Origin: Planctomycetaceae bacterium
GTDB lineage: Bacteria > Planctomycetota > Planctomycetia > Planctomycetales > Planctomycetaceae
DNA: 58,488 nucleotides
Direction of reading: 5' to 3'
Assembly: GCA_016795145.1 (NCBI GenBank)
Contig: JAEUII010000132.1
Location: 1 to 58,488 of the forward strand
Positions 1-58,488 of the stretch are shown here, one piece after another. Every line of letters begins with the position of its first letter. Within the stretch, counting starts at the first letter, position 1. The notes under the pieces are model-generated. The model saw only the letters and a list, made by a program, of their open reading frames with translations, had not been told where the DNA came from and made no database searches. The position numbers and the translations under genes were made by a program.

Positions 1-720
1 CTGGAACTTAGCCTGGAGGATGTTCAAAAGCAGTGTCGGGAAACGACTCAAAGACTTCTTCGATTGGGAGCAACTCAAGTCGATGCCGGAGAGCCTCATG
101 AGGATGAAACCGCTGACACGGATCCGACTGCTCGGTTGCGAACGACTTTTCGAGTTCGAATTCCACGACTCTCGAAAGCGCAACTGCCGGAACGACCAGG
201 CATCAACGTTCTTCTGACGGCACGATGGAACGTCGAGGACATGTCGGCGGAGCAAATCCTGGTTCTTGTCGATCAGCTTCGCTTTGACTCCGCATCAACC
301 GCCGAACCGCCCGCGGAGTCTGTTGAAACAACGACATGGGAGGAACCTATCGAAAAGTACATGGAAATGATGACCAAACTTCACGATGAGGTGCCGATCG
401 ATTTGAAACCACAGTTCCTCTTCATCACCCGTCCCAATGAGGAGGCACTTTCCAGGGCGACATCGAGGGCTTTCGAAATGTCAAAGCGTATTGCCGAAAG
501 ACTCGCAAAGGCCGCAGGAAAAAGACTGGGGGAGCTTTCGTCTGTGAGCTCTTCCGGCGTCGCGCTCGAAAACACGCACGAGAAAATCCTGGCACAACAT
601 CAGTTTTCGTCAGCCCTGAATTCCAGTTCGTATGAATTGCTGCCTGAAGAACTGGTCTCCGACGACGTCAGACCGGTAAGCGCCTCTGTCTCTCTGCACG
701 CGACGTATGTGCTGGATTAG
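1..720 (+). CDS. SIMPL (DUF541)-domain protein, C-terminal part
   Basis: The frame is open from the first base and ends at TAG 718-720, so the 5' end of the gene lies outside the window. The 239 visible residues resemble the C-terminal half of SIMPL/DUF541 proteins. They open with a predicted helix (LSLEDVQKQCRETTQRLL), a long acidic insert follows, then the family-like segment around AERLAKAAGKRLGELSSVSS, and the chain ends in a beta strand (VSASVSLHATYVLD). Family members are usually secreted or periplasmic and poorly understood; no enzymatic role is assigned. The signal peptide, if any, would lie upstream of the window. An internal ATG at position 64 is in frame, but the reading frame and the domain clearly start earlier. 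Confidence 0.7.
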   Translation: MELSLEDVQKQCRETTQRLLRLGATQVDAGEPHEDETADTDPTARLRTTFRVRIPRLSKAQLPERPGINVLLTARWNVEDMSAEQILVLVDQLRFDSASTAEPPAESVETTTWEEPIEKYMEMMTKLHDEVPIDLKPQFLFITRPNEEALSRATSRAFEMSKRIAERLAKAAGKRLGELSSVSSSGVALENTHEKILAQHQFSSALNSSSYELLPEELVSDDVRPVSASVSLHATYVLD

Positions 721-1040
721 CCGAGCGGAGCAGGCAGTGCGGACGTGAGCGACACAGGTCCTTTGCTGGACCATTCCCTGAACGACTGACCTTGAAGAAA
801 CGCGATCAGGGGACTGACATCGTTGGCAGTCTCTTGTTGGCCCTACAATTGTGCCGGAGAGAATCTTCCAACAGTGACGCTCCACCTCGATCGTATGGAA
901 CTAATCCTGCCCTCAGCTCCTTTGTGTGAGATAGCACCCGCGCTTTGCGGTGCGATGGAGCCGGACCAAATCGGTGTATTCTGTTGCGTTTTCTTTCGGC
1001 AGACTTCACTGACGCGGCAAGTTTGCGACATAATCGGGCG
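721..1040. other. Intergenic region before the lipid cluster
   Basis: There are 320 bases without a supported gene; the ORFs here are short and overlap the true start of the next gene. Bases 798-822 (AAACGCGATCAGGGGACTGA and onward) loosely match the repeat seen at 10262 and 10825. The promoter of the ten-gene cluster is expected here, but I see no convincing -35/-10 pair or operator. Confidence 0.4.
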
Positions 1041-1796
1041 ATGGACAGCATGAAGAGATTTCGATGCGTGATCGTTGGCGGCTCCGGGGCTCTCGGTTCG
1101 ACGATTTGTCGACGGCTCTACAAAGACGGTGCCCACATCGGCTGGACGTATCATTCCGGTGAAGTCATCGCGGCCAATCTGCGTGGAGAGTTGCCGGATT
1201 CTGTGGGGCTGCGAGTCGACCTGAGGGATACAACTCAGGTTGAACAAACGATCGCCGCCTTTGCACAGCAATTGGGAGGAATTGACGCTCTGATTCACTG
1301 CGCGGCCATTTGTCTGACGCCGGGTGACGAAATCCCGCCTGATCAGACACAGAAGCTCCCGCACGTCCACCGCGCCGGATGGGATGAACTGATGGCGATC
1401 AATGTTTCCAGTGTGTACTTTGCCTGCAGAGAAGCTGTACCTCATATGCAGGCAGCAGGTGGCGGGAATATCGTGCTCGTAGGTTCGGTCAGCGGGACAC
1501 GGCCCCTGCCGTCTCCGATTCATTATGCCACGTCCCGAACAGCACTCGAAGGTATGGCGAGGGCAATGTCCAAGGAAGTGGGGCCGGACAACATTCGTGT
1601 CAATGTGATTGAGCCTGGCATTCTGGAAGCAGGCGTCTCGCGGTCTTTGCCCGGGACGCTGCGGGAAGAGTATGAGAAGCACTGCGCATTGAAACGTGTT
1701 GGAACGATGAGTGAGATCGCGAACGTTGTCGCCTGGTTTGCTCAGCACAACACTTACGTAACCGGCCAGAATATTCTGGTGGATGGTGCGCTATGA
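1041..1796 (+). CDS. Short-chain dehydrogenase/reductase, FabG-like, with Arg for the catalytic Lys
   Basis: This 251-residue classical SDR is probably an NAD(P)H-dependent 3-oxoacyl-ACP reductase. The Rossmann motif GGSGALG lies at residues 13-19. The central motif is HCAA rather than NNAG, and a catalytic-type Ser sits in LVGSVSG (S149). The active-site tetrad normally reads YxxxK, but here it is Y162-A-T-S-R166. The C-terminus (GQNILVDGAL) is typical of FabG. Start ATG 1041 is chosen because upstream in-frame codons from 945 encode no SDR sequence and residue 9 begins the first beta strand; ATG 1050 is an alternative. It is the first gene of the lipid cluster and overlaps the next by ATGA. 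The Lys-to-Arg change could mean weak, altered or lost reductase activity; a second FabG-like gene with an intact tetrad lies at the far end of the same cluster. Confidence 0.85.
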   Translation: MDSMKRFRCVIVGGSGALGSTICRRLYKDGAHIGWTYHSGEVIAANLRGELPDSVGLRVDLRDTTQVEQTIAAFAQQLGGIDALIHCAAICLTPGDEIPPDQTQKLPHVHRAGWDELMAINVSSVYFACREAVPHMQAAGGGNIVLVGSVSGTRPLPSPIHYATSRTALEGMARAMSKEVGPDNIRVNVIEPGILEAGVSRSLPGTLREEYEKHCALKRVGTMSEIANVVAWFAQHNTYVTGQNILVDGAL

Positions 1797-2335
1797 AGTG
1801 GCTGGGGCTCGCAGCAATCTCCTTCTGCCTTTTCCATGTGGCCTATCACTGGAAGTTCGGGAATACTCAGAACGCTCTGTGGGCCTGTCATGTTGCTTCA
1901 GTGCTAGTCGGCCTGGGTCTCCTTGTGCAGGTCCCGACAATCTCCGCGATTGGATTGTTGTGGCTGGTGCTGGGGATTCCGCTATGGATCCTTTCGCTGG
2001 TCGGTGGCGGTGAGTTTATTCCGACATCGATACTAACACACTTTGGAGGTGCTGCGATCGGCGTGATCGCCTTCCGTCAGCACAAATGGCCGAGTGGTGT
2101 GTGGTGGATGGCCTTCGTGTCTCTGGCAGCATGGTTCGTGGTGACTCGCCAGTGGACGGCACCGGAACTGAATGTGAATCTCGCGTTTCAGGTACCAGGC
2201 CGAAAGATGGCCTCATTGGTCTCCCACCGTACTTATCTAACAATCTTATCTGCTGGGATCATACTGCTGTTCTGGACCGCGGATCGTTATTTTTCCTATG
2301 CCCTGACACCGGTGGAAAGGCTGCCTCCGCAGTAG
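1793..2335 (+). CDS. Integral membrane protein of unknown function in the lipid cluster
   Basis: This 180-residue protein has about five to six hydrophobic helices, for example residues 3-15, 29-50, 55-70, 76-92, 103-118 and 146-163, and ends with a short basic/polar tail. It starts at ATG 1793 within the ATGA overlap with the SDR stop, so the two genes are probably translationally coupled. I recognise no family. Its position among fatty-acid-type enzymes suggests a membrane partner such as a lipid-handling or substrate-presenting protein, but that is context only; the sequence has no visible acyltransferase HX4D or desaturase His-box motif. Confidence 0.75.
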   Translation: MKWLGLAAISFCLFHVAYHWKFGNTQNALWACHVASVLVGLGLLVQVPTISAIGLLWLVLGIPLWILSLVGGGEFIPTSILTHFGGAAIGVIAFRQHKWPSGVWWMAFVSLAAWFVVTRQWTAPELNVNLAFQVPGRKMASLVSHRTYLTILSAGIILLFWTADRYFSYALTPVERLPPQ

Positions 2336-2341
2336 ATTCTT

Positions 2342-2815
2342 ATGCGATATTTTCTGCTGGATCAGGTCACCGAACTCGCGATTGGCGAACGCGCCTGTGG
2401 CATCAAGTGCGTGACGCTTTCGGACGAGATTCTGCACGACCACTTTCCGGACTTTCCGACTCATCCCGGCGCGATGATCGTGGAAGGTGCAGCGCAGCTG
2501 GCAGGTTTTCTTGTGGAGATGTCGTTTAATACACCGGAAAATCTTCGTCGAGCATTACTGACGCAGATTGAACTGGCCAGGTTTCATGAACGGGCCGTCC
2601 CCGGTGCTCGCGTGGAGTTCTCTGTCAAACTGCTGAGCTTTCGAGACCCATCGGCACAGCTTCAGTTTGAGGCCAGGGTGGATGAACGCCGCATCGCCCG
2701 CGGAATGCTGATGTTCATGCTTCAGGCCGTTAATTCTGAACGGCTTCATGAGCAGCGACGCATGCTGTATCGACAATGGATGCGGGAATTTCCTGTGGCG
2801 TATCCCGTTTACTGA
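2342..2815 (+). CDS. FabZ/FabA-like hotdog 3-hydroxyacyl-ACP dehydratase
   Basis: This 157-residue hotdog-fold protein is close to the usual FabZ length of about 145-150. The active-site signature is visible as HFPDFPTHPGAMIVEGAAQ, residues 34-52. H34 and E48 occupy the positions of the catalytic His and acid of FabZ, and the PG turn is kept. The expected reaction is dehydration of a 3-hydroxyacyl-ACP to a trans-2-enoyl-ACP. It lies 6 bases after the membrane-protein gene and before the two ketosynthase-type genes, so it should provide the dehydration step for chains carried by the cluster's own ACP. No strong Shine-Dalgarno is visible; the ATG is chosen because the first strand begins directly after it. 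Confidence 0.85.
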   Translation: MRYFLLDQVTELAIGERACGIKCVTLSDEILHDHFPDFPTHPGAMIVEGAAQLAGFLVEMSFNTPENLRRALLTQIELARFHERAVPGARVEFSVKLLSFRDPSAQLQFEARVDERRIARGMLMFMLQAVNSERLHEQRRMLYRQWMREFPVAYPVY

Positions 2816-2842
2816 CACAGACGCAGAGGCAGGCTCAGCATC

Positions 2843-3742
2843 ATGGAATTCGGGGAATCAGAATCGCCATTGGTCGTCACTGGCCTGGGTCATGTGGACC
2901 AGGGTCCGACAGGCGCTCTGTGTGATCCTCAACCCTATCTTCGGAATCCAAAACTCCGCAAGTTCATGGGCCTCCAGGATGAACTGGCAATTGTGGCGGC
3001 TGGATTGGCAGTCGAGCAGGCACATTTGAATGACGTTCCGCGAGACCGAATCGGCCTGTACTGGACAACGGGCTATGTGCCCTTTGAACGAGATGACCTG
3101 AAGTCTCTGGCCGAAGCGGCGACCGATGAGTCGTCCGGGGAGCTTTCGATGAAGGCACTTTCGACCGTCGGCTACCACGCCATCAATGGTCTGCTGACGT
3201 TTCGATGTCTGCCCAATATGCCCGTCTTTCACATTTCAATGAACCTGAATCTCCAGGGGCCATACTACGTCAGCTATCCGGGTCCCGGTCAATGGTATGT
3301 CGCATTCCAGCGAGCATGCGATGCACTGCATTCGGGAACAATCGACGTGGCACTCATCGGCGGTGTTGCGGACCAGCGAAACGCGCTGGTCCAGCACCAT
3401 TTCAGCCGACTCCAGCATCCGCCAGCCGGAGACACGCTCCGAAATGCCGCTGGGTGTTTTGTCATGGAACGGCAGCTCAGCGCCGCCAGACGCGACTGCA
3501 CACCTCGCGCAATACTTGACGGCGTGTCCGTGGCATACCGCCCCTTTGATCCGTTCCATACCGAATGTGAACCATCGGAGGAGTTTTCGACGGGCATCGC
3601 TCCGGAGATGCTGCTCACACTCGGGCCTGCGTCACTGGCCATCGCACTGAGTCAGGTGGCAGGAACGATCCGTGGTCAGTTTCGACATCAGATCAGCACA
3701 CGGGACGGGTTTCAGGCAGAATCGACATGGAGGCTGCCATGA
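2843..3742 (+). CDS. Ketosynthase-like protein lacking the active-site Cys (chain-length-factor type)
   Basis: This 299-residue protein resembles only the N-terminal half of a beta-ketoacyl synthase (about 410 residues), like the short Ketoacyl-synt_2 proteins of aryl-polyene-type clusters. The KS core strand and helix are readable around SGTIDVALIGGVAD, which matches SGRRKVMLAGGTDS of the next gene. Aligning backwards from there without gaps, the nucleophilic Cys position is occupied by Pro in the segment VSYPGPGQW, and no His active-site motifs follow. It is therefore probably a non-catalytic partner that pairs with the following FabF-like enzyme and affects chain length or substrate choice. 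Start ATG 2843 has AGG about ten bases upstream. The stop overlaps the next start by ATGA. Confidence 0.75.
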   Translation: MEFGESESPLVVTGLGHVDQGPTGALCDPQPYLRNPKLRKFMGLQDELAIVAAGLAVEQAHLNDVPRDRIGLYWTTGYVPFERDDLKSLAEAATDESSGELSMKALSTVGYHAINGLLTFRCLPNMPVFHISMNLNLQGPYYVSYPGPGQWYVAFQRACDALHSGTIDVALIGGVADQRNALVQHHFSRLQHPPAGDTLRNAAGCFVMERQLSAARRDCTPRAILDGVSVAYRPFDPFHTECEPSEEFSTGIAPEMLLTLGPASLAIALSQVAGTIRGQFRHQISTRDGFQAESTWRLP

Positions 3743-4971
3743 AACATCGCGTCGTGATCACAGGGATGGGAGTGGTCTCGCCGATTGGTGTCACCATTCG
3801 CTCGTTTCAGGAGGCAATGTTTGCCGGCAAATCAGGTGTTGGCCCCATTCAGCTGTTTGATCCAGGAGAGTTTCCCTGTCGTATTGCGGCAGAAGTGAAG
3901 GATCTGGTTTGCACAGAGTTTCGTGACCGCAGAATCGGGTTCGCAATGGAGGCAGCGGAACAGGCGATTCAGGATGCCGGGCTTGCAGACTCTGCTGTCC
4001 TGCGGTCGGCAGGACTAAGTCTGGGAATCGGACTCGAGGTTCTGGATCTGCAGGATTTATTGACGTGGTCTCGCGGAGCAAATGCCCAGGCATCGCGATG
4101 GCACGAGAAGCGACTGACGTTTCTGCAGACACCTTCGGACTTATGCGCTCATCTCATCAGTCACCGCTATGGATTTGAAGTCCCTCCGCAGGTGCATGTT
4201 TCTGCGTGTGCCGCAGGAACGGATGCAATTGGCGCAGCGTTTCAGGAAATACGGAGCGGACGACGCAAAGTCATGCTCGCCGGAGGAACGGACTCGATGA
4301 TCAATCCACTGGGCGTGGGTGGATTTTGCAAGCTTCGGGCGTTGAGTACTCGGAATGAATGCCCCACACAGGCATCACGGCCATTCGACCGGGATCGTGA
4401 TGGGTTTGTACTTGGAGAAGGGGCGGGGTTGCTGATCCTGGAAAATCGCGAGACGGCGACTGCACGACAGGCTCACATCCATGCCGAGATCGCTGGTTAC
4501 GGCAATTCGATGGACGCATACGGAATCAGTGAACCTCACCCGGAGGGTCGAGGCGCTTTACAGGCCATGACACGGGCTCTTAGTGACGCCGGGATCTGTC
4601 CCGAACAGATTGATGCGATTAACGCACATGGCAGTTCGACACCCAAGAATGATGTGATGGAAACAATCGCCATCAGGAAGCTGCTGGGTGATCGAGCCGG
4701 GTCGGTGCCAGTCGTTTCTACAAAATCGATGATTGGTCACCTGATCGCGGCCGCAGGTGCCGTCGAGGTGATTGCGGCGACACTCTGCCTTAAGACCGGA
4801 CACGTTCATCCGACATTAAACCTTACTGTCCCGGACCCGGACTGTGATCTGGATTACGCCCCTGGCTCGACGCGAGTTCACCCGCAGCGGTACAGTCTGT
4901 CAAACTCTTTCGCGTTTGGCGGTCAGAATGCAGCACTGGTTCTGCGACGAAAGGACGTCACGGACTCATGA
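3739..4971 (+). CDS. FabF-type beta-ketoacyl-ACP synthase (KAS II)
   Basis: This 410-residue enzyme condenses acyl groups with malonyl-ACP. The full catalytic set is present: nucleophile C157 in HVSACAAGT, H297 in NAHGSST, and K329/H334 in STKSMIGHL. The C-terminal glycine-rich segment NSFAFGGQNA is typical of FabF. ATG 3739 is preferred to in-frame ATG 3727 because it forms the ATGA overlap used throughout this cluster and begins directly with the conserved MKHRVVITGMG. It lies directly behind a cysteine-less KS-like gene, suggesting a KS/chain-length-factor heterodimer as in type II PKS systems. Given its neighbours it is more likely a pathway-specific enzyme than the housekeeping FabF. Confidence 0.93.
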   Translation: MKHRVVITGMGVVSPIGVTIRSFQEAMFAGKSGVGPIQLFDPGEFPCRIAAEVKDLVCTEFRDRRIGFAMEAAEQAIQDAGLADSAVLRSAGLSLGIGLEVLDLQDLLTWSRGANAQASRWHEKRLTFLQTPSDLCAHLISHRYGFEVPPQVHVSACAAGTDAIGAAFQEIRSGRRKVMLAGGTDSMINPLGVGGFCKLRALSTRNECPTQASRPFDRDRDGFVLGEGAGLLILENRETATARQAHIHAEIAGYGNSMDAYGISEPHPEGRGALQAMTRALSDAGICPEQIDAINAHGSSTPKNDVMETIAIRKLLGDRAGSVPVVSTKSMIGHLIAAAGAVEVIAATLCLKTGHVHPTLNLTVPDPDCDLDYAPGSTRVHPQRYSLSNSFAFGGQNAALVLRRKDVTDS

Positions 4972-5384
4972 GTTCTCAGCCGGACACTCCCTCAACCGAT
5001 GTCCCTGAAGATTCGCTGATACTGGCGATTCGTCAGATTCTGTCCGAGCGTCTCTTTGTGCCGCTCGACGAAGTTCTGCCAAACAGTCGACTGATTGCCG
5101 ACCTTCAGGCAGATTCTCTTGATTTCGTTGATCTGCAGTTCGTGCTTGAGAAGCGATTTGAGATTCACTTTGGCTACGGCGAATTCTTCGATGCTACGCC
5201 AGACTGGGTCACGAAAGACGGATTTCTTCAGCCTCAGGCAGTGGAGCGACTTACCGGACTGCTGCCTGTGCTGGCGAGTTTTGCGGCACAGGGTCCAGTG
5301 CCGCTCAAAGTGTTCTTTGATCATTTGACCGTCGATACGGTGGCAAGAATTGTCCGGCGTCAACAGGCGAAAATGGGACGTTGA
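4968..5384 (+). CDS. Acyl carrier protein with extended C-terminus
   Basis: The protein has 138 residues, whereas a standard ACP has about 78. The carrier fold is readable from residue 15 (DSLILAIRQILSERL) to the phosphopantetheine site DSLDFVDL, with S50 as the attachment residue. The following helix III region is unusual: it contains a Phe/Tyr-rich stretch (FEIHFGYGEFFDATPDW) and an extra helical tail that ends in RRQQAKMGR. It is the dedicated carrier for the neighbouring ketosynthase, dehydratase and reductases. It overlaps the FabF stop by ATGA (4968-4971). No phosphopantetheinyl transferase gene is visible nearby, so activation would use one encoded elsewhere. Confidence 0.85.
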   Translation: MSSQPDTPSTDVPEDSLILAIRQILSERLFVPLDEVLPNSRLIADLQADSLDFVDLQFVLEKRFEIHFGYGEFFDATPDWVTKDGFLQPQAVERLTGLLPVLASFAAQGPVPLKVFFDHLTVDTVARIVRRQQAKMGR

Positions 5385-5404
5385 TTCAAAGGCGGAGCAT
5401 CACC

Positions 5405-6907
5405 ATGGAATTTAAGTATCGACTGCCACTGCTCGAAACTACGGATCATGTTTACTACTCGATGACCAGAAGCTTATGTGCCGTCTGCCGACAGGGAGTG
5501 GACGCCAGGATTCTTGTCCGGGACGGAGCTGTCTATTTCGAAAAGTTCTGCCCGCAGCACGGCCACCAGTCCTGCCTGGTTTCCTCCAGTGCAGAGTGGT
5601 ATTTCGACGCGATGTCATTCCTGGCCCCCAGTACTCCGCCTTCCCGAATTTCGCGTCCGGTTGAAAAGGGGTGTCCATTCGACTGTGGAGCGTGTGCGTC
5701 GCATCAGCAGAAGGTCTACCTGCCTGTCATTCCCATTACCTCATCGTGCAACCTTGACTGCCCTATCTGCTATACGATTAACAGAAACACGGCAGCTTAC
5801 CGGATGTCGACGGAGGAAATGCAGAAGATCCTTGAGCATCTTCTGGAAGAACATTCCGAACTGGACATCATCAACTTCACCGGCGGTGAGCCGACACTGC
5901 ATCCGCAACTGCTTGAGTTTCTGGAGATGTGCCGTGACGCCGGGATTCGTCGCCTGACCATCTCCACAAACGGTCTCAGGCTTCTGGACGAAGATTATAC
6001 ACGTCGTCTTGCGGCACTGGATGCCCGTGTGATTCTGTCGCTCGATACCTTCCGAGCTGAAGTGGATCACGCGCTGCTTGGGGCAAATACGGTTGAACAC
6101 AAACTCAAGGTGCTTGATCTGCTGGAGAAATACGATGTGACAGGCACGCTTTTGCCCGCGGTGGCGGCGGGATACAACGATGACGAGATCGGAGGACTTT
6201 TGGAACTTGTGCTACAGCGGCCAAACCTCTGTTCCCTGGAACTGCACACACTGACATTCACAGGGCAGGGCGGAACCGGGTTCAATCGAGCCGGACGGAT
6301 CACGATTCCGGACCTCCATCGTCGAATCGAAGAGGCAACGGAAGGACGCATTGTCTGGAAGGACTTTGTCCCTTCCCCACTGGCTCATTCCCACTGCTAT
6401 TCCATTTGTTATTTGCTGATGCTGGATGACGGCGGCTATGTGCCATTCACCCGAATCATGCCGCGTACCAGGCTGTACGAACTGCTTTCGGAGTCTTTGT
6501 ATATCGAGCCCCGTGATCAGCTGGAGGAAGTTTTCCGGCAGATCATTGATGATCTGTGGGCTGACCCCGATCGGATTCCTGAAGGCCCTGCGGTTCTGAG
6601 AACACTCAAGGCCATGCTGCGAGAACTCTACCCTACAGATCGCGCACCGCTGTCACTGCCGGAACGAAGGAAGAAAGCAGAACGCCGTGCCAAAGCGATT
6701 TACATCCACTCTCATATGGATGAAGAGAGTTTCGATGTCGGTCGTATCATGAAATGCTGTGTCGGTGTCCCCGCGCCCGATGGCAGCAACATTCCGACCT
6801 GTTCCTACAATGTTCTCTATCGACAGCAGGATCCTCGATTTGTTGACCCTGCAACTTTGCAGCGAATGGAGCAATCCCGGCCTTCGGTGAAGAAGGTGAA
6901 TTCATGA
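5405..6907 (+). CDS. Radical SAM enzyme, tetraether-synthase (Tes)-like family, first copy
   Basis: This 500-residue protein carries the radical SAM triad C115-NLD-C119-PI-C122. Upstream are two further Cys clusters: C25-AV-C28 with C49PQH, which looks like a rubredoxin-type site, and C90PFDCGAC (C90/C94/C97). A C-terminal cluster lies in IMKCCVGVPAPDG with a further Cys in PTCSYN. This layout matches the COG1964/Tes family; archaeal tetraether synthase joins lipid tails by radical carbon-carbon bond formation. Start ATG 5405 follows a good ribosome-binding site (GGCGGAG, eight bases upstream); a TTG at 5381 would overlap the ACP stop. It differs from the family pattern CGLCPxH (here CGACASH). 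Its substrate is likely an ACP-bound or phospholipid acyl chain, but that is inference. Confidence 0.85.
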   Translation: MEFKYRLPLLETTDHVYYSMTRSLCAVCRQGVDARILVRDGAVYFEKFCPQHGHQSCLVSSSAEWYFDAMSFLAPSTPPSRISRPVEKGCPFDCGACASHQQKVYLPVIPITSSCNLDCPICYTINRNTAAYRMSTEEMQKILEHLLEEHSELDIINFTGGEPTLHPQLLEFLEMCRDAGIRRLTISTNGLRLLDEDYTRRLAALDARVILSLDTFRAEVDHALLGANTVEHKLKVLDLLEKYDVTGTLLPAVAAGYNDDEIGGLLELVLQRPNLCSLELHTLTFTGQGGTGFNRAGRITIPDLHRRIEEATEGRIVWKDFVPSPLAHSHCYSICYLLMLDDGGYVPFTRIMPRTRLYELLSESLYIEPRDQLEEVFRQIIDDLWADPDRIPEGPAVLRTLKAMLRELYPTDRAPLSLPERRKKAERRAKAIYIHSHMDEESFDVGRIMKCCVGVPAPDGSNIPTCSYNVLYRQQDPRFVDPATLQRMEQSRPSVKKVNS

Positions 6908-8409
6908 GCCTGCTACCCATTCTGAGCACTGAATTTCACCTGACTCAGACCAGAAAGGGGCAGGAGATCTTTCATTCGTTCAGCCGCGGGTTGTGCCCCG
7001 TCTGTCGGGAACTTGTGGACGGAGCGCGCATCATCCGGGATGGAAAGGTCTACCTTCGCCGGCAATGCCCGAAGCATGGCATGCAGGAATCCCTGATCTC
7101 GGGCGACGTCGAGTGGTTCCTTAAATCGCTGAGTTTTGCACGGCCCGGCATCCAGCCCAAAGAATACTCAACGAACGTCGAAAAGGGTTGTCCGCACGAC
7201 TGTGGTCTCTGCCCGGATCACGAACAGCACTCGTGTCTGCCAATCATTGAAATCACAAATCACTGCGACCTGGAGTGCCCGATCTGCATTGTCCAGAATC
7301 GTCACAACTACCACATGACACGGACGGAGTTCGTCTCCATTCTCGATGGCCTCGTGCGAAAGGAAGAACTGATCGACACAGTGAATCTCTCGGGAGGCGA
7401 ACCGATGCTGCATCCCGAGATCCTGCAGTTCATCGATACGGCCAGACAGTACCGACAGTTCACCCGGCTCTCGATTTCGACCAACGGACTGCGGATCGCC
7501 TCGGACTGGGAATTCTGCCAGCAGCTTGCTGAACGCGGCGTCTACATCAACCTGCAGCTGGACTCGCTGAGCAACCAGTCATTGCGAACCCTCCGAGGCA
7601 CCGGGAGGCATGACACGGTCAAACAGAAGGCACTGGAAAACCTGGAACGAGCGGGTGTCCGAACGACAATTGTCGCCACGATTGCCAGGGGTGTGAACGA
7701 TCATGAAATTGGAGACTGTGTCCGGCTGGTGATGGAGAAGGACTTTATCCTTTCCCTGATGTTTCAACCCGCCGCTTACACGGGCACGGGAGGAAGCCAG
7801 TTTGGGCCGCACGATCCGCTGGACATCATTACGATCCCTGACATCGTTCGCTGCATGGAAGAACAGACCGGCGGCGACCTGAAACGGTCTGACTTTCTGC
7901 CATTACCGTGTTCACATCCCGGCTGCTTCGCACTGACCTATCTGCTGAAGACGGAGGACGGCTGCATTCCGTTTCCTCGATTCATCGAACTTGAAAATTA
8001 CATTGCTGCAATCACAAATCGCGGGACCATCCGCCCCGACGATCGCTTTGACGAAATGCTCCGGAACACAATCGATCAGCTTTGGTCAGCTGCGGGGCAA
8101 ATCCCGGACAGTCCCCGCATTTTGCGAACGCTGAAGCGCGCGTTGCGGCTGATGTTTCCGGACGATCGGAGAATCGAACTGGAAGAACGACTTCGCCTTG
8201 GCGAGGGACTCGTAAAGACCATCTTTATTCATGCGTTCATGGACGAACACACGTTCGAAGTCGATCGAATCAGAAAATGCTGTACTCACTACGCGCTGCC
8301 GGACGGTCGGCTGATGCCAGGGTGCGCGTACAACATGATGTATCGCCACCGTGACTCCCGTTTTACGGGCCCGATCGGAACGGCCCAGCTCAGGATTCCA
8401 GGACAGTGA
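6904..8409 (+). CDS. Radical SAM enzyme, tetraether-synthase (Tes)-like family, second copy
   Basis: This 501-residue paralogue of the preceding gene is collinear with it over its whole length. The radical SAM triad is C121-DLE-C125-PI-C128. The N-terminal C31-PV-C34 with C55PKH and the KGCPHDCGLCPDH cluster (C96/C100/C103) are closer to the canonical Tes pattern than in the first copy. The C-terminal segment KCCTHYALPDG followed by GCAYNMMYRHRD is also conserved. Translation starts at ATG 6904 in an ATGA overlap. Two adjacent diverged copies point to two successive or differently specific radical steps, or to a heterodimer. Alternatives within the family include other radical lipid-modifying enzymes; the exact reaction cannot be read from sequence. 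Confidence 0.87.
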   Translation: MSLLPILSTEFHLTQTRKGQEIFHSFSRGLCPVCRELVDGARIIRDGKVYLRRQCPKHGMQESLISGDVEWFLKSLSFARPGIQPKEYSTNVEKGCPHDCGLCPDHEQHSCLPIIEITNHCDLECPICIVQNRHNYHMTRTEFVSILDGLVRKEELIDTVNLSGGEPMLHPEILQFIDTARQYRQFTRLSISTNGLRIASDWEFCQQLAERGVYINLQLDSLSNQSLRTLRGTGRHDTVKQKALENLERAGVRTTIVATIARGVNDHEIGDCVRLVMEKDFILSLMFQPAAYTGTGGSQFGPHDPLDIITIPDIVRCMEEQTGGDLKRSDFLPLPCSHPGCFALTYLLKTEDGCIPFPRFIELENYIAAITNRGTIRPDDRFDEMLRNTIDQLWSAAGQIPDSPRILRTLKRALRLMFPDDRRIELEERLRLGEGLVKTIFIHAFMDEHTFEVDRIRKCCTHYALPDGRLMPGCAYNMMYRHRDSRFTGPIGTAQLRIPGQ

Positions 8410-9158
8410 CAACGTCGACAGGTACAGGGGCAAGGTTGTCCGGCAAGCGAATTCTGGTCACTGGCGGTTCACGCGGCCTGGGGCGGGCTTTGTGCACGAC
8501 ATTTGCCGAACACGGTGCAAAGGTGGCTCTGACGTTTGTGCGTCATTCCGAGGCAGCGGACGAGGTACGACGCGCCTGTGGGTCGGATGCACGTGCATAC
8601 GCCGTCAGCAGTCTGGATCTCGCCAGTACAGAAAAGGCAGTGCGAGAACTGGAACGAGACTGGGGCGGCATCGATATCCTCGTCAATAACGCTGGCATTA
8701 CTCAGATGCTTCCTCTGGCCATGATCGATGAAGAAGACTGGGACCAGGTTCTGGATGTCAACGTGAAAGGCGTTTTCCTGACAAGCAAGGCGGTGCTGCC
8801 AGGAATGATCCGCCGACGTTCCGGGATCATTCTGAATATTGGATCGCTTGCCGGGGCCAGAATGTTGATCGCACCGGTTCATTATGCGACCAGCAAAGCG
8901 GCGATCAAAGGGTTCACACAGGCCATGGCAAAAGAACTGGCACGCCACCAGATTCGAGTCTTGTGTCTCGCCCCTGGACTGCTGGATGATGGCATGGGGA
9001 CGAATGTTCCAGAGGCCGGACTGGCCGATTATCTTCACCATTGTGCCCTCGGTCGACTTGGCACACTGAAGGAAGCGGCTGAGCTGGCAGCATTCCTGGT
9101 CTCAGACGAAAACAGCTATATGAACGGCGAGACAGTGATCCTTGACGGCGGAGTGTGA
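8406..9158 (+). CDS. FabG-like 3-oxoacyl-ACP reductase (intact SDR tetrad)
   Basis: This 250-residue classical SDR has TGGSRGLG at residues 19-26, NNAG at 94-97, catalytic S147 in NIGSLAG, and Y160-ATS-K164. The NADPH-type Arg follows the glycine motif. The end (NGETVILDGGV) is typical of FabG. It starts at GTG 8406, overlapping the radical SAM stop (GTGA). The expected reaction is reduction of 3-oxoacyl-ACP to 3-hydroxyacyl-ACP, the step before the FabZ-like enzyme. It is clearly related to the SDR at 1041 but retains the catalytic Lys, so it is the better candidate for the pathway's ketoreductase. Confidence 0.9.
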   Translation: MTTSTGTGARLSGKRILVTGGSRGLGRALCTTFAEHGAKVALTFVRHSEAADEVRRACGSDARAYAVSSLDLASTEKAVRELERDWGGIDILVNNAGITQMLPLAMIDEEDWDQVLDVNVKGVFLTSKAVLPGMIRRRSGIILNIGSLAGARMLIAPVHYATSKAAIKGFTQAMAKELARHQIRVLCLAPGLLDDGMGTNVPEAGLADYLHHCALGRLGTLKEAAELAAFLVSDENSYMNGETVILDGGV

Positions 9159-10201
9159 CAGTGTCCGCCAAGGTTCTGATCATTGGTGCTGGCCCCGCGG
9201 GACTCGCCGTCGCCGCTTGCCTGAAACAACGGCAGGTCCCGTTTCAACTCATTGATCGCCGAGGTATCCCTGGTGGCGCCTACAACATCCTGCGTGAAGG
9301 CGGTCAGTTGTTGTCGCCGGCGCGATACAACACGCTCCCGATCTGGTCACTCGGATCATCTCCGGAGTATGTGACGTTTCCCGAGTATCGAAGTTACCTG
9401 CACGAATACTCCGCCAGGCTAGGATTGTCGGTGGATCCGCTGGAGGTTTCACATATCGAACGTGGCGACCGAGGTTGGCGAGTCGATTTTTTGCGGCAAG
9501 GTTCCGCAGAGTATCGTGCAGTCGTTGTTGCTACCGGAATGGTCGATTCACCACGACTACCCGAAATTGCCGGTCGCCCAGTGCGGTCTTCCACTGTCAT
9601 GCATTCGCGTGACTGGCCCGGGCCGGAGCAGTTTCGTGGCCAGCGTGTTCTGATCATCGGCGGCGGGATGAGCGGCGTCGAAGTTGCGGAAGAATGCGTT
9701 CGCTGCGGAGTTCATGTCACGATCAGTTCGCGCCACCGTATCCGGCTTGTGCCGAGACGTATTCTGGGGCGCGACATTCATGACTGGGTTCATTTGGTCT
9801 CACATCGTATCCCGCGGTGGCTGGTTCGATCTCATTGCGAACGGCTCCCGGCTTTTCCGGCATTCGACCGCGGATTTCGAACGTTTCGAAAAGAGCAGAG
9901 TGTCGTCGTTCGCCCTGCCGTGAGACATTTCCACGACAGGACTGCGACCCTGGAAGATGGCAGCCACTGTGAATTCGATGTTCTGATCTTTGCAACGGGT
10001 TATGAGTTCGCGACTCCTTTTCTGGACGCGACCTTTCCACGTCGCATTCAGGGTCAGCCGACTCTCACGAACTACCAGAATCCCGCATGGCCACACCTCT
10101 ATTTCATCGGCTTCCCCTGCGCCAGGATTTTCCCAAGTGAGTTTCTGCGAGGCATTGCTCTTGATGCCCCCATCCTGGCGTCGATGATCGACTCGATGTA
10201 G
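9155..10201 (+). CDS. FAD-dependent NAD(P)-binding oxidoreductase (flavin monooxygenase-like)
   Basis: This 348-residue protein has two dinucleotide-binding motifs: an N-terminal GAGPAG (FAD, residues 11-16) and a mid-protein GGGMSG (NAD(P)H). It also has the ATG motif VVVATGMVDSPRLP and a C-terminal FATGYEF segment, the pattern of class B flavin monooxygenases and related reductases. GTG 9155 overlaps the SDR stop (GTGA), making it the last gene of the coupled cluster. It might hydroxylate, desaturate or reduce the lipid product, or supply electrons to the radical SAM enzymes. The flavin fold is certain, the substrate is not. A canonical FxGxxxHxxxY/F monooxygenase fingerprint is not clearly seen; VMHSRDWPG lies at the matching place. 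Confidence 0.85.
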   Translation: MTVSAKVLIIGAGPAGLAVAACLKQRQVPFQLIDRRGIPGGAYNILREGGQLLSPARYNTLPIWSLGSSPEYVTFPEYRSYLHEYSARLGLSVDPLEVSHIERGDRGWRVDFLRQGSAEYRAVVVATGMVDSPRLPEIAGRPVRSSTVMHSRDWPGPEQFRGQRVLIIGGGMSGVEVAEECVRCGVHVTISSRHRIRLVPRRILGRDIHDWVHLVSHRIPRWLVRSHCERLPAFPAFDRGFRTFRKEQSVVVRPAVRHFHDRTATLEDGSHCEFDVLIFATGYEFATPFLDATFPRRIQGQPTLTNYQNPAWPHLYFIGFPCARIFPSEFLRGIALDAPILASMIDSM

Positions 10202-10261
10202 GACGCAAGCCGTTTTTATCGTCGTTGCAGAAGGCCTCGTACACCTACGACGGACCTTGAT

Positions 10262-10294
10262 GAATCGCAATCAGGACTGACGTCCCACCGCTCG
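10262..10294 (+). repeat. Short dispersed repeat, copy 1 (GAATCGCAATCAGG type)
   Basis: It starts GAATCGCAATCAGG, continues ACTGACGTCCC and ends CCGCTCG. A near-identical copy lies at 10825-10857, differing by an extra G and one base. The two copies flank the other repeats of this island. Confidence 0.75.
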
Positions 10295-10370
10295 TTTTTT
10301 TCGGTCACTTGTTCTTTTCCGACCGTTGATCTCATTGCGGCTGGCGTGGTTTTGTGGCATGCGCACTCAG

Positions 10371-10412
10371 GCTTCCGGCGCCTGCGGCACACGCACTGCG
10401 TACGTGCTACCC
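10371..10412 (+). repeat. 42-bp direct repeat, copy 1
   Basis: It begins GCTTCCGGCGCCTGCGGCAC and ends GTACGTGCTACCC. It is identical to 10593-10634. This copy is part of the left arm of the inverted-repeat element. Confidence 0.9.
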
Positions 10413-10444
10413 ACTGTAGAACGGCTGTCCTCAGCCGTTTCCTC
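10413..10444 (+). repeat. TGTAGA-TCCT hairpin repeat, copy 1
   Basis: The flank ACTGTAG is followed by stem AACGGCTG, loop TCCT, stem CAGCCGTT and tail TCCTC. The 8-bp stem is perfect. It has the same layout as copies 2-4, which use a different stem sequence. Confidence 0.8.
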
Positions 10445-10457
10445 ACAAGCAAACGCA

Positions 10458-10487
10458 AAGCGATTGAGGACAATCGCTCTACACTGT
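10458..10487 (-). repeat. TGTAGA-TCCT hairpin repeat, copy 2
   Basis: Read on the minus strand it shows flank AGTGTAG, stem AGCGATTG, loop TCCT, stem CAATCGCT and then T. It is in opposite orientation to copy 1, as expected for the two arms of an inverted-repeat element. Confidence 0.8.
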
Positions 10488-10592
10488 GTGGGTAACACAG
10501 GCGCCGTATGTGTCGCGCAGCGGCCGGAAGCCTGTGTGAATGCGTGGTGGTTCCAGTGCACCCTGCCTCGACAATTCAACATCCTGGCATCA

Positions 10593-10634
10593 GCTTCCGG
10601 CGCCTGCGGCACACGCACTGCGTACGTGCTACCC
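10593..10634 (+). repeat. 42-bp direct repeat, copy 2
   Basis: Exact copy of 10371-10412, here without the following hairpin, so it looks like a fragment of the element's left arm. Confidence 0.9.
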
Positions 10635-10733
10635 GATGGGCGCGCGTTTGACCCGGAACGGCGGGACGATTTCACAAGGATTCGCTTTGCGTTATTCGCG
10701 TCCATTCGTGGTGTCAAAAATTGCGTTGCGGGG

Positions 10734-10751
10734 TTCCCGCGTGCGCGGGAA
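10734..10751. repeat. TTCCCGC/GCGGGAA hairpin, partial copy of a dispersed repeat
   Basis: A 7-bp stem (TTCCCGC and GCGGGAA) surrounds the loop GTGC and is followed by TGACGGG. It resembles the longer hairpin at 49411-49436, and both lie downstream of minus- or plus-strand gene ends. There is no T-tract, so an intrinsic terminator role is not supported. Confidence 0.6.
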
Positions 10752-10824
10752 TGACGGGTCAGGGCGTGTACCGGGAAGCTGACGCATCCCGCTCGCCTGA
10801 TGGGCGGAGGATTCGCAAAGGGCA

Positions 10825-10857
10825 GAATCGCAATCAGGGACTGACGTCCCCCGCTCG
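10825..10857 (+). repeat. Short dispersed repeat, copy 2 (GAATCGCAATCAGG type)
   Basis: It starts GAATCGCAATCAGGGACTGA and ends CCCCCGCTCG; it pairs with 10262-10294 and lies just after the GH32 stop codon. Confidence 0.75.
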
Positions 10858-10868
10858 CCCTGGTTGGC

Positions 10869-12992
10869 TTAGTGTTGCCAGGTGCCCAGGACACGGTGGA
10901 CGTTGAGGCTTTCCACGGCGGCATTTCCGGTTCGCTTCACTGTCAGCGTCTTATTGTCGGCTGGTGAGATGAAAGGAAGCGGAACATAAACGACGCCGTC
11001 CGCGGCGAAGATCTCGAGGCATGTTCGGTCGACATAAACGGTCACGGTATCCTTCGAGGATGGTGGCAGTTTGACGCGATGGTCATTGACGGTAAGTTCC
11101 CGAGCGGCACCGTTCAATGTGATGGTCGCACCTCGTACGTTCATTTCAATCATGCCGTCTGCTGCGGTGGCTGTCAGTTCAATCTGAGCCAGTTCGGGGC
11201 AGGGCAGGGGCTTGTCGAATTCCGCAGAGAACTTCTTCGCGTCCGTCAACAGCGGCTTCAGTTCCTCAACGGGGCTCCAGTGGAGGCGAACTCCTTCGGA
11301 CGTGGTTCGCAGTGTCAGTTCCAGCGGAATCGACATGCACTGATTGAATCTCATGCCTGGCGAAGGTGCCTGCAGCCAGCCAATCTGAATCCGGCGTCCG
11401 TTCGGGGCATCGCTGTAAGTTTGAGCCGCATAGAATCCACGACCGCGGTGGCCCGGCAGTTTGGGGCCGTCCGGAGTAAACGTCTTGCCATCGAACGAAC
11501 CCAGCATGTACTCGCTGTTCGCCGCCGTCAGAACCCAGCGAGTCTTCTTCGAATCACCATCAACAGGAAGTTCAAAGAAGTCCGGACATTCGAAGAAGCC
11601 ATCAATAGCACTCAGAAATGTCCAGTCCTTCAAATTCTTCGAACCAAAGAACTCAATCGTCTGTTTGGGATTTCGTTCGACATACAGCGTCATGATCCAC
11701 TGCTGAGAAGGCTCGTGCCAGATGACCTTTGGATCACGATTGCCGCCAGTGATCTCACGAAGCACCGGGTTCTTTTCGTACTTCGTCCACGTCTTTCCTG
11801 AATCCGTGCTGTAGGCCAGCCCCTGAGTAAATCCCTGGCCGGCAGACTGTGGTCCGGTGCCACCTGCGGCCGTGTAGAACAGCACGATCGGCGGCACTTT
11901 GCCGTTGCCGAAGCCAGACGTGTTTTTCCAGTCGACCACCGCCGAACCACTAAACATCGTTCCCTGATGGTCGGGGTAAAGTGCTTCGCCGGTTTCGGTC
12001 CAGCGCATCAGGTCGCTGCTGACAGCATGTCCCCAATGCATGTTTCCCCAGTTCCAGCCATAAGGATTGTGCTGGAAGAACAAATGCCACTGGCCTTCGA
12101 AGAACACCATTCCATTCGGATCATTGTTCCATCCTCGCGCGGGGGAAAAGTGAAACTGCGGCCGCAGGGATTCCCTGTAGAGATCTTTCTCGGTCGTCAC
12201 TTCGCTCAGGAAAATCGATGACAGAGCTTTTGAATCATCACGAATCTGATTCACGGAGATCGTGAGTGTCTTGCCGTGGAAGGGACTGACATCCAGCACC
12301 GACCACCATTCCGGTTCCGAGTCTGCCAGTTCGATGTCGAACGCCCGTTCGACTCGACCATCGACAGAAATCGAAACGACCTTTTTTGGTGCTCCGGTTC
12401 GAACAGGCAGCAGCATCCATCGCTTATCCGCCACCAGTTCTCGCTTCGCATCCTTCAAGACTGTTGGCGGCTTTGTGTTGGTGAAAACGATCTGGTCGAC
12501 ATTCACATGTCCCCAGCCGCCGGTCACTTCATCAACGATCTGGAGCTTTGCCTTTCGGCCGGAGAATTCTGTCACGTCCCACGACAGAGGTTCCAGGCGT
12601 TCAGATCCGCCCGCGGTCAGGTTCGAGCCAGCGGCTGTTTGCACCACTTTGCCTTCGATCAGAAGATTCATGCACGTCTTGTGTTCGTGTCCTCCACCGC
12701 CGATCAGAAACGAAATGAAATGACGGTCGATCGTGAACTCCGGGGACGTCAGAGTTCCCGTCGAACCGTCTCCGTTCCGGAATGAATTGACAAGCTGCTT
12801 GCCATGAAAGCCTTCCACGGCCATCTGCCCAGGCAGTGTTCCGGTCGCGGGAGCGTCACCAAACGCATCGCCAGTCGCGATCCATGGGGCGTAGCTCTTT
12901 CCTTCAAAGTCAGCGAACTCAATATCCTGAGCGGCAGCCTCTGTCTGAATGAGGCATGCTGCAACGACGAGAAGAGCAAATCGAGTGGTCAC
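10869..12992 (-). CDS. Secreted glycoside hydrolase family 32 (levanase/fructan hydrolase-like)
   Basis: This 707-residue protein has a signal peptide (residues 1-21, AAAQ cleavage). An N-terminal beta-rich domain of about 270 residues precedes the five-bladed GH32 catalytic domain. GH32 signatures are clear: WNNDPNG at 288-294 with nucleophile D291, RDP at 419-421 (transition-state Asp) and ECPD at 468-471 with the acid/base Glu. A beta-sandwich domain ends the chain. It should hydrolyse fructose-containing polysaccharides such as levan or inulin, or sucrose, outside the cytoplasm. The GTG start at 12992 has AGGA ten bases upstream and gives an immediate signal peptide. No sugar transporter or fructokinase lies beside it, so it looks like a stand-alone scavenging enzyme. 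Confidence 0.93.
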   Translation of the reverse strand: MTTRFALLVVAACLIQTEAAAQDIEFADFEGKSYAPWIATGDAFGDAPATGTLPGQMAVEGFHGKQLVNSFRNGDGSTGTLTSPEFTIDRHFISFLIGGGGHEHKTCMNLLIEGKVVQTAAGSNLTAGGSERLEPLSWDVTEFSGRKAKLQIVDEVTGGWGHVNVDQIVFTNTKPPTVLKDAKRELVADKRWMLLPVRTGAPKKVVSISVDGRVERAFDIELADSEPEWWSVLDVSPFHGKTLTISVNQIRDDSKALSSIFLSEVTTEKDLYRESLRPQFHFSPARGWNNDPNGMVFFEGQWHLFFQHNPYGWNWGNMHWGHAVSSDLMRWTETGEALYPDHQGTMFSGSAVVDWKNTSGFGNGKVPPIVLFYTAAGGTGPQSAGQGFTQGLAYSTDSGKTWTKYEKNPVLREITGGNRDPKVIWHEPSQQWIMTLYVERNPKQTIEFFGSKNLKDWTFLSAIDGFFECPDFFELPVDGDSKKTRWVLTAANSEYMLGSFDGKTFTPDGPKLPGHRGRGFYAAQTYSDAPNGRRIQIGWLQAPSPGMRFNQCMSIPLELTLRTTSEGVRLHWSPVEELKPLLTDAKKFSAEFDKPLPCPELAQIELTATAADGMIEMNVRGATITLNGAARELTVNDHRVKLPPSSKDTVTVYVDRTCLEIFAADGVVYVPLPFISPADNKTLTVKRTGNAAVESLNVHRVLGTWQH

Positions 12993-13137
12993 TGGTCGGC
13001 AATCCTTCCGATGGTAGTTTTCGACAGCACGAGTTGTATTCAGTTTCTGGCACTGACGGCACGGGACTGTTCGAAGCGAGCGGCACGAAACGCGGCACTG
13101 CGAATACGCTGCCCGCCGAATCCGACGGCGCTGCAGA

Positions 13138-13770
13138 CTATTCGGCCATACGTCGATACATCAAATCACTTCGAGCAACATACTTGACGCCCGATTTCAC
13201 GATGCTGCCTTCGTGGATGATCGGATGTTGAAAAAGAAGAGCCATTCCGGTTTCGGGCTTTATCGCAACTTCCGGTTTTGTGATGAAGGTTGTCGCCCCG
13301 CCGGTGAATCCGTCATTCAGATAAACGAGGAACGAATAGAAACTCTGCTCATCATCATTTCGCACAAACGCAGCGTCTGCATGTGGAGCAAAACGCATCC
13401 CGGGTTTGTAACGATAGCACCGAAACATCTCATTCGCGCCAACCAGACGCATCCCGTGAATCTCCGGTGGTGCCTGTGGTCGCACCCGTTCAAACAGCAA
13501 GTCTGCAAGTGACTGGTCTTCGAAAATCACGCGGTCGTTGTTCCGAACGTCGCGATTGACCCGAGCACCTTCGACTGTATTGATCGTCGCAACCTCCGGG
13601 TCCAGCGACTCAATTCGCCTGATGAGCGATTCACATTCGGCAGATGACAGGACATCACGAATCGTCAGGATGTATGGCTTTGTGGGATCGACATCATCCA
13701 TCGGGAAGTCTCTGAGTGAATCGGCGTTGAAGTGACAGACACACCAGGAAGCACCAGCAAGCTGTCCCAT
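13138..13770 (-). CDS. 2-oxoglutarate/Fe(II) dioxygenase, prolyl 4-hydroxylase-like
   Basis: This 210-residue protein contains a P4H-type double-stranded beta-helix. The iron ligands are H130 and D132 (HADAAF) and H186 (HEGS), and K196, ten residues after the distal His, is the expected 2-oxoglutarate-binding Lys (SGVKYVARSDLMY). Family members hydroxylate proline in peptides or proteins; the substrate here is unknown. The start is uncertain: ATG 13770 gives a Cys-containing leader, while in-frame ATG 13701 begins MDDVDPTKPY, close to the first predicted strand. The gene is read away from the TolA-like gene at 14251 and sits 145 bases before the GH32 gene on the same strand. Confidence 0.87.
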   Translation of the reverse strand: MGQLAGASWCVCHFNADSLRDFPMDDVDPTKPYILTIRDVLSSAECESLIRRIESLDPEVATINTVEGARVNRDVRNNDRVIFEDQSLADLLFERVRPQAPPEIHGMRLVGANEMFRCYRYKPGMRFAPHADAAFVRNDDEQSFYSFLVYLNDGFTGGATTFITKPEVAIKPETGMALLFQHPIIHEGSIVKSGVKYVARSDLMYRRMAE

Positions 13771-14250
13771 CGCAGTCCCCGCAACGGGAGCGTTGGACCA
13801 GCCGGGAGTCTATCTGCATGAAGAATTGCCAACAAGCAGAGGCTTCGATGAGGAGTCATTCGTTCTGCATACCATGAATCAATATGCGTGCCTGGTACGA
13901 CACTGCATAACTTCGAGCAAAACTAAGCTCGGGCAACACTGCCATTCGCAACACAAGCAGCCTGACCCTTTCGTCCGTGAACCTTCGATGAAAACGCATT
14001 GCTTCATGCATTCCGGCGTTCAATGCCGACGCGAATCCTATTGTGTTGCCTACGGAGTGACAGCGACTTTCGGGGAACGAAGGCAGGCGGCCCCGTTGAC
14101 TTTCACGAACTCACGCGAGTAGCATCCGAATTCCACCGCTATCATTCCAGCAAAAAGACTTTGGGCCAGAAGTCTGTTCGGTGATCTGCAAATCAAGCCG
14201 GCGCTGGTTGTTCGTTGTCCGTCGTTCCCTCCTCAGAAGGAGTACGGGGC
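13771..14250. other. Divergent intergenic region
   Basis: There are 480 bases between the 5' ends of the dioxygenase (minus) and the TolA-like gene (plus). It should hold both promoters. I see no repeat, no RNA gene and no supported small gene; the short open frames here lack ribosome-binding sites. Confidence 0.4.
14235..14242 (+). promoter_or_regulatory. Ribosome-binding site fixing the start at 14251
   Basis: AGAAGGAG lies eight bases before ATG 14251. It argues against the in-frame upstream TTG at 14215. Confidence 0.8.
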
Positions 14251-15147
14251 ATGAGCCCGGGGTGTCCAGATCGAAAAACGCAGATGGCCGTTCCGTCACT
14301 TCAAGTTTCACCGATGGACCGCGTCGTGACCATGCTAAGCGTCAGCCTGATTGGCGCGTCTGGTTTTCTTGCCTGCATGGTTGTGGCATGGTTGAGTGAC
14401 TTTCAAGCCGCCAGGAACACCACGCCGCCTCCGGAAGTCGGTGCCATTGTTGCTTCAGGAGAAGAAACTCTCATTCCTCAGTCTGGACAGATTGAATCGC
14501 CGGACGAGACAGATGTTATGGCTTCGGCAAACGAACAGGCGATTTCCTTTCTGCCTGCCGAACTTCTGGCAGAAGCGGGGCTTGCGATACCGACGGCCCT
14601 GACAATCGACGATGTCACAGAAGAACCCGAAAGCACTCGAAGGGGTCTGCCGAGTGAAACAGAAGGGTCGGGCAAAAGGCCGATCGGTGGCGGAGGCCGT
14701 CGCGTTTCAAGAACCTGGCAGATTGAACTGGGTTCGGATTCACTGGCCGAATACCAGAGGCAGCTTGGACAGTTACAAATTGACGTCTCCGCCAAATCCT
14801 CGGATGGAACCGTGGTGACTCTTCACTTCGATGAAGCCGGCAAAATGACGGTTTCGCGACGGCCAGTGCAGCAAGCGGCGAACGATCAGCGGTTTGTGAT
14901 GGTCGTCGAAAACACAGGCAACCCGCTGGGACGTGCCGACGAGGCACTTTTTCAACAGGCAGGTGTGGCGATAGAGGGTGCAGAATTTGTTCACTACCTT
15001 TCGAATGAGGCGGAACAGCATTTGGAGCGGCTGGAGCGGGCGGCGGCAGGCCAAAATGACGTTCGGAACATCCTCCGGACAGAATTTTCCGTCCGTCCTG
15101 CAGATGGACGATATGAGTTCTTTGTCACTGAACAGATCATTCGCTAA
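14251..15147 (+). CDS. TolA/TonB-like membrane-anchored protein, paralogue 1
   Basis: The protein has 298 residues: a short cytoplasmic N-terminus, one membrane helix (about 29-48), an acidic Pro/Glu-rich linker (50-140), a glycine-rich joint (GKRPIGGGGRR) and a C-terminal alpha/beta domain of about 140 residues that ends YEFFVTEQIIR. The next gene shares this architecture and its ending (YEFFVMKQVLK). The layout of anchor, extended linker and periplasmic domain, encoded directly before ExbB and ExbD homologues, matches a TolA/TonB-type force transducer; sequence identity to TolA or TonB themselves is not evident. The start is set by a strong ribosome-binding site. Confidence 0.7.
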   Translation: MSPGCPDRKTQMAVPSLQVSPMDRVVTMLSVSLIGASGFLACMVVAWLSDFQAARNTTPPPEVGAIVASGEETLIPQSGQIESPDETDVMASANEQAISFLPAELLAEAGLAIPTALTIDDVTEEPESTRRGLPSETEGSGKRPIGGGGRRVSRTWQIELGSDSLAEYQRQLGQLQIDVSAKSSDGTVVTLHFDEAGKMTVSRRPVQQAANDQRFVMVVENTGNPLGRADEALFQQAGVAIEGAEFVHYLSNEAEQHLERLERAAAGQNDVRNILRTEFSVRPADGRYEFFVTEQIIR

Positions 15148-15226
15148 AAGAAGTGATCATTGAAATTCTGGATTGTGCCTCCGGAACCCGCGCGTGGGCT
15201 CTGGGGGAACTCGTTTGGGATTGAGT

Positions 15227-16141
15227 ATGTCGACAGCAGGAACAAGCCGCCGAGGAATGAACGCCCGTGCGCCGCACATCAAACTGACAAAGTACGATGT
15301 TGCCGTTTCGATACTTCAAACGTCCGCATTGTGCGCTGGCCTTACCTTCATGGTGATGCTGTTCATTTGGCTGTCGAATCTGCTTCCAGCTCCGGTGTCT
15401 CGCAAGGTGGAGCTGATGCCAGCAGGTGACGGCGGCTGGGAAGACGGGACACCGGACGCGACTCCGAAAGTTGAATCTCCGGAAGACGCGACGGTCGACC
15501 CATCGATGGCGAATGAAGAAACCGACGTGACTCAACTGGAAGAAGTGGTCGAGCAGGTCGTGGAAGTTTCCGAAAACGCCGCCACGATCGTCGCACCGAA
15601 CGAGTCGACTCAGAACCAGACCTCGGGGATCCCTGGAAGTGCCGACGGCACTGGTGGTCGTCCTCTGGGAAGTGGTGGGCCAGGCCGAGGCGGTGCGAAG
15701 CGTGAGAACGGATGGATCGTTGAGTTCGCTGACAAGGGTGACATTGAAAGCTATGCGGCTCAGCTTGATTACTTTGGAATTGAGCTGGGGCTTTTGATCA
15801 AAGAAGAGAGTCGTCTGATCTACGTCAGTAATCTCACCAAGCCTAAACCGGACACTCGAGAAGTCCGAACTGGCGACGGCGAAAAGCGGTTGTTTATGAA
15901 CTGGCAGGATGGTAGCCAGGAACGCGTCAAGGCGGACATGGAGTTGATGAAGAAGGCAGGACTGGATGGAGCGATCGGATCGATCATCCATTTTTATCCG
16001 GCGAAAACGGAGCAGCAGATGGCGCAGCTGGAAGTGGATTTCCAGAATCAACAGCCATCCGCGATCCGTCGAACAACATTTGGAGTTCGGCGGCAGGGAG
16101 GCGGGTACGAGTTTTTTGTGATGAAACAGGTTTTGAAATAG
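15227..16141 (+). CDS. TolA/TonB-like membrane-anchored protein, paralogue 2
   Basis: The protein has 304 residues: a basic N-terminus, a membrane helix (27-53), a very acidic linker with the segment EEVVEQVVEVSE, a Gly-rich joint (GTGGRPLGSGGPGRGG) and a C-terminal domain that parallels paralogue 1. In both, a strand (WIVEFADKGDIESYAAQL here, WQIELGSDSLAEYQRQL there) opens the domain and YEFFV closes it. ATG 15227 is used; the in-frame TTG at 15173 would add residues with no family support, and ATG 15257 is a second choice. It lies 79 bases after paralogue 1 and 99 before ExbB. Two copies may form a heteromer or transmit to two targets. Confidence 0.7.
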   Translation: MSTAGTSRRGMNARAPHIKLTKYDVAVSILQTSALCAGLTFMVMLFIWLSNLLPAPVSRKVELMPAGDGGWEDGTPDATPKVESPEDATVDPSMANEETDVTQLEEVVEQVVEVSENAATIVAPNESTQNQTSGIPGSADGTGGRPLGSGGPGRGGAKRENGWIVEFADKGDIESYAAQLDYFGIELGLLIKEESRLIYVSNLTKPKPDTREVRTGDGEKRLFMNWQDGSQERVKADMELMKKAGLDGAIGSIIHFYPAKTEQQMAQLEVDFQNQQPSAIRRTTFGVRRQGGGYEFFVMKQVLK

Positions 16142-16240
16142 GAACGCCGGAACGTGAAAACAGCGAATCAATGGGATTCGCGTTACGTCTGGTGCAGGTG
16201 TCTTTTCGGTCCCTGAGTTTGAATCAGGTTGGAATCTCCC

Positions 16241-16972
16241 ATGATGAGGTTTGATGATATCGTTCGACTCACTGGCATGCTGGCTCAGGACGCTGCGGCT
16301 GCAGCTCCGGCTGCCGGTGCATCCACCTTCATGAAGATCGTCGAAAACTCGATCTGGGTTGGCATCGCGGTTTGTGCTGCGGGTGGGATGTACGCCGGTC
16401 TTCTGCTGATGCGTCGAATCAGTCAGAAGAGGTTCCCGGGACAGGCTTCTGAGCAGGCGTTCCTGAACGAAGTGGGCGAGTGCCTGGATCGTCAGGATTT
16501 CGACGGAGCGTTGCAGCTTTGCGACACACCGGCCGTCTGGAACAAGGCACTGGCTCAGCTGGCCTTGCTGGCACTTCAGTCGCGGCAGGAGCCGATGAAG
16601 AAGATTCGTCAGCTGGTGGGCGAGCGGTTTGAACGTGACATTCTGGGAAGCCTCGACCGAATGAACTCCTGGGTCGGAACCAGCATTAAGACGGCTCCTC
16701 AGCTGGGACTGCTGGGTACCGTTTTGGGGATGATCAACGCGTTTGCCAAGATCGCCGGCGCGGCGGCTACCGGGGTCGACCCGAAGGAACTGTCTGCGGA
16801 CATTTCGTTCGCTCTTTGGACCACCGCCGCCGGGATGGCCATTTCGATTCCATTGATCGTGCTTCAGGGTTCTGCTCAAAACAGCATCAAGCAGCTACAG
16901 GAGAACATTGACGAAGGCACAGGTCTGTTTTTGGATGACCTCGCAGCCGCGAAGTCCCGTGCTGGCATCTAA
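16241..16972 (+). CDS. MotA/TolQ/ExbB-family proton channel protein
   Basis: This 243-residue protein has an Ala/Pro-rich N-terminus (QDAAAAAPAAGAS), a first membrane helix (about 32-52), a cytoplasmic domain, and the paired C-terminal helices with the hallmark segment TAPQLGLLGTVLGMINAFAKI followed by DISFALWTTAAGMAISIPLI. ExbB/TolQ proteins form pentameric stators that couple proton flow to force on TonB/TolA-type proteins through the ExbD/TolR dimer. ATG 16241 is preferred to the in-frame TTG 16229. The following two genes both encode ExbD-type domains, so one ExbB may serve two different ExbD partners. Confidence 0.9.
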   Translation: MMRFDDIVRLTGMLAQDAAAAAPAAGASTFMKIVENSIWVGIAVCAAGGMYAGLLLMRRISQKRFPGQASEQAFLNEVGECLDRQDFDGALQLCDTPAVWNKALAQLALLALQSRQEPMKKIRQLVGERFERDILGSLDRMNSWVGTSIKTAPQLGLLGTVLGMINAFAKIAGAAATGVDPKELSADISFALWTTAAGMAISIPLIVLQGSAQNSIKQLQENIDEGTGLFLDDLAAAKSRAGI

Positions 16973-17075
16973 CCACGGCCTGAGGTCACTCAGGTGCAGA
17001 TGTGTCGGCTGATGGACTCTCGTTCCGAATCTGCTTCGTTTACTGCGTCACACAGACTCTGCTGATTGGTGTGAA

Positions 17076-17528
17076 ATGGCTGCTGAAGATGATGATGCAC
17101 CGTTTGTCCGGAAGGCGCGACCGCCGGAAGACACGGAAATCGACATCACCCCGATGATTGACGTGACATTCCAGCTGCTGATTTTCTTCATGGTGACATC
17201 CACCATGCAGGGCAATCCGCCAGCGATCGTGCCACGATCGGTGTCAGGCGGTGCGACCGAAATGACAAAGATCGCGATCAAGCTGGTGATCAAGGCACCA
17301 GTAGATTCAAACACCGATCCGGTTATGGAAATTGACAAGAAGCCGATCACGCTGGAAGAGCTCAGAGGACGACTCAACGAAGAAGCGGGCACTCACCCGA
17401 ACGGCATCGACCTGATGATCATGGGTGACAAGGACGTGCCGAATCGCTTCACGGGTGAAATCGAAACGATGATCTCCGAGATTCCGAATATCGGATTCCA
17501 TTACGCTGTTCAGGATCGACGTGAGTAA
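17076..17528 (+). CDS. ExbD/TolR-family biopolymer transport protein
   Basis: This 150-residue protein has the expected length. A charged cytoplasmic N-terminus is followed by EIDITPMIDVTFQLLIFFMV, in which D29 is the conserved proton-carrying Asp of the single membrane helix. The periplasmic domain follows (TLEELRGRLNEEAG; VPNRFTGEIETMISEI). It is expected to pair inside the ExbB pentamer encoded upstream. It ends five bases before the kinase-ExbD fusion gene, which carries an almost identical membrane segment (DVTFQLLIFFMVT), so the two could form a heterodimer. Confidence 0.92.
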   Translation: MAAEDDDAPFVRKARPPEDTEIDITPMIDVTFQLLIFFMVTSTMQGNPPAIVPRSVSGGATEMTKIAIKLVIKAPVDSNTDPVMEIDKKPITLEELRGRLNEEAGTHPNGIDLMIMGDKDVPNRFTGEIETMISEIPNIGFHYAVQDRRE

Positions 17529-17533
17529 CCACT

Positions 17534-19090
17534 ATGGCAGCGTCTGACATGAATGATCTGACAGACAAACGACTCGGCGAATTCCATCTCCTGCGCAGGC
17601 TGGGCAGCGGTGGGATGGCTGAAGTGTTTCTCGCCGAACAGACCAGCCTGCAGCGTTACGTCGCCGTGAAGGTGATGAAGCCTTCACTGATGGCTCATTC
17701 CGGACAGGACATGCTGCAGCGGTTCAAGCAGGAAGCCATGATGGCGGCCGGTTTGAATCACCCCAACATCGTTCAGGTCTACACGATTGGTCAGGAAGAC
17801 GGACTGCATTACATCGCACAGGAATTTGTTCAGGGCAAAGACCTCGCGACGATCATCAAAGAACGCGGCAATCCGGATCTGGCTTCGGCATTTCATGTGA
17901 TGAAGCAGGTCGCAGCGGCATTGAAGGCGTCTGGCCAGGCAGGCATCGTGCATCGGGACATCAAGCCCGAGAATATCCTGGTCACGAAAAAGGGTGAGGT
18001 CAAAGTTGCTGACTTTGGTCTTGCTCAGCTGGGTGAATCAGGTACGGAGAAAGACGGAGTGACGATGGGCACTCCACTTTATATGAGTCCTGAACAGGTC
18101 AGCGGTCGCGAACTGGATCCTCGATCGGACGTGTATTCATTTGGTGTGACGTGTTACCAGCTGCTGTGCGGCGAAACACCGTTCCGGGGCACGACGCCAG
18201 TTCAGATTGCCATGCAGCATCTGAAGAACCCGCCGCCAAGCCTGAAGAAGAAGAACCCGGCTCTTCCGGATATCGTTTGCCGAGTCGTTCATCGAATGAT
18301 GGCCAAGCGTCGGACACTCCGGTACCAGTCGGCAGAAGAGGTTCTTGAGGATATCAAGAAGCTGATCGTCGCTCAGAAGCAAGGCCGTTCGCTGGACCTG
18401 GTTCGCCTGCCTCGTCTGGAAGAACTCGAAAAGCTGGCGGAGGAGGAGCGACAGAAGCAGCTCAAGCTGACCGGCAGCCTGCCACCGGAACTCGTTGAAG
18501 ACGGGCTTGAATTGTCACCCGGCGCACCGGTCAACCAAACCAGTGTCATGGCCAGTCGCTGGGCGGAATCTCAGGCGGTCAACACGGACCTCGAAGAAGC
18601 CGAAGTGGTTGAGGCCGAACCGGTCGCTGTCGCAGTCGCCGACGATGATGATGACATCCCACCGCGCAAACCTCGACCTGCCGACAATGCCGCGATCGAC
18701 CTGACGCCTGCGGTAGACGTGACGTTTCAGCTTTTGATTTTCTTCATGGTGACTGCGTCGTTCAGCATGCAGAAAGCGTTCGACGTACCTCCTGCAAAGA
18801 AGACAGACGGTATTTCGACACAGATCCAGGTCGATCCTGAAGAATCGAGTGCTGCTGTTAAGGTGCTGGTCGAAGCCGATAACACGATGTTTGTCGACGA
18901 AACCAAAAAGGCGACTTCGTACCGCGAGATTCTGGATCTGCTGAAGGCCGAGAAGAACCTCAGCGCTGACACAACAGATGTGGAACTGGAACTACATCCG
19001 GATTCCACTCATGAAGCTCGAGTGATGGTGATTGATGCTGCGGCTCAGGCCGGGTTCACTCGAGTAAAGAACAAGATTGTTGAGAACTAA
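17534..19090 (+). CDS. Ser/Thr protein kinase fused to an ExbD domain
   Basis: This 518-residue protein carries two modules. Residues 15-280 form a Hanks-type kinase with G-loop GSGGMAEV, K46 (AVKVM), HRD at 140-142, DFG at 160-162 and the activation-segment end SPEQ, so all catalytic residues are present. A linker (290-385) with a coiled-coil-like Glu/Lys segment and a run of Asp follows. Residues 386-518 are an ExbD/TolR module: AIDLTPAVDVTFQLLIFFMV with D395, then a periplasmic domain. The kinase would sit in the cytoplasm and share its membrane helix with a proton-channel stator. The gene lies five bases after the separate exbD gene. The frame runs uninterrupted through both modules. ATG 17549 is an alternative start. 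Confidence 0.93.
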   Translation: MAASDMNDLTDKRLGEFHLLRRLGSGGMAEVFLAEQTSLQRYVAVKVMKPSLMAHSGQDMLQRFKQEAMMAAGLNHPNIVQVYTIGQEDGLHYIAQEFVQGKDLATIIKERGNPDLASAFHVMKQVAAALKASGQAGIVHRDIKPENILVTKKGEVKVADFGLAQLGESGTEKDGVTMGTPLYMSPEQVSGRELDPRSDVYSFGVTCYQLLCGETPFRGTTPVQIAMQHLKNPPPSLKKKNPALPDIVCRVVHRMMAKRRTLRYQSAEEVLEDIKKLIVAQKQGRSLDLVRLPRLEELEKLAEEERQKQLKLTGSLPPELVEDGLELSPGAPVNQTSVMASRWAESQAVNTDLEEAEVVEAEPVAVAVADDDDDIPPRKPRPADNAAIDLTPAVDVTFQLLIFFMVTASFSMQKAFDVPPAKKTDGISTQIQVDPEESSAAVKVLVEADNTMFVDETKKATSYREILDLLKAEKNLSADTTDVELELHPDSTHEARVMVIDAAAQAGFTRVKNKIVEN

Positions 19091-19159
19091 TCCTGGTGTA
19101 TTCACCGGGCTGAACAAACAAATCCAACCGACAGGTTTAGTAGATAACTGGAAGATACA

Positions 19160-22100
19160 GTGGCCGCTGCAAAGAACGACGACGAAAAAGATGATGCCGC
19201 AAAGGATGCCCTTTCGGCAAAGGCTCGCCAGCAGTTGAAGCGAGGACGTCTGAGCGCGCTGAGTGACAAACTGACGGGCGGCCCGGAACGGCCTGGCGAA
19301 CAGAAGATCGGTCGTTCGCCACTGGTCCTGTTGCTGACAGGAACCACGGTCGGAGCGTTTGTTCTGGCGGCAATTTTCTGGGTGATCAATGCTCGCAACC
19401 AGGAAGACCGTCTCTTTAAGGAGGCGAATGCGTCACTGGAACAGCAGAAGTATCTCGACGCGGAAGTGCAGTTTTCGAAGTTTCTGCAGAGCTATCCAAA
19501 GACGGAGAACAGCCCGGCCGCCAAAATCGGTCTGCATCGGGCAAAAGTCGAAAAACACATTTTCACGAACACTCCGGATGTCATCAAGGGGATGGCTGAA
19601 CTGCAATCCATGATCACGGAATGCGGCGAACTGCCAGGGTTTGACAAAGTTCAGGACAACATGCGTCGGTACTCAGACCGTCTGGCCTACGCCGGTGCTG
19701 TGGTGGCAGAACTTGCACCGTCGGCTGAAGCGCTGGAAGTCAGTCGCAAGGCGGTGGATTTGCTGCGTCGTTATTCCGGCGAAGCAGGGATCCCTGCGTC
19801 TCGCGAACAGTTCCTGGTGGAACGTCAGCGTATTGCGGAAGGTGCCATTGCCAAGAAGCTGGACTTTCAGAGCACCCTGGATCAGATCAAAGGTCTCCTG
19901 GAAAAAGGCGACACGATCGCAGCCATAGCCGTCCGTCAGGCACTCATTGATAAGTATTCGAGCCTGAAGGATGACAAAGATGTCCAGAAGATGCTGGTGG
20001 ACATTTTGGCTCGTGAGAAGGAATTCGTGGTTCGAACAGACCTCGGACGTGATGGTCTGAAAGCAGAGGCTGCAACAGAACCTCTTCCGTCACTGGCTCT
20101 TTCGCTGCGGACACAGGCAGCGTCTGACTTTGTGTCGCAGGGCCGATTCGTTTACGCGATTGGACTCGACAGTTGTTTTTCTCTCGACGCAGATACGGGC
20201 GATCCTCGCTGGAAGCGAACAATCGGCGTTGACTCTCCGTTTGCTCCCGTTGTTATCAAAGGATCCGAAACAGGGATCCTTGTCTACTCGACAATTTCTG
20301 AAGAGCTTCAGTTGCTGGCGGAAGCGGACGGGAAAATTGTCTGGCGTCAGTCACTGGAATCTCGTCCAACAGCAGCCCCGGTCGTTGTTTCCGGCACCAT
20401 CTACATCACGACCGAAGCGAATGAACTATGGCAAATCGCCAGTGTGAACGGGCGAGCCCAGGCGAAGCTGAAGTTTTCGCAGCCGATCTTCGGTCCACCA
20501 GCGGTCTCAAGTGATTCGCTCAAGATGGTCGTGCCGGGTGACCAGACTCTGGTCTACACGATCAGCCTGAATCCGTTCAGTTGCCTGGCTGTATCACACA
20601 TTCCTCATCGCACCGGAAGCGTCGGTGCTCCGATGCTGTCGGCCGGTCGTTATTACCTGATGGTGGATAACAACACGGCTGATAAGGCTCGAGTCCAGAC
20701 GCTTCAGGAAGAGGCGGACGGCAGTTTGACGATCGTTGCCTCTGACAACGTCGACGGACAGGTTCATGACGCCTGCCTGCTGCGTGGCTATGAACTGTTT
20801 GTTCCCTCGACGCCTCAGCGAGTCACCGCATTTCGCGTTGGCGACGAACGTGGCCAGCAGCCGCTGGCACTGGTGGGGTCAAACCAACTGGAAGAAGGGA
20901 CACAGACAGACATGTTCCTGCTGGCAGGTCCCGGTGGCCAGGTCTGGCTGGCAGGTCGCGACCTTCGAAGACTTCAAACCAAGACCAACAGTGTTGAGCT
21001 GGATACGACGACGACGGCAGAAGGGTTCCATGTTCGACCCATTCAGTTGATCGAGGAATCTGTCTTTCTGACCACTCGGTCACAACAGGCGGATTTGTCA
21101 TCGACGTTCTTTACTCGCACCGATCGCGAACAGATGCGAGGCATCTGGAAAACGGTGCTGGGTTCGCGAGTCGTCGCGATGGGACCAGCCACTGGCGGTG
21201 AATCGCTGCTGGCTCTGACAGATTATGGTGAGTCGTATCGAATTCCCGTCGCGGATCTGGGCAAGGCTGGTTTTCTGCTGGAGACGGTGAGCCGTTTCCG
21301 ACTACCGGAAAAACTGTCCTCACCAATTGAAGGTGTCATGCTCAGCGACGGACGGCCAGCGGCCTGGTGCGGTACACCAGAACCTTCCATGTGGACCTTT
21401 ACGACGACGGGGCAGCTGGAACGCCGATGGACACTCCCGGATCCTCCGCAGGTTGCTCCAGCTGTCATCGACGCTGGCGTTGTGTTTGCAATGCAGGGTC
21501 GACTGCATCTGTCAGGCATGGCCGGTGGAAAGACGGCGGAGGATTATCGACTGTCGCAGACAAGCGGCAACGTTCAGCCATGGAAATGCCTGGTCTCTTT
21601 GTCAGCAACCCAGGTTCTTGGCATTACCGCTCAGAACGAGTTCATTCGTGTTGAATATCGCCCGACGCCAAAACCGCAGCTCGCGGAAATCAGTGTGACA
21701 AAGATTCCGCAGCCTGTGGAACTTCCTCCAGCCGTGGCGGATGGATTCCTGTTCGTCCCGACATCGGACGGCAAACTGCTCCTGATGCAGGCCTCTACAC
21801 TGGAAGTTCTTGCGGAAAAGGACCTTGGCGGTGTCGCAACGGCAACCCCAAAGGTTGCCGGAGGATTCGTATTCGTTGAGGTCGGTGGCCAGCAGGCAAA
21901 GGTCTTCCGCATTGAGGAATCCCTGCCGGATGCTGGTACGCTGCCACTGGATGGATTCGCTCTGGCAGGGAATCCGGTGGCGGTTGATGGCGGACTTGTC
22001 GTTGCACGAACTGACGGTCTGCTGACTCGCCTCAACACCGACGGTGCTCCCGCGAATGCTCAGCTCCAGATCGGTCAGGCGATTCAGTCCGGAGTCAGAC

Positions 22101-22174
22101 TGGTGAATGGTCAGCTTGTTGTGGTCGGTTTCGACGGAAGTATCTACTCCGTCAATCCGTCTCTCGCCCGATAA
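19160..22174 (+). CDS. Membrane-anchored TPR-like/PQQ-type beta-propeller protein
   Basis: This 1004-residue protein has a charged cytoplasmic N-terminus, one membrane helix (about 54-77), a helical repeat region that begins with the TPR-like segment QKYLDAEVQFSKFLQSYPK, and a long C-terminal region of WD/PQQ-like blades (for example DSCFSLDADTGDPRWKRTIG and AEADGKIVWRQSLESRPTAAP). Such proteins act as scaffolds in the periplasm; the fold recalls BamB-type propellers, though no BAM partner is encoded here. GTG 19160 follows GGAAGA. It lies 69 bases after the kinase-ExbD gene and likely belongs to the same envelope complex. The exact ligand or partner is unknown. Confidence 0.8.
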   Translation: MAAAKNDDEKDDAAKDALSAKARQQLKRGRLSALSDKLTGGPERPGEQKIGRSPLVLLLTGTTVGAFVLAAIFWVINARNQEDRLFKEANASLEQQKYLDAEVQFSKFLQSYPKTENSPAAKIGLHRAKVEKHIFTNTPDVIKGMAELQSMITECGELPGFDKVQDNMRRYSDRLAYAGAVVAELAPSAEALEVSRKAVDLLRRYSGEAGIPASREQFLVERQRIAEGAIAKKLDFQSTLDQIKGLLEKGDTIAAIAVRQALIDKYSSLKDDKDVQKMLVDILAREKEFVVRTDLGRDGLKAEAATEPLPSLALSLRTQAASDFVSQGRFVYAIGLDSCFSLDADTGDPRWKRTIGVDSPFAPVVIKGSETGILVYSTISEELQLLAEADGKIVWRQSLESRPTAAPVVVSGTIYITTEANELWQIASVNGRAQAKLKFSQPIFGPPAVSSDSLKMVVPGDQTLVYTISLNPFSCLAVSHIPHRTGSVGAPMLSAGRYYLMVDNNTADKARVQTLQEEADGSLTIVASDNVDGQVHDACLLRGYELFVPSTPQRVTAFRVGDERGQQPLALVGSNQLEEGTQTDMFLLAGPGGQVWLAGRDLRRLQTKTNSVELDTTTTAEGFHVRPIQLIEESVFLTTRSQQADLSSTFFTRTDREQMRGIWKTVLGSRVVAMGPATGGESLLALTDYGESYRIPVADLGKAGFLLETVSRFRLPEKLSSPIEGVMLSDGRPAAWCGTPEPSMWTFTTTGQLERRWTLPDPPQVAPAVIDAGVVFAMQGRLHLSGMAGGKTAEDYRLSQTSGNVQPWKCLVSLSATQVLGITAQNEFIRVEYRPTPKPQLAEISVTKIPQPVELPPAVADGFLFVPTSDGKLLLMQASTLEVLAEKDLGGVATATPKVAGGFVFVEVGGQQAKVFRIEESLPDAGTLPLDGFALAGNPVAVDGGLVVARTDGLLTRLNTDGAPANAQLQIGQAIQSGVRLVNGQLVVVGFDGSIYSVNPSLAR

Positions 22175-22204
22175 CTTCAGGTTCAAGATCTGAGAGATGA
22201 GATC

Positions 22205-24784
22205 ATGAAGACCGAATCCAAACCACAGTGGTGCGCAGCAGGTCGTGTGACGGCGACCTTACTTTTGCTTCTGACGGCAGTGTGTCAGGCCTCAGTCGCA
22301 GACGAAAAAGTCGAACGCCCGTCGCTTCCAAAACTCACGGACATGCAGTTACCGTCGGCTGAAGCGTTGTTGCGCGCGGATGCGGAAGACAAAGAATTTG
22401 ACTGGGTGGTGCTGAAGGCCCCGGCGGAAGCCGACCGTCTTTGCGTCGTCGTTGTCCCAATCTATCCTCGCCCGGACACTCTGAAGAAGATGGCGGAGGA
22501 TTATAAAAAGGTCGAAGCGTCACGCCCCCAGAATCAGAAAGAACGGGAGTTTCGTGCCAATCGACTGAAGGCTTTGCAAAGACTTCTGGTAAAGGTGCCA
22601 GGCGACCTGAATGACTACGGCATCCCGGTTGATCAGATCGACCAGATCATCTTCTTTGAAGACCTGATGTTGCAGCGAGTTGACCAGTTGCTGGAGGCTG
22701 GTGACTTCCGAACGGCGTACGAGCTTCTGCTGCGAGTCGAAACGGAAATTCCAAACTGGGACAAATCCGTTCCTCGGTTTGAAAAGCTGCTGCTGGTCGA
22801 AGCTGCGGAGCGAGCCAAGGCCGGCGAAACTTATGCAGCCCTGGCGCTGCTGGATGAAGTCACGGTCCGCAACAAAGACAGTGTTCAGCTGCCGGCCGAG
22901 CTGGGTCGCATTGTCGGCCCAATGATTGATGATGCTATTTCGAAAGAAGATTATCGCAAGGTTCGGTACCTCCTGACTCGCGTGCAGAAGAACGTTCCGA
23001 ATCACGAACTGATTTCGGGAACTCAAAGTCGTCTTCAGGGCCAAAGCGAAGCACTGCTGGGCCAGGCTGCTGAAAAAACGAAAGCACGAGACTACGCGAG
23101 TGCCGCGGAACTCGCACGAAGAGCAGAAACGATCTGGCCAACGACGGGAAATGCTCGTGCTGCGTTCACACAGTTTTTTGCACGCCACCAGGTTCTTCGA
23201 GTCGGCACGAACGACTTCGAAGGTCCGTCCGTCTATCCGGCTCCGCTGGAGCATATGGAACGACACCGCGAACTGGAAGAAGTGTGTCTGTTTGAGCCGT
23301 CATCGGCAGACGAACTGACCTACTTCCGATCCAGCTTCTTTGAAGTCTGGGATCCGGCAGACCTGGGCCGTGAAGTTCTATTCACTCTTCGCGAAACGCG
23401 ACCAGGCTGGCAGTCTCAACCATTGCTGACGGCCAATCAGATTGCTGACGCACTGGCAGACCGAATGAACCCGGAAAGTCCGTTTTACAGTCCGCGAGTT
23501 GCTTCATACGTGAAGGAAGTGTCCGTTCGCTCTCCGTCACAGCTTCGAATTCGTTTCACTCGCGTCCCGCTCAGCATTGAGTCGCTGATGCGGTTCCCGG
23601 CGACCGGTCGACCTGTCGTCACTTCAGAAAGCGTGAGTGCGGATAACGCCAATGCAGAAGCTCCACAGGCTCATGAACACGGCATCATTTCGACTCGCTT
23701 CAAACGAGTGAAGTCTGATGAATCCGGACACATGTGGCTGCGACAGATTCCGGAACCGGATGGCTTTGATTCCAGCAAGTATCATATCGCCGAAATCCAG
23801 GAGCACCGCTTTGCAGACCGCTCCAACATGTTCCAGGCACTGATTCGTGGTGATGTGGACTACGTTCCTCATTTGATGCCATGGGAAGTTGATGCCTTCA
23901 AAACATCGACAGCGTTTCAGGTGCGAAAGTACACATTGCCGCTGACTCATGTGCTGGTGTTTAACCCGCTTTCGGAACGAGTCAACAATGCTCAGGTTCG
24001 ACGATCTTTATCGTTCGCAGTCAATCGGGAAGGGTTACTGAAGTCCACGGTACTGCGAAGTGAGGACATGAAGTACGGTCGGCCAACCAGTGCGGCCTGG
24101 CACCTGAGCAGTTATGCGACCGAACCTCGGCAGGAACCGCCTCGGTTCAACCTGCGACTTGCTTACGCTCTTCGATTTGCCGCTGAACGTCAGCTGCAGA
24201 TCGCAGAACTGATGAAGCTGCTTGATGCGGCCAAGGCGGAAGCGAAGAAGAACAAGATCACTCTGGATGAAGAGAAGTTTCGCAAGGAAACCAAGGTCGA
24301 CTACATCAAGCTTCCACGGCTGCGCTTTGTCGTCCAGCCGGATCCAGTCGCGCGAGCTGCCACAGAGCGAATGATGATCTACTGGCAGAGAATCGGATTT
24401 GAGATCGACCTCGTTCAGGGTGACCAGGCCGGAAATCCGCTGCCCGATACAGACTGGGACTTCTGTTACCGCACGGTTCGCATGGAAGAGCCACTTCTTG
24501 AGCTGTGGCCACTTCTGGCGAATGATTCAAAGCTGAACATTGAGCGTCTGCTTGTGTTCCCGGACTGGATGCGTCAGGAAATTGTTGGACTCGACTACGC
24601 GACCAGCTTCCCCGATGCACAGGAAAAGCTCTACACAATTCACAACCACATCGCGGCTCAGGCGTTTGTCATTCCTCTCTGGGAAGTCGACGACTACGGT
24701 GTGTTCCGCAAGAACGTATCCGGTGTGCCCGACGAGCTGATGTCGACGTATCAAAATATTGAACGATGGATGATCCGCCCATGA
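22205..24784 (+). CDS. Secreted protein with helical N-terminal region and SBP5-like (peptide-binding) domain
   Basis: This 859-residue protein has a signal peptide (1-32, cleavage near QASVA), then about 300 residues of helical repeat-like sequence, then a region resembling family 5 extracellular solute-binding proteins (DppA/OppA type). Typical pieces are LLTANQIADALADRMNP, FQALIRGDVDYVPHL, VRRSLSFAVNREGLL and DTDWDFCYRTVRM. No permease or ATPase gene of an ABC importer is nearby, and there is no lipobox Cys. In this setting it may bind a peptide or cell-wall fragment and report to, or be moved by, the ExbB/ExbD machine rather than feed an importer. Start ATG 22205 lies 30 bases after the propeller gene. 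Confidence 0.75.
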   Translation: MKTESKPQWCAAGRVTATLLLLLTAVCQASVADEKVERPSLPKLTDMQLPSAEALLRADAEDKEFDWVVLKAPAEADRLCVVVVPIYPRPDTLKKMAEDYKKVEASRPQNQKEREFRANRLKALQRLLVKVPGDLNDYGIPVDQIDQIIFFEDLMLQRVDQLLEAGDFRTAYELLLRVETEIPNWDKSVPRFEKLLLVEAAERAKAGETYAALALLDEVTVRNKDSVQLPAELGRIVGPMIDDAISKEDYRKVRYLLTRVQKNVPNHELISGTQSRLQGQSEALLGQAAEKTKARDYASAAELARRAETIWPTTGNARAAFTQFFARHQVLRVGTNDFEGPSVYPAPLEHMERHRELEEVCLFEPSSADELTYFRSSFFEVWDPADLGREVLFTLRETRPGWQSQPLLTANQIADALADRMNPESPFYSPRVASYVKEVSVRSPSQLRIRFTRVPLSIESLMRFPATGRPVVTSESVSADNANAEAPQAHEHGIISTRFKRVKSDESGHMWLRQIPEPDGFDSSKYHIAEIQEHRFADRSNMFQALIRGDVDYVPHLMPWEVDAFKTSTAFQVRKYTLPLTHVLVFNPLSERVNNAQVRRSLSFAVNREGLLKSTVLRSEDMKYGRPTSAAWHLSSYATEPRQEPPRFNLRLAYALRFAAERQLQIAELMKLLDAAKAEAKKNKITLDEEKFRKETKVDYIKLPRLRFVVQPDPVARAATERMMIYWQRIGFEIDLVQGDQAGNPLPDTDWDFCYRTVRMEEPLLELWPLLANDSKLNIERLLVFPDWMRQEIVGLDYATSFPDAQEKLYTIHNHIAAQAFVIPLWEVDDYGVFRKNVSGVPDELMSTYQNIERWMIRP

Positions 24785-26484
24785 TTCGAGGCCGATTCCT
24801 TACTGCTCTCATTTGCCTGGCATCCGCTGGTATGGCCTGCGTGCTCAGTGCTCAGGAACCCGCACCTGCAGCGGCTGCAAGTGGCACTCAGACGGCACCC
24901 GCCACGCAGGCTGCCGGCAATCCCGCAGCAGCTCCAGCAGCATCCACGACGGCAGCAACCACTGCGTCATCCAGCGCTCCGGCTGCAAAGCAAATTCCAC
25001 TTCCGGACCGCCCCTATCGCGTCAGCGTGCAGGTTGGCTTTCGCGGCCCGATGACCACTCTGGCATCTTTCCGAAAGAAGACGGTCGCGTCAATTCGAAG
25101 TGGGTTCACTCGCATGTACGGTGCAATGTGGGACGCCACTGTTGAAGACTCGGCCTGGTTCGTTCCGGCAGACCAATGGCGGATGGAACGATTGACCGTC
25201 GAGAACATGGCTCGGTACACCGATGAAACGACCGACAAGGTCATTCTCATTGCGATCGAAGACCTTGAAGCGGGTTATCAGGTTTCCTGCCGGGAGTTTG
25301 ATACCAAGGTCCAGGAGTATTCGCCGGTCATCTCAAAGCGAATCGGGAACGCCTCAGGAGTCGCCGATGCCGCCTGCCAGCTTGGCCGAGATTCGTTTCG
25401 ACCGTTCCTGCTGTTCGCCAATCCGGGCGTCGACAAGTCCAAAGGCGAACTTGAATTCCTGCTTCAGGCCGGCAACCTGATTCCGCCGGACCCATCCGCG
25501 GCGCAGATTGCAGAGGGCGACGTGCTTCGAACGTTTCTCCGCCAAATGGACCGTAAGGATCCAAAGAAGGTGAAACTTCTTCAGCGTCTGGACCTGTGCT
25601 ACATCCGAGTCACTGCGTTCAACGAAGTCCTTGGGACCGCTGAACTGAAGGATGAGGATGCGGGAGTGACAGTGCAGGGTGCCACCACGGCGCCGAGCAA
25701 CGCATACACAGACACCAGCCATGTACGAGGTCTGCTGTTGTCACACGGCCCGGTACCGTTCGGCGGTAAGTCTCGAAACCTGATGCAGATTGGGCTTCGA
25801 CAGAGACCCGTCGCAAGCAAAAGTCGAGTCCGAATGGTTCTGCAGAACCGTGAAGACCGTCCTCTGATTTGTGCTCGAGTTGACGTGGTTCAGAAGCTGC
25901 GTCAAACCGATGTCAGCGACATTCCTCCTCGACGAGTTCTGACAGGACGCGATGGCGATCTGCACCTCGATGTGGATCCAAAGAATCCGACGTTCTGGCT
26001 GTACGTTTATAGCGGTACGATTCTTCTGGCTCGCGTCCCTTACGCTCCGGGATTGATCCCCGAAGAAGTCATGAAACTGCCAGATGACTCGCTTCGACTG
26101 GGCGTCGAAGGCGAACTCTACCTGATGCGTGACGAGCTTGTGGATATGGTCGCTGAGAAGGCGGTCTACATGAGCATCGCGAAGAAGGCGTCAGAAGCAA
26201 AAGATGGTGAGGGATTCAAACAGGTTCTGGGGCAACTGTCGTCACTTCCGGGCAAGGAGTACTTCCAGCTGCAGCTCAACGAAACGCGAGCACCAGCAAT
26301 CGACAAAGCCACTCGCACAAAGAACCCCGGCGCGAAGCGACGCATCGAGCAGTTGTGCACAAAAATGGGTGACTCCATCACCACGTTCTTTTCTTCAGAG
26401 CGAATCCTGAAGGACGCGACAGAACTTTCCAAACTTCGTCAGGCAGCGGGGCTTCCGCCGGAGGATGAGGAAGAGAAAAAATAA
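24781..26484 (+). CDS. Secreted protein of unknown function with Ala/Pro/Thr-rich linker
   Basis: This 567-residue protein has a signal peptide (1-24, LSAQ), an Ala/Pro/Thr/Ser low-complexity stretch (25-70), then a folded region with no motif I recognise. It starts at ATG 24781 in an ATGA overlap with the SBP5-like gene and its TAA overlaps the next ATG by one base (TAATG). Translation of the three genes is therefore likely coupled, which argues for a shared function in the envelope system. The C-terminal 60 residues are charged and helical (ending GLPPEDEEEKK). No catalytic residues or binding motifs can be named. Confidence 0.75.
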   Translation: MIRGRFLTALICLASAGMACVLSAQEPAPAAAASGTQTAPATQAAGNPAAAPAASTTAATTASSSAPAAKQIPLPDRPYRVSVQVGFRGPMTTLASFRKKTVASIRSGFTRMYGAMWDATVEDSAWFVPADQWRMERLTVENMARYTDETTDKVILIAIEDLEAGYQVSCREFDTKVQEYSPVISKRIGNASGVADAACQLGRDSFRPFLLFANPGVDKSKGELEFLLQAGNLIPPDPSAAQIAEGDVLRTFLRQMDRKDPKKVKLLQRLDLCYIRVTAFNEVLGTAELKDEDAGVTVQGATTAPSNAYTDTSHVRGLLLSHGPVPFGGKSRNLMQIGLRQRPVASKSRVRMVLQNREDRPLICARVDVVQKLRQTDVSDIPPRRVLTGRDGDLHLDVDPKNPTFWLYVYSGTILLARVPYAPGLIPEEVMKLPDDSLRLGVEGELYLMRDELVDMVAEKAVYMSIAKKASEAKDGEGFKQVLGQLSSLPGKEYFQLQLNETRAPAIDKATRTKNPGAKRRIEQLCTKMGDSITTFFSSERILKDATELSKLRQAAGLPPEDEEEKK

Positions 26485-27332
26485 TGGCAATCACGATTCA
26501 TTGTGACAACTGCGGAAGGCAGACTCGCGTTGCCGATGAACTTGCCGGAAAACGAGTGCGATGCCCGGGGTGTAAGGAACCTGTGACGGTCACTGACCGC
26601 ACATCGCTCTCACAAGTGAGGCCTCCTGCTGCTCCTCCAAAGGCCTCGACACCGAAGCCGATTCATAAGCCGTTTGCCAACATCGCCGATGAACCAGACG
26701 ATGACCCGACAACGGAACTGACCAATCCAACGTACAGCACGTACACGATGGACGATTCCACTCGGGCATCCAACCCGGGCAGGATTCGAATCAATCTGAT
26801 CAAGTATTGGATGTCGTATCCGAAATGGCCCACCATGTGGCTGGTCGGAACGCTCCTGTGTGCTGCATTGATTCCGGTAACCAAAGGTGCCATCGTAGGA
26901 GTTCTGCTCTGCGGGTTACTGCTCGTTCTCTACTGGACTCGAGTCCGCGAGCACTTCATCCATGGCTGTGCGCTGCCTGCCATCGTCCTGAATCCTGCAG
27001 AAGGCCTGATCGCCGTTAGTACCGATCTTTCGACGGGCGAAGGTGAATACCCCGCCGTGAAGATCATGCAGCAGCCTCTTCACCGAATGACGGGCGGTCT
27101 ACCCAAAAAGGGCCAGCGCATTGTCGCGGTGGCCGTCTATGAGCAGGATCCCAATCAGACGGATCACTGGGCCAACTTTCACCCCAGACTTGTCGCATGT
27201 GCAACAACAAACATGAAAGCCATCGAGGAGTCGCGGCATACGATTTCGGAAGATGACTGGCAGGAACTGGAACAAATGCTGACTCGAGTCAAATCACGTC
27301 AGCCCGGCTTGTATCGTCTCTGGGAACTGTAA
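26484..27332 (+). CDS. Zinc-ribbon membrane protein, DUF3239-like
   Basis: This 282-residue protein has an N-terminal zinc ribbon, C-D-N-C at residues 8-11 and C-P-G-C about twenty residues later (GKRVRCPGCKEPVTV), a form common in planctomycete proteins. A Pro-rich linker leads to two membrane helices (about 113-131 and 134-150), followed by a cytoplasmic domain that resembles DUF3239 (GEYPAVKIMQQPL, QRIVAVAVYEQDP, HWANFHPRLVACATTN). It overlaps the previous stop as TAATG. Its role in the envelope cluster is unknown. The frame stays open after its TAA into the next gene, which has no canonical start of its own. Confidence 0.75.
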   Translation: MAITIHCDNCGRQTRVADELAGKRVRCPGCKEPVTVTDRTSLSQVRPPAAPPKASTPKPIHKPFANIADEPDDDPTTELTNPTYSTYTMDDSTRASNPGRIRINLIKYWMSYPKWPTMWLVGTLLCAALIPVTKGAIVGVLLCGLLLVLYWTRVREHFIHGCALPAIVLNPAEGLIAVSTDLSTGEGEYPAVKIMQQPLHRMTGGLPKKGQRIVAVAVYEQDPNQTDHWANFHPRLVACATTNMKAIEESRHTISEDDWQELEQMLTRVKSRQPGLYRLWEL

Positions 27333-27368
27333 CGCTCGCTGTTCCGACTTCACTGCAGGGGCAATCCA

Positions 27369-28094
27369 CTGGCTTCGTCGTTTCCTGATCCGGAATCTCT
27401 GGAAGTCCTTTACGAGGACAACCATCTGCTGATCGTCAACAAGCCAGCTCCCATGGCGACGATGGGCACAACAGCGGACGAAATATCAGTCCTTGATGTG
27501 GCAAAGTCCTACATCGGCCGCAAATACAACAAGCCTGGAAGTGTCTATCTCGGAGTGGTCAGTCGACTCGATTCTCTGGTCACCGGCGCGCTGGTTTTTG
27601 CAAGAACATCGAAGGCGGCCGCAAGACTCTCAGAACAGTTTCGGGAACACACGGTTTCGAAAACCTATTGGGCACTTGTTTCCGGAAGGCCAGACGGGCA
27701 GGGCGGTCAGCTGGAACACTGGCTTTGGCGCGATGACGCGGCCCGAAGGACTCGTGTGGCGACACGACAGCGGACGGAAACTCCACTGGCGAAACTCAAG
27801 TGGACTCTCCTGGCCACAGATTCAAAAGTCTCGCTGCTTGAGATTCAGCTGGAGACCGGCCGCAAGCACCAGATTCGCGCTCAGCTTTCACACATCGGAC
27901 TGCCGATTCTGGGAGACACGCGATACGACAGCTCGGCATCATTCCCCCGAGGCATTGCACTTCATTCCATCGCGCTGTCGCTGACTCATCCTGTCAGCAA
28001 AGAGACCATCGCTGTGCATGCCCCGTTGCCACGAAGCTGGAAACGCTGGGAAGGATTATGGCAGGAGCCTTGCAGACGGTTCCAATCTGGCTAA
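27369..28094 (+). CDS. RluA-family RNA pseudouridine synthase (non-canonical start)
   Basis: The catalytic motif is SRLDSLVTGALVFA, with the nucleophilic Asp encoded at 27570-27572. Other family segments are LETGRKHQIRAQLSHIGLPILGD and HSIALSLTHPV. The N-terminal strand LEVLYEDNHLLIVNKPAPM is plainly encoded before the first ATG (27453), so the protein begins upstream of it. No ATG, GTG or TTG exists between the preceding in-frame TAA (27330) and this motif. CTG 27369, with GCAGGGG upstream, is the best candidate, giving about 241 residues. The enzyme isomerises uridine in rRNA or tRNA. There is no S4 domain. Readthrough from the DUF3239-like gene is possible but unlikely. Confidence 0.85.
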   Translation: MASSFPDPESLEVLYEDNHLLIVNKPAPMATMGTTADEISVLDVAKSYIGRKYNKPGSVYLGVVSRLDSLVTGALVFARTSKAAARLSEQFREHTVSKTYWALVSGRPDGQGGQLEHWLWRDDAARRTRVATRQRTETPLAKLKWTLLATDSKVSLLEIQLETGRKHQIRAQLSHIGLPILGDTRYDSSASFPRGIALHSIALSLTHPVSKETIAVHAPLPRSWKRWEGLWQEPCRRFQSG

Positions 28095-28223
28095 AGATCA
28101 GCATCGATGCAACAGTCGGGACCAGAGCATGTTGCATCGGGTTCCACAGCGCATGGGATCGGTGTGGGCAAAGAGCATGTTGGTCGATGATTGTAACTTC
28201 TTCTGACGGCAGACGGATCTCCT

Positions 28224-30548
28224 GTGACTGAAGCTTCCTACCGACGACCACCCGATGACATTCTGCAGATTCTGGATGCAGAACCACTTCCGTCGGTTTC
28301 CATCAGCCCGGATCGAAGATTCCTGCTGCTGGTCGACCGCAAGATTTATCCGCCAGTGTCGGAACTCGCAGCACCGCTTCTGAAACTTGCCGGACTGCGA
28401 ATCAATCCGGAAACCAGCGGACCGCATCTCGCACCGCGGTACTGTGGCCTTCAGCTTCTTGAAACCGCCACACAAAAAGTCACTCCCATCGCTCTGCCCG
28501 ATGAGTGCCGTATCACGCTCTGCGGATGGTCACCCAATGGACATCACTACGCGTTTACTCTGACACACGCCGACCACATCGCGCTCTGGGTTCTGGACAC
28601 AGCAACATTCAGTGCGAGGCAGGTCACGGACATTCCAGTTAGTGCAGCGTATGCCGTTCCTCTTCACTGGCTGCCTGATTCCGAGCATCTTCTTGTGCTC
28701 ACGATTCCATCCGATCGAGGGCCCATGCCGGAGAAGCCGCGGACTCCTGCCGGCCCGGCGATCGAAGAAGCGACCGGAGCATCAGGTCCCGTCAGAACCT
28801 ACCCGGACCTTCTTCAGGGGCCACACGACGCAGAGCTGTTTGAGTACTTTTGCCGTTCGCAACTGATGATTGTCAGTCTCACGTCGGCAGCAGCAAAGCG
28901 AATTGGTAACCCGCAGATTTTTGCATCCGTCGACATTTCACCGGATGGAAATCTGATCCTGGTCGTTCGTCACGAGCGTCCCTGGTCCTACACGCTTCCC
29001 GTTTCTCGTTTTCCAAGACGGACGGAGGTCTGGGATCGCAGCGGCAACATCGTCCACACACTCCATGTGGCGCCGCTTCAGGATGCCATTCCGATTGAAG
29101 GTGTTCCGACCGGGCCTCGCTTTGCCAACTGGCGCCCAACCGAACCATCGACGCTCACCTGGCTGGAAGCTCTGGACGGCGGCGATCCGAAGAAACAGGC
29201 AGACCATCGCGACGCACTCTATTCCCTATCGGCCCCGTTCGATTCCTCCCCTCGCGAGCTGGTGCGACTCCAGCAGCGCTGCACAGGCCTGACCTGGGGA
29301 GCCACTGCGGGAACGGCTCTTATCCGCGACTACGACCGTGATCGTCGCTGGACCAGAACGCTTCTGTTTCATGCAGATGATTCGTCAACTCCTGCAGTCA
29401 CGCTCTGGGAACGCTCCGTCCACGATCGTTATGGCGATCCCGGTTCGCCAATGACGCGGCCGCTACCGAATGGGCGGCGAGTCCTCTGGCAGCACGGCGA
29501 CTGGATCTTCCTTGAAAGTTCCGGAGCAACTCCCAAAGGCGATCGACCCTTTCTGTCGCGATTTAACCTCCAGACGCGCCAGACGGAGCGACTCTTCACA
29601 TGCGATGACGAAAGCTACGAATCGGTCGTCGCCATGCTGTCGGATGATGGCACCCGATTTCTGACCCAGCATGAAACACCCCTGATTCCTCCGAACTATT
29701 TCATCCGAAGCAGCGACGGTGAACGTACCGCGCTGACTCAGTTCCCGGACCCGATGCCGCAACTTCGGAACATTCGCAAAGAGATTGTCACGTGCCAGCG
29801 GGAAGACGGCGTAACGATCTCGTTCACGTTGTACCTGCCAGCGGATTTTGTCGCAGGTCAGCCACGTCCCACAGTCCTTTGGGCTTACCCTCGCGAATTC
29901 AATGACAGCCAGATGGCTGGTCAGATCTCAGGGTCAACGAACCACTTCACGGTCCTCGGTGGAATCTCGCACCTGTTCCTTCTGACCAGAGGATACGTGG
30001 TTCTTGACGATGTCACGATGCCCGTCGTAGGTGATCCTGAAACAGCCAACAACACATTCATCCCACAGATTGTCTCAAGCGCGAAAGCGGCGATTGACAA
30101 AGCGGTCGAACTGGGAGTCACGGATCGAAATCGTGTCGGTATCGGTGGCCACAGTTATGGAGCCTTCATGACTGCCCATCTGCTGGCTCACTCAGATTTC
30201 TTCAAGGCCGGCATTGCTCGCAGCGGCGCGTACAACCGGACACTGACTCCGTTTGGCTTTCAGAACGAACGCAGAACGTTCTGGGAAGCTCCGGACATCT
30301 ATATTCAGCTGTCACCCTTTGCGTATGCTCATCGGATTCGAACTCCTTTGCTGCTGATGCATGGGGATTCTGACAACAATCCGGGGACGTTCCCGATGCA
30401 AAGTGAACGGCTCTATCAGGCCATCCGAGGCAACGGCGGGACGGTGAGATACGTCGTTCTCCCCCATGAATCCCACGGCTACATTGCACGAGAATCGATC
30501 GAACACACGTTGTGGGAAATGATCGAGTGGTTTGGTCGATTCCTGTGA
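28224..30548 (+). CDS. S9-family prolyl oligopeptidase-like serine peptidase
   Basis: This 774-residue protein has an N-terminal beta-propeller (to about residue 510) and a C-terminal alpha/beta-hydrolase. The catalytic triad is S644 in GGHSYGAF, D717 in HGDSDNN and H751 in HESHGY. The propeller normally restricts substrates to peptides. No signal peptide is visible at the GTG 28224 start (MTEASYRRPP), so the enzyme may be cytoplasmic. It stands 130 bases after the pseudouridine synthase and 50 before the phosphatase gene, so it is not clearly in an operon with either. Confidence 0.9.
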   Translation: MTEASYRRPPDDILQILDAEPLPSVSISPDRRFLLLVDRKIYPPVSELAAPLLKLAGLRINPETSGPHLAPRYCGLQLLETATQKVTPIALPDECRITLCGWSPNGHHYAFTLTHADHIALWVLDTATFSARQVTDIPVSAAYAVPLHWLPDSEHLLVLTIPSDRGPMPEKPRTPAGPAIEEATGASGPVRTYPDLLQGPHDAELFEYFCRSQLMIVSLTSAAAKRIGNPQIFASVDISPDGNLILVVRHERPWSYTLPVSRFPRRTEVWDRSGNIVHTLHVAPLQDAIPIEGVPTGPRFANWRPTEPSTLTWLEALDGGDPKKQADHRDALYSLSAPFDSSPRELVRLQQRCTGLTWGATAGTALIRDYDRDRRWTRTLLFHADDSSTPAVTLWERSVHDRYGDPGSPMTRPLPNGRRVLWQHGDWIFLESSGATPKGDRPFLSRFNLQTRQTERLFTCDDESYESVVAMLSDDGTRFLTQHETPLIPPNYFIRSSDGERTALTQFPDPMPQLRNIRKEIVTCQREDGVTISFTLYLPADFVAGQPRPTVLWAYPREFNDSQMAGQISGSTNHFTVLGGISHLFLLTRGYVVLDDVTMPVVGDPETANNTFIPQIVSSAKAAIDKAVELGVTDRNRVGIGGHSYGAFMTAHLLAHSDFFKAGIARSGAYNRTLTPFGFQNERRTFWEAPDIYIQLSPFAYAHRIRTPLLLMHGDSDNNPGTFPMQSERLYQAIRGNGGTVRYVVLPHESHGYIARESIEHTLWEMIEWFGRFL

Positions 30549-30597
30549 CCTGACCGGTCCCTTCTTCAGCAGAGACTTCTCAGCAACTGAGCACAAT

Positions 30598-31293
30598 ATG
30601 AGCGGACGAATCATTGCCATCGGAGATGTTCACGGGTGCTGCGCAGCACTGACAGAACTGCTGGCCGCTCTGAAGCCAGCTAAGGACGATACCGTTGTGA
30701 TGCTGGGCGACCTGGTCAATCGCGGCCCGGATTCCAAAGGTGTCGTCGATCGGCTCATCAAGCTCGAAGCCGAGTGTCGACTGATTACCATCATGGGCAA
30801 CCACGACGAGATCTTTCTGCACTCGCTGGAGCAGGCAGCGCTGGACGCGTCCAAAGTGTCCTCCGGTACCGGGCCAACGCTGGCTTCGTATGGAGGCTCC
30901 GTGCTGAACGTCCCCGCGTCGCATCTGGACTTTTTTCGAAGAATGGTGACGCACTGGGAAACTGACGACTACATCTTCGTTCATGCGACCGTTGACCCGG
31001 AGGTTCCGCTCAGCGAACACGCCAGTCCGCTGTTGCGATGGTCTCGCTATGAAGCTTCACAGCCACGGCATTGTTCAGGAAAGGTCGTCATCTGCGGCCA
31101 CACGCAGCAACGCTCAGGTTTTCCAGGAATGTCCGAACACCTGATTTGTCTCGACACAGCCGCGTACCGAGGTCTCTGGCTGACGAGCCTCGATGTCACA
31201 ACGAACACGGTGCTGCAGGCCAGCGAGAATCGCGAAGTGCGAGGGCCGTTTGATCTTTGTGACGTAGCAAAACCACTTGCCGGCTACGTTTAG
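30598..31293 (+). CDS. Metallophosphoesterase, PPP-family Ser/Thr protein phosphatase-like
   Basis: This 231-residue protein has the calcineurin-like signatures GDVHG (residues 9-13), GDLVNRGPDS (37-46), GNHD (67-70), a later His (FVHATVD) and CGHTQ, which together form the two-metal site. Small bacterial PPP enzymes with this layout (PrpA/Shp type) dephosphorylate proteins, or in related ApaH types cleave Ap4A. ATG 30598 is chosen over 30532 because the conserved first strand (RIIAIGDVHG) begins right after it. Two Hanks kinases are encoded in this window, so a protein phosphatase role is attractive but not proven. Confidence 0.85.
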   Translation: MSGRIIAIGDVHGCCAALTELLAALKPAKDDTVVMLGDLVNRGPDSKGVVDRLIKLEAECRLITIMGNHDEIFLHSLEQAALDASKVSSGTGPTLASYGGSVLNVPASHLDFFRRMVTHWETDDYIFVHATVDPEVPLSEHASPLLRWSRYEASQPRHCSGKVVICGHTQQRSGFPGMSEHLICLDTAAYRGLWLTSLDVTTNTVLQASENREVRGPFDLCDVAKPLAGYV

Positions 31294-31335
31294 TCGATGC
31301 AACGCTCCACAGTTCCCTGAACCCTGAAAACTGAA

Positions 31336-32988
31336 TCACCGATTCCGGCCGAAGCACAGGATCGTGATATCATCGTTCTGATAGCCCGCTGGCATGAACT
31401 TGCGGACATCGATCAGAAGTTCTCGCGCGATCAGTTCCGGATCCGGTGGAGTCGTCTGGACCAGATTACGGAACCGATCGGCTCCGTAGAACTGCTTTGT
31501 TTCAGACATCGCCTCGTCAACGCCATCGGTTCGCAGAATCACGATTTGCCCTGGCGAAAGTGACACGGTCATCGCCTCATAGGGGAAGTCTGCATCCAGG
31601 CCAATCGGCAGCCCGGCGCCGGCATATTCCAGCGCCTGCAGTCGGCCATCAATACGTCGCACTTCCGGCGGAATATGCCCGGCATTGCAAAACGTAAACG
31701 TGTTCTTTGCGATATCGATGACGCCCAGAACATACGTGACAAAGCGACCGTCGACCATATTCAGGCACATCAGTGAATTGATCTGCCGAACCGCCGCAGT
31801 CACGTCATCCGTGTAATGCATCACATTGCGAGCAATGCCCGACAGTCGCGACATGATCAGTGCCGCCGGAAAACCTTTCCCGGACACATCGCCGAACGAC
31901 ACACACACTTTGCCACCCGGCATTTCAAAGCAGTCGAAGTAATCTCCTCCCACAGCTCTTGCGGCATGACATGAGCCAAAGAATCGATATCCGGAAGGCT
32001 GAGGCAGTGTCTTCGGAATCAGCGCACTCTGAATCTCCGCCGACAGTATCATCTCCTCTTCCTGCCGCTGCTGTTCCAGCTGAACAGTCAACAGCCGCAT
32101 GTTTTCCAGAGCATGCGACGCCTGATTCGCAACGGCCAGCAGCAGCTGAAGATCATCGGTCGAAAAACGCCGGCGAGGATCCAGGGCATCCAGGCTGATG
32201 ATGCCAAACGGCGTCCGCTCAACCGACAACAGCGGCGCGCACATTGTCGAATGAATTGCCTGCGCTGCGATTGAATCACTGTCAGCGACTCGAGGATCGA
32301 GCGAAGTATTGACCGACAGGATCGCCGAGTTGTCCTTCAGCACGTTGCTCAGAATCGTTCGACTGATTCGAATCGGCTTTGCCGCTTCTCGCCTTCGATA
32401 TCGCTCAGCGACCGATGTGATCTCGTGTCCAAAATCCTTCACCATCAAAATCGCGCCGCGATCGGCCTGCGGAAAGATCTCCATCAGTGCATCAAGGATT
32501 CGAGGATACAGCGATTCTATGCTGAAGCCACCCGTCAGCGCTTCATTGATTTTCAGGATTCCGTTCAGCTTGTCTTCAGGCCGAACAGACAAACTTCCAT
32601 ACCCCGATGACGCTGCGGAGCCTTCAATACTGCTTGGGCTCTCTTCATCAATCTCGACCCGAGGACGAAATCCCGGCAAAGTGGTCAACATGTCCTCTTC
32701 AAGGAAGAAGTAGAACAGGTAAGGACCAACCTGAAAGGAATCACCATGCTTCACAATCTCAGGGACGTCTTTGAACAACTGCCTCTGGTTCAGAAACGTG
32801 CCACCACTGCTGCCAAGATCCATCACCTTCCAGACATCACCGTTCCGAAAGATCCGAGCATGCCGACGGGAGACTTCACGTTCCGGGAACGCAACGTCGT
32901 TGTGTGATTCGCGGCCGATGGTGAGTTCGCCTTTCGCCAGGCCAACTCGAACCGTCTGCCCACCACGTTCAAACTGAAGAAACGCCAT
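31336..32988 (-). CDS. FHA-GAF-SpoIIE (PP2C-type) phosphatase
   Basis: This 550-residue protein has three modules. An FHA domain covers residues 1-100 (GRESHNDVAFPEREVSRRHA), a GAF-like domain about 145-300, and a SpoIIE/RsbU phosphatase 320-550 with metal-binding acids in GGDYFD, FGDVSGKG, RTDGVDEA and NDDIT. FHA domains bind phosphothreonine, so this protein probably reads kinase output and dephosphorylates an anti-sigma antagonist or another protein. It is the last gene of the kdp-containing minus-strand array, 24 bases after a small unknown gene. No STAS-domain or anti-sigma kinase gene is visible nearby. Confidence 0.92.
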   Translation of the reverse strand: MAFLQFERGGQTVRVGLAKGELTIGRESHNDVAFPEREVSRRHARIFRNGDVWKVMDLGSSGGTFLNQRQLFKDVPEIVKHGDSFQVGPYLFYFFLEEDMLTTLPGFRPRVEIDEESPSSIEGSAASSGYGSLSVRPEDKLNGILKINEALTGGFSIESLYPRILDALMEIFPQADRGAILMVKDFGHEITSVAERYRRREAAKPIRISRTILSNVLKDNSAILSVNTSLDPRVADSDSIAAQAIHSTMCAPLLSVERTPFGIISLDALDPRRRFSTDDLQLLLAVANQASHALENMRLLTVQLEQQRQEEEMILSAEIQSALIPKTLPQPSGYRFFGSCHAARAVGGDYFDCFEMPGGKVCVSFGDVSGKGFPAALIMSRLSGIARNVMHYTDDVTAAVRQINSLMCLNMVDGRFVTYVLGVIDIAKNTFTFCNAGHIPPEVRRIDGRLQALEYAGAGLPIGLDADFPYEAMTVSLSPGQIVILRTDGVDEAMSETKQFYGADRFRNLVQTTPPDPELIARELLIDVRKFMPAGYQNDDITILCFGRNR

Positions 32989-33012
32989 CTTGATCTCACC
33001 TGCTCAGGTCGG

Positions 33013-33423
33013 TCATGCCAGGTCGGCCACGTCCCCTTCCATGGATACAAACACTGTGGCTGCGTCTGATGCGGAAGGTGGAATTTCAGTGAAACGATAC
33101 GTCATCTTCAGGGCAATCCCCCAGAAGACTCGATTCATCTGTTCAGATTTTAGTAGATCCGGCGCCCGGCTGTCATCGCGACTTTCGAGGTCATCAACCA
33201 GCGGGACACCCGTAAATTGCCGGAAAAACGCACCCTCTGGTGAAAACAGTGCTACGCAGGGAAATTTGATACATCCCCCTGACTGCCGCTGCCTAAGCCC
33301 CTCAATGACCAGTCGTTCTGGATAAAGCGGACCAACGAACCGTCCCCGGGATTCACTTTCGAGGCGGGCGAACAGGAACCAGCAGGCTCCCGACGAGCCA
33401 CTTCCACTGTTCACAGAACTCAT
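33013..33423 (-). CDS. Small protein of unknown function
   Basis: This 136-residue protein is not recognised. It starts at ATG 33423, nine bases after the kdpE stop, with AGGTG just upstream, and ends 24 bases before the FHA-SpoIIE gene. The tight spacing in one direction supports it as a real gene. It has no signal peptide or membrane helix; GRFVGPLYPERLVIEGL and MTYRFTEIPPS look like strand-rich segments. A plus-strand open frame over 32990-33325 is a competing but weaker reading. Confidence 0.55.
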   Translation of the reverse strand: MSSVNSGSGSSGACWFLFARLESESRGRFVGPLYPERLVIEGLRQRQSGGCIKFPCVALFSPEGAFFRQFTGVPLVDDLESRDDSRAPDLLKSEQMNRVFWGIALKMTYRFTEIPPSASDAATVFVSMEGDVADLA

Positions 33424-33432
33424 CGCACCTGG

Positions 33433-34140
33433 TCACGATTCCGGAGGCGAATCAGTCAGCCGATATCCAATTCCGGCTTCGGTCATCAGGTAACGAGGTC
33501 GCGCGGGATCTTCTTCGATCTTGCTGCGAAGAGTGCCCATGTAAACTCGCAGATACTGGTTCTCGTGAACAGCATCCGGTCCCCACACGGTCTTCAGCAG
33601 ACTTCGATGAGTCACCACTTTTCCGGCTTGTTGAACCAGCGCGGTCAGAAGCCGGTACTCCGTCGGAGTCAAATGCACCACGTCATCGCGAATCGTCACG
33701 ATGCGCCGCCCGAGGTCCACGGCGAGATCACCTGTCCGAAAGACGGGACTCTCTTTCCGGTTTCGACTGGCCTGATGCCGCAGCGCGACTCGAATGCGAG
33801 CCAGAAGCTCACCGACGCCAAACGGTTTCGTCAGATAATCATCCGCACCCGTGTCGAGCGCAAGGACTTTTTCGTGCTCACGTTCTCTGGCAGACAACAC
33901 AATGATGGGCACTGCCGACCACTCTCGGATCTTTCGAATCACATCCAGGCCGTCTCCATCGGGAAGACCCAGGTCCAGCACGATGGCATCCGGAGGTTCA
34001 CTCACGGCCGCTCGAAGTCCAGACTCTGCAGTGTCCGCTTCCGTAATTCGAAACCCATTCGACTCCATCGAGATCGCCAGAAATCGGCGTATCGATCGAT
34101 CATCTTCGATCAGAAGAAGTTTTGGCGGGTCACTGTCCAT
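33433..34140 (-). CDS. kdpE: KdpE-like OmpR-family response regulator
   Basis: This 235-residue protein has a receiver domain with acidic pocket IEDD (11-14), phosphoacceptor D56 in VLDLGLPDGDG and a conserved Lys in LTKPFG. It is followed by a winged-helix DNA-binding domain (VVHLTPTEYRLLTALVQ; RVYMGTLRSKIEEDP). With KdpD it controls the high-affinity potassium pump genes upstream. It begins 31 bases after the kdpD stop. Its operator near kdpF cannot be identified by eye. Confidence 0.95.
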   Translation of the reverse strand: MDSDPPKLLLIEDDRSIRRFLAISMESNGFRITEADTAESGLRAAVSEPPDAIVLDLGLPDGDGLDVIRKIREWSAVPIIVLSAREREHEKVLALDTGADDYLTKPFGVGELLARIRVALRHQASRNRKESPVFRTGDLAVDLGRRIVTIRDDVVHLTPTEYRLLTALVQQAGKVVTHRSLLKTVWGPDAVHENQYLRVYMGTLRSKIEEDPARPRYLMTEAGIGYRLTDSPPES

Positions 34141-34171
34141 GAATCCTGACGACTCTCATCCTCTTGAGTAT

Positions 34172-36853
34172 TCACTCGATCTTCGAAGATCCTGCCGAGA
34201 ACAGTCCAGCCGCTCGTTCATCCACAGGGATTGTAAATCGAAAGACAGAACCTCCGCCTTCACGATGATGGGCCTCGATTGTACCTCCGTGAAGTTCGAC
34301 GATGGCACGGCAAATCGCCAGTCCGATTCCACTTCCCGAGGCTTTCGCATCGGTTCCCCGTACAAACTTGTCAAAAATCTGCTGTTCACGATCTCGAGGT
34401 AATCCCTGACCGCGATCCATCACCTCTGTCACCAGGCGATCGTTCTGTTTTTCAACGACCAGTTCAATCGTCGACTCACGGTCCGAGAACTTCGCAGCGT
34501 TCTCCAGAAGATTCACCAGCACCTGCTGCATCAGCAGCTCATCGATCAGAACCGGAGGCAGATCAGAAGCAATACGAACAACAACGGGATGATGCCGAAG
34601 CTGTCGATGCAGCCGTGCAAGAGCAACACCGATCACTTCGTCGATCGGCTGCAACTCGCGATGAAGCTGGATGGCTCCTGCTTCAAGTCGAGTCAACTCG
34701 AGAAGATTCGCGACGAGACGATGCAGTCGATCAGATTCATCAACCATCGACTCCGCCAGTTCTTTCCGGGCCGAGGACGACAGGGCTTCTCCCTGTTCCG
34801 CCAGAGTACTCGCGGCACCCGTCAAAGTGGCCAGCGGTGTGCGAAGGTCATGCGACACCGCGCTCAAAAGTGAATTGCGCAGTCGCTCGGTCTCCGCCTG
34901 AATCCGAACGTTCTCAGCTTCCTTCGCCAGCTCGCAGCGTTCCAGAGCCGCGGCAATCTGAGCCGCACAGGCTTCCAGCAGTTCCATCCGGGATCTTGAA
35001 AGCAGCTCTCGTCCGCGCGCCGTCACGTTCTGCGAATCCGAGGCGATCCCAAGACATCCCAGACATCGATCACCAGCCACCAGCGGTACATAGAGCATAC
35101 CGGTTCCGGGAAGCGTCGACGTTCCGGCTCCGGCGGGCTGCCGATGATCCAGCACCCAGCGAATCACACCGATATCATCCGCCGTTTCGTTCTTTCGAAT
35201 GTCATCGGTCGTGTGAAGGACAATCTCAGTCCCGATCACATTCTTCAGCACTCGCCGGGCCGAAGCAACGATGCCCTCTGCAGTCGGCAGTTCTGCCAAT
35301 TCGCGACTGAGCGCATACAATGCAGCCGTTCGCTGTTCGCGTTCTCGCGCAGCCAGACTTTGGCGGCGGACGCGTTCTGCCAGCTGACTCACCAGCAATC
35401 CAGTCGCCATCATGACCGTGAACGTCACAAGGTACTGACTATCGGAGACCGACAGTCGACCGTACGGAGGAACAAAGCCAACGTCAAAACAAATGATGCT
35501 CAGCACCGTCGCAAGGATACTCGGGCCTCGCCCCATCGTGAGTGAAACAAACACGACTCCCGCCATATAGATCATGGCAAGGTTGGTCGGGTCAAGTGTC
35601 CCCGAGAGTGACCACGAAATCAAAGTCGATACAACGACGACCAGCAGCGACCAGAAATAGCCTCGCTGATCCGTCTGTTCCAAAGGCCGACTGACACTTC
35701 GAGGCCCCACGGCTTCGTCATCACCGCTGATAACAAACACATCAATGTCACCACAGCGCCGGATCAGATCATAGACAGGAGCCCCATGCCAGAATTCCCG
35801 CCAGCGATTCTGCAGTGGCTTTCCAACAATGATGCGGGAGATGTTCTTCTGGCGGCAGTGTGACAGAACACAGTCCGCAAAGTCCGCTCCGGCGACATGT
35901 TCAATCTGTGCCCCAAGCTCTTCTGCAAGCTTAAGATTTGCCTCCAGTTGCTGGCGATTATCAGCGCTCAGCGGTGCTGCTCCGGTCAGCTCCACATGCA
36001 GCGCGGTCCAGGGGGCGCGCAACGTTGAAGCAATGCGGCGAGTCGCCCGGACCAGACGTGCTGACATGGGACTCGGCCCCACACAAACCAGCAGCCGATC
36101 CGCCGTCGGCCAGATTGCCGCAACAGCATGCTGCTGCCGATAGTCAACCGCCTGAGCACTGACTCGGTCAGCCGTCCGACGCAAAGCCAGCTCACGCAGA
36201 GCGATCAGATTGCCTTTGCGGAAGAAGTTCTGAATGGCCCGAGCCGCCTGGTCCGACACATACACCTTGCCACTTCGAAGCCGATCGATTAGCTCGTCCG
36301 GAGCCACGTCGATCAGTTCCACTTCATCCGCGTTCTCGAACACATGATCCGGAACCGTCTCTCTCACCGGCGCCGACGTCACCTGCGCGATCACGTCGTT
36401 CAGACTTTCCAGGTGCTGCACATTCAGAGTCGTATACACACTGATGCCGGCGGCCAGAAGGTCTTCCACATCCTGCCAGCGGCGCGCATGAGTCAGGCCT
36501 TCCGCATTCGTGTGAGCCAGCTCGTCCACCAGGATCAGCTGCGGCTTTCGGGCTAGTGCCGCTTCCAGGTCGAACTCCTGAAGCGTCCTGTCCCGGTAGG
36601 CAACAGCGCGGCGAGGAAGCAGGTCCAGTCCAAAGGTGAGTGACTGAGTCTCAGGCCTCGCATGAGGCTCAACGTAGCCGATGATGACATCAACCCCCGC
36701 TCGCGCCTCCCGGCGAGCAGCCTGCAGCATTGCGAACGTCTTGCCGACACCCGGAGCCATGCCGAAGAAGATCTTCAGCTTACCGCGAGCGGCTCGCTGC
36801 TCTTCCGTCTGCACTCGCTGCAAAAGCTTGTCGGGATCCGGACGCTCATTCAT
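34172..36853 (-). CDS. kdpD: KdpD osmosensitive K+ sensor histidine kinase
   Basis: The 893 residues match the length of the E. coli protein. The N-terminal KdpD domain has a Walker A GMAPGVGKT (31-39) and VDELAHTNAEG. A universal-stress-like domain (about 250-375), four membrane helices (about 400-490) and a GAF-like domain (505-640) follow. HisKA with phosphoacceptor H668 (SAVSHDLRTPLA) and an HATPase_c domain (NLLENAAKF; GSGIGLAICRAIVELHGG) end the chain. It senses K+ limitation and phosphorylates KdpE. Start ATG 36853 lies 13 bases after a small membrane-protein gene. Confidence 0.97.
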   Translation of the reverse strand: MNERPDPDKLLQRVQTEEQRAARGKLKIFFGMAPGVGKTFAMLQAARREARAGVDVIIGYVEPHARPETQSLTFGLDLLPRRAVAYRDRTLQEFDLEAALARKPQLILVDELAHTNAEGLTHARRWQDVEDLLAAGISVYTTLNVQHLESLNDVIAQVTSAPVRETVPDHVFENADEVELIDVAPDELIDRLRSGKVYVSDQAARAIQNFFRKGNLIALRELALRRTADRVSAQAVDYRQQHAVAAIWPTADRLLVCVGPSPMSARLVRATRRIASTLRAPWTALHVELTGAAPLSADNRQQLEANLKLAEELGAQIEHVAGADFADCVLSHCRQKNISRIIVGKPLQNRWREFWHGAPVYDLIRRCGDIDVFVISGDDEAVGPRSVSRPLEQTDQRGYFWSLLVVVVSTLISWSLSGTLDPTNLAMIYMAGVVFVSLTMGRGPSILATVLSIICFDVGFVPPYGRLSVSDSQYLVTFTVMMATGLLVSQLAERVRRQSLAAREREQRTAALYALSRELAELPTAEGIVASARRVLKNVIGTEIVLHTTDDIRKNETADDIGVIRWVLDHRQPAGAGTSTLPGTGMLYVPLVAGDRCLGCLGIASDSQNVTARGRELLSRSRMELLEACAAQIAAALERCELAKEAENVRIQAETERLRNSLLSAVSHDLRTPLATLTGAASTLAEQGEALSSSARKELAESMVDESDRLHRLVANLLELTRLEAGAIQLHRELQPIDEVIGVALARLHRQLRHHPVVVRIASDLPPVLIDELLMQQVLVNLLENAAKFSDRESTIELVVEKQNDRLVTEVMDRGQGLPRDREQQIFDKFVRGTDAKASGSGIGLAICRAIVELHGGTIEAHHREGGGSVFRFTIPVDERAAGLFSAGSSKIE

Positions 36854-36866
36854 GGAACTTCATTTC

Positions 36867-37049
36867 TCAGCCAGAACTTCGAGCAATCACTATACCGACT
36901 ACCGCCCCAACAACCATCCCTGAAACCGACATTGCAAACATTGGCAGTCCCAGCGCTGCGCAAATCAGGCCGGACAGAAATCCAGTGCAGGCATACACGG
37001 TCACGATGGAAGCACTCCGAATCCATCTGTCGGGATTGCTGAAGCTCAT
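36867..37049 (-). CDS. Small two-helix membrane protein between kdpC and kdpD
   Basis: This 60-residue protein has a short cytoplasmic N-terminus (MSFSNPDRWIRS) and two hydrophobic helices, about 15-35 (VTVYACTGFLSGLICAALG) and 38-55 (AMSVSGMVVGAVVGIVI). ATG 37049 is preferred to the longer frame from 37130 because CGGAGG stands seven bases before it and because the longer version would overlap kdpC. I know no such gene in the E. coli kdp operon. It may modulate KdpD or the pump, but only position supports that. Confidence 0.7.
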   Translation of the reverse strand: MSFSNPDRWIRSASIVTVYACTGFLSGLICAALGLPMFAMSVSGMVVGAVVGIVIARSSG

Positions 37050-37056
37050 CCTCGTG

Positions 37057-37062
37057 CCTCCG
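37057..37062 (-). promoter_or_regulatory. Ribosome-binding site fixing the start at 37049
   Basis: Read on the minus strand it is CGGAGG, seven bases before ATG 37049, the strongest Shine-Dalgarno in the kdp array. Confidence 0.75.
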
Positions 37063-37126
37063 TTGGATGGAATCGCGTGATCAATCGACAATCGAGAAAA
37101 CACGTTTGTGGCGGGATGCAATGGAC

Positions 37127-37714
37127 TCATTTCGACACGGAGGTCTTTTCTTCTGCGTCCATCGCGAGGTTCAGTCGCAACACATTGACGCGATCGATCG
37201 TCCCCAATTCCATTCGTCCTGGTTCCACGAGTGTGTCGATGAGTGCGGTCACTCTTTCGAGAGACATACCACGAGCACTCGCGACCCGCGTTGCCTGGAA
37301 CATGGCAGCACGTTTGCTGATGTGAGGATCAAGACCGCTCGCCGAAGCCGTCAGCAGGTCCACCGGAATCGCCGCGACATCATTCTCCTGGACTTGCCGC
37401 AGCTCGCTGGCTCGATGGCGTACCAGCTCAGCCCATGCCGGATTCGTCAACGCAAGATTTGAGCCGCTGCCAGCCATGGCGTTCCCCGGAAATGAAGCGG
37501 TCGCCGATGGTCGCGACTGAAAGTAGCGAGGATTCCGGAACGATTGCCCCAGCAGCTCGGAACCCACCGCAACACCATCGCGCTGAGCAATGCTGCCGTT
37601 GGCCTGAAATGGAAACAGCGTCTGAGCAATCCCCGTGATCATCATGGGATAAACAATCCCGGTCAGCACGGTAAAGAACAGGAATGTTCGAACAGCCACA
37701 ACCAATGTCTTCAT
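37127..37714 (-). CDS. kdpC: KdpC subunit of the K+-transporting P-type ATPase
   Basis: This 195-residue protein has the usual size. One N-terminal membrane helix (about 8-30, with FTVLTGIVYPMMITGIAQTL) is followed by the typical KdpC periplasmic domain: GSELLGQSF, FQSRPSAT, SGSNLALTNPAW, VPVDLLTASASGLDPHIS (here IPVDLLTASASGLDPHIS) and VNVLRLNLALD (here VNVLRLNLAMD). KdpC binds KdpA and KdpB and promotes ATP binding. The gene starts 62 bases after kdpB. Confidence 0.97.
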   Translation of the reverse strand: MKTLVVAVRTFLFFTVLTGIVYPMMITGIAQTLFPFQANGSIAQRDGVAVGSELLGQSFRNPRYFQSRPSATASFPGNAMAGSGSNLALTNPAWAELVRHRASELRQVQENDVAAIPVDLLTASASGLDPHISKRAAMFQATRVASARGMSLERVTALIDTLVEPGRMELGTIDRVNVLRLNLAMDAEEKTSVSK

Positions 37715-37776
37715 ACGGCACCTGCAATCTCACCACAAAGCCAGTGAATCCCAATGATCTCGAGTCGATCTGCAAC

Positions 37777-39903
37777 TCACGCCCCCATCACCAGTGCCAG
37801 CATCACGTCGATGACCTTGATGCCGACGAAAGGAACGAAAAACCCACCGAGGCCGTACAGCAGAATGTTGTCCCTGAGCAAAGTCGCCGCCCCGACGGCT
37901 CGGTAGCGAACGCCCTTCAAAGCGAGGGGAATCAGCACAACGATGATAAGAGCATTGAAGATCACCGCGGAAAGTACCGCAGTCTGGGGTGTTGCGAGTC
38001 GCATGACGTTCAGCACCTTCAGGCCTGGATAAATCCCGGCAAACGCAGCAGGAATGATCGCGAAGTACTTTGAAACATCGTTGGCTATGCTAAAGGTCGT
38101 GAGTGCACCTCGAGTCATCAGCAACTGCTTTCCAATTTCTACGATCTCGATCAGCTTCGTCGGGTTCGAATCAAGGTCGACCATGTTGCCGGCTTCTCGT
38201 GCGGCCTGCGTTCCACTGTTCATCGCCACGGCGACGTCGGCCTGTGCCAGAGCCGGGGAGTCATTCGTTCCGTCACCGGTCATTGCGACAAGACGCCCGC
38301 CGCTCTGACACTGCCGGATGTAGTTCAGTTTCATTTCAGGAGTCGCCTGAGCCAGGAAGTCGTCCACTCCGGCTTCTGCAGCAATGGCGGCGGCGGTCAG
38401 AGGATTGTCGCCAGTGATCATCACCGTTCGTATGCCCATGGCTCGCAACTGATTGAACCGCTCACGAATCCCTCCCTTGATGATGTCCTTCAGGTAGACC
38501 GCACCGAGTGCGCGATTTCCTTCGGTGACAACCAGCGGCGTTCCTCCTTTGCGAGAAATCTCATCCACGATGGCTCGCAGCGAAACCGGGAATTCGCCTT
38601 TCCGTTCCTTCAGCCACGAATCAACAGCATCGGCCGCACCTTTTCGAATCTGTCGACCGTCGAAATCCACTCCGCTCATTCGAGTCTGAGCGGTGAACGG
38701 GATGAATGTGACGTGCCGCTGATTCACTTCACGGCCTCGCAGACCATACTTCTCTTTCGCCAGGACCACGATGCTGCGTCCTTCGGGAGTTTCGTCCGCC
38801 AGTGAAGACAGCTGAGCAGCTTCCGCCCGCTCTTCGATTCGTACACCACTGGCCGGCAGAAACTCCACAGCCTGACGATTGCCCAGAGTAATCGTGCCGG
38901 TCTTGTCGAGCAGCAGAACGTCAACGTCACCCGCCGCTTCGACCGCCCGCCCGGATGTCGCGATCACATTCGCCTGAATCATCCGGTCCATGCCGGCGAT
39001 CCCGATCGCTGACAAAAGCCCACCGATGGTTGTTGGAATCAGACACACCAAAAGAGCCACAACAACGACCATCGTCACGGGCGAACCGCTTCCAGCAAGG
39101 TCAACGGCGTAGCGTGAAAACGGAATCAGCGTCACGCTGGCGAGAAGAAACACCAGGGTCATCGCGGACAGAAGAATGTCCAGAGCGATCTCGTTTGGTG
39201 TCTTCTGACGTTTGGCCCCTTCTACCAGCGCGATCATACGATCCAGGAATGTCTCACCCGGGTCTGTTGAAACTCGAATCACCAGCCAGTCGGACAGGAC
39301 AAGTGTGCCACCCGTGACACTGCTTCGATCGCCGCCGCTTTCACGAATCACCGGCGCACTTTCTCCTGTGATCGCGCTTTCATTGACAGACGCGATGCCG
39401 TCGAGCACTTCTCCGTCGGCCGGAATGTAATCACCAGCCGGAACCAGGATGCAGTCGCCTTTTCTGAGTTGCGATGCGGTGACGGATTCCAGTTCTTTCC
39501 GATCGCCAACCTGTCCGGCACTGATCGCCTGGTGAAGTTCCGCGGACAGTCGTCCGTCCGCTGGCACGTCGCGAAATCGTCTTGCCGTGACATCACGGCG
39601 AGCCTGCCGAAGAGTCGCGGCCTGAGCCTTGCCGCGTCCTTCCGCCATCGCTTCCGCAAAGTTCGCGAACAGGACCGTGAACCAAAGCCATGCTGAGACC
39701 GATGTGACAAACCATGGTGACTCGCCACCTCGCCCCAGAAAAGCATCAACGGCCAGCACTGTGGTGAAGAGGCTTCCGACAAAGACCGTGAACATGACCG
39801 GTCGACGAATCTGATGTCGTGGATCCAGCTTCCGCAACGATTCCACACAGGCCGATTTCAGAATGGCCGCATCAAACAAAGATCGAGAATTACGAGACGA
39901 CAT
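37777..39903 (-). CDS. kdpB: KdpB catalytic subunit of the K+-transporting P-type ATPase
   Basis: This 708-residue protein has the phosphorylation motif DKTGT with D333, the actuator motif TGES, the nucleotide-binding segments (KGAAD), the hinge [29 protein letters not shown] and [18 protein letters not shown] 39903 is chosen because GGAG stands six bases upstream; the in-frame ATG 39915 would add four residues. The protein hydrolyses ATP to drive K+ uptake through KdpA. Confidence 0.97.
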
Positions 39904-39990
39904 GATGAACTCCAAAGTCGTGGTTCACTTCGCTGAGCCAGCTTTCACTTCCGGCGTGTGACGGCGTTTTGTTCGCGGAGCGAACAACGA

Positions 39991-41793
39991 CTATTTTTGA
40001 GCAATGAACTCCAGATGATCGGCGACCGGGCCAAGGACCAGGGCAGGCACGAACGTCAATGCGCCGACAAGCACGACGATTCCTGCGAGCAGCACTGCGA
40101 ACAATGGCCCGTTCGTTGGCAACGTTCCGGTGGTTCGAGGCACGACAGGCTTCTTCGACATTGCTCCGGCCAGAGCCAGAACGGGCACAATCAGGCCGAA
40201 GCGAGAAATCAGCATCGCGAGTCCCAGCAGGACGTTGTAGAACGGTGAGTTCACGCTCAGCCCGGCAAACGCGCTGCCGTTGTTGTTCCCGGCGGATGAA
40301 AACGCGTACAGAATCTGACTGAAGGCATGCGGCCCAGGATTTGAAACGACCGACGTACCTTCCGTTCTCATCACCGCCACAGCTGTTCCCATGAGGACAA
40401 GAATCGAAGGAATCAGAATCACGAGAGCTGCGAGTTTCATTTCGCGCGCTTCGATCTTTCGTCCGAGATACTCGGGAGTTCGCCCGACCATCAGGCCCGC
40501 AATGAACACTGTCACAATGGCAAAGACGATCATGCCGTAAAGGCCGCAACCGACGCCACCGAACACAACTTCTCCGCACTGCATCAACCACATCGGCACA
40601 AGACCTGCCAGAGGTGTCAGTGAATCATGCATGCAGTTGACGCTGCCGTTCGAGGCCGCTGTCGTGGCAACAGCCCATAGAACAGACGAGCTTGTTCCAA
40701 GCCTCAATTCCTTCCCTTCAAGGTTGTCGACATCTGACAGATCGCCACCGGATGCCTGAGCCAGAACCTGCGAAACACCAGCGTGCTCCGCCCATTCCGC
40801 CGCAACCACACACGGAACAAAGATGATCAACATCGCCCCCAGCAGCGTTCGCCCCTGCCAGACGTCACCGACAAGGATGCCGAATGTCTCACAGAGTGCG
40901 GCGGGTATCAGGAGGATGGCCAGGAGCTGAAGGAAGTTGCTCAGCGCCGTTGGATTTTCAAACGGGTGAGCAGAATTCACGCCGAAGAAGCCTCCGCCAT
41001 TGGTGCCAAGCTGCTTGATGGCAACCTGTGATGCCGCCATTCCAAGTGGCAAATGTTGATCCTCAATGGTCGTGCCGTCCGGACCGGTCACAGGTTCCAC
41101 AAGCTTCACAGTTGTCTGTTCCCGAAACGTCTGCACGACGCCCTGAGTTACCAGCGCAATGGCCAGCAGGATCGAAAGCGGCAGAAGGACGAACACCGTT
41201 GAGCGGGTCAGGTCGAGCCAGAAACTTCCCAGGTGAGTCGCCGGGTGATTCGAGCCGAACACTTCACTCTGAGTCGTCGAAGGCAAACGACCACCTTCCA
41301 CCTGCAGTCGTCCCACAAGCCCCCGAATCAGCGCCATCATCACTGCGATTCCGACGGCCGCCGACAGAAAGTTCTGCACGGTCAGTCCCAGCGCCTGACT
41401 GAGTGCCGACATTGTGGATTCGCCACTGTAGGCCTGCCAGTTTGTATTCGTGACAAAGCTGACGGCGGTGTTGAATGAGAGATGCCAGGAGAGAGATTCA
41501 AAACCACGAGCATTCCACGGAAGACTGCCCTGAAGATTCAACAGCCCAAACACGACCGCGAGACAGATGATGCTGAAGACCAAAACGCATCCGGCGTATC
41601 GAGGCCATGTCATATCGTCATTGGGATCGAATCCGCAGAGCTTCGCGATCTTCGTTTCAATGCTCCGCTGAAGCCTCGAACCTCGGTGCGGTCGACCGGA
41701 CAGGACCAGAGCCATGTAACGCCCAAGCGGCAGTGCCACGGCACATAAGACAAAGAGGTAGACACCAGGAAGAATCCAGTCTGCGGCGTTCAT
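39991..41793 (-). CDS. kdpA: KdpA K+-binding/translocating subunit
   Basis: This 600-residue, roughly ten-helix protein is longer than the E. coli one (557). K+-filter segments are visible: SFVTNTNWQAYSGES, GTNGGGFFGVNSAHPFENPT and SAGNNNGSAFAGL. The long frame extends to 41931, but ATG 41793 is the true start: it gives the family's hydrophobic N-terminus (ADWILPGVYLFVLCAVALPLG) and overlaps the kdpF stop by ATGA. A gap of 87 bases separates it from kdpB. Confidence 0.97.
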   Translation of the reverse strand: MNAADWILPGVYLFVLCAVALPLGRYMALVLSGRPHRGSRLQRSIETKIAKLCGFDPNDDMTWPRYAGCVLVFSIICLAVVFGLLNLQGSLPWNARGFESLSWHLSFNTAVSFVTNTNWQAYSGESTMSALSQALGLTVQNFLSAAVGIAVMMALIRGLVGRLQVEGGRLPSTTQSEVFGSNHPATHLGSFWLDLTRSTVFVLLPLSILLAIALVTQGVVQTFREQTTVKLVEPVTGPDGTTIEDQHLPLGMAASQVAIKQLGTNGGGFFGVNSAHPFENPTALSNFLQLLAILLIPAALCETFGILVGDVWQGRTLLGAMLIIFVPCVVAAEWAEHAGVSQVLAQASGGDLSDVDNLEGKELRLGTSSSVLWAVATTAASNGSVNCMHDSLTPLAGLVPMWLMQCGEVVFGGVGCGLYGMIVFAIVTVFIAGLMVGRTPEYLGRKIEAREMKLAALVILIPSILVLMGTAVAVMRTEGTSVVSNPGPHAFSQILYAFSSAGNNNGSAFAGLSVNSPFYNVLLGLAMLISRFGLIVPVLALAGAMSKKPVVPRTTGTLPTNGPLFAVLLAGIVVLVGALTFVPALVLGPVADHLEFIAQK

Positions 41794-41882
41794 GCGAATC
41801 GCTCCGGGCAAAGCATGGCAAAGATCAGGTAGCCACAAAGCATCAGAGCCAGCACAAGGCCCACAATGTCCATCACACTCAT
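41790..41882 (-). CDS. kdpF: KdpF small stabilising subunit
   Basis: This 30-residue single-helix peptide (MSVMDIVGLVLALMLCGYLI, then FAMLCPERFA) matches the KdpF pattern of a hydrophobic helix followed by GYLxxAL...PERF. Its TGA overlaps the kdpA ATG (ATGA), the usual gene order kdpF-kdpA. The peptide is too short for common gene-finding thresholds. KdpF binds KdpA in the membrane and stabilises the pump. An internal ATG four codons in is a possible alternative start. Confidence 0.9.
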   Translation of the reverse strand: MSVMDIVGLVLALMLCGYLIFAMLCPERFA

Positions 41883-42304
41883 GGATGTTCTCTGACAAAA
41901 GGTTTGCCAGTCCCCCATCGGAACCAGCCAAAGCTCACTTCGTCAGATTGTGCGCGAGCCCGCGCAAAATGGGTGTAAGAACCAGGATCGAGCGCATAAA
42001 GACCGCGCAAAGATGCGGCAATTCACTGGGGTTTGTGGCGGAAAAGTGTGTAAGCCCGGGGGAATTCGACGGACTTCTTCTGTTGTGACGAGCCGACATC
42101 CCAGTGAAACGCATCGAGCACGGCGACACTCTGTCTGCCTGCTCCCGATCGCGAGTCGCTCATCCGTAACCGGACCCTGAGGTGGCCAAAGAACAACATG
42201 AACAAGCGAACTTGAATATGGAAACTTGCTTCTAATTCTTCAAAAAGCGGGCAACCCGAAGCAGGTTTCTTCGATAGCGAAACCAGGGGAACAGGAGCAC
42301 TCAC
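41883..42304. other. Divergent intergenic region upstream of kdpF and the PilZ gene
   Basis: There are 422 bases between two divergently read units. The kdp promoter with a KdpE operator is expected at its left side. I cannot point to a specific site. AGGAG lies ten bases before the PilZ start (42305). The open frames that cross the region lack family content. Confidence 0.4.
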
Positions 42305-42940
42305 ATGACACGCTCACCATTACTTTCACCATCTCAGCGGTCGGCGACCCGCCGCATCGAGCTGGAGATTGAACAGAGTGGACGAACATGTACCGCCATC
42401 GTTCGTGACGCATCCCCGCGCGACTTGTTAATCACCAGCCAAATGGCGCTTGCCATCGAGACGCCGCTTTTGTTCCGCATGGAATCAGGGTTTCCACTTA
42501 CAATCACAGAGTTCTCCGGAACTGTTCACTGGATGAACAAGGCTACGATTCCGGTTGAGTTCGGTATCGCCCTGACATCCAACGCGCCTCCTGAACTGCT
42601 ACTGAGCACATCCGGTTCTATCAGTCGCGAACTGCGTTATCGCTGCCGAGTTCCCGGGGAGATTCTGATCCCCGGTCAGTCAAAGCCCGTCACGGCACTC
42701 GCCATCAACTACTCCCGAGCCGGCTGCTGCCTGATGTCGGAAACCGAACTCAGAAGTGGCGCCGAGGTCTTCTTCATCTTCCGAAACCCGAAACACCTTC
42801 ATCGTGTTCGTCTCAGAGTCCGCTGGTCTTCGTCCAACAATCATCAGTTCCTGATCGGCTGCCAAAACTCCAGCCGCACCAATAGCTGGTCCATGGCCGA
42901 CTTCGACGTCGCCAAACACCTCGCAACAAACGCGAAGTAG
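42305..42940 (+). CDS. PilZ-domain protein (probable c-di-GMP binding)
   Basis: This 211-residue protein has in its C-terminal half the PilZ signature: R111-YRC-R115 (RxxxR) and N135-YS-RA-G140, i.e. [D/N]xSxxG, both needed for cyclic di-GMP binding. The N-terminal half ends in GTVHWMN...FGIAL, which looks like the closing strands of a degenerate second PilZ domain, so the protein may be a tandem arrangement. No signal peptide is visible. It stands alone; no diguanylate cyclase or flagellar gene is next to it, so the output is unknown. Confidence 0.85.
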   Translation: MTRSPLLSPSQRSATRRIELEIEQSGRTCTAIVRDASPRDLLITSQMALAIETPLLFRMESGFPLTITEFSGTVHWMNKATIPVEFGIALTSNAPPELLLSTSGSISRELRYRCRVPGEILIPGQSKPVTALAINYSRAGCCLMSETELRSGAEVFFIFRNPKHLHRVRLRVRWSSSNNHQFLIGCQNSSRTNSWSMADFDVAKHLATNAK

Positions 42941-42992
42941 AGTCCCCAAGAACAACCAAGAACAACGAACTAAGAACCACGAACCAGTATTC

Positions 42993-43790
42993 TTAGTCAA
43001 ACTTCACCTGAAACCCGGAGATCATCATTCCGGCATCGACGGTCAGCGTCTGACCAGTGACGAGTGAACTGCCGTGGACCAGGCTGAGGATTCCGTCGGC
43101 GATGTCGTCGGCCTGACAAACGCGTCCCAGCGGCAGACTCTTTTCATACGATTGCACGATTTTGTCGTATCGTTCGCCGAGACCTCGTTGAGTCCAGCTG
43201 CCGGCAATAAAACCCGGAGCGACACCGTTGACTCGGATCTTCGGAGCGAACGTTCGAGCGAGCGACACCGTCAAATTGTCGAGCGCCGCTTTCGTACAGC
43301 AGTAAGGAATAGAACTCCCCTGCGCCAATTGAGCCGCGACGCTGGAGACATTGATGATGCAGCCTCCGCCCACGTCAAGCATGGCCGCCTGAACCGCTCG
43401 AGCACAATGGAAAGCTCCGACGACGTTGACTTTGTACAGACGTTCCCAAACGTCATCTGTCACTGCTTCCAGATTCTGAAACGGAATGAAGTCCGTCGTA
43501 CCGGCACAGTTGATGAGCACATCAATTCGGCCGAAAGTCCTCAGTGTTTCCGCGACCATCGCACGGCATTCAGAATCGACAGCCACGTCAGCTCGAACGG
43601 CGATCGCCTTACCACCGGCAGCAACAATTTCATCGACGGTAGAATTGGCTTCCGTCATCGATCGTGAATAAACCACGACCACGGAATAGCCATCCTTCGC
43701 GAACTTCACGCAGGAAGCCCTGCCGACGCCTGTGCCACCGCCGGTAATGATCACGACTCGACCTGCCACGCCTGCTGTTGTGTTTGCCAT
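42993..43790 (-). CDS. SDR-family oxidoreductase
   Basis: This 265-residue classical SDR has TGGGTGVGR, NCAG, S in NVSSVAAQ and YCCTK, so the Ser-Tyr-Lys set is complete. The end VTGQTLTVDAGMM is FabG-like. The substrate is not predictable; similar proteins are annotated as 3-oxoacyl-ACP or sugar dehydrogenases. It is convergent with the PilZ gene, with 52 bases between them that contain degenerate AAGAACCA-like direct repeats. Confidence 0.9.
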   Translation of the reverse strand: MANTTAGVAGRVVIITGGGTGVGRASCVKFAKDGYSVVVVYSRSMTEANSTVDEIVAAGGKAIAVRADVAVDSECRAMVAETLRTFGRIDVLINCAGTTDFIPFQNLEAVTDDVWERLYKVNVVGAFHCARAVQAAMLDVGGGCIINVSSVAAQLAQGSSIPYCCTKAALDNLTVSLARTFAPKIRVNGVAPGFIAGSWTQRGLGERYDKIVQSYEKSLPLGRVCQADDIADGILSLVHGSSLVTGQTLTVDAGMMISGFQVKFD

Positions 43791-43849
43791 CGTCCACCTT
43801 TTTGCCTGTGCCTCGTTTTTCGATTCGTGTGAGGACGCATGGTAGCAAA

Positions 43850-43881
43850 CAGTGTAGAGCGATTGTCCTCAATCGCTTCCT
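43850..43881 (+). repeat. TGTAGA-TCCT hairpin repeat, copy 3
   Basis: Flank CAGTGTAG, stem AGCGATTG, loop TCCT, stem CAATCGCT, then TCCT. The stem is a perfect 8-bp palindrome and matches copies 2 and 4. Confidence 0.85.
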
Positions 43882-43958
43882 ATTCGGTCGTCCCTATCAC
43901 TATTGTCTTCTCGCCTCTGTCCCGCTTCTTGATTCCCGGTACAACACATGATCCCAAA

Positions 43959-43990
43959 CAGTGTAGAGCGATTGTCCTCAATCGCTTCCT
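43959..43990 (+). repeat. TGTAGA-TCCT hairpin repeat, copy 4
   Basis: Same sequence as copy 3 across the hairpin, 109 bases downstream in the same orientation, with one base different just after the tail (GTTCGGTCGT versus ATTCGGTCGT). Confidence 0.85.
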
Positions 43991-44007
43991 GTTCGGTCGT
44001 GAATCGC

Positions 44008-44036
44008 AAACGGCTGAGGGCAGCGATTCTACGATG
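44008..44036 (-). repeat. TGTAGA-TCCT hairpin repeat, copy 5 (mixed arms)
   Basis: Read on the minus strand: flank CGTAG, arm AATCGCTG, loop CCCT, arm CAGCCGTT. One arm resembles copies 2-4 and the other copy 1, leaving two mismatches in the stem, as if two subtypes had recombined. Confidence 0.65.
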
Positions 44037-44131
44037 ATGCATGCAGCATTTCATGCGATTCGTTATGCTGCCACGACTGCAACATTCCAGAAAACAACAC
44101 GCGGCAAGTTTGAGTCGCAGGAATCCGTCCT

Positions 44132-45157
44132 ATGCACGCAAGAAGATCTTCCTTTATTGTGCTCGTCGCTGTGTTGGTGCTGATTTCTGTGACAGCGGCC
44201 ATGCAGAACAAGGTGCCTGCCGACGAAATCAAGTCCGACAAGGCGACGATCTTCACAGGGAAGCCAGAGCTGCTGCAGGAACAAGGGGCAGGGGAGGGTC
44301 CGGCGTGGCATCCTGAACTTGGGCTGCTGACGAGTGGTGAAGGAAACATCAACGTCCGCGATAAGGAAGGCCATTCCTCGATCTATCGCCAGAATGCCGG
44401 GTCGAATGGACTGATGTTCGACCGCGAAGGACGACTGATCATCTGCGAACCGGTGCGTCGTCGAGTCACTCGGCTTGAACAGAATGGCATGACGACGGTG
44501 CTGGCAGAAAACTTCAGCGGAATGAAGTTCAATCAGCCCAACGACCTGACGATCGATTCGTCGAACCGCATTTACTTCTCCGACCCGTGTTACGGTGATC
44601 GATCAAAGATGGAGATGGTTGATTCAGAGGGAAAGAAGATTGAAGGCGTCTATCGCGTCGATCCGACAGGCAACGTGACTCGCATCATCGCACATGAAGT
44701 TGATCGCCCGAACGGCCTTGTTGTGACTCACGACGACAAGTATCTCTTCGTCGCAGACAACAACAACGACACAGCCAACGGGGCAAGAAAGCTCTGGCGA
44801 TTTGATCTGAAACAAGACGGCACGGTGGATTTTGCGAGCCAGAAGCTGATTTACGACTGGAAGACCACGCGCGGCCCGGACGGCATGAAACTGGACGCTG
44901 CAGGACGACTGTACGTTGCAGCAGGAATCAACAAACCGAATCCTCCGTTTGAAACGGCGGAAATGCCAACAGCTGGAATCTACGTCTTTTCGCCATCCGG
45001 AGAACTTCTGACGATGGCCCCGATTCCTCGCGATGAAACAACAAACTGTGCCTTTGGAGGAGACGACTTGAAGACACTTTTTGTGACCGCCGGAGGAACG
45101 CTCTGGAAGATCCCTGTCGCGACCGCCGGCAAACCTGCATGGCCGCAGGTTGACTGA
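44132..45157 (+). CDS. Secreted SMP-30/gluconolactonase-like protein
   Basis: This 341-residue protein has a signal peptide (1-24: two basic residues then VLVAVLVLISVTAAM) and a six-bladed propeller. Metal-site segments of the SMP-30 family are visible: E in GEGPAWHPELG, N in FNQPNDLTIDSSNRIYFSDP, N in RPNGLVV and D in FVADNNND. It would hydrolyse a sugar lactone or similar ester in the periplasm. ATG 44132 follows CAGGAA at a suitable distance. Confidence 0.88.
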   Translation: MHARRSSFIVLVAVLVLISVTAAMQNKVPADEIKSDKATIFTGKPELLQEQGAGEGPAWHPELGLLTSGEGNINVRDKEGHSSIYRQNAGSNGLMFDREGRLIICEPVRRRVTRLEQNGMTTVLAENFSGMKFNQPNDLTIDSSNRIYFSDPCYGDRSKMEMVDSEGKKIEGVYRVDPTGNVTRIIAHEVDRPNGLVVTHDDKYLFVADNNNDTANGARKLWRFDLKQDGTVDFASQKLIYDWKTTRGPDGMKLDAAGRLYVAAGINKPNPPFETAEMPTAGIYVFSPSGELLTMAPIPRDETTNCAFGGDDLKTLFVTAGGTLWKIPVATAGKPAWPQVD

Positions 45158-45260
45158 CGCAAGAACACATTCAGGCTCACATTTTCCAGTTTGCGTCCAG
45201 GGATCTGAGTCATTGCGGCAACACGTGACGCGTTCAATAGTTCCAACAGGACGACTTCGA

Positions 45261-46760
45261 ATGGATGTTCGTATGGAAACCACCGGCAGATCTTTCATGT
45301 CAGCCGTGTTGACGGTTGCGGTTTTGTGCCTGAGCCTGTCATGGCCTAATCAAGTCCGTGCCTGTTCGTGCGTGCAATCGGAAGAAGTAGACGCACCACA
45401 TCGGCTCGCCCATGAAGGCCGGCTGCGTGAATTGATGGAGACAATTCAGGCAAACCACATCCAGCCGCCAACTCGGCAGCAGTTGATTCTGGAAGTCGTC
45501 AAAGCCTTTGCTACCAAACAGAAGTCTTCCGTTCCCACGGGCTTCAGCGCAAAGCTGTCCGAAGAAAACTCCCCAGACCGGTTGTACGCCCTGATGACGG
45601 ACGAACTTGCTCGCACGGGAGCGACAACACTTCCCGACGATCAGTTTGATTCGATCGCATTGACGGCTCTTGCCGAATCAACCGAAGGTGGCCTCGCGGT
45701 CATCCGACAGAAGGACAAGAACGTCAACGAACAGCTCGCGGCAAATCGGTACGTTGGTATCGGCATTCAGGTCGGAGTCCACCGAGACACAAAGGAAACG
45801 CTGATCATCAAGGCCATCGAAGGCGGTACTGCCGAACAGGCGGGAGTAAAGGATCAGGATATCATCGAATCCGTTGATGGTCGCGCCACGAAAGACGTTC
45901 CGTTGAATCAGGTTGTAGACTGGCTTCGAGGACCAGAAGGAACGACGACTAAAGTGACGATCCGGAATCAGGATGGTTCAAAAGAAATGGAAATCGTCCG
46001 AAGAGTCACGCCATTCAAGACCGTCCAGATGATTCAGGATGATGCTCACCCGAACGTCGTGCTCCTTCGTCCGGACCGAATCGGCGCAAGCACCGTGAAT
46101 GAGCTCTCCACACTCGTATCGCCTCTGCCGGAAAGCGTCAAAACGATCGCTGTTGATTTGCGGTTCACCACCAGTGCGTCGATCCACCACTTACATCTCC
46201 TTGCTGATGCACTGATCGACGCCAGCACTATTGGCGCGGTGGGCTCTGTCGAAAGCCGCAAAGAGCGAAGAGATCTGCGACTGGAACCTGGAACGTTTGC
46301 GGACGGTCGAACGATTGCCCTGGTGTACATCCCCAGTGTGTCTTCGCGAATTGACTGGCTGGCTGCGGTTGCATCGGGCAGCAACATTCCGGTGTACCAC
46401 GAAGAACCCTGGAAAGAGATTCCAGGGACCGATCCTCCAGCTGCCGTTCCAGGAACACTGGAGTCATTCCCGGTTTGGAATGGGACCTACTTTGTTGAAA
46501 TGAACGCAAGCCGGCTCTTGCTGGCGGATGGGCAATCTGCACGGTCACTCGAACCGTTCGGCGTGGCACTCATGGCAACAGCCGACTCCTCCGGCGGGCT
46601 CTTCGCCACATTCTCGCAAGCCCTGACCCAGCCGGTGCACACACCACCCGCACCGAACCTGATGCTCACTCGCCCGCCCGACACCCCAACCCGGCGGATG
46701 ACTCCGGACAGCCTCATCCTGAAAAAACTCTCCGAGAGCCTCGAACAGCCGCAGAGGTAG
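45261..46760 (+). CDS. Secreted PDZ-domain protein with degenerate S41-peptidase fold
   Basis: This 499-residue protein has a signal peptide (with RACSC as a possible lipobox-like site), an N-terminal helical part, a PDZ domain (about 160-245: VGIGIQVGV...GTAEQAGVKDQDIIESVDG) and a C-terminal region that follows the C-terminal processing peptidase layout (VDLRFTTSASIHHLHLLADALID; ALVYIPSVSSRIDWLAA). The usual GSASASE serine segment reads PSVSSRI, and the GKG lysine segment is not visible. It may be a binding or inactive homologue. ATG 45261 (AGGAC upstream) is preferred to the TTG at 45150, which would overlap the lactonase gene. Confidence 0.75.
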   Translation: MDVRMETTGRSFMSAVLTVAVLCLSLSWPNQVRACSCVQSEEVDAPHRLAHEGRLRELMETIQANHIQPPTRQQLILEVVKAFATKQKSSVPTGFSAKLSEENSPDRLYALMTDELARTGATTLPDDQFDSIALTALAESTEGGLAVIRQKDKNVNEQLAANRYVGIGIQVGVHRDTKETLIIKAIEGGTAEQAGVKDQDIIESVDGRATKDVPLNQVVDWLRGPEGTTTKVTIRNQDGSKEMEIVRRVTPFKTVQMIQDDAHPNVVLLRPDRIGASTVNELSTLVSPLPESVKTIAVDLRFTTSASIHHLHLLADALIDASTIGAVGSVESRKERRDLRLEPGTFADGRTIALVYIPSVSSRIDWLAAVASGSNIPVYHEEPWKEIPGTDPPAAVPGTLESFPVWNGTYFVEMNASRLLLADGQSARSLEPFGVALMATADSSGGLFATFSQALTQPVHTPPAPNLMLTRPPDTPTRRMTPDSLILKKLSESLEQPQR

Positions 46761-46858
46761 GCGCACGCAATCCTACAAAACGAGTTAAAAGACTGATTTT
46801 CCTTATCAAGGTGCCATGCACCTATGGTTGCCTCAATCCCTGGCTTGAGTCCCCGAAT

Positions 46859-48625
46859 ATGGTTCTCCGCCGCCTGAATTTTCCGACCTTGCCCCTGCTC
46901 GCGGCGGTGCTTTACGCCTGGCCCTGGTGCGGGGTAAAGGCGGATGAGCAGCCGGCGGACAAACTTCCGGCCGGCCTTTGTGCGATGGAGCTGAGCGACG
47001 ATGGCAAGACGGTCTTTGTAGGCGGCTCGCGTTCTTCGTACCTCAGCCTGATTGATCTCGAAAAGTGGGCGATCCGGCAGGTCAGGATGCCTGACAAGGG
47101 CATCGCATCGCTGAAGACACTCCGAGACTCGAACTCCGTTTTGCTGGCCATTCAGGATCCTCCCAGTCTTCTGGACATGCAACTGGAACCCGCGCCGGAA
47201 CCACTTATCAGACTGCCTCTACCGGGTACACCGCGCTGTCTTGCGATCTCCGATATCGGAGTCGTGTGCGTTACGATGACGTGGGAACATGCCGTGGCCT
47301 TGGCGAGCATAGATGAAGCGGGCAGACTGTCACCGATTGAGCCGCGGATCGTTCCGCTTTCGTTCCCCCCGGGCAGAGTTATTGCAGTCGCCAACAACCG
47401 TTTTCTGATCGCAGATGCTTTTGGAGGCAAACTGGCATTGGTCGACCTAAGCTCGAAATCACCGGTGCAGGAACGTGAACTTCCGATCCATCATATTGGT
47501 GGTCTGACTGTCGCAGAATCGGGAACCGTCATTCATCTGACTCATCAGCGACTCAGCAGTATCGCGGAAACCAGCCACGACGATCTTCACTGGGGAACGC
47601 TGATGCAGAACAGTGTCAGTTCGTTTTCGCTCAGTTCGTTCCCGGATCGCACGGTCAGCGACACTCGTCTGCTCAAAACGCGACGACTGGGCCTGGTCGG
47701 AAACGGCGCCGCGGACCCAGCTGGTGTGATTGCATTCGAAAATGGAGATCTCTGTGCAGCAATCGGCGGAACGGATCAGGTCGCCGTCCTGAGAAAGGGT
47801 GCAGAACAACCAGAGTTTGTCGATGTTGGCGTGCTCCCAACTGAAGTGATCCGACTGGATGAGACCCGGGTTGCTGTGCTCAACCGGCTGTCAGAAACAC
47901 TCTCCGTCGTCAGGACGATTCGCCCTGCAGAACTGATCAGCACGATCGGTCCGCCACGCCTTCTGGAATCACCCGAGGCGCGAGGTGAGCGGGCCTTCTA
48001 TTCGGCTCGTTTGTCACACGACCAGTGGATGTCCTGTAACAGTTGTCACATAGATGGACATTCGCCGGACCTGCTGGCTGACACTCTGGGAGATGGGCGT
48101 CACGAATCTCCTAAACGGATTCCGTCATTGTTTGATGTGGCACACACCGGGCCGTGGTCATGGATTGGCAACAAATCGACTCTCGAAGACCAGGTACGTC
48201 AGACGCTTCAAACCACGATGCACGGTGATGAACAACGCGTCGAAACTCTTGGTGACGTCGCGACGACCACGTCAGATCTGAACGCGTATATGGCCACACT
48301 GGTTCAGCCGCTGAGGTCTCAGCTGTCTCACGCCACAGTCGAGCAGGGCCGGATGTTGTTTGAGTCAAGAGGCTGCGTGAAGTGCCATGCCCCCGAAAAC
48401 TACTGGACCACAAAATCCAGCTGGGATATCGGCGTGCGTGACGAGCAGGGACACAGCGAGTTCAATCCACCATCCCTGAAGTCTGTGACTCACCGCCGCG
48501 CATTCTTTCACGATGCGCGATTTGAAACGCTTCAGGAACTACTTCAGGATCATCACCCGGGACAGACACAACCTTCGTCGCCGGATGAAATCCAGTTGCT
48601 TCAGGATTACCTGAAATCCATTTGA
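46859..48625 (+). CDS. Secreted propeller protein with two c-type haem motifs
   Basis: This 588-residue protein has a signal peptide (RRLNFPTLPLLAAVLYAWPWCG...), an N-terminal beta-propeller region (YVTN-like) of about 370 residues, then a cytochrome region with C393NSCH397 and C506VKCH510. The arrangement resembles planctomycete proteins combining propeller and dihaem cytochrome (MauG/CcpA-like) parts; the first haem segment (YSARLSHDQWMSCNSCHIDG) matches that type. It likely acts in periplasmic electron transfer or peroxide/substrate oxidation. ATG 46859 directly before the signal peptide is preferred to GTG 46811. It sits 98 bases after the PDZ/S41-like gene. Confidence 0.87.
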   Translation: MVLRRLNFPTLPLLAAVLYAWPWCGVKADEQPADKLPAGLCAMELSDDGKTVFVGGSRSSYLSLIDLEKWAIRQVRMPDKGIASLKTLRDSNSVLLAIQDPPSLLDMQLEPAPEPLIRLPLPGTPRCLAISDIGVVCVTMTWEHAVALASIDEAGRLSPIEPRIVPLSFPPGRVIAVANNRFLIADAFGGKLALVDLSSKSPVQERELPIHHIGGLTVAESGTVIHLTHQRLSSIAETSHDDLHWGTLMQNSVSSFSLSSFPDRTVSDTRLLKTRRLGLVGNGAADPAGVIAFENGDLCAAIGGTDQVAVLRKGAEQPEFVDVGVLPTEVIRLDETRVAVLNRLSETLSVVRTIRPAELISTIGPPRLLESPEARGERAFYSARLSHDQWMSCNSCHIDGHSPDLLADTLGDGRHESPKRIPSLFDVAHTGPWSWIGNKSTLEDQVRQTLQTTMHGDEQRVETLGDVATTTSDLNAYMATLVQPLRSQLSHATVEQGRMLFESRGCVKCHAPENYWTTKSSWDIGVRDEQGHSEFNPPSLKSVTHRRAFFHDARFETLQELLQDHHPGQTQPSSPDEIQLLQDYLKSI

Positions 48626-48693
48626 TCCACCGCAGCGACAATTCGAGCAGCCTCCCAGCACTTCGGTCGGATTATCCTTAGCCAAACCGGGAC

Positions 48694-49200
48694 TTAGGGG
48701 CTGACTACGAGAATTCGAAAGTCAGTTCGGCAGTGGCCACTGCAGGTTGCATCCAGCAAGTGCATTTCTTTCACACCGGCCTTCGCATCAGCGGCCGCCG
48801 AAACTGTGACAGTAAAGGCATTCAGATTCAGGGCCTTGAGAGATGCAAACTTCTCCGAATCCGCAAACGCAATGGCTTCCTGATAGTCATCCACACTGAC
48901 CTTTAGTCCATCACTTGCGTACTCTCGATTTCCTCGCAGAGTCGGCTTTTCGAACTGAGGAACACCGTCCTTCATTTCGGCAAGGCTGAATCCACCACCT
49001 CGAGTGAATCCCACCGTACATGGCGTTGTCAGCAGAAGCTCTTTGGTCTCACCAGGTTTCAACATCACCAGTGGAACGATCGACTTCTGATGAGCATCTG
49101 CTTTGGCTGCCTGGGGTTTTGCCGTGGGTTCCTGAGCAATGTTTGCTCCAACAAGAAGCAGGGTACAAACAACAAGAGTTGTGGTTGTCATAGCGCGCAT
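48694..49200 (-). CDS. Secreted protein of unknown function
   Basis: This 168-residue protein has a signal peptide (1-22, LLLVGANIAQ) and then a beta-rich domain I cannot place in a family. There are Cys residues in TTPCTVGFTRGGG and near the end (ATCSGHC). GGAGA lies six bases before the ATG at 49200. It is convergent with the cytochrome gene. Function unknown. Confidence 0.75.
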   Translation of the reverse strand: MRAMTTTTLVVCTLLLVGANIAQEPTAKPQAAKADAHQKSIVPLVMLKPGETKELLLTTPCTVGFTRGGGFSLAEMKDGVPQFEKPTLRGNREYASDGLKVSVDDYQEAIAFADSEKFASLKALNLNAFTVTVSAAADAKAGVKEMHLLDATCSGHCRTDFRILVVSP

Positions 49201-49410
49201 AAGGATTCTCCTCTGTCAGTGGCACATTCGGCCCATTCATCACTGCGACAAGCTCTGGCCATGTGCAAACTTGTAACGGTTCAACCCCGTTTCCAACAGA
49301 GAGTTTCCAGGCCCTTACAAAGAACTGACAAGCACGACATGTCAAGCTACAGACGAGCCTTGCCCGATGACGCCGGACCAGCGTACCGCCAGGGCTACGA
49401 AGAGGGGTTC

Positions 49411-49436
49411 GTCATTCCCGCCTGCGCGGGAATGAC
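49411..49436. repeat. GTCATTCCCGC/GCGGGAATGAC hairpin
   Basis: A perfect 11-bp stem (GTCATTCCCGC and GCGGGAATGAC) surrounds the loop CTGC. It lies 32 bases beyond the stop codon of the ELW-repeat gene. The right flank reads GACACAACGCAAAATCC; a partial relative is at 10734. Similar hairpins are widespread in bacterial genomes. There is no T-tract, so a terminator role is unproven. Confidence 0.75.
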
Positions 49437-49468
49437 GACACAACGCAAAATCCTTGTTTGACAAACCA

Positions 49469-52400
49469 CTACGTCGTAATGCTGAACGTCAGGCTCTGGC
49501 TCCAGTGGCTCAATTCACCGGTAGCACTCACGGCCCGAACCCAGACTCGGAAGGTACCAACCGGCAGAGCTGTTGTTGGTGTGAAAGATGTGCCTGTCAA
49601 TCCTGTGAGATTGATGATCCCCTGGACATAGGTGTCTGCTCGGTCGACCCAGAGCTGATATGTCGTCGCACCGGCCACTGGCTTCCAGGAGAACGTCGGC
49701 TTGTTGTTTGTACCGCTTCCCGTCGGCGTCAGCAGTTCTGGCTGTCCCCCGATCGTCAGGTCGACAAGATTCGACCAGAGTCCGCGAGCATTCGCATTCG
49801 CTGCGACAACCTGCCATCGATAATGTCCGTCTGGAAGATCCGACGGTGGCGTCCAGTTCGTCGCCACAATGTTGGCCTGACTAAAGGCAACAGTTTCAGT
49901 ATCAATATTCCTGATGTAAATGTCGTACTTCGTCGCACTCGGAACAGCGTTCCACGAAAACTGCGGTCGGTGCTCGAACGTCGAAGCGCCAGGTGCCGTC
50001 ATCGTCGGAGGCGTGCCGACATTGAAATACACCACGGTTGACCAGCCGGCGGCCAGTCCCGACGCATCAAGTCCTCGGACCCAAACTCGATAACTTCCCA
50101 AAGCCAGGTCCGTCGCATTTCGCCAAGACTTACCGGTGATATTATGCAGAATGACTGTACTGACCTGCCCGGGAGTCGTGCTGTCCAGCCAGACGTCGTA
50201 CTTCACTGCTCCGGCAAGATCTCGCCAGACGACTTCCGGTCGTGAGTTCGTCTGATTACGAATCATCGGCGCCAGCGATGGAGCGGTGTTGATCGTGAAG
50301 TCCTTTTGCACTGACCATGCCGACTTCGTTCCCGACGCGCTCACAGCTCTCACCCACACAGAGAACTTGCCGATGCCGAGATCTGCGGTCGGAACCCACG
50401 ACGTCCCAGTGACATTCAAAGTAACCTGTGGATTTGCCCCTGTTGCGTTGTTCTTGATGAAGACGTCGTAGCTGACCGCTCCAGCCGAGGTAGTCCATGT
50501 GAACGTCGGACGCTGCAACGCTGTGGTACCGGAAGGGGCGGTGATTGTTGGGGCCGCCGGAGTGAAAACGTCGATCGCCGTCAGAGGTTCGCGTCCCTTC
50601 GCCTCGGACATCGCCGTCAAATACAGGCGGCCTCCGATGGCGGTGATGTTCTGAGGATCGCTGCTGCCGGAGTCTCCAGTGAGATCAGCGAAGAGCGCAG
50701 TGCCGGCTGTGGTTCCATCGGACATCCACAACTCCAGACCGTTCACGCCATCGTTCGCGGAGAAGAACAGCGTCCCGTTGTTATTGGCCAGGTTGACTGG
50801 ATTTGAACCCCAGGCGTAATCGTTGTAGGTGCTCACCGGGATATTGACGAGGTCCTTCACAAGGACAGTGCCTGCCGCTGTTCCGTCACTCTTCCACAGT
50901 TCTCGACCGATAGACACCTTAGGACCAGGAGTTGCCCATGCATAAACTGCTGTGAAGAACAGCGTCGACCCAACAGCCGTGAGCGACAGGGGAGCACCTT
51001 CCCAGCCTCCTTCGCCAAGCTCCTTCACCATCGAAGGAGTCACCGCAGAAGAATTTCGGCTCCAGAGTTCGCCACTCGCTCTGTAGAACAACTTCCCATT
51101 GACGTTCGTCAATTGGTCAATTCCAGTGGCGTTGAGATCAGCCACCATCGATGTTCCTGCTGTGGTCCCGTCCGACTGCCACAACTCTTCACCGTTCACA
51201 CCATCATTGGCAACGAAATAAAGAAGTCCTGCAACGTCTGTGAGCTTCGAGATATTCGCCCAGTTTGCTCCCGTCCAAATATCTTTCACCAGTACTGTCC
51301 CGGCCGCGGTCCCGTCGGTTTTCCAAAGCTCCATTCCGACAGAACCATTGTCCGCAGTAAAGAACACGCTGGATCCGCTCACAACAAAGCGATTGTAGAT
51401 TCTGTCAATCGATGAACCAGCTCCCGCTGCGATGTCCTTCACAAGGACCGTTCCCGCAACGGTACCATCGGACTTCCATAGTTCATGGCCGTTCGCATCG
51501 TTGGCAGAGAAGATCAGGGTACCGTTCGCGTTCGTGAGTGATGACGGATACGAAGAACCGTTACCTGGCGAGATATCTTTGAAGAGCACTGTGCCTGCCG
51601 CTGTTCCATCACTCTTCCACAACTCAACTCCATTGGTATCGTTGCGAGCCGAGAAGTAGAGCGTGCCGTTCAGATTCACAAGACCTGAGATCTCTGAACC
51701 GTTAGGACCTGGATAGATGTCCTTCACCAACGCAGCGCCGGTTCCATTGGCCGCCGACTTCCACAACTCTGAACCATTCGTGCCGTTGTCTGCGACGAAG
51801 AAGATCGTGCCATTGACGTTGGTAAAGTCGCGTGCACTGGAGTTCACTGTGCCACGGAAGATGTCATCCTGAGTCGCGGTGTTCGTCGTGACATCATGTC
51901 GCCAGAGCTCCGTCCCTTTCTGGCCATCGGTCGCGGTGTAGAACAAGGTGCCGTTTGCGTTCAACAGTTGTGTCGGCTGGGACGTACCGGCTCCAGGAAC
52001 CAGGTCTTTAAACACGTTCGTTCCAGCGGTCGTACCGTCGCTCTTCCAGACTTCATAGCCACTTTCAAACGTGAACGCTCGGAAGTAGAGAGACCCGTTG
52101 ACGTTGGTCATATTGGACGGCTGAAAGTTTGCTGACGTTCCGCTGTGTCCGACCATCACGGTGCCAGCTGCGGTGCCGTTGGACTTCCAAAGTTCCTGGC
52201 CCGCAACGCCATCACTGGCGCGGAAGTAAAGCGTCGATCCCATCGCGAACAGATTGTCAGGCGTACTGGAGCCTGTACCGGCGACAATATCTTTGACCAG
52301 AACGGTTCCGGCGCTGGTGCCATCCGTCTTCCAGAGTTCCCGACCGCTGGCTGAATCATACGCAGAGAAATACAGCGAACCGTTGAGATTCACGAGGTAG

Positions 52401-53332
52401 TTTGCTTCCGAATCACCGGTTCCGTTGAAGTCGGTGACTCGCACAGTCCCCGCGCCAGTCCCGTCGGTCTTCCATACTTCCCGGCCGGCGTTATCAGAGC
52501 CCGCCGCCGTGAAGAAGAGCGTGCTGCCGACAGGAGTCAGGCTGGCAGGATTCGAGGAGCCGCCTCCGGCATAAATGTCGCTGACCAATGCTGTGCCGGC
52601 GGCCGTCCCGTCCGTCTTCCAGAGCTCAGTCCCGGCAGAATCCACACTCGACCAGGCTTTGAAGTAGAGATTTCCGCCAACCGCCGCCATTTCGATCGTT
52701 GTGTCGACGACCAGCGTGTGGCTAGCCACAAAACCCGTCCCTCCTGCTGTCCCATCGCTCGACATCAATTCACCGGATGTTGATGCGGCAGACCTCGATG
52801 CTGCGTAGTAGAGCTTTCCGCCAAACGCTGTCAGCTGAGTTGGATAGCCGCTGAAATTACTTGTCGTTGCCTGCGCAGAATCGCCGAGTGTGTCCTTCAC
52901 CATGACGGTACCAGCCGCGGTGCCGTCACTCTTCCAAAGTTCCTTGCCATTAACGCCGTTATCTGCTGCAAAAAAGAGTGTTGTGCCGACCGCCGTCAGT
53001 TCCGTGATGCTGGAACTATCTGATCCCGGAGAGACATCCTTCACCAGAACCGCGGCACTTGTTCCTTCCTTCTTCCACAACTCTCGCCCGTGCGTCTTGT
53101 CCTGAGCGGTGAAGTACACCGTATTGCCAATTGGCGTCAGTTCCTGAGGATCAGAGCCTGCGTTTTCTGAAACGGCATTCAGGTCGCCAAGCTGAGTAAT
53201 CTGAGCCGTCAGAAGCTGACGCAGTTCGAGGACTTCCGAAGTGACACTGGAAACACCACGGCTCCGGAGTTTTCTTCGAGATGGTGTGGAAAAACTGCCG
53301 GTCAATCGCCGCAGCAAGTTTGAAATTGTCAT
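49469..53332 (-). CDS. Secreted giant ELWxxDGT-repeat protein with four Fn3-like domains
   Basis: This 1287-residue protein begins with a basic region and LELRQLL (residues 35-41), the planctomycete LExRxLL-type N-terminal secretion signal. Residues about 48-925 hold 17 recognisable copies of an ELWKSDGTAAGTVLVKDI-like repeat about 45-50 residues apart, plus a degenerate last one, probably forming propeller blades. Four Fn3-like domains of about 90 residues follow (each with SW or W plus YxVWVRA motifs), to the C-terminus. It is likely a cell-surface or exported adhesion-type protein. No enzyme motif is seen. The repeats differ enough at base level not to be a simple tandem array. Confidence 0.9.
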   Translation of the reverse strand: MTISNLLRRLTGSFSTPSRRKLRSRGVSSVTSEVLELRQLLTAQITQLGDLNAVSENAGSDPQELTPIGNTVYFTAQDKTHGRELWKKEGTSAAVLVKDVSPGSDSSSITELTAVGTTLFFAADNGVNGKELWKSDGTAAGTVMVKDTLGDSAQATTSNFSGYPTQLTAFGGKLYYAASRSAASTSGELMSSDGTAGGTGFVASHTLVVDTTIEMAAVGGNLYFKAWSSVDSAGTELWKTDGTAAGTALVSDIYAGGGSSNPASLTPVGSTLFFTAAGSDNAGREVWKTDGTGAGTVRVTDFNGTGDSEANYLVNLNGSLYFSAYDSASGRELWKTDGTSAGTVLVKDIVAGTGSSTPDNLFAMGSTLYFRASDGVAGQELWKSNGTAAGTVMVGHSGTSANFQPSNMTNVNGSLYFRAFTFESGYEVWKSDGTTAGTNVFKDLVPGAGTSQPTQLLNANGTLFYTATDGQKGTELWRHDVTTNTATQDDIFRGTVNSSARDFTNVNGTIFFVADNGTNGSELWKSAANGTGAALVKDIYPGPNGSEISGLVNLNGTLYFSARNDTNGVELWKSDGTAAGTVLFKDISPGNGSSYPSSLTNANGTLIFSANDANGHELWKSDGTVAGTVLVKDIAAGAGSSIDRIYNRFVVSGSSVFFTADNGSVGMELWKTDGTAAGTVLVKDIWTGANWANISKLTDVAGLLYFVANDGVNGEELWQSDGTTAGTSMVADLNATGIDQLTNVNGKLFYRASGELWSRNSSAVTPSMVKELGEGGWEGAPLSLTAVGSTLFFTAVYAWATPGPKVSIGRELWKSDGTAAGTVLVKDLVNIPVSTYNDYAWGSNPVNLANNNGTLFFSANDGVNGLELWMSDGTTAGTALFADLTGDSGSSDPQNITAIGGRLYLTAMSEAKGREPLTAIDVFTPAAPTITAPSGTTALQRPTFTWTTSAGAVSYDVFIKNNATGANPQVTLNVTGTSWVPTADLGIGKFSVWVRAVSASGTKSAWSVQKDFTINTAPSLAPMIRNQTNSRPEVVWRDLAGAVKYDVWLDSTTPGQVSTVILHNITGKSWRNATDLALGSYRVWVRGLDASGLAAGWSTVVYFNVGTPPTMTAPGASTFEHRPQFSWNAVPSATKYDIYIRNIDTETVAFSQANIVATNWTPPSDLPDGHYRWQVVAANANARGLWSNLVDLTIGGQPELLTPTGSGTNNKPTFSWKPVAGATTYQLWVDRADTYVQGIINLTGLTGTSFTPTTALPVGTFRVWVRAVSATGELSHWSQSLTFSITT

Positions 53333-53601
53333 CGTCCCGCGCCTTCAGTCTCTGATTTTGTCGTCGTTTTCGGGCTAAAACACTGCATTTTCGATCTGCA
53401 GGGCCCTCATCAGGACTAAGGCGTAAACCAACTGATTCGGCAGACAGCCGTTCTTGTGATTTTTCAAAATCTCCGGGACAACAGTATCTGTCACCGAACG
53501 AAGCACTGAAGCGCAGAAGGCAGAACGGACCGTGTTCCAGAGTCTTTCACAGGAAATGGAATTTCATGGGAACTGAACACGATGGCCACTTGAGTGCCTG
53601 T

Positions 53602-56316
53602 TCAGCCTCCGAGTTTTGTTCGCAGTTCAGACAAACGATTCAGAAGAGTTTTTTCTTCAGCTCCTTCAAGACGCTGCTTTTCCGAAAGCCCTTTCAACAA
53701 GGCCTCAGCTTCCTTGAGATACTCCGCCGCCTTATCACTCTGGTTACTGTCAAGTTCCAGACTGCACAAGTCAGCAAGTACCCCGGCCAGTTCCACCTGC
53801 AGCGCCTGATTTGCAGCGTCCTCCGTGGCGAGCTCTCTTCGGATCGGCAGGCACTCCGTGAGCAGCACCCTTGCCTTCTCCGGATCTCCGCCTGCGACAC
53901 TGGCATCCGCCATGCGTTTCAACACGATTGACAGGTCATGTCTTGATGTGACACTTCGAGGATCCGCCTGAAACGCCGCCCGGGAGATTTCAAGTGACTC
54001 TCCAAACACTCTGAGCGCCTCCGCAGAGTTATTCTGCAACAGCAGCACTGACCCCAGTTTGTTCAGATTGACCGCTCGGTCTCGCAGCTGAGCGCCGGAG
54101 TCAGGGATGTTCTCAAGTGCTTTGCAGCCGTCGATGCAACCTCGAAACAGTGCGGCGGCCTCGTCGTATCGTTCTTCGTTCCGCAGGACGTTACCGAACT
54201 TGGATTGCCCAACGATCAGGTCTCGCCGATAGGACGCGTTCTTCGGATCAAGGTCCACGATCTTCTGATACAGTCCGACACATCGCTCCAGATAAGGGCG
54301 AGCCTTCGCGGTCTCACCTCGCGTCAAAAGTCCATCGGCAACCTTTTCATATCCGAAGCCGGCATCCTGCATACACTTGATGTCATCCGGCGTCTGCTTC
54401 AGCCGCTGTTCACTGATTGCCAGGCTTTGTGCATACGCTTTGTCAGCCTCATCCAGCCGTCCCATCGGAATCAGGATATCGCCCATCAGTTCAAGGCTGA
54501 CGGAAACATCCCGCTGCAAAGATGAATCGTTGGGAGTCTCTTTGAGCATCTGCTCTCCGATCTGACGCGCCTGCTGAAAGTGATGCAGCGCCTGCTCGGA
54601 CGAGTTTACCTTTTCGAGGTTGCCCACAAACATGTAGATCTTGCCGATATCGTTGTGGGCGGCAATGAGCGCCCGATCAGCCTCGATGCGAGTCTCGAGG
54701 GTCTTCGCGACCTTGTTGAGACCCTGGACGGCAGTCGTCAAAAGCTGAGTTCGAACCTCCGCAGCACCTTCGACGTTCTCCAGGTTTCGGGCAATTCGAA
54801 AGATCACGGACCTCAGCGTGGCAAGGGCCAGACTGGCCTGTTCATCAGCCGTTTTCCTTGCAGACTGCTCTTTCTCAGCAAGCTTCGACTTTTCGCCTGC
54901 GAGGATCGTGGCCGCAAGTTCGGCTGACTCCGCACGCTCGACTTTGGCCTGCAGTTGCCACAGGAAAAAGATGCTGACGATGCTGACGACAGCGAGTCCT
55001 GCCAGTCCAGCCTGAGTCCATGCACGATGCCGGCGGCTGAGTCGTGCGACTCTCGCCATCCATGGTTCCTGAAACGCACTGACGGGATCATCATTGAGCC
55101 AGCGTTCAAGATCTGCCGCCAGTTCCAGCACGCTGGCGTAGCGATCGTCTGGTTTCAGAGCCATCGCTTTCAGGCAGATCGATTCGAGCGATGCGGGTAC
55201 GAGAGACTGACGCTCCCGAGGCATTGGGTATCGTCCGGAGGTTACAGCATCAATCCATGTCATACTGGAGTCGACGGTGATCGGCGGCTGTGCCGTGACA
55301 AGAAAATACAGCGTCGCCCCAAGACTGTAGATATCGCTGGCCTTACCCGTTAACGCCTTCTCTCCTCGGGCTTGCTCGGGGCTCATGTAAGCGGGCGTGC
55401 CGATCACGGCCCCAGTCCCCGTCAGCGATGTCATTGGCGAAATATTCTGTTCGTCCTCTGTGAGTTCTTCATCAGGAACAAGGGTCTCGGCGACAGAGCT
55501 CAATGTCCCTTCAACATGCCGATTCGCGTCGGCTGCCAAAGCACTTTTCACTCCCAGCGACACTCTTTTGGCAAGTCCCCAGTCGACGACATACGTGGCA
55601 CCGAAGTCCGCCAGCATCATGTTGGCCGGCTTGAGATCTCGATGAACAACCCCTTGTCCATGAGCGTACGCAACTGTGTTGCAGATTGTCAAAAACCGCC
55701 CCAGCAGAGGCCGCAGGACAACTTTCACAAAGTCCTGGGAACGAACCGAACCTCTCCGAGTTCCCTCAGCAAACGACTCATGGGCACGCCGAACCGCCTC
55801 AGCGAGAGTTTCGCCTTCGATGAATTTCATGACATACAGCGGCTGGCCAGAAGCGTCTTCACCAGTGTTCAGAATGGAGACGATTCCTGGATGGTCCAGC
55901 TGACCGGTAATCATCGCCTCGCGAAGAAATCGCTGCCTCCGTGCGGACCGTTTTCCAGTATCTGCCTTCATTCTCTTCAGTGCGACCGGACGCCGCAGAA
56001 CTTCATCTTCAGCCAGCAGAACTTCCCCAAGACCGCCCTGAGCATACGACCGAATGACTCGATACCGAGCTTCTGTGCTGACAAGAGGGGAATCTTTCGC
56101 GTGAAAGGTCACAAAGCTGCCATCGTCACGCGAGATCGTCTGCTCCTGTTTCTGGAACAGTCTTTCCATCTCGACGATTGCAGAAATCCTGTCGCGAACA
56201 GCCGACAGCAAATGAGGTGCACGCGCGCAGAGATGCTCAGGATCCGGCAGATTCCCGGCTCGACGCTGGGTGTCCCATTCGTCCATAAGACTCTGCAGGA
56301 GTGATTCGTCAGTCAT
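53602..56316 (-). CDS. Ser/Thr protein kinase with membrane helix and TPR-like C-terminal region
   Basis: This 904-residue protein has a short helical N-terminus (1-80), a Hanks-type kinase (85-408), a membrane helix (436-455), a coiled-coil segment (455-510) and then about 380 residues of tetratricopeptide-like repeats. Catalytic residues are present: K114, HRD at 225-227 and PEQ at 313-315, but the DFG motif reads DWG (245-247) and the activation segment is about 60-70 residues long. DWG is, to my knowledge, common in planctomycete kinases. The TPR part would lie outside the cytoplasm. It is encoded 97 bases after an ECF sigma factor gene in the same direction; such pairs are frequent in this phylum. 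Confidence 0.93.
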   Translation of the reverse strand: MTDESLLQSLMDEWDTQRRAGNLPDPEHLCARAPHLLSAVRDRISAIVEMERLFQKQEQTISRDDGSFVTFHAKDSPLVSTEARYRVIRSYAQGGLGEVLLAEDEVLRRPVALKRMKADTGKRSARRQRFLREAMITGQLDHPGIVSILNTGEDASGQPLYVMKFIEGETLAEAVRRAHESFAEGTRRGSVRSQDFVKVVLRPLLGRFLTICNTVAYAHGQGVVHRDLKPANMMLADFGATYVVDWGLAKRVSLGVKSALAADANRHVEGTLSSVAETLVPDEELTEDEQNISPMTSLTGTGAVIGTPAYMSPEQARGEKALTGKASDIYSLGATLYFLVTAQPPITVDSSMTWIDAVTSGRYPMPRERQSLVPASLESICLKAMALKPDDRYASVLELAADLERWLNDDPVSAFQEPWMARVARLSRRHRAWTQAGLAGLAVVSIVSIFFLWQLQAKVERAESAELAATILAGEKSKLAEKEQSARKTADEQASLALATLRSVIFRIARNLENVEGAAEVRTQLLTTAVQGLNKVAKTLETRIEADRALIAAHNDIGKIYMFVGNLEKVNSSEQALHHFQQARQIGEQMLKETPNDSSLQRDVSVSLELMGDILIPMGRLDEADKAYAQSLAISEQRLKQTPDDIKCMQDAGFGYEKVADGLLTRGETAKARPYLERCVGLYQKIVDLDPKNASYRRDLIVGQSKFGNVLRNEERYDEAAALFRGCIDGCKALENIPDSGAQLRDRAVNLNKLGSVLLLQNNSAEALRVFGESLEISRAAFQADPRSVTSRHDLSIVLKRMADASVAGGDPEKARVLLTECLPIRRELATEDAANQALQVELAGVLADLCSLELDSNQSDKAAEYLKEAEALLKGLSEKQRLEGAEEKTLLNRLSELRTKLGG

Positions 56317-56413
56317 GCGATTTCACCAGAGAAGCCCTTCGAAACCAGATTGCCATTCATCTCAGCGTGATTGAACACGCATTGTCAGAACCTGTGCTCT
56401 CCGCGATCAACCT

Positions 56414-57040
56414 TCACTCCAACACTCCTGGCGGTATGCCGCCCAGTGCGGAGTAGAGCTGAAAGCAAACCTCTCGCCAGTGTCGCTGAACGGTGCGTTC
56501 GCTGATTCCAAGTGTTGCAGCGGCGTCTGCCTGAGTAAGACCGTGGTACCAGATCAGATCAGCAACGGCCTGCAGTTCATCGGGCAATCTGTTCACAAGC
56601 TCATGAAACTCGGTCCAGTAAGTCAGCTGAACAGGATCCTGAGTCTGGTCCGCGACAACTCGCCCAAATACACTGCTATGGCCACCGCGGACTTCATGGT
56701 TTCCCGCGGCGCCCTGCGGGCCACCATAATGTCGAGCCATATCAATGAGAGCACATCGAATATCGCGAGCTGCAAGACGCATCAGCGCTGCTGTGGATTC
56801 CGGCACAACGTGATCCAGAGTCCTGCAGAGTCTCAGCAACGCGTTCTGAAGGACGTCATCGGTCTCTTCCCACGAACGAACCGAAGAGAAATCCTTCAAC
56901 ATTCGGCGAGCCATTTTCAGCAGCCGACTTCGAGCCATCTGCAACAGCTGTTCGCGAGCTGTGTCGTCGCCGCGACGCAACCGAATCAAACACTGGTTGA
57001 TTTCCTGGGTATTGGCGGTCTCAGACAAGTGCACAACCAC
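56414..57040 (-). CDS. ECF-type RNA polymerase sigma factor
   Basis: This 208-residue protein has a sigma-2 region (RMLKDFSSVRSWEETDDVLQNALLRL) and a sigma-4 helix-turn-helix (LTQADAAATLGISERTVQRHW), the arrangement of the planctomycete ECF factors associated with Ser/Thr kinases. No anti-sigma factor gene is present; the adjacent kinase probably controls it. The start is uncertain: GTG 57040 is the first possible, with another GTG at 57034 and TTG at 57028, and none has a good ribosome-binding site. Confidence 0.88.
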   Translation of the reverse strand: MVVHLSETANTQEINQCLIRLRRGDDTAREQLLQMARSRLLKMARRMLKDFSSVRSWEETDDVLQNALLRLCRTLDHVVPESTAALMRLAARDIRCALIDMARHYGGPQGAAGNHEVRGGHSSVFGRVVADQTQDPVQLTYWTEFHELVNRLPDELQAVADLIWYHGLTQADAAATLGISERTVQRHWREVCFQLYSALGGIPPGVLE

Positions 57041-57258
57041 AACACTTAGAGGAGGGAACTGCAGGCAACGCCGTACGGTACCTTTGGCGTCATCCTGAAG
57101 GATCGAACCGGTGGGAAATAACCCTCAAAGCTGTGGCTCGGAGATGCTGAGAAGCACGCTATCGTCGAACGAAATTCGAGACAAGGATGTCATCAAAACT
57201 CAGCGGCAATTCTGCGAAATTACATGCTCGAGTCTGGCGTTTGCGACACAGGGAAGAC

Positions 57259-57591
57259 TCATCGGGCCGCAGAATATTCAGACTGCTTCTTCACATGGCA
57301 GATTCGAAGCACGTACTGTTCGTACCAGCGAGCCCGGCCATTTGCCTGAGCTTCCATGTGCTCGAAATGCCGCTTCCAACTGGTGATGCTGGCTTCATCA
57401 GTCCAGTAGGAGACGGTGATCCCCAGTCGATCAGACCCTCGAGCCGATTCGACACCCAGAAATCCCGGCTGCTGCTGAGCCAGTTCCATCATCCGTGCGG
57501 CCGTTGTGCCGTAGTCGACCGCGTCAGCGTCAGATCTCAGCGACGTAAAGATGACAGCGATGTAAGGCGGCTCTGGCGTATCGGCGAACAT
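57259..57591 (-). CDS. Antibiotic biosynthesis monooxygenase (ABM)-fold protein
   Basis: This 110-residue protein reads like a small ABM-type ferredoxin-like fold: YIAVIFTSLRSD, MELAQQQPGFLGVESARGS, GITVSYWTDEASITSWKRH. ATG 57591 is chosen because the longer frame from 57951 has no family content in its first 120 residues and overlaps the upstream gene. Such proteins are heme- or quinone-related monooxygenases or of unknown role. It stands 219 bases from the sigma factor gene. Confidence 0.78.
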   Translation of the reverse strand: MFADTPEPPYIAVIFTSLRSDADAVDYGTTAARMMELAQQQPGFLGVESARGSDRLGITVSYWTDEASITSWKRHFEHMEAQANGRARWYEQYVLRICHVKKQSEYSAAR

Positions 57592-57715
57592 TTTTGCAGG
57601 CTCAGCAGAACAGAGGAAAGAAAGCACACCTGCTGAATTCTGGAATGTTCGGGGAGGACTGTCGAATGAGTCGACATGCGGCAGTTCATCGGAGGACGGT
57701 GATTCTCCACGGTGA

Positions 57716-58488
57716 TCAGATTCGACGAGCCGGGCCTTCGATGCTCGTCGAACGTGTGCCGCTGGCCGATTGATCGTGGCGGTCAAGGACAGGAAACGCC
57801 GGATAAGACACATTCCCTTCCTGAACGTCATCCGTGATTCGGCGAACTTCCGGTGCGATGTAGTCATCAGACTTCGGATCACCATATCGCTTCGTTCGTC
57901 CCCAGATTTGGGCCAGAGAATCCTGATAGAGCAGGGTCCAGTCAGCCTCATGATCCTGCATCACTCGAACCGATGGCAACTGATGTCGACACAGAAGGAT
58001 CAAATCCGGGCCCTTGAATGTCAGTGCTTTTGCCGCATCAAACGGCCCTGACTTTGGGCTTCGATAGCGAACGTTGGAATCTGGTGTGCCCATCCAGAAG
58101 TCAAAGTAGATGTCGGTAATCTCACGTGGATAGCAAGTCTCAAATCGTCCGTCGACAGCGACTCGTGATTGACCAAAGGTCTGTGGATCTTCAGCAAAAC
58201 AGCCGATTGCGTACTGAGCCCAGTTGAACGTCACCACGGTCCGTCCACTCAGCTTGTGGTCATGAAGATACTGCATGGCACTCACGGGAAACTCATTGCG
58301 ATCCACATCGACGTGAGTGAGCTTAGAACCGAGATTCAATGCCCCTACAGAGATCAACAGCAGAAGGACGACTGTCAAAGCAAGGGAAGGCTGAGCCCCC
58401 AACGTTCGCACCGCTGCCCGGTCTTGAGGTGTGGCATGGGCAGTTTTCAATCGCTGCAGAAAACCGTTCAATCGCTCACTCAGCGGTC
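57716..58488 (-). CDS. C-terminal part of a membrane protein (5' end outside window)
   Basis: The frame runs open to the window edge; an in-frame TTG at 58471 is unlikely to be the start. The visible part (about 257 residues) has one membrane helix (near PSLALTVVLLLLISVGAL) followed by a soluble domain with VVTFNWAQYAIGCFAE...SRVAVDGRFETCYPREITDIYFDFWMG. This type of tail occurs at the C-terminus of large multi-helix, GT39/PMT-like hypothetical membrane proteins of planctomycetes, as I recall. The function is unassigned; glycosyl transfer is possible for the missing part. Confidence 0.65.
   Translation of the reverse strand, partial: PLSERLNGFLQRLKTAHATPQDRAAVRTLGAQPSLALTVVLLLLISVGALNLGSKLTHVDVDRNEFPVSAMQYLHDHKLSGRTVVTFNWAQYAIGCFAEDPQTFGQSRVAVDGRFETCYPREITDIYFDFWMGTPDSNVRYRSPKSGPFDAAKALTFKGPDLILLCRHQLPSVRVMQDHEADWTLLYQDSLAQIWGRTKRYGDPKSDDYIAPEVRRITDDVQEGNVSYPAFPVLDRHDQSASGTRSTSIEGPARRI

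Follow-up and report, generated by a model that had tools for sequence, protein, structure and literature searches.

The window analysed here, a stretch of 58,488 nucleotides from the genome of a Planctomycetaceae bacterium, contains a gene in which a Hanks-type Ser/Thr kinase and an ExbD subunit are joined in a single polypeptide. The product is probably a regulatory kinase tethered to the stator of a planctomycete ExbB-ExbD1-ExbD2 proton motor of the TolQR/ExbBD-like type. The analysis backs the anatomy of the protein, its conservation, purifying selection on both of its halves, its operon context, the replacement of a zinc ribbon by the kinase and the origin of the kinase in a resident family. 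The parts themselves, Hanks kinases and ExbD/TolR proteins, are known. No description of their combination, of its fixed place in an operon or of the interchange with a zinc ribbon was found in the open-access literature, most subscription papers lying outside this scope, which agrees with, and does not prove, the claim of the sequence-only reading that such a protein had not been described. Plasmid records returned kinase-only matches and no fusion.

The gene occupies a single frame at 17534-19090 on the forward strand, with 518 codons for amino acids and zero internal stops. In homologues the first methionine is the equivalent of M6, and the true start may therefore be 17549, which would give 513 aa. 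Pfam matches both halves: Pkinase at residues 17-262 (E 4e-51; 174.4 bits, cut-off 31.7) and ExbD at residues 384-512 (E 6.2e-17; 62.3 bits, cut-off 25.4). The uninterrupted frame with a complete kinase and an ExbD module that had been read from the sequence was thus recovered, and the residue numbering proposed for K46, HRD 140-142, DFG 160-162 and D395 was exact. The gene and its parts are laid out as follows.

17534 to 19090, forward strand: kinase-ExbD2 fusion gene, 518 aa (513 aa from the alternative start at 17549).
17576 to 18379, forward strand: Hanks-type Ser/Thr kinase domain, residues 15-282; PF00069 E 4e-51, invariant catalytic residues, PknB fold by Foldseek.
18380 to 18478, forward strand: post-kinase segment, residues 283-315 (QGRSLDLVRLPRLEELEKLAEEE); conserved, with a predicted helix at 293-313.
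18479 to 18697, forward strand: acidic linker, residues 316-388; fast-evolving and modelled with low confidence (pLDDT <50 at 316-395).
18698 to 19087, forward strand: ExbD/TolR module; PF02472 E 6.2e-17, single membrane helix at about 391-414 with the proton-binding D395, then a periplasmic alpha/beta domain.

The catalytic Lys, Glu, HRD, Asn and DFG are all in place (K46, E67, HRD 140-142, N147 and DFG 160-162), together with SPE at 185-187, and the post-kinase segment is diagnostic of the fusion. An AlphaFold2 model built from a 17-sequence alignment (mean pLDDT 71.9) gave a PknB-like kinase, low confidence over residues 316-395, a single helix spanning 391-414 and, from about 442 to 515, an alpha/beta domain of the ExbD type. 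With Foldseek the kinase matched PknB of Mycobacterium tuberculosis at TM-scores of 0.84-0.91 (target-normalised, best PknB chains), and in a phmmer search the closest solved sequences were StkP, PknA and PknB. The kinase lies N-terminal to the only hydrophobic segment of the protein (388-412). ExbD/TolR proteins are oriented with the N-terminus inside and have one transmembrane helix, two of them sitting in an ExbB/TolQ pentamer; since the fusion has no other transmembrane segment, its kinase is expected on the cytosolic side. No conserved start codon from which ExbD could be released alone was present within the linker of the fused relatives.

A search of other planctomycetes for the same domain combination, as had been suggested, recovered the fusion within one family, where about 35 genomes from six genera have it; 29 of these loci were read, and the others were judged by frame length and match only. 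It is found in 18 of 18 genomes of the source genus, 13 times intact, four times truncated by the end of a contig and once, in G006, with a frameshift. Genera g113 (4/4 genomes), g29 (8/8), g31 (3/3) and g6 (1/1) have it throughout, and g138 has it in one genome, G275. The assemblies are independent, and include the single-contig genome G095, apparently of a cultivated strain, and metagenome-assembled genomes (MAGs) from different projects. Titled records carrying the fusion are planctomycete MAGs, several of which, judging from isolate names, come from freshwater sampling series.

K46, HRD 140-142, DFG 160-162 and D395 are all invariant in the 17-sequence alignment and, where the letter is present, in the set of 29 (27/27, 28/28, 29/29 and 28/28, respectively), and the helix flanking D395 is likewise invariant in the fused proteins. 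Pairwise dN/dS, calculated by the Nei-Gojobori method only where synonymous changes were unsaturated, was 0.01-0.11 for the kinase part and 0.005-0.085 for the ExbD part of the fused relatives, against 0.2-0.48 for the linker where measurable. The two ends of the protein are therefore under strong purifying selection and the tether is not. Inactivity of the kinase in all orthologues, which had been named as a way in which the proposal could fail, finds no echo in these data: given the invariant catalytic residues and the very low dN/dS, the kinase looks active throughout. The invariance of D395 indicates that the motif of the ExbD part is kept, and is not proof of proton flow. Within the diverged linker, T336 (18539-18541) is a threonine in 24 of the 29 aligned fused proteins, in a region that aligns poorly, and stands in a TxVMP context in much of the source genus; it is a candidate autophosphorylation site.

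Two ExbD genes stand in tandem behind an ExbB/TolQ-type gene, and the fusion is the second of them. The neighbouring genes of the operon are these.

14215 to 15147, forward strand: protein A, a divergent paralogue of protein B (24-31% similarity to B homologues).
15173 to 16141, forward strand: protein B; N-terminal transmembrane helix, disordered linker and folded C-terminal domain (AlphaFold2), a TonB/TolA-like topology.
16229 to 16972, forward strand: channel subunit of the ExbB/TolQ/MotA family, 247 aa; PF01618 E 1.3e-19, nearest NCBIfam model TolQ, at a score under the cut-off; syntenic.
17076 to 17528, forward strand: ExbD1, 150 aa, with a short N-terminus; PF02472 E 2.6e-17, Asp of the PMIDV motif kept; syntenic in relatives.
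19160 to 22174, forward strand: membrane-anchored protein, 1004 aa; BamB-type beta-propeller and a short TPR-like stretch matching the YbgF model; syntenic.
22205 to 24784, forward strand: SBP_bac_5 domain protein, 859 aa; PF00496 E 1.2e-15; syntenic.
24766 to 26484, forward strand: 24766-type protein, 572 aa, with no assigned family; syntenic in kinase and zinc-ribbon loci, and the end of the conserved core.

The order B, ExbB, ExbD1, X-ExbD2, propeller (PQQ) protein, SBP and 24766-type protein is common to family members with and without the kinase, X being the slot that the kinase fills here. The operon itself occurs class-wide. In the alignment the Asp motif is retained by each of the two ExbDs and the Thr-rich pore helix by ExbB. 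Among fusion-bearing genomes, the operon proteins diverge to about 37-45% identity. Protein B adjoins the motor in nearly all loci and is conserved class-wide; no second copy corresponding to protein A was seen beside B in the related loci examined. An assignment of B as a TonB, TolA or vWA transducer was not adopted, since the protein has no Pfam or NCBIfam match and its C-terminal domain found no convincing counterpart with Foldseek and VIA-align (best Z 3.2), a result which says nothing against a relation. Against the best NCBIfam models of the Tol-Pal system, scores were 45.6 for TolQ (cut-off 221) and 34.6 for TolR (cut-off 127). The TolA, TolB and Pal families had no match in the locus of the window, where the BamB-type propeller and the YbgF-like TPR, both weak matches below NCBIfam cut-offs, are combined in one protein and B has a TolA-like topology. 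Judged by these profiles, the operon resembles a Tol-like trans-envelope system and is not classifiable as Tol-Pal, because the closest motor models are TolQ and TolR while all scores fall below the cut-offs.

Two further loci of the window were recorded. An FHA-GAF-SpoIIE phosphatase is encoded on the reverse strand (31336-32988) a few kb downstream of the fusion; it was considered as a phosphothreonine reader or partner phosphatase and set aside, as it is not near the fusion in relatives. At 5381-8409, two adjoining radical SAM genes each carry an N-terminal HMPTM-type zinc ribbon.

Relatives without the kinase reveal what else slot X can hold. In 22 of the 22 kinase-less loci of the operon tree it contains a CxxC...CxxC zinc ribbon and an acidic linker, followed by the same ExbD domain; many named planctomycete records likewise have a zinc ribbon there, and a few have neither ribbon nor kinase. 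The tree built on the five other operon proteins was rooted with zinc-ribbon loci from other families; in it the 18 main kinase loci form one clade (SH-aLRT 100) within the zinc-ribbon loci, which on this rooting makes the ribbon the ancestral content of the slot. The fused kinases in turn form one clade in the kinase tree (95/70), nested in a class-wide family of free kinases that are single-pass membrane-anchored in 10 of 11 cases. The source genome has such a free kinase (C160:16097-16921), 53% identical to the fused one and without ExbD. The simplest history compatible with these trees starts with the duplication of a resident membrane kinase, whose kinase domain then took the place of the ribbon in ExbD2. 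With the kinase in place of the ribbon, the ExbD2 N-terminus, presumably cytosolic, is thus a plug-in site, of which the kinase is the enzymatic version.

The two operon trees place G275 differently. In the full tree it groups with the zinc-ribbon loci G136 and G023 (SH-aLRT 99), in a smaller tree under another model it joins the kinase clade (87), and in the kinase tree its kinase joins the fused clade (95/70). A single acquisition of the kinase is the simpler reading of these placements; the disagreement between the operon trees makes a second acquisition, in G275, possible. Other variants of the slot were also observed. The zinc-ribbon ExbD2 frame of G267 (L204:393-7154, contig C3) encodes 2253 aa, with some 1,800 residues of low-complexity repeats, such as EYSMDGVVALPEADGSFFPPEAAG, separating the ribbon from the membrane helix. 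The ExbD2 proteins L078, L079, L080 and L081, from other planctomycete families, have long N-terminal extensions with no zinc ribbon; those of L078 and L079 have weak, sub-threshold GYF_2-like matches, and the four extensions are possibly another occupant of the slot.

Several other explanations of the fused gene were weighed. That an assembly or frame artefact has joined two genes is of negligible probability. The halves do lie in different frames in G006, through a one-base frame change in the linker (L051:6560-6690), and this was the only split orthologue encountered; however, ATG, GTG and TTG are all absent ahead of the membrane helix of its ExbD half, and as this half could not function as a gene of its own, the split is probably a sequencing or assembly error, a real frameshift being possible. 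A similar frame break in the kinase frame of G275 (L202 near 7089), in the N-lobe, is probably also such an error. As the same fusion is shared by independent assemblies, among them G095 and named MAGs of different projects, the artefact was rejected, and with it the other way in which the sequence-only reading had said that its proposal could fail. A genuine fusion could still be a passive one, with two independent activities kept in one chain only for co-expression and with no coupling between them. The disordered, fast-evolving linker and the abundance of kinases in the genome would suit such an arrangement, which is nonetheless quite unlikely: no natural split occurs across the approximately 35 genomes in spite of the deep divergence of their operon proteins, and the presence of another cytosolic domain in the slot of relatives points to a positional role.

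The kinase domain could conceivably be catalytically idle, a pseudokinase-like docking platform substituting for the zinc ribbon, whose site, that of a presumed binding domain, it occupies. Such idleness is very improbable in the face of catalytic residues that are all invariant over 29 proteins, including the RD-type activation segment. A more serious alternative assigns to the ExbD part mainly the function of a membrane or localisation anchor for the kinase, with torque produced by ExbD1 homodimers, the donor kinase having exchanged its own transmembrane anchor for that of ExbD. The habitual membrane anchoring of the free kinases of the donor family is in keeping with this, and we infer that ExbD1 alone could in principle supply both ExbD helices of the pentamer. 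Both the anchoring function and the exchange of anchors are unlikely, however, considering that D395 and its flanking helix are invariant and that purifying selection on the periplasmic domain is strong. Moreover, the zinc-ribbon relatives always have the second ExbD, without kinase, and the role of this ExbD therefore predates the kinase.

Under the favoured reading of a stator-tethered kinase, the membrane helix with D395 would share the interior of the ExbB pentamer with ExbD1, and the periplasmic ExbD2 domain would work with other envelope proteins of the operon. The cytosolic N-terminus would act as a docking or regulatory slot, filled elsewhere by a zinc ribbon and here by a presumably active PknB-like kinase, which a flexible tether of about 75-100 residues would keep next to the motor on its inner side. 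From there it could phosphorylate its neighbours, namely the cytosolic loop of ExbB, the ExbD1 tail, the N-tails of A and B, itself or a cytosolic regulator, and so tie the state of motor and envelope to signalling, with the signal passing from the motor to the kinase or the other way round. The sequence-only reading had proposed a kinase coupled to a proton-driven stator; its physical joining to an ExbD stator subunit stands, whereas a functional coupling of phosphorylation to proton flow is something that we infer. Nothing in the linker, which is long and little conserved, points to a rigid mechanical link from the motor to the kinase, and the flexibility of the tether argues for control by proximity, which is easier to defend than direct transmission of force. 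For the same reason it is doubtful, if conceivable, that the protein is a receptor kinase with a rotary proton motor for its sensor, in which rotation or proton flow through ExbB/ExbD1/ExbD2 alters the position or activity of the kinase, or in which the kinase is an onboard clutch. If the motor does act as the sensor, proton-motive force or outer-envelope load would be directly read as protein phosphorylation.

The source genome holds roughly a hundred kinase-like matches, and kinase fusions as such are therefore expected in it; what is unusual is the proton-motor partner and the long retention. For the questions of how ExbB/TolQ-type motors are turned on or off and of whether cells monitor motor activity, a motor subunit that brings its own kinase offers a genetically tractable handle. 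Point mutants of K46 or D160, compared with those of D395, would tell signalling and proton transport apart in the same chain. The plug-in site also leads one to expect a docking or regulatory function of the zinc ribbon.

Compared with known systems, the locus shares with TolQR/ExbBD motors an ExbB/TolQ-type gene beside ExbD/TolR genes, a single transmembrane helix with the proton-binding Asp and a small periplasmic domain. Canonical TolR/ExbD proteins differ in their short cytosolic N-tail (13 residues precede the motif in many proteobacterial matches), where the fusion has about 390 residues with a kinase. The PASTA kinases PknB and StkP, whose group (StkP, PknA, PknB) is closest by sequence and fold, have the same succession of kinase, one transmembrane helix and extracytoplasmic domain; they carry PASTA domains outside, whereas the fusion has ExbD and a proton-channel helix expected in an ExbB pentamer. 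The PASTA-kinase model NF033483 covers the kinase part only, at 330.4 bits against a cut-off of 450, with ExbD in place of PASTA. The AglRQS gliding motor of Myxococcus xanthus is regulated via MglA and a separate protein, GltJ, which has zinc-ribbon and GYF domains. Like the motor described here, it combines one TolQ-like subunit with two different ExbD/TolR-like subunits (AglR, AglQ and AglS; PMC3169522), AglQ and AglS being without kinase. Loci with heterologous tolR pairs have been described in the PVC group (PMC12204202), and they resemble the present one in having TolQ, a pair of unlike TolRs, a TPR partner and a force-transducer candidate composed of a transmembrane helix, a disordered linker and a globular C-terminal domain; here no vWA domain is recognised, B is without a recognised fold and a kinase is added. 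The zinc-ribbon ExbD2 of other planctomycetes corresponds to the fusion in orthologous position, operon, ExbD domain and acidic segment ahead of the membrane helix, and differs in having a CxxC...CxxC ribbon and linker where the fusion has its kinase.
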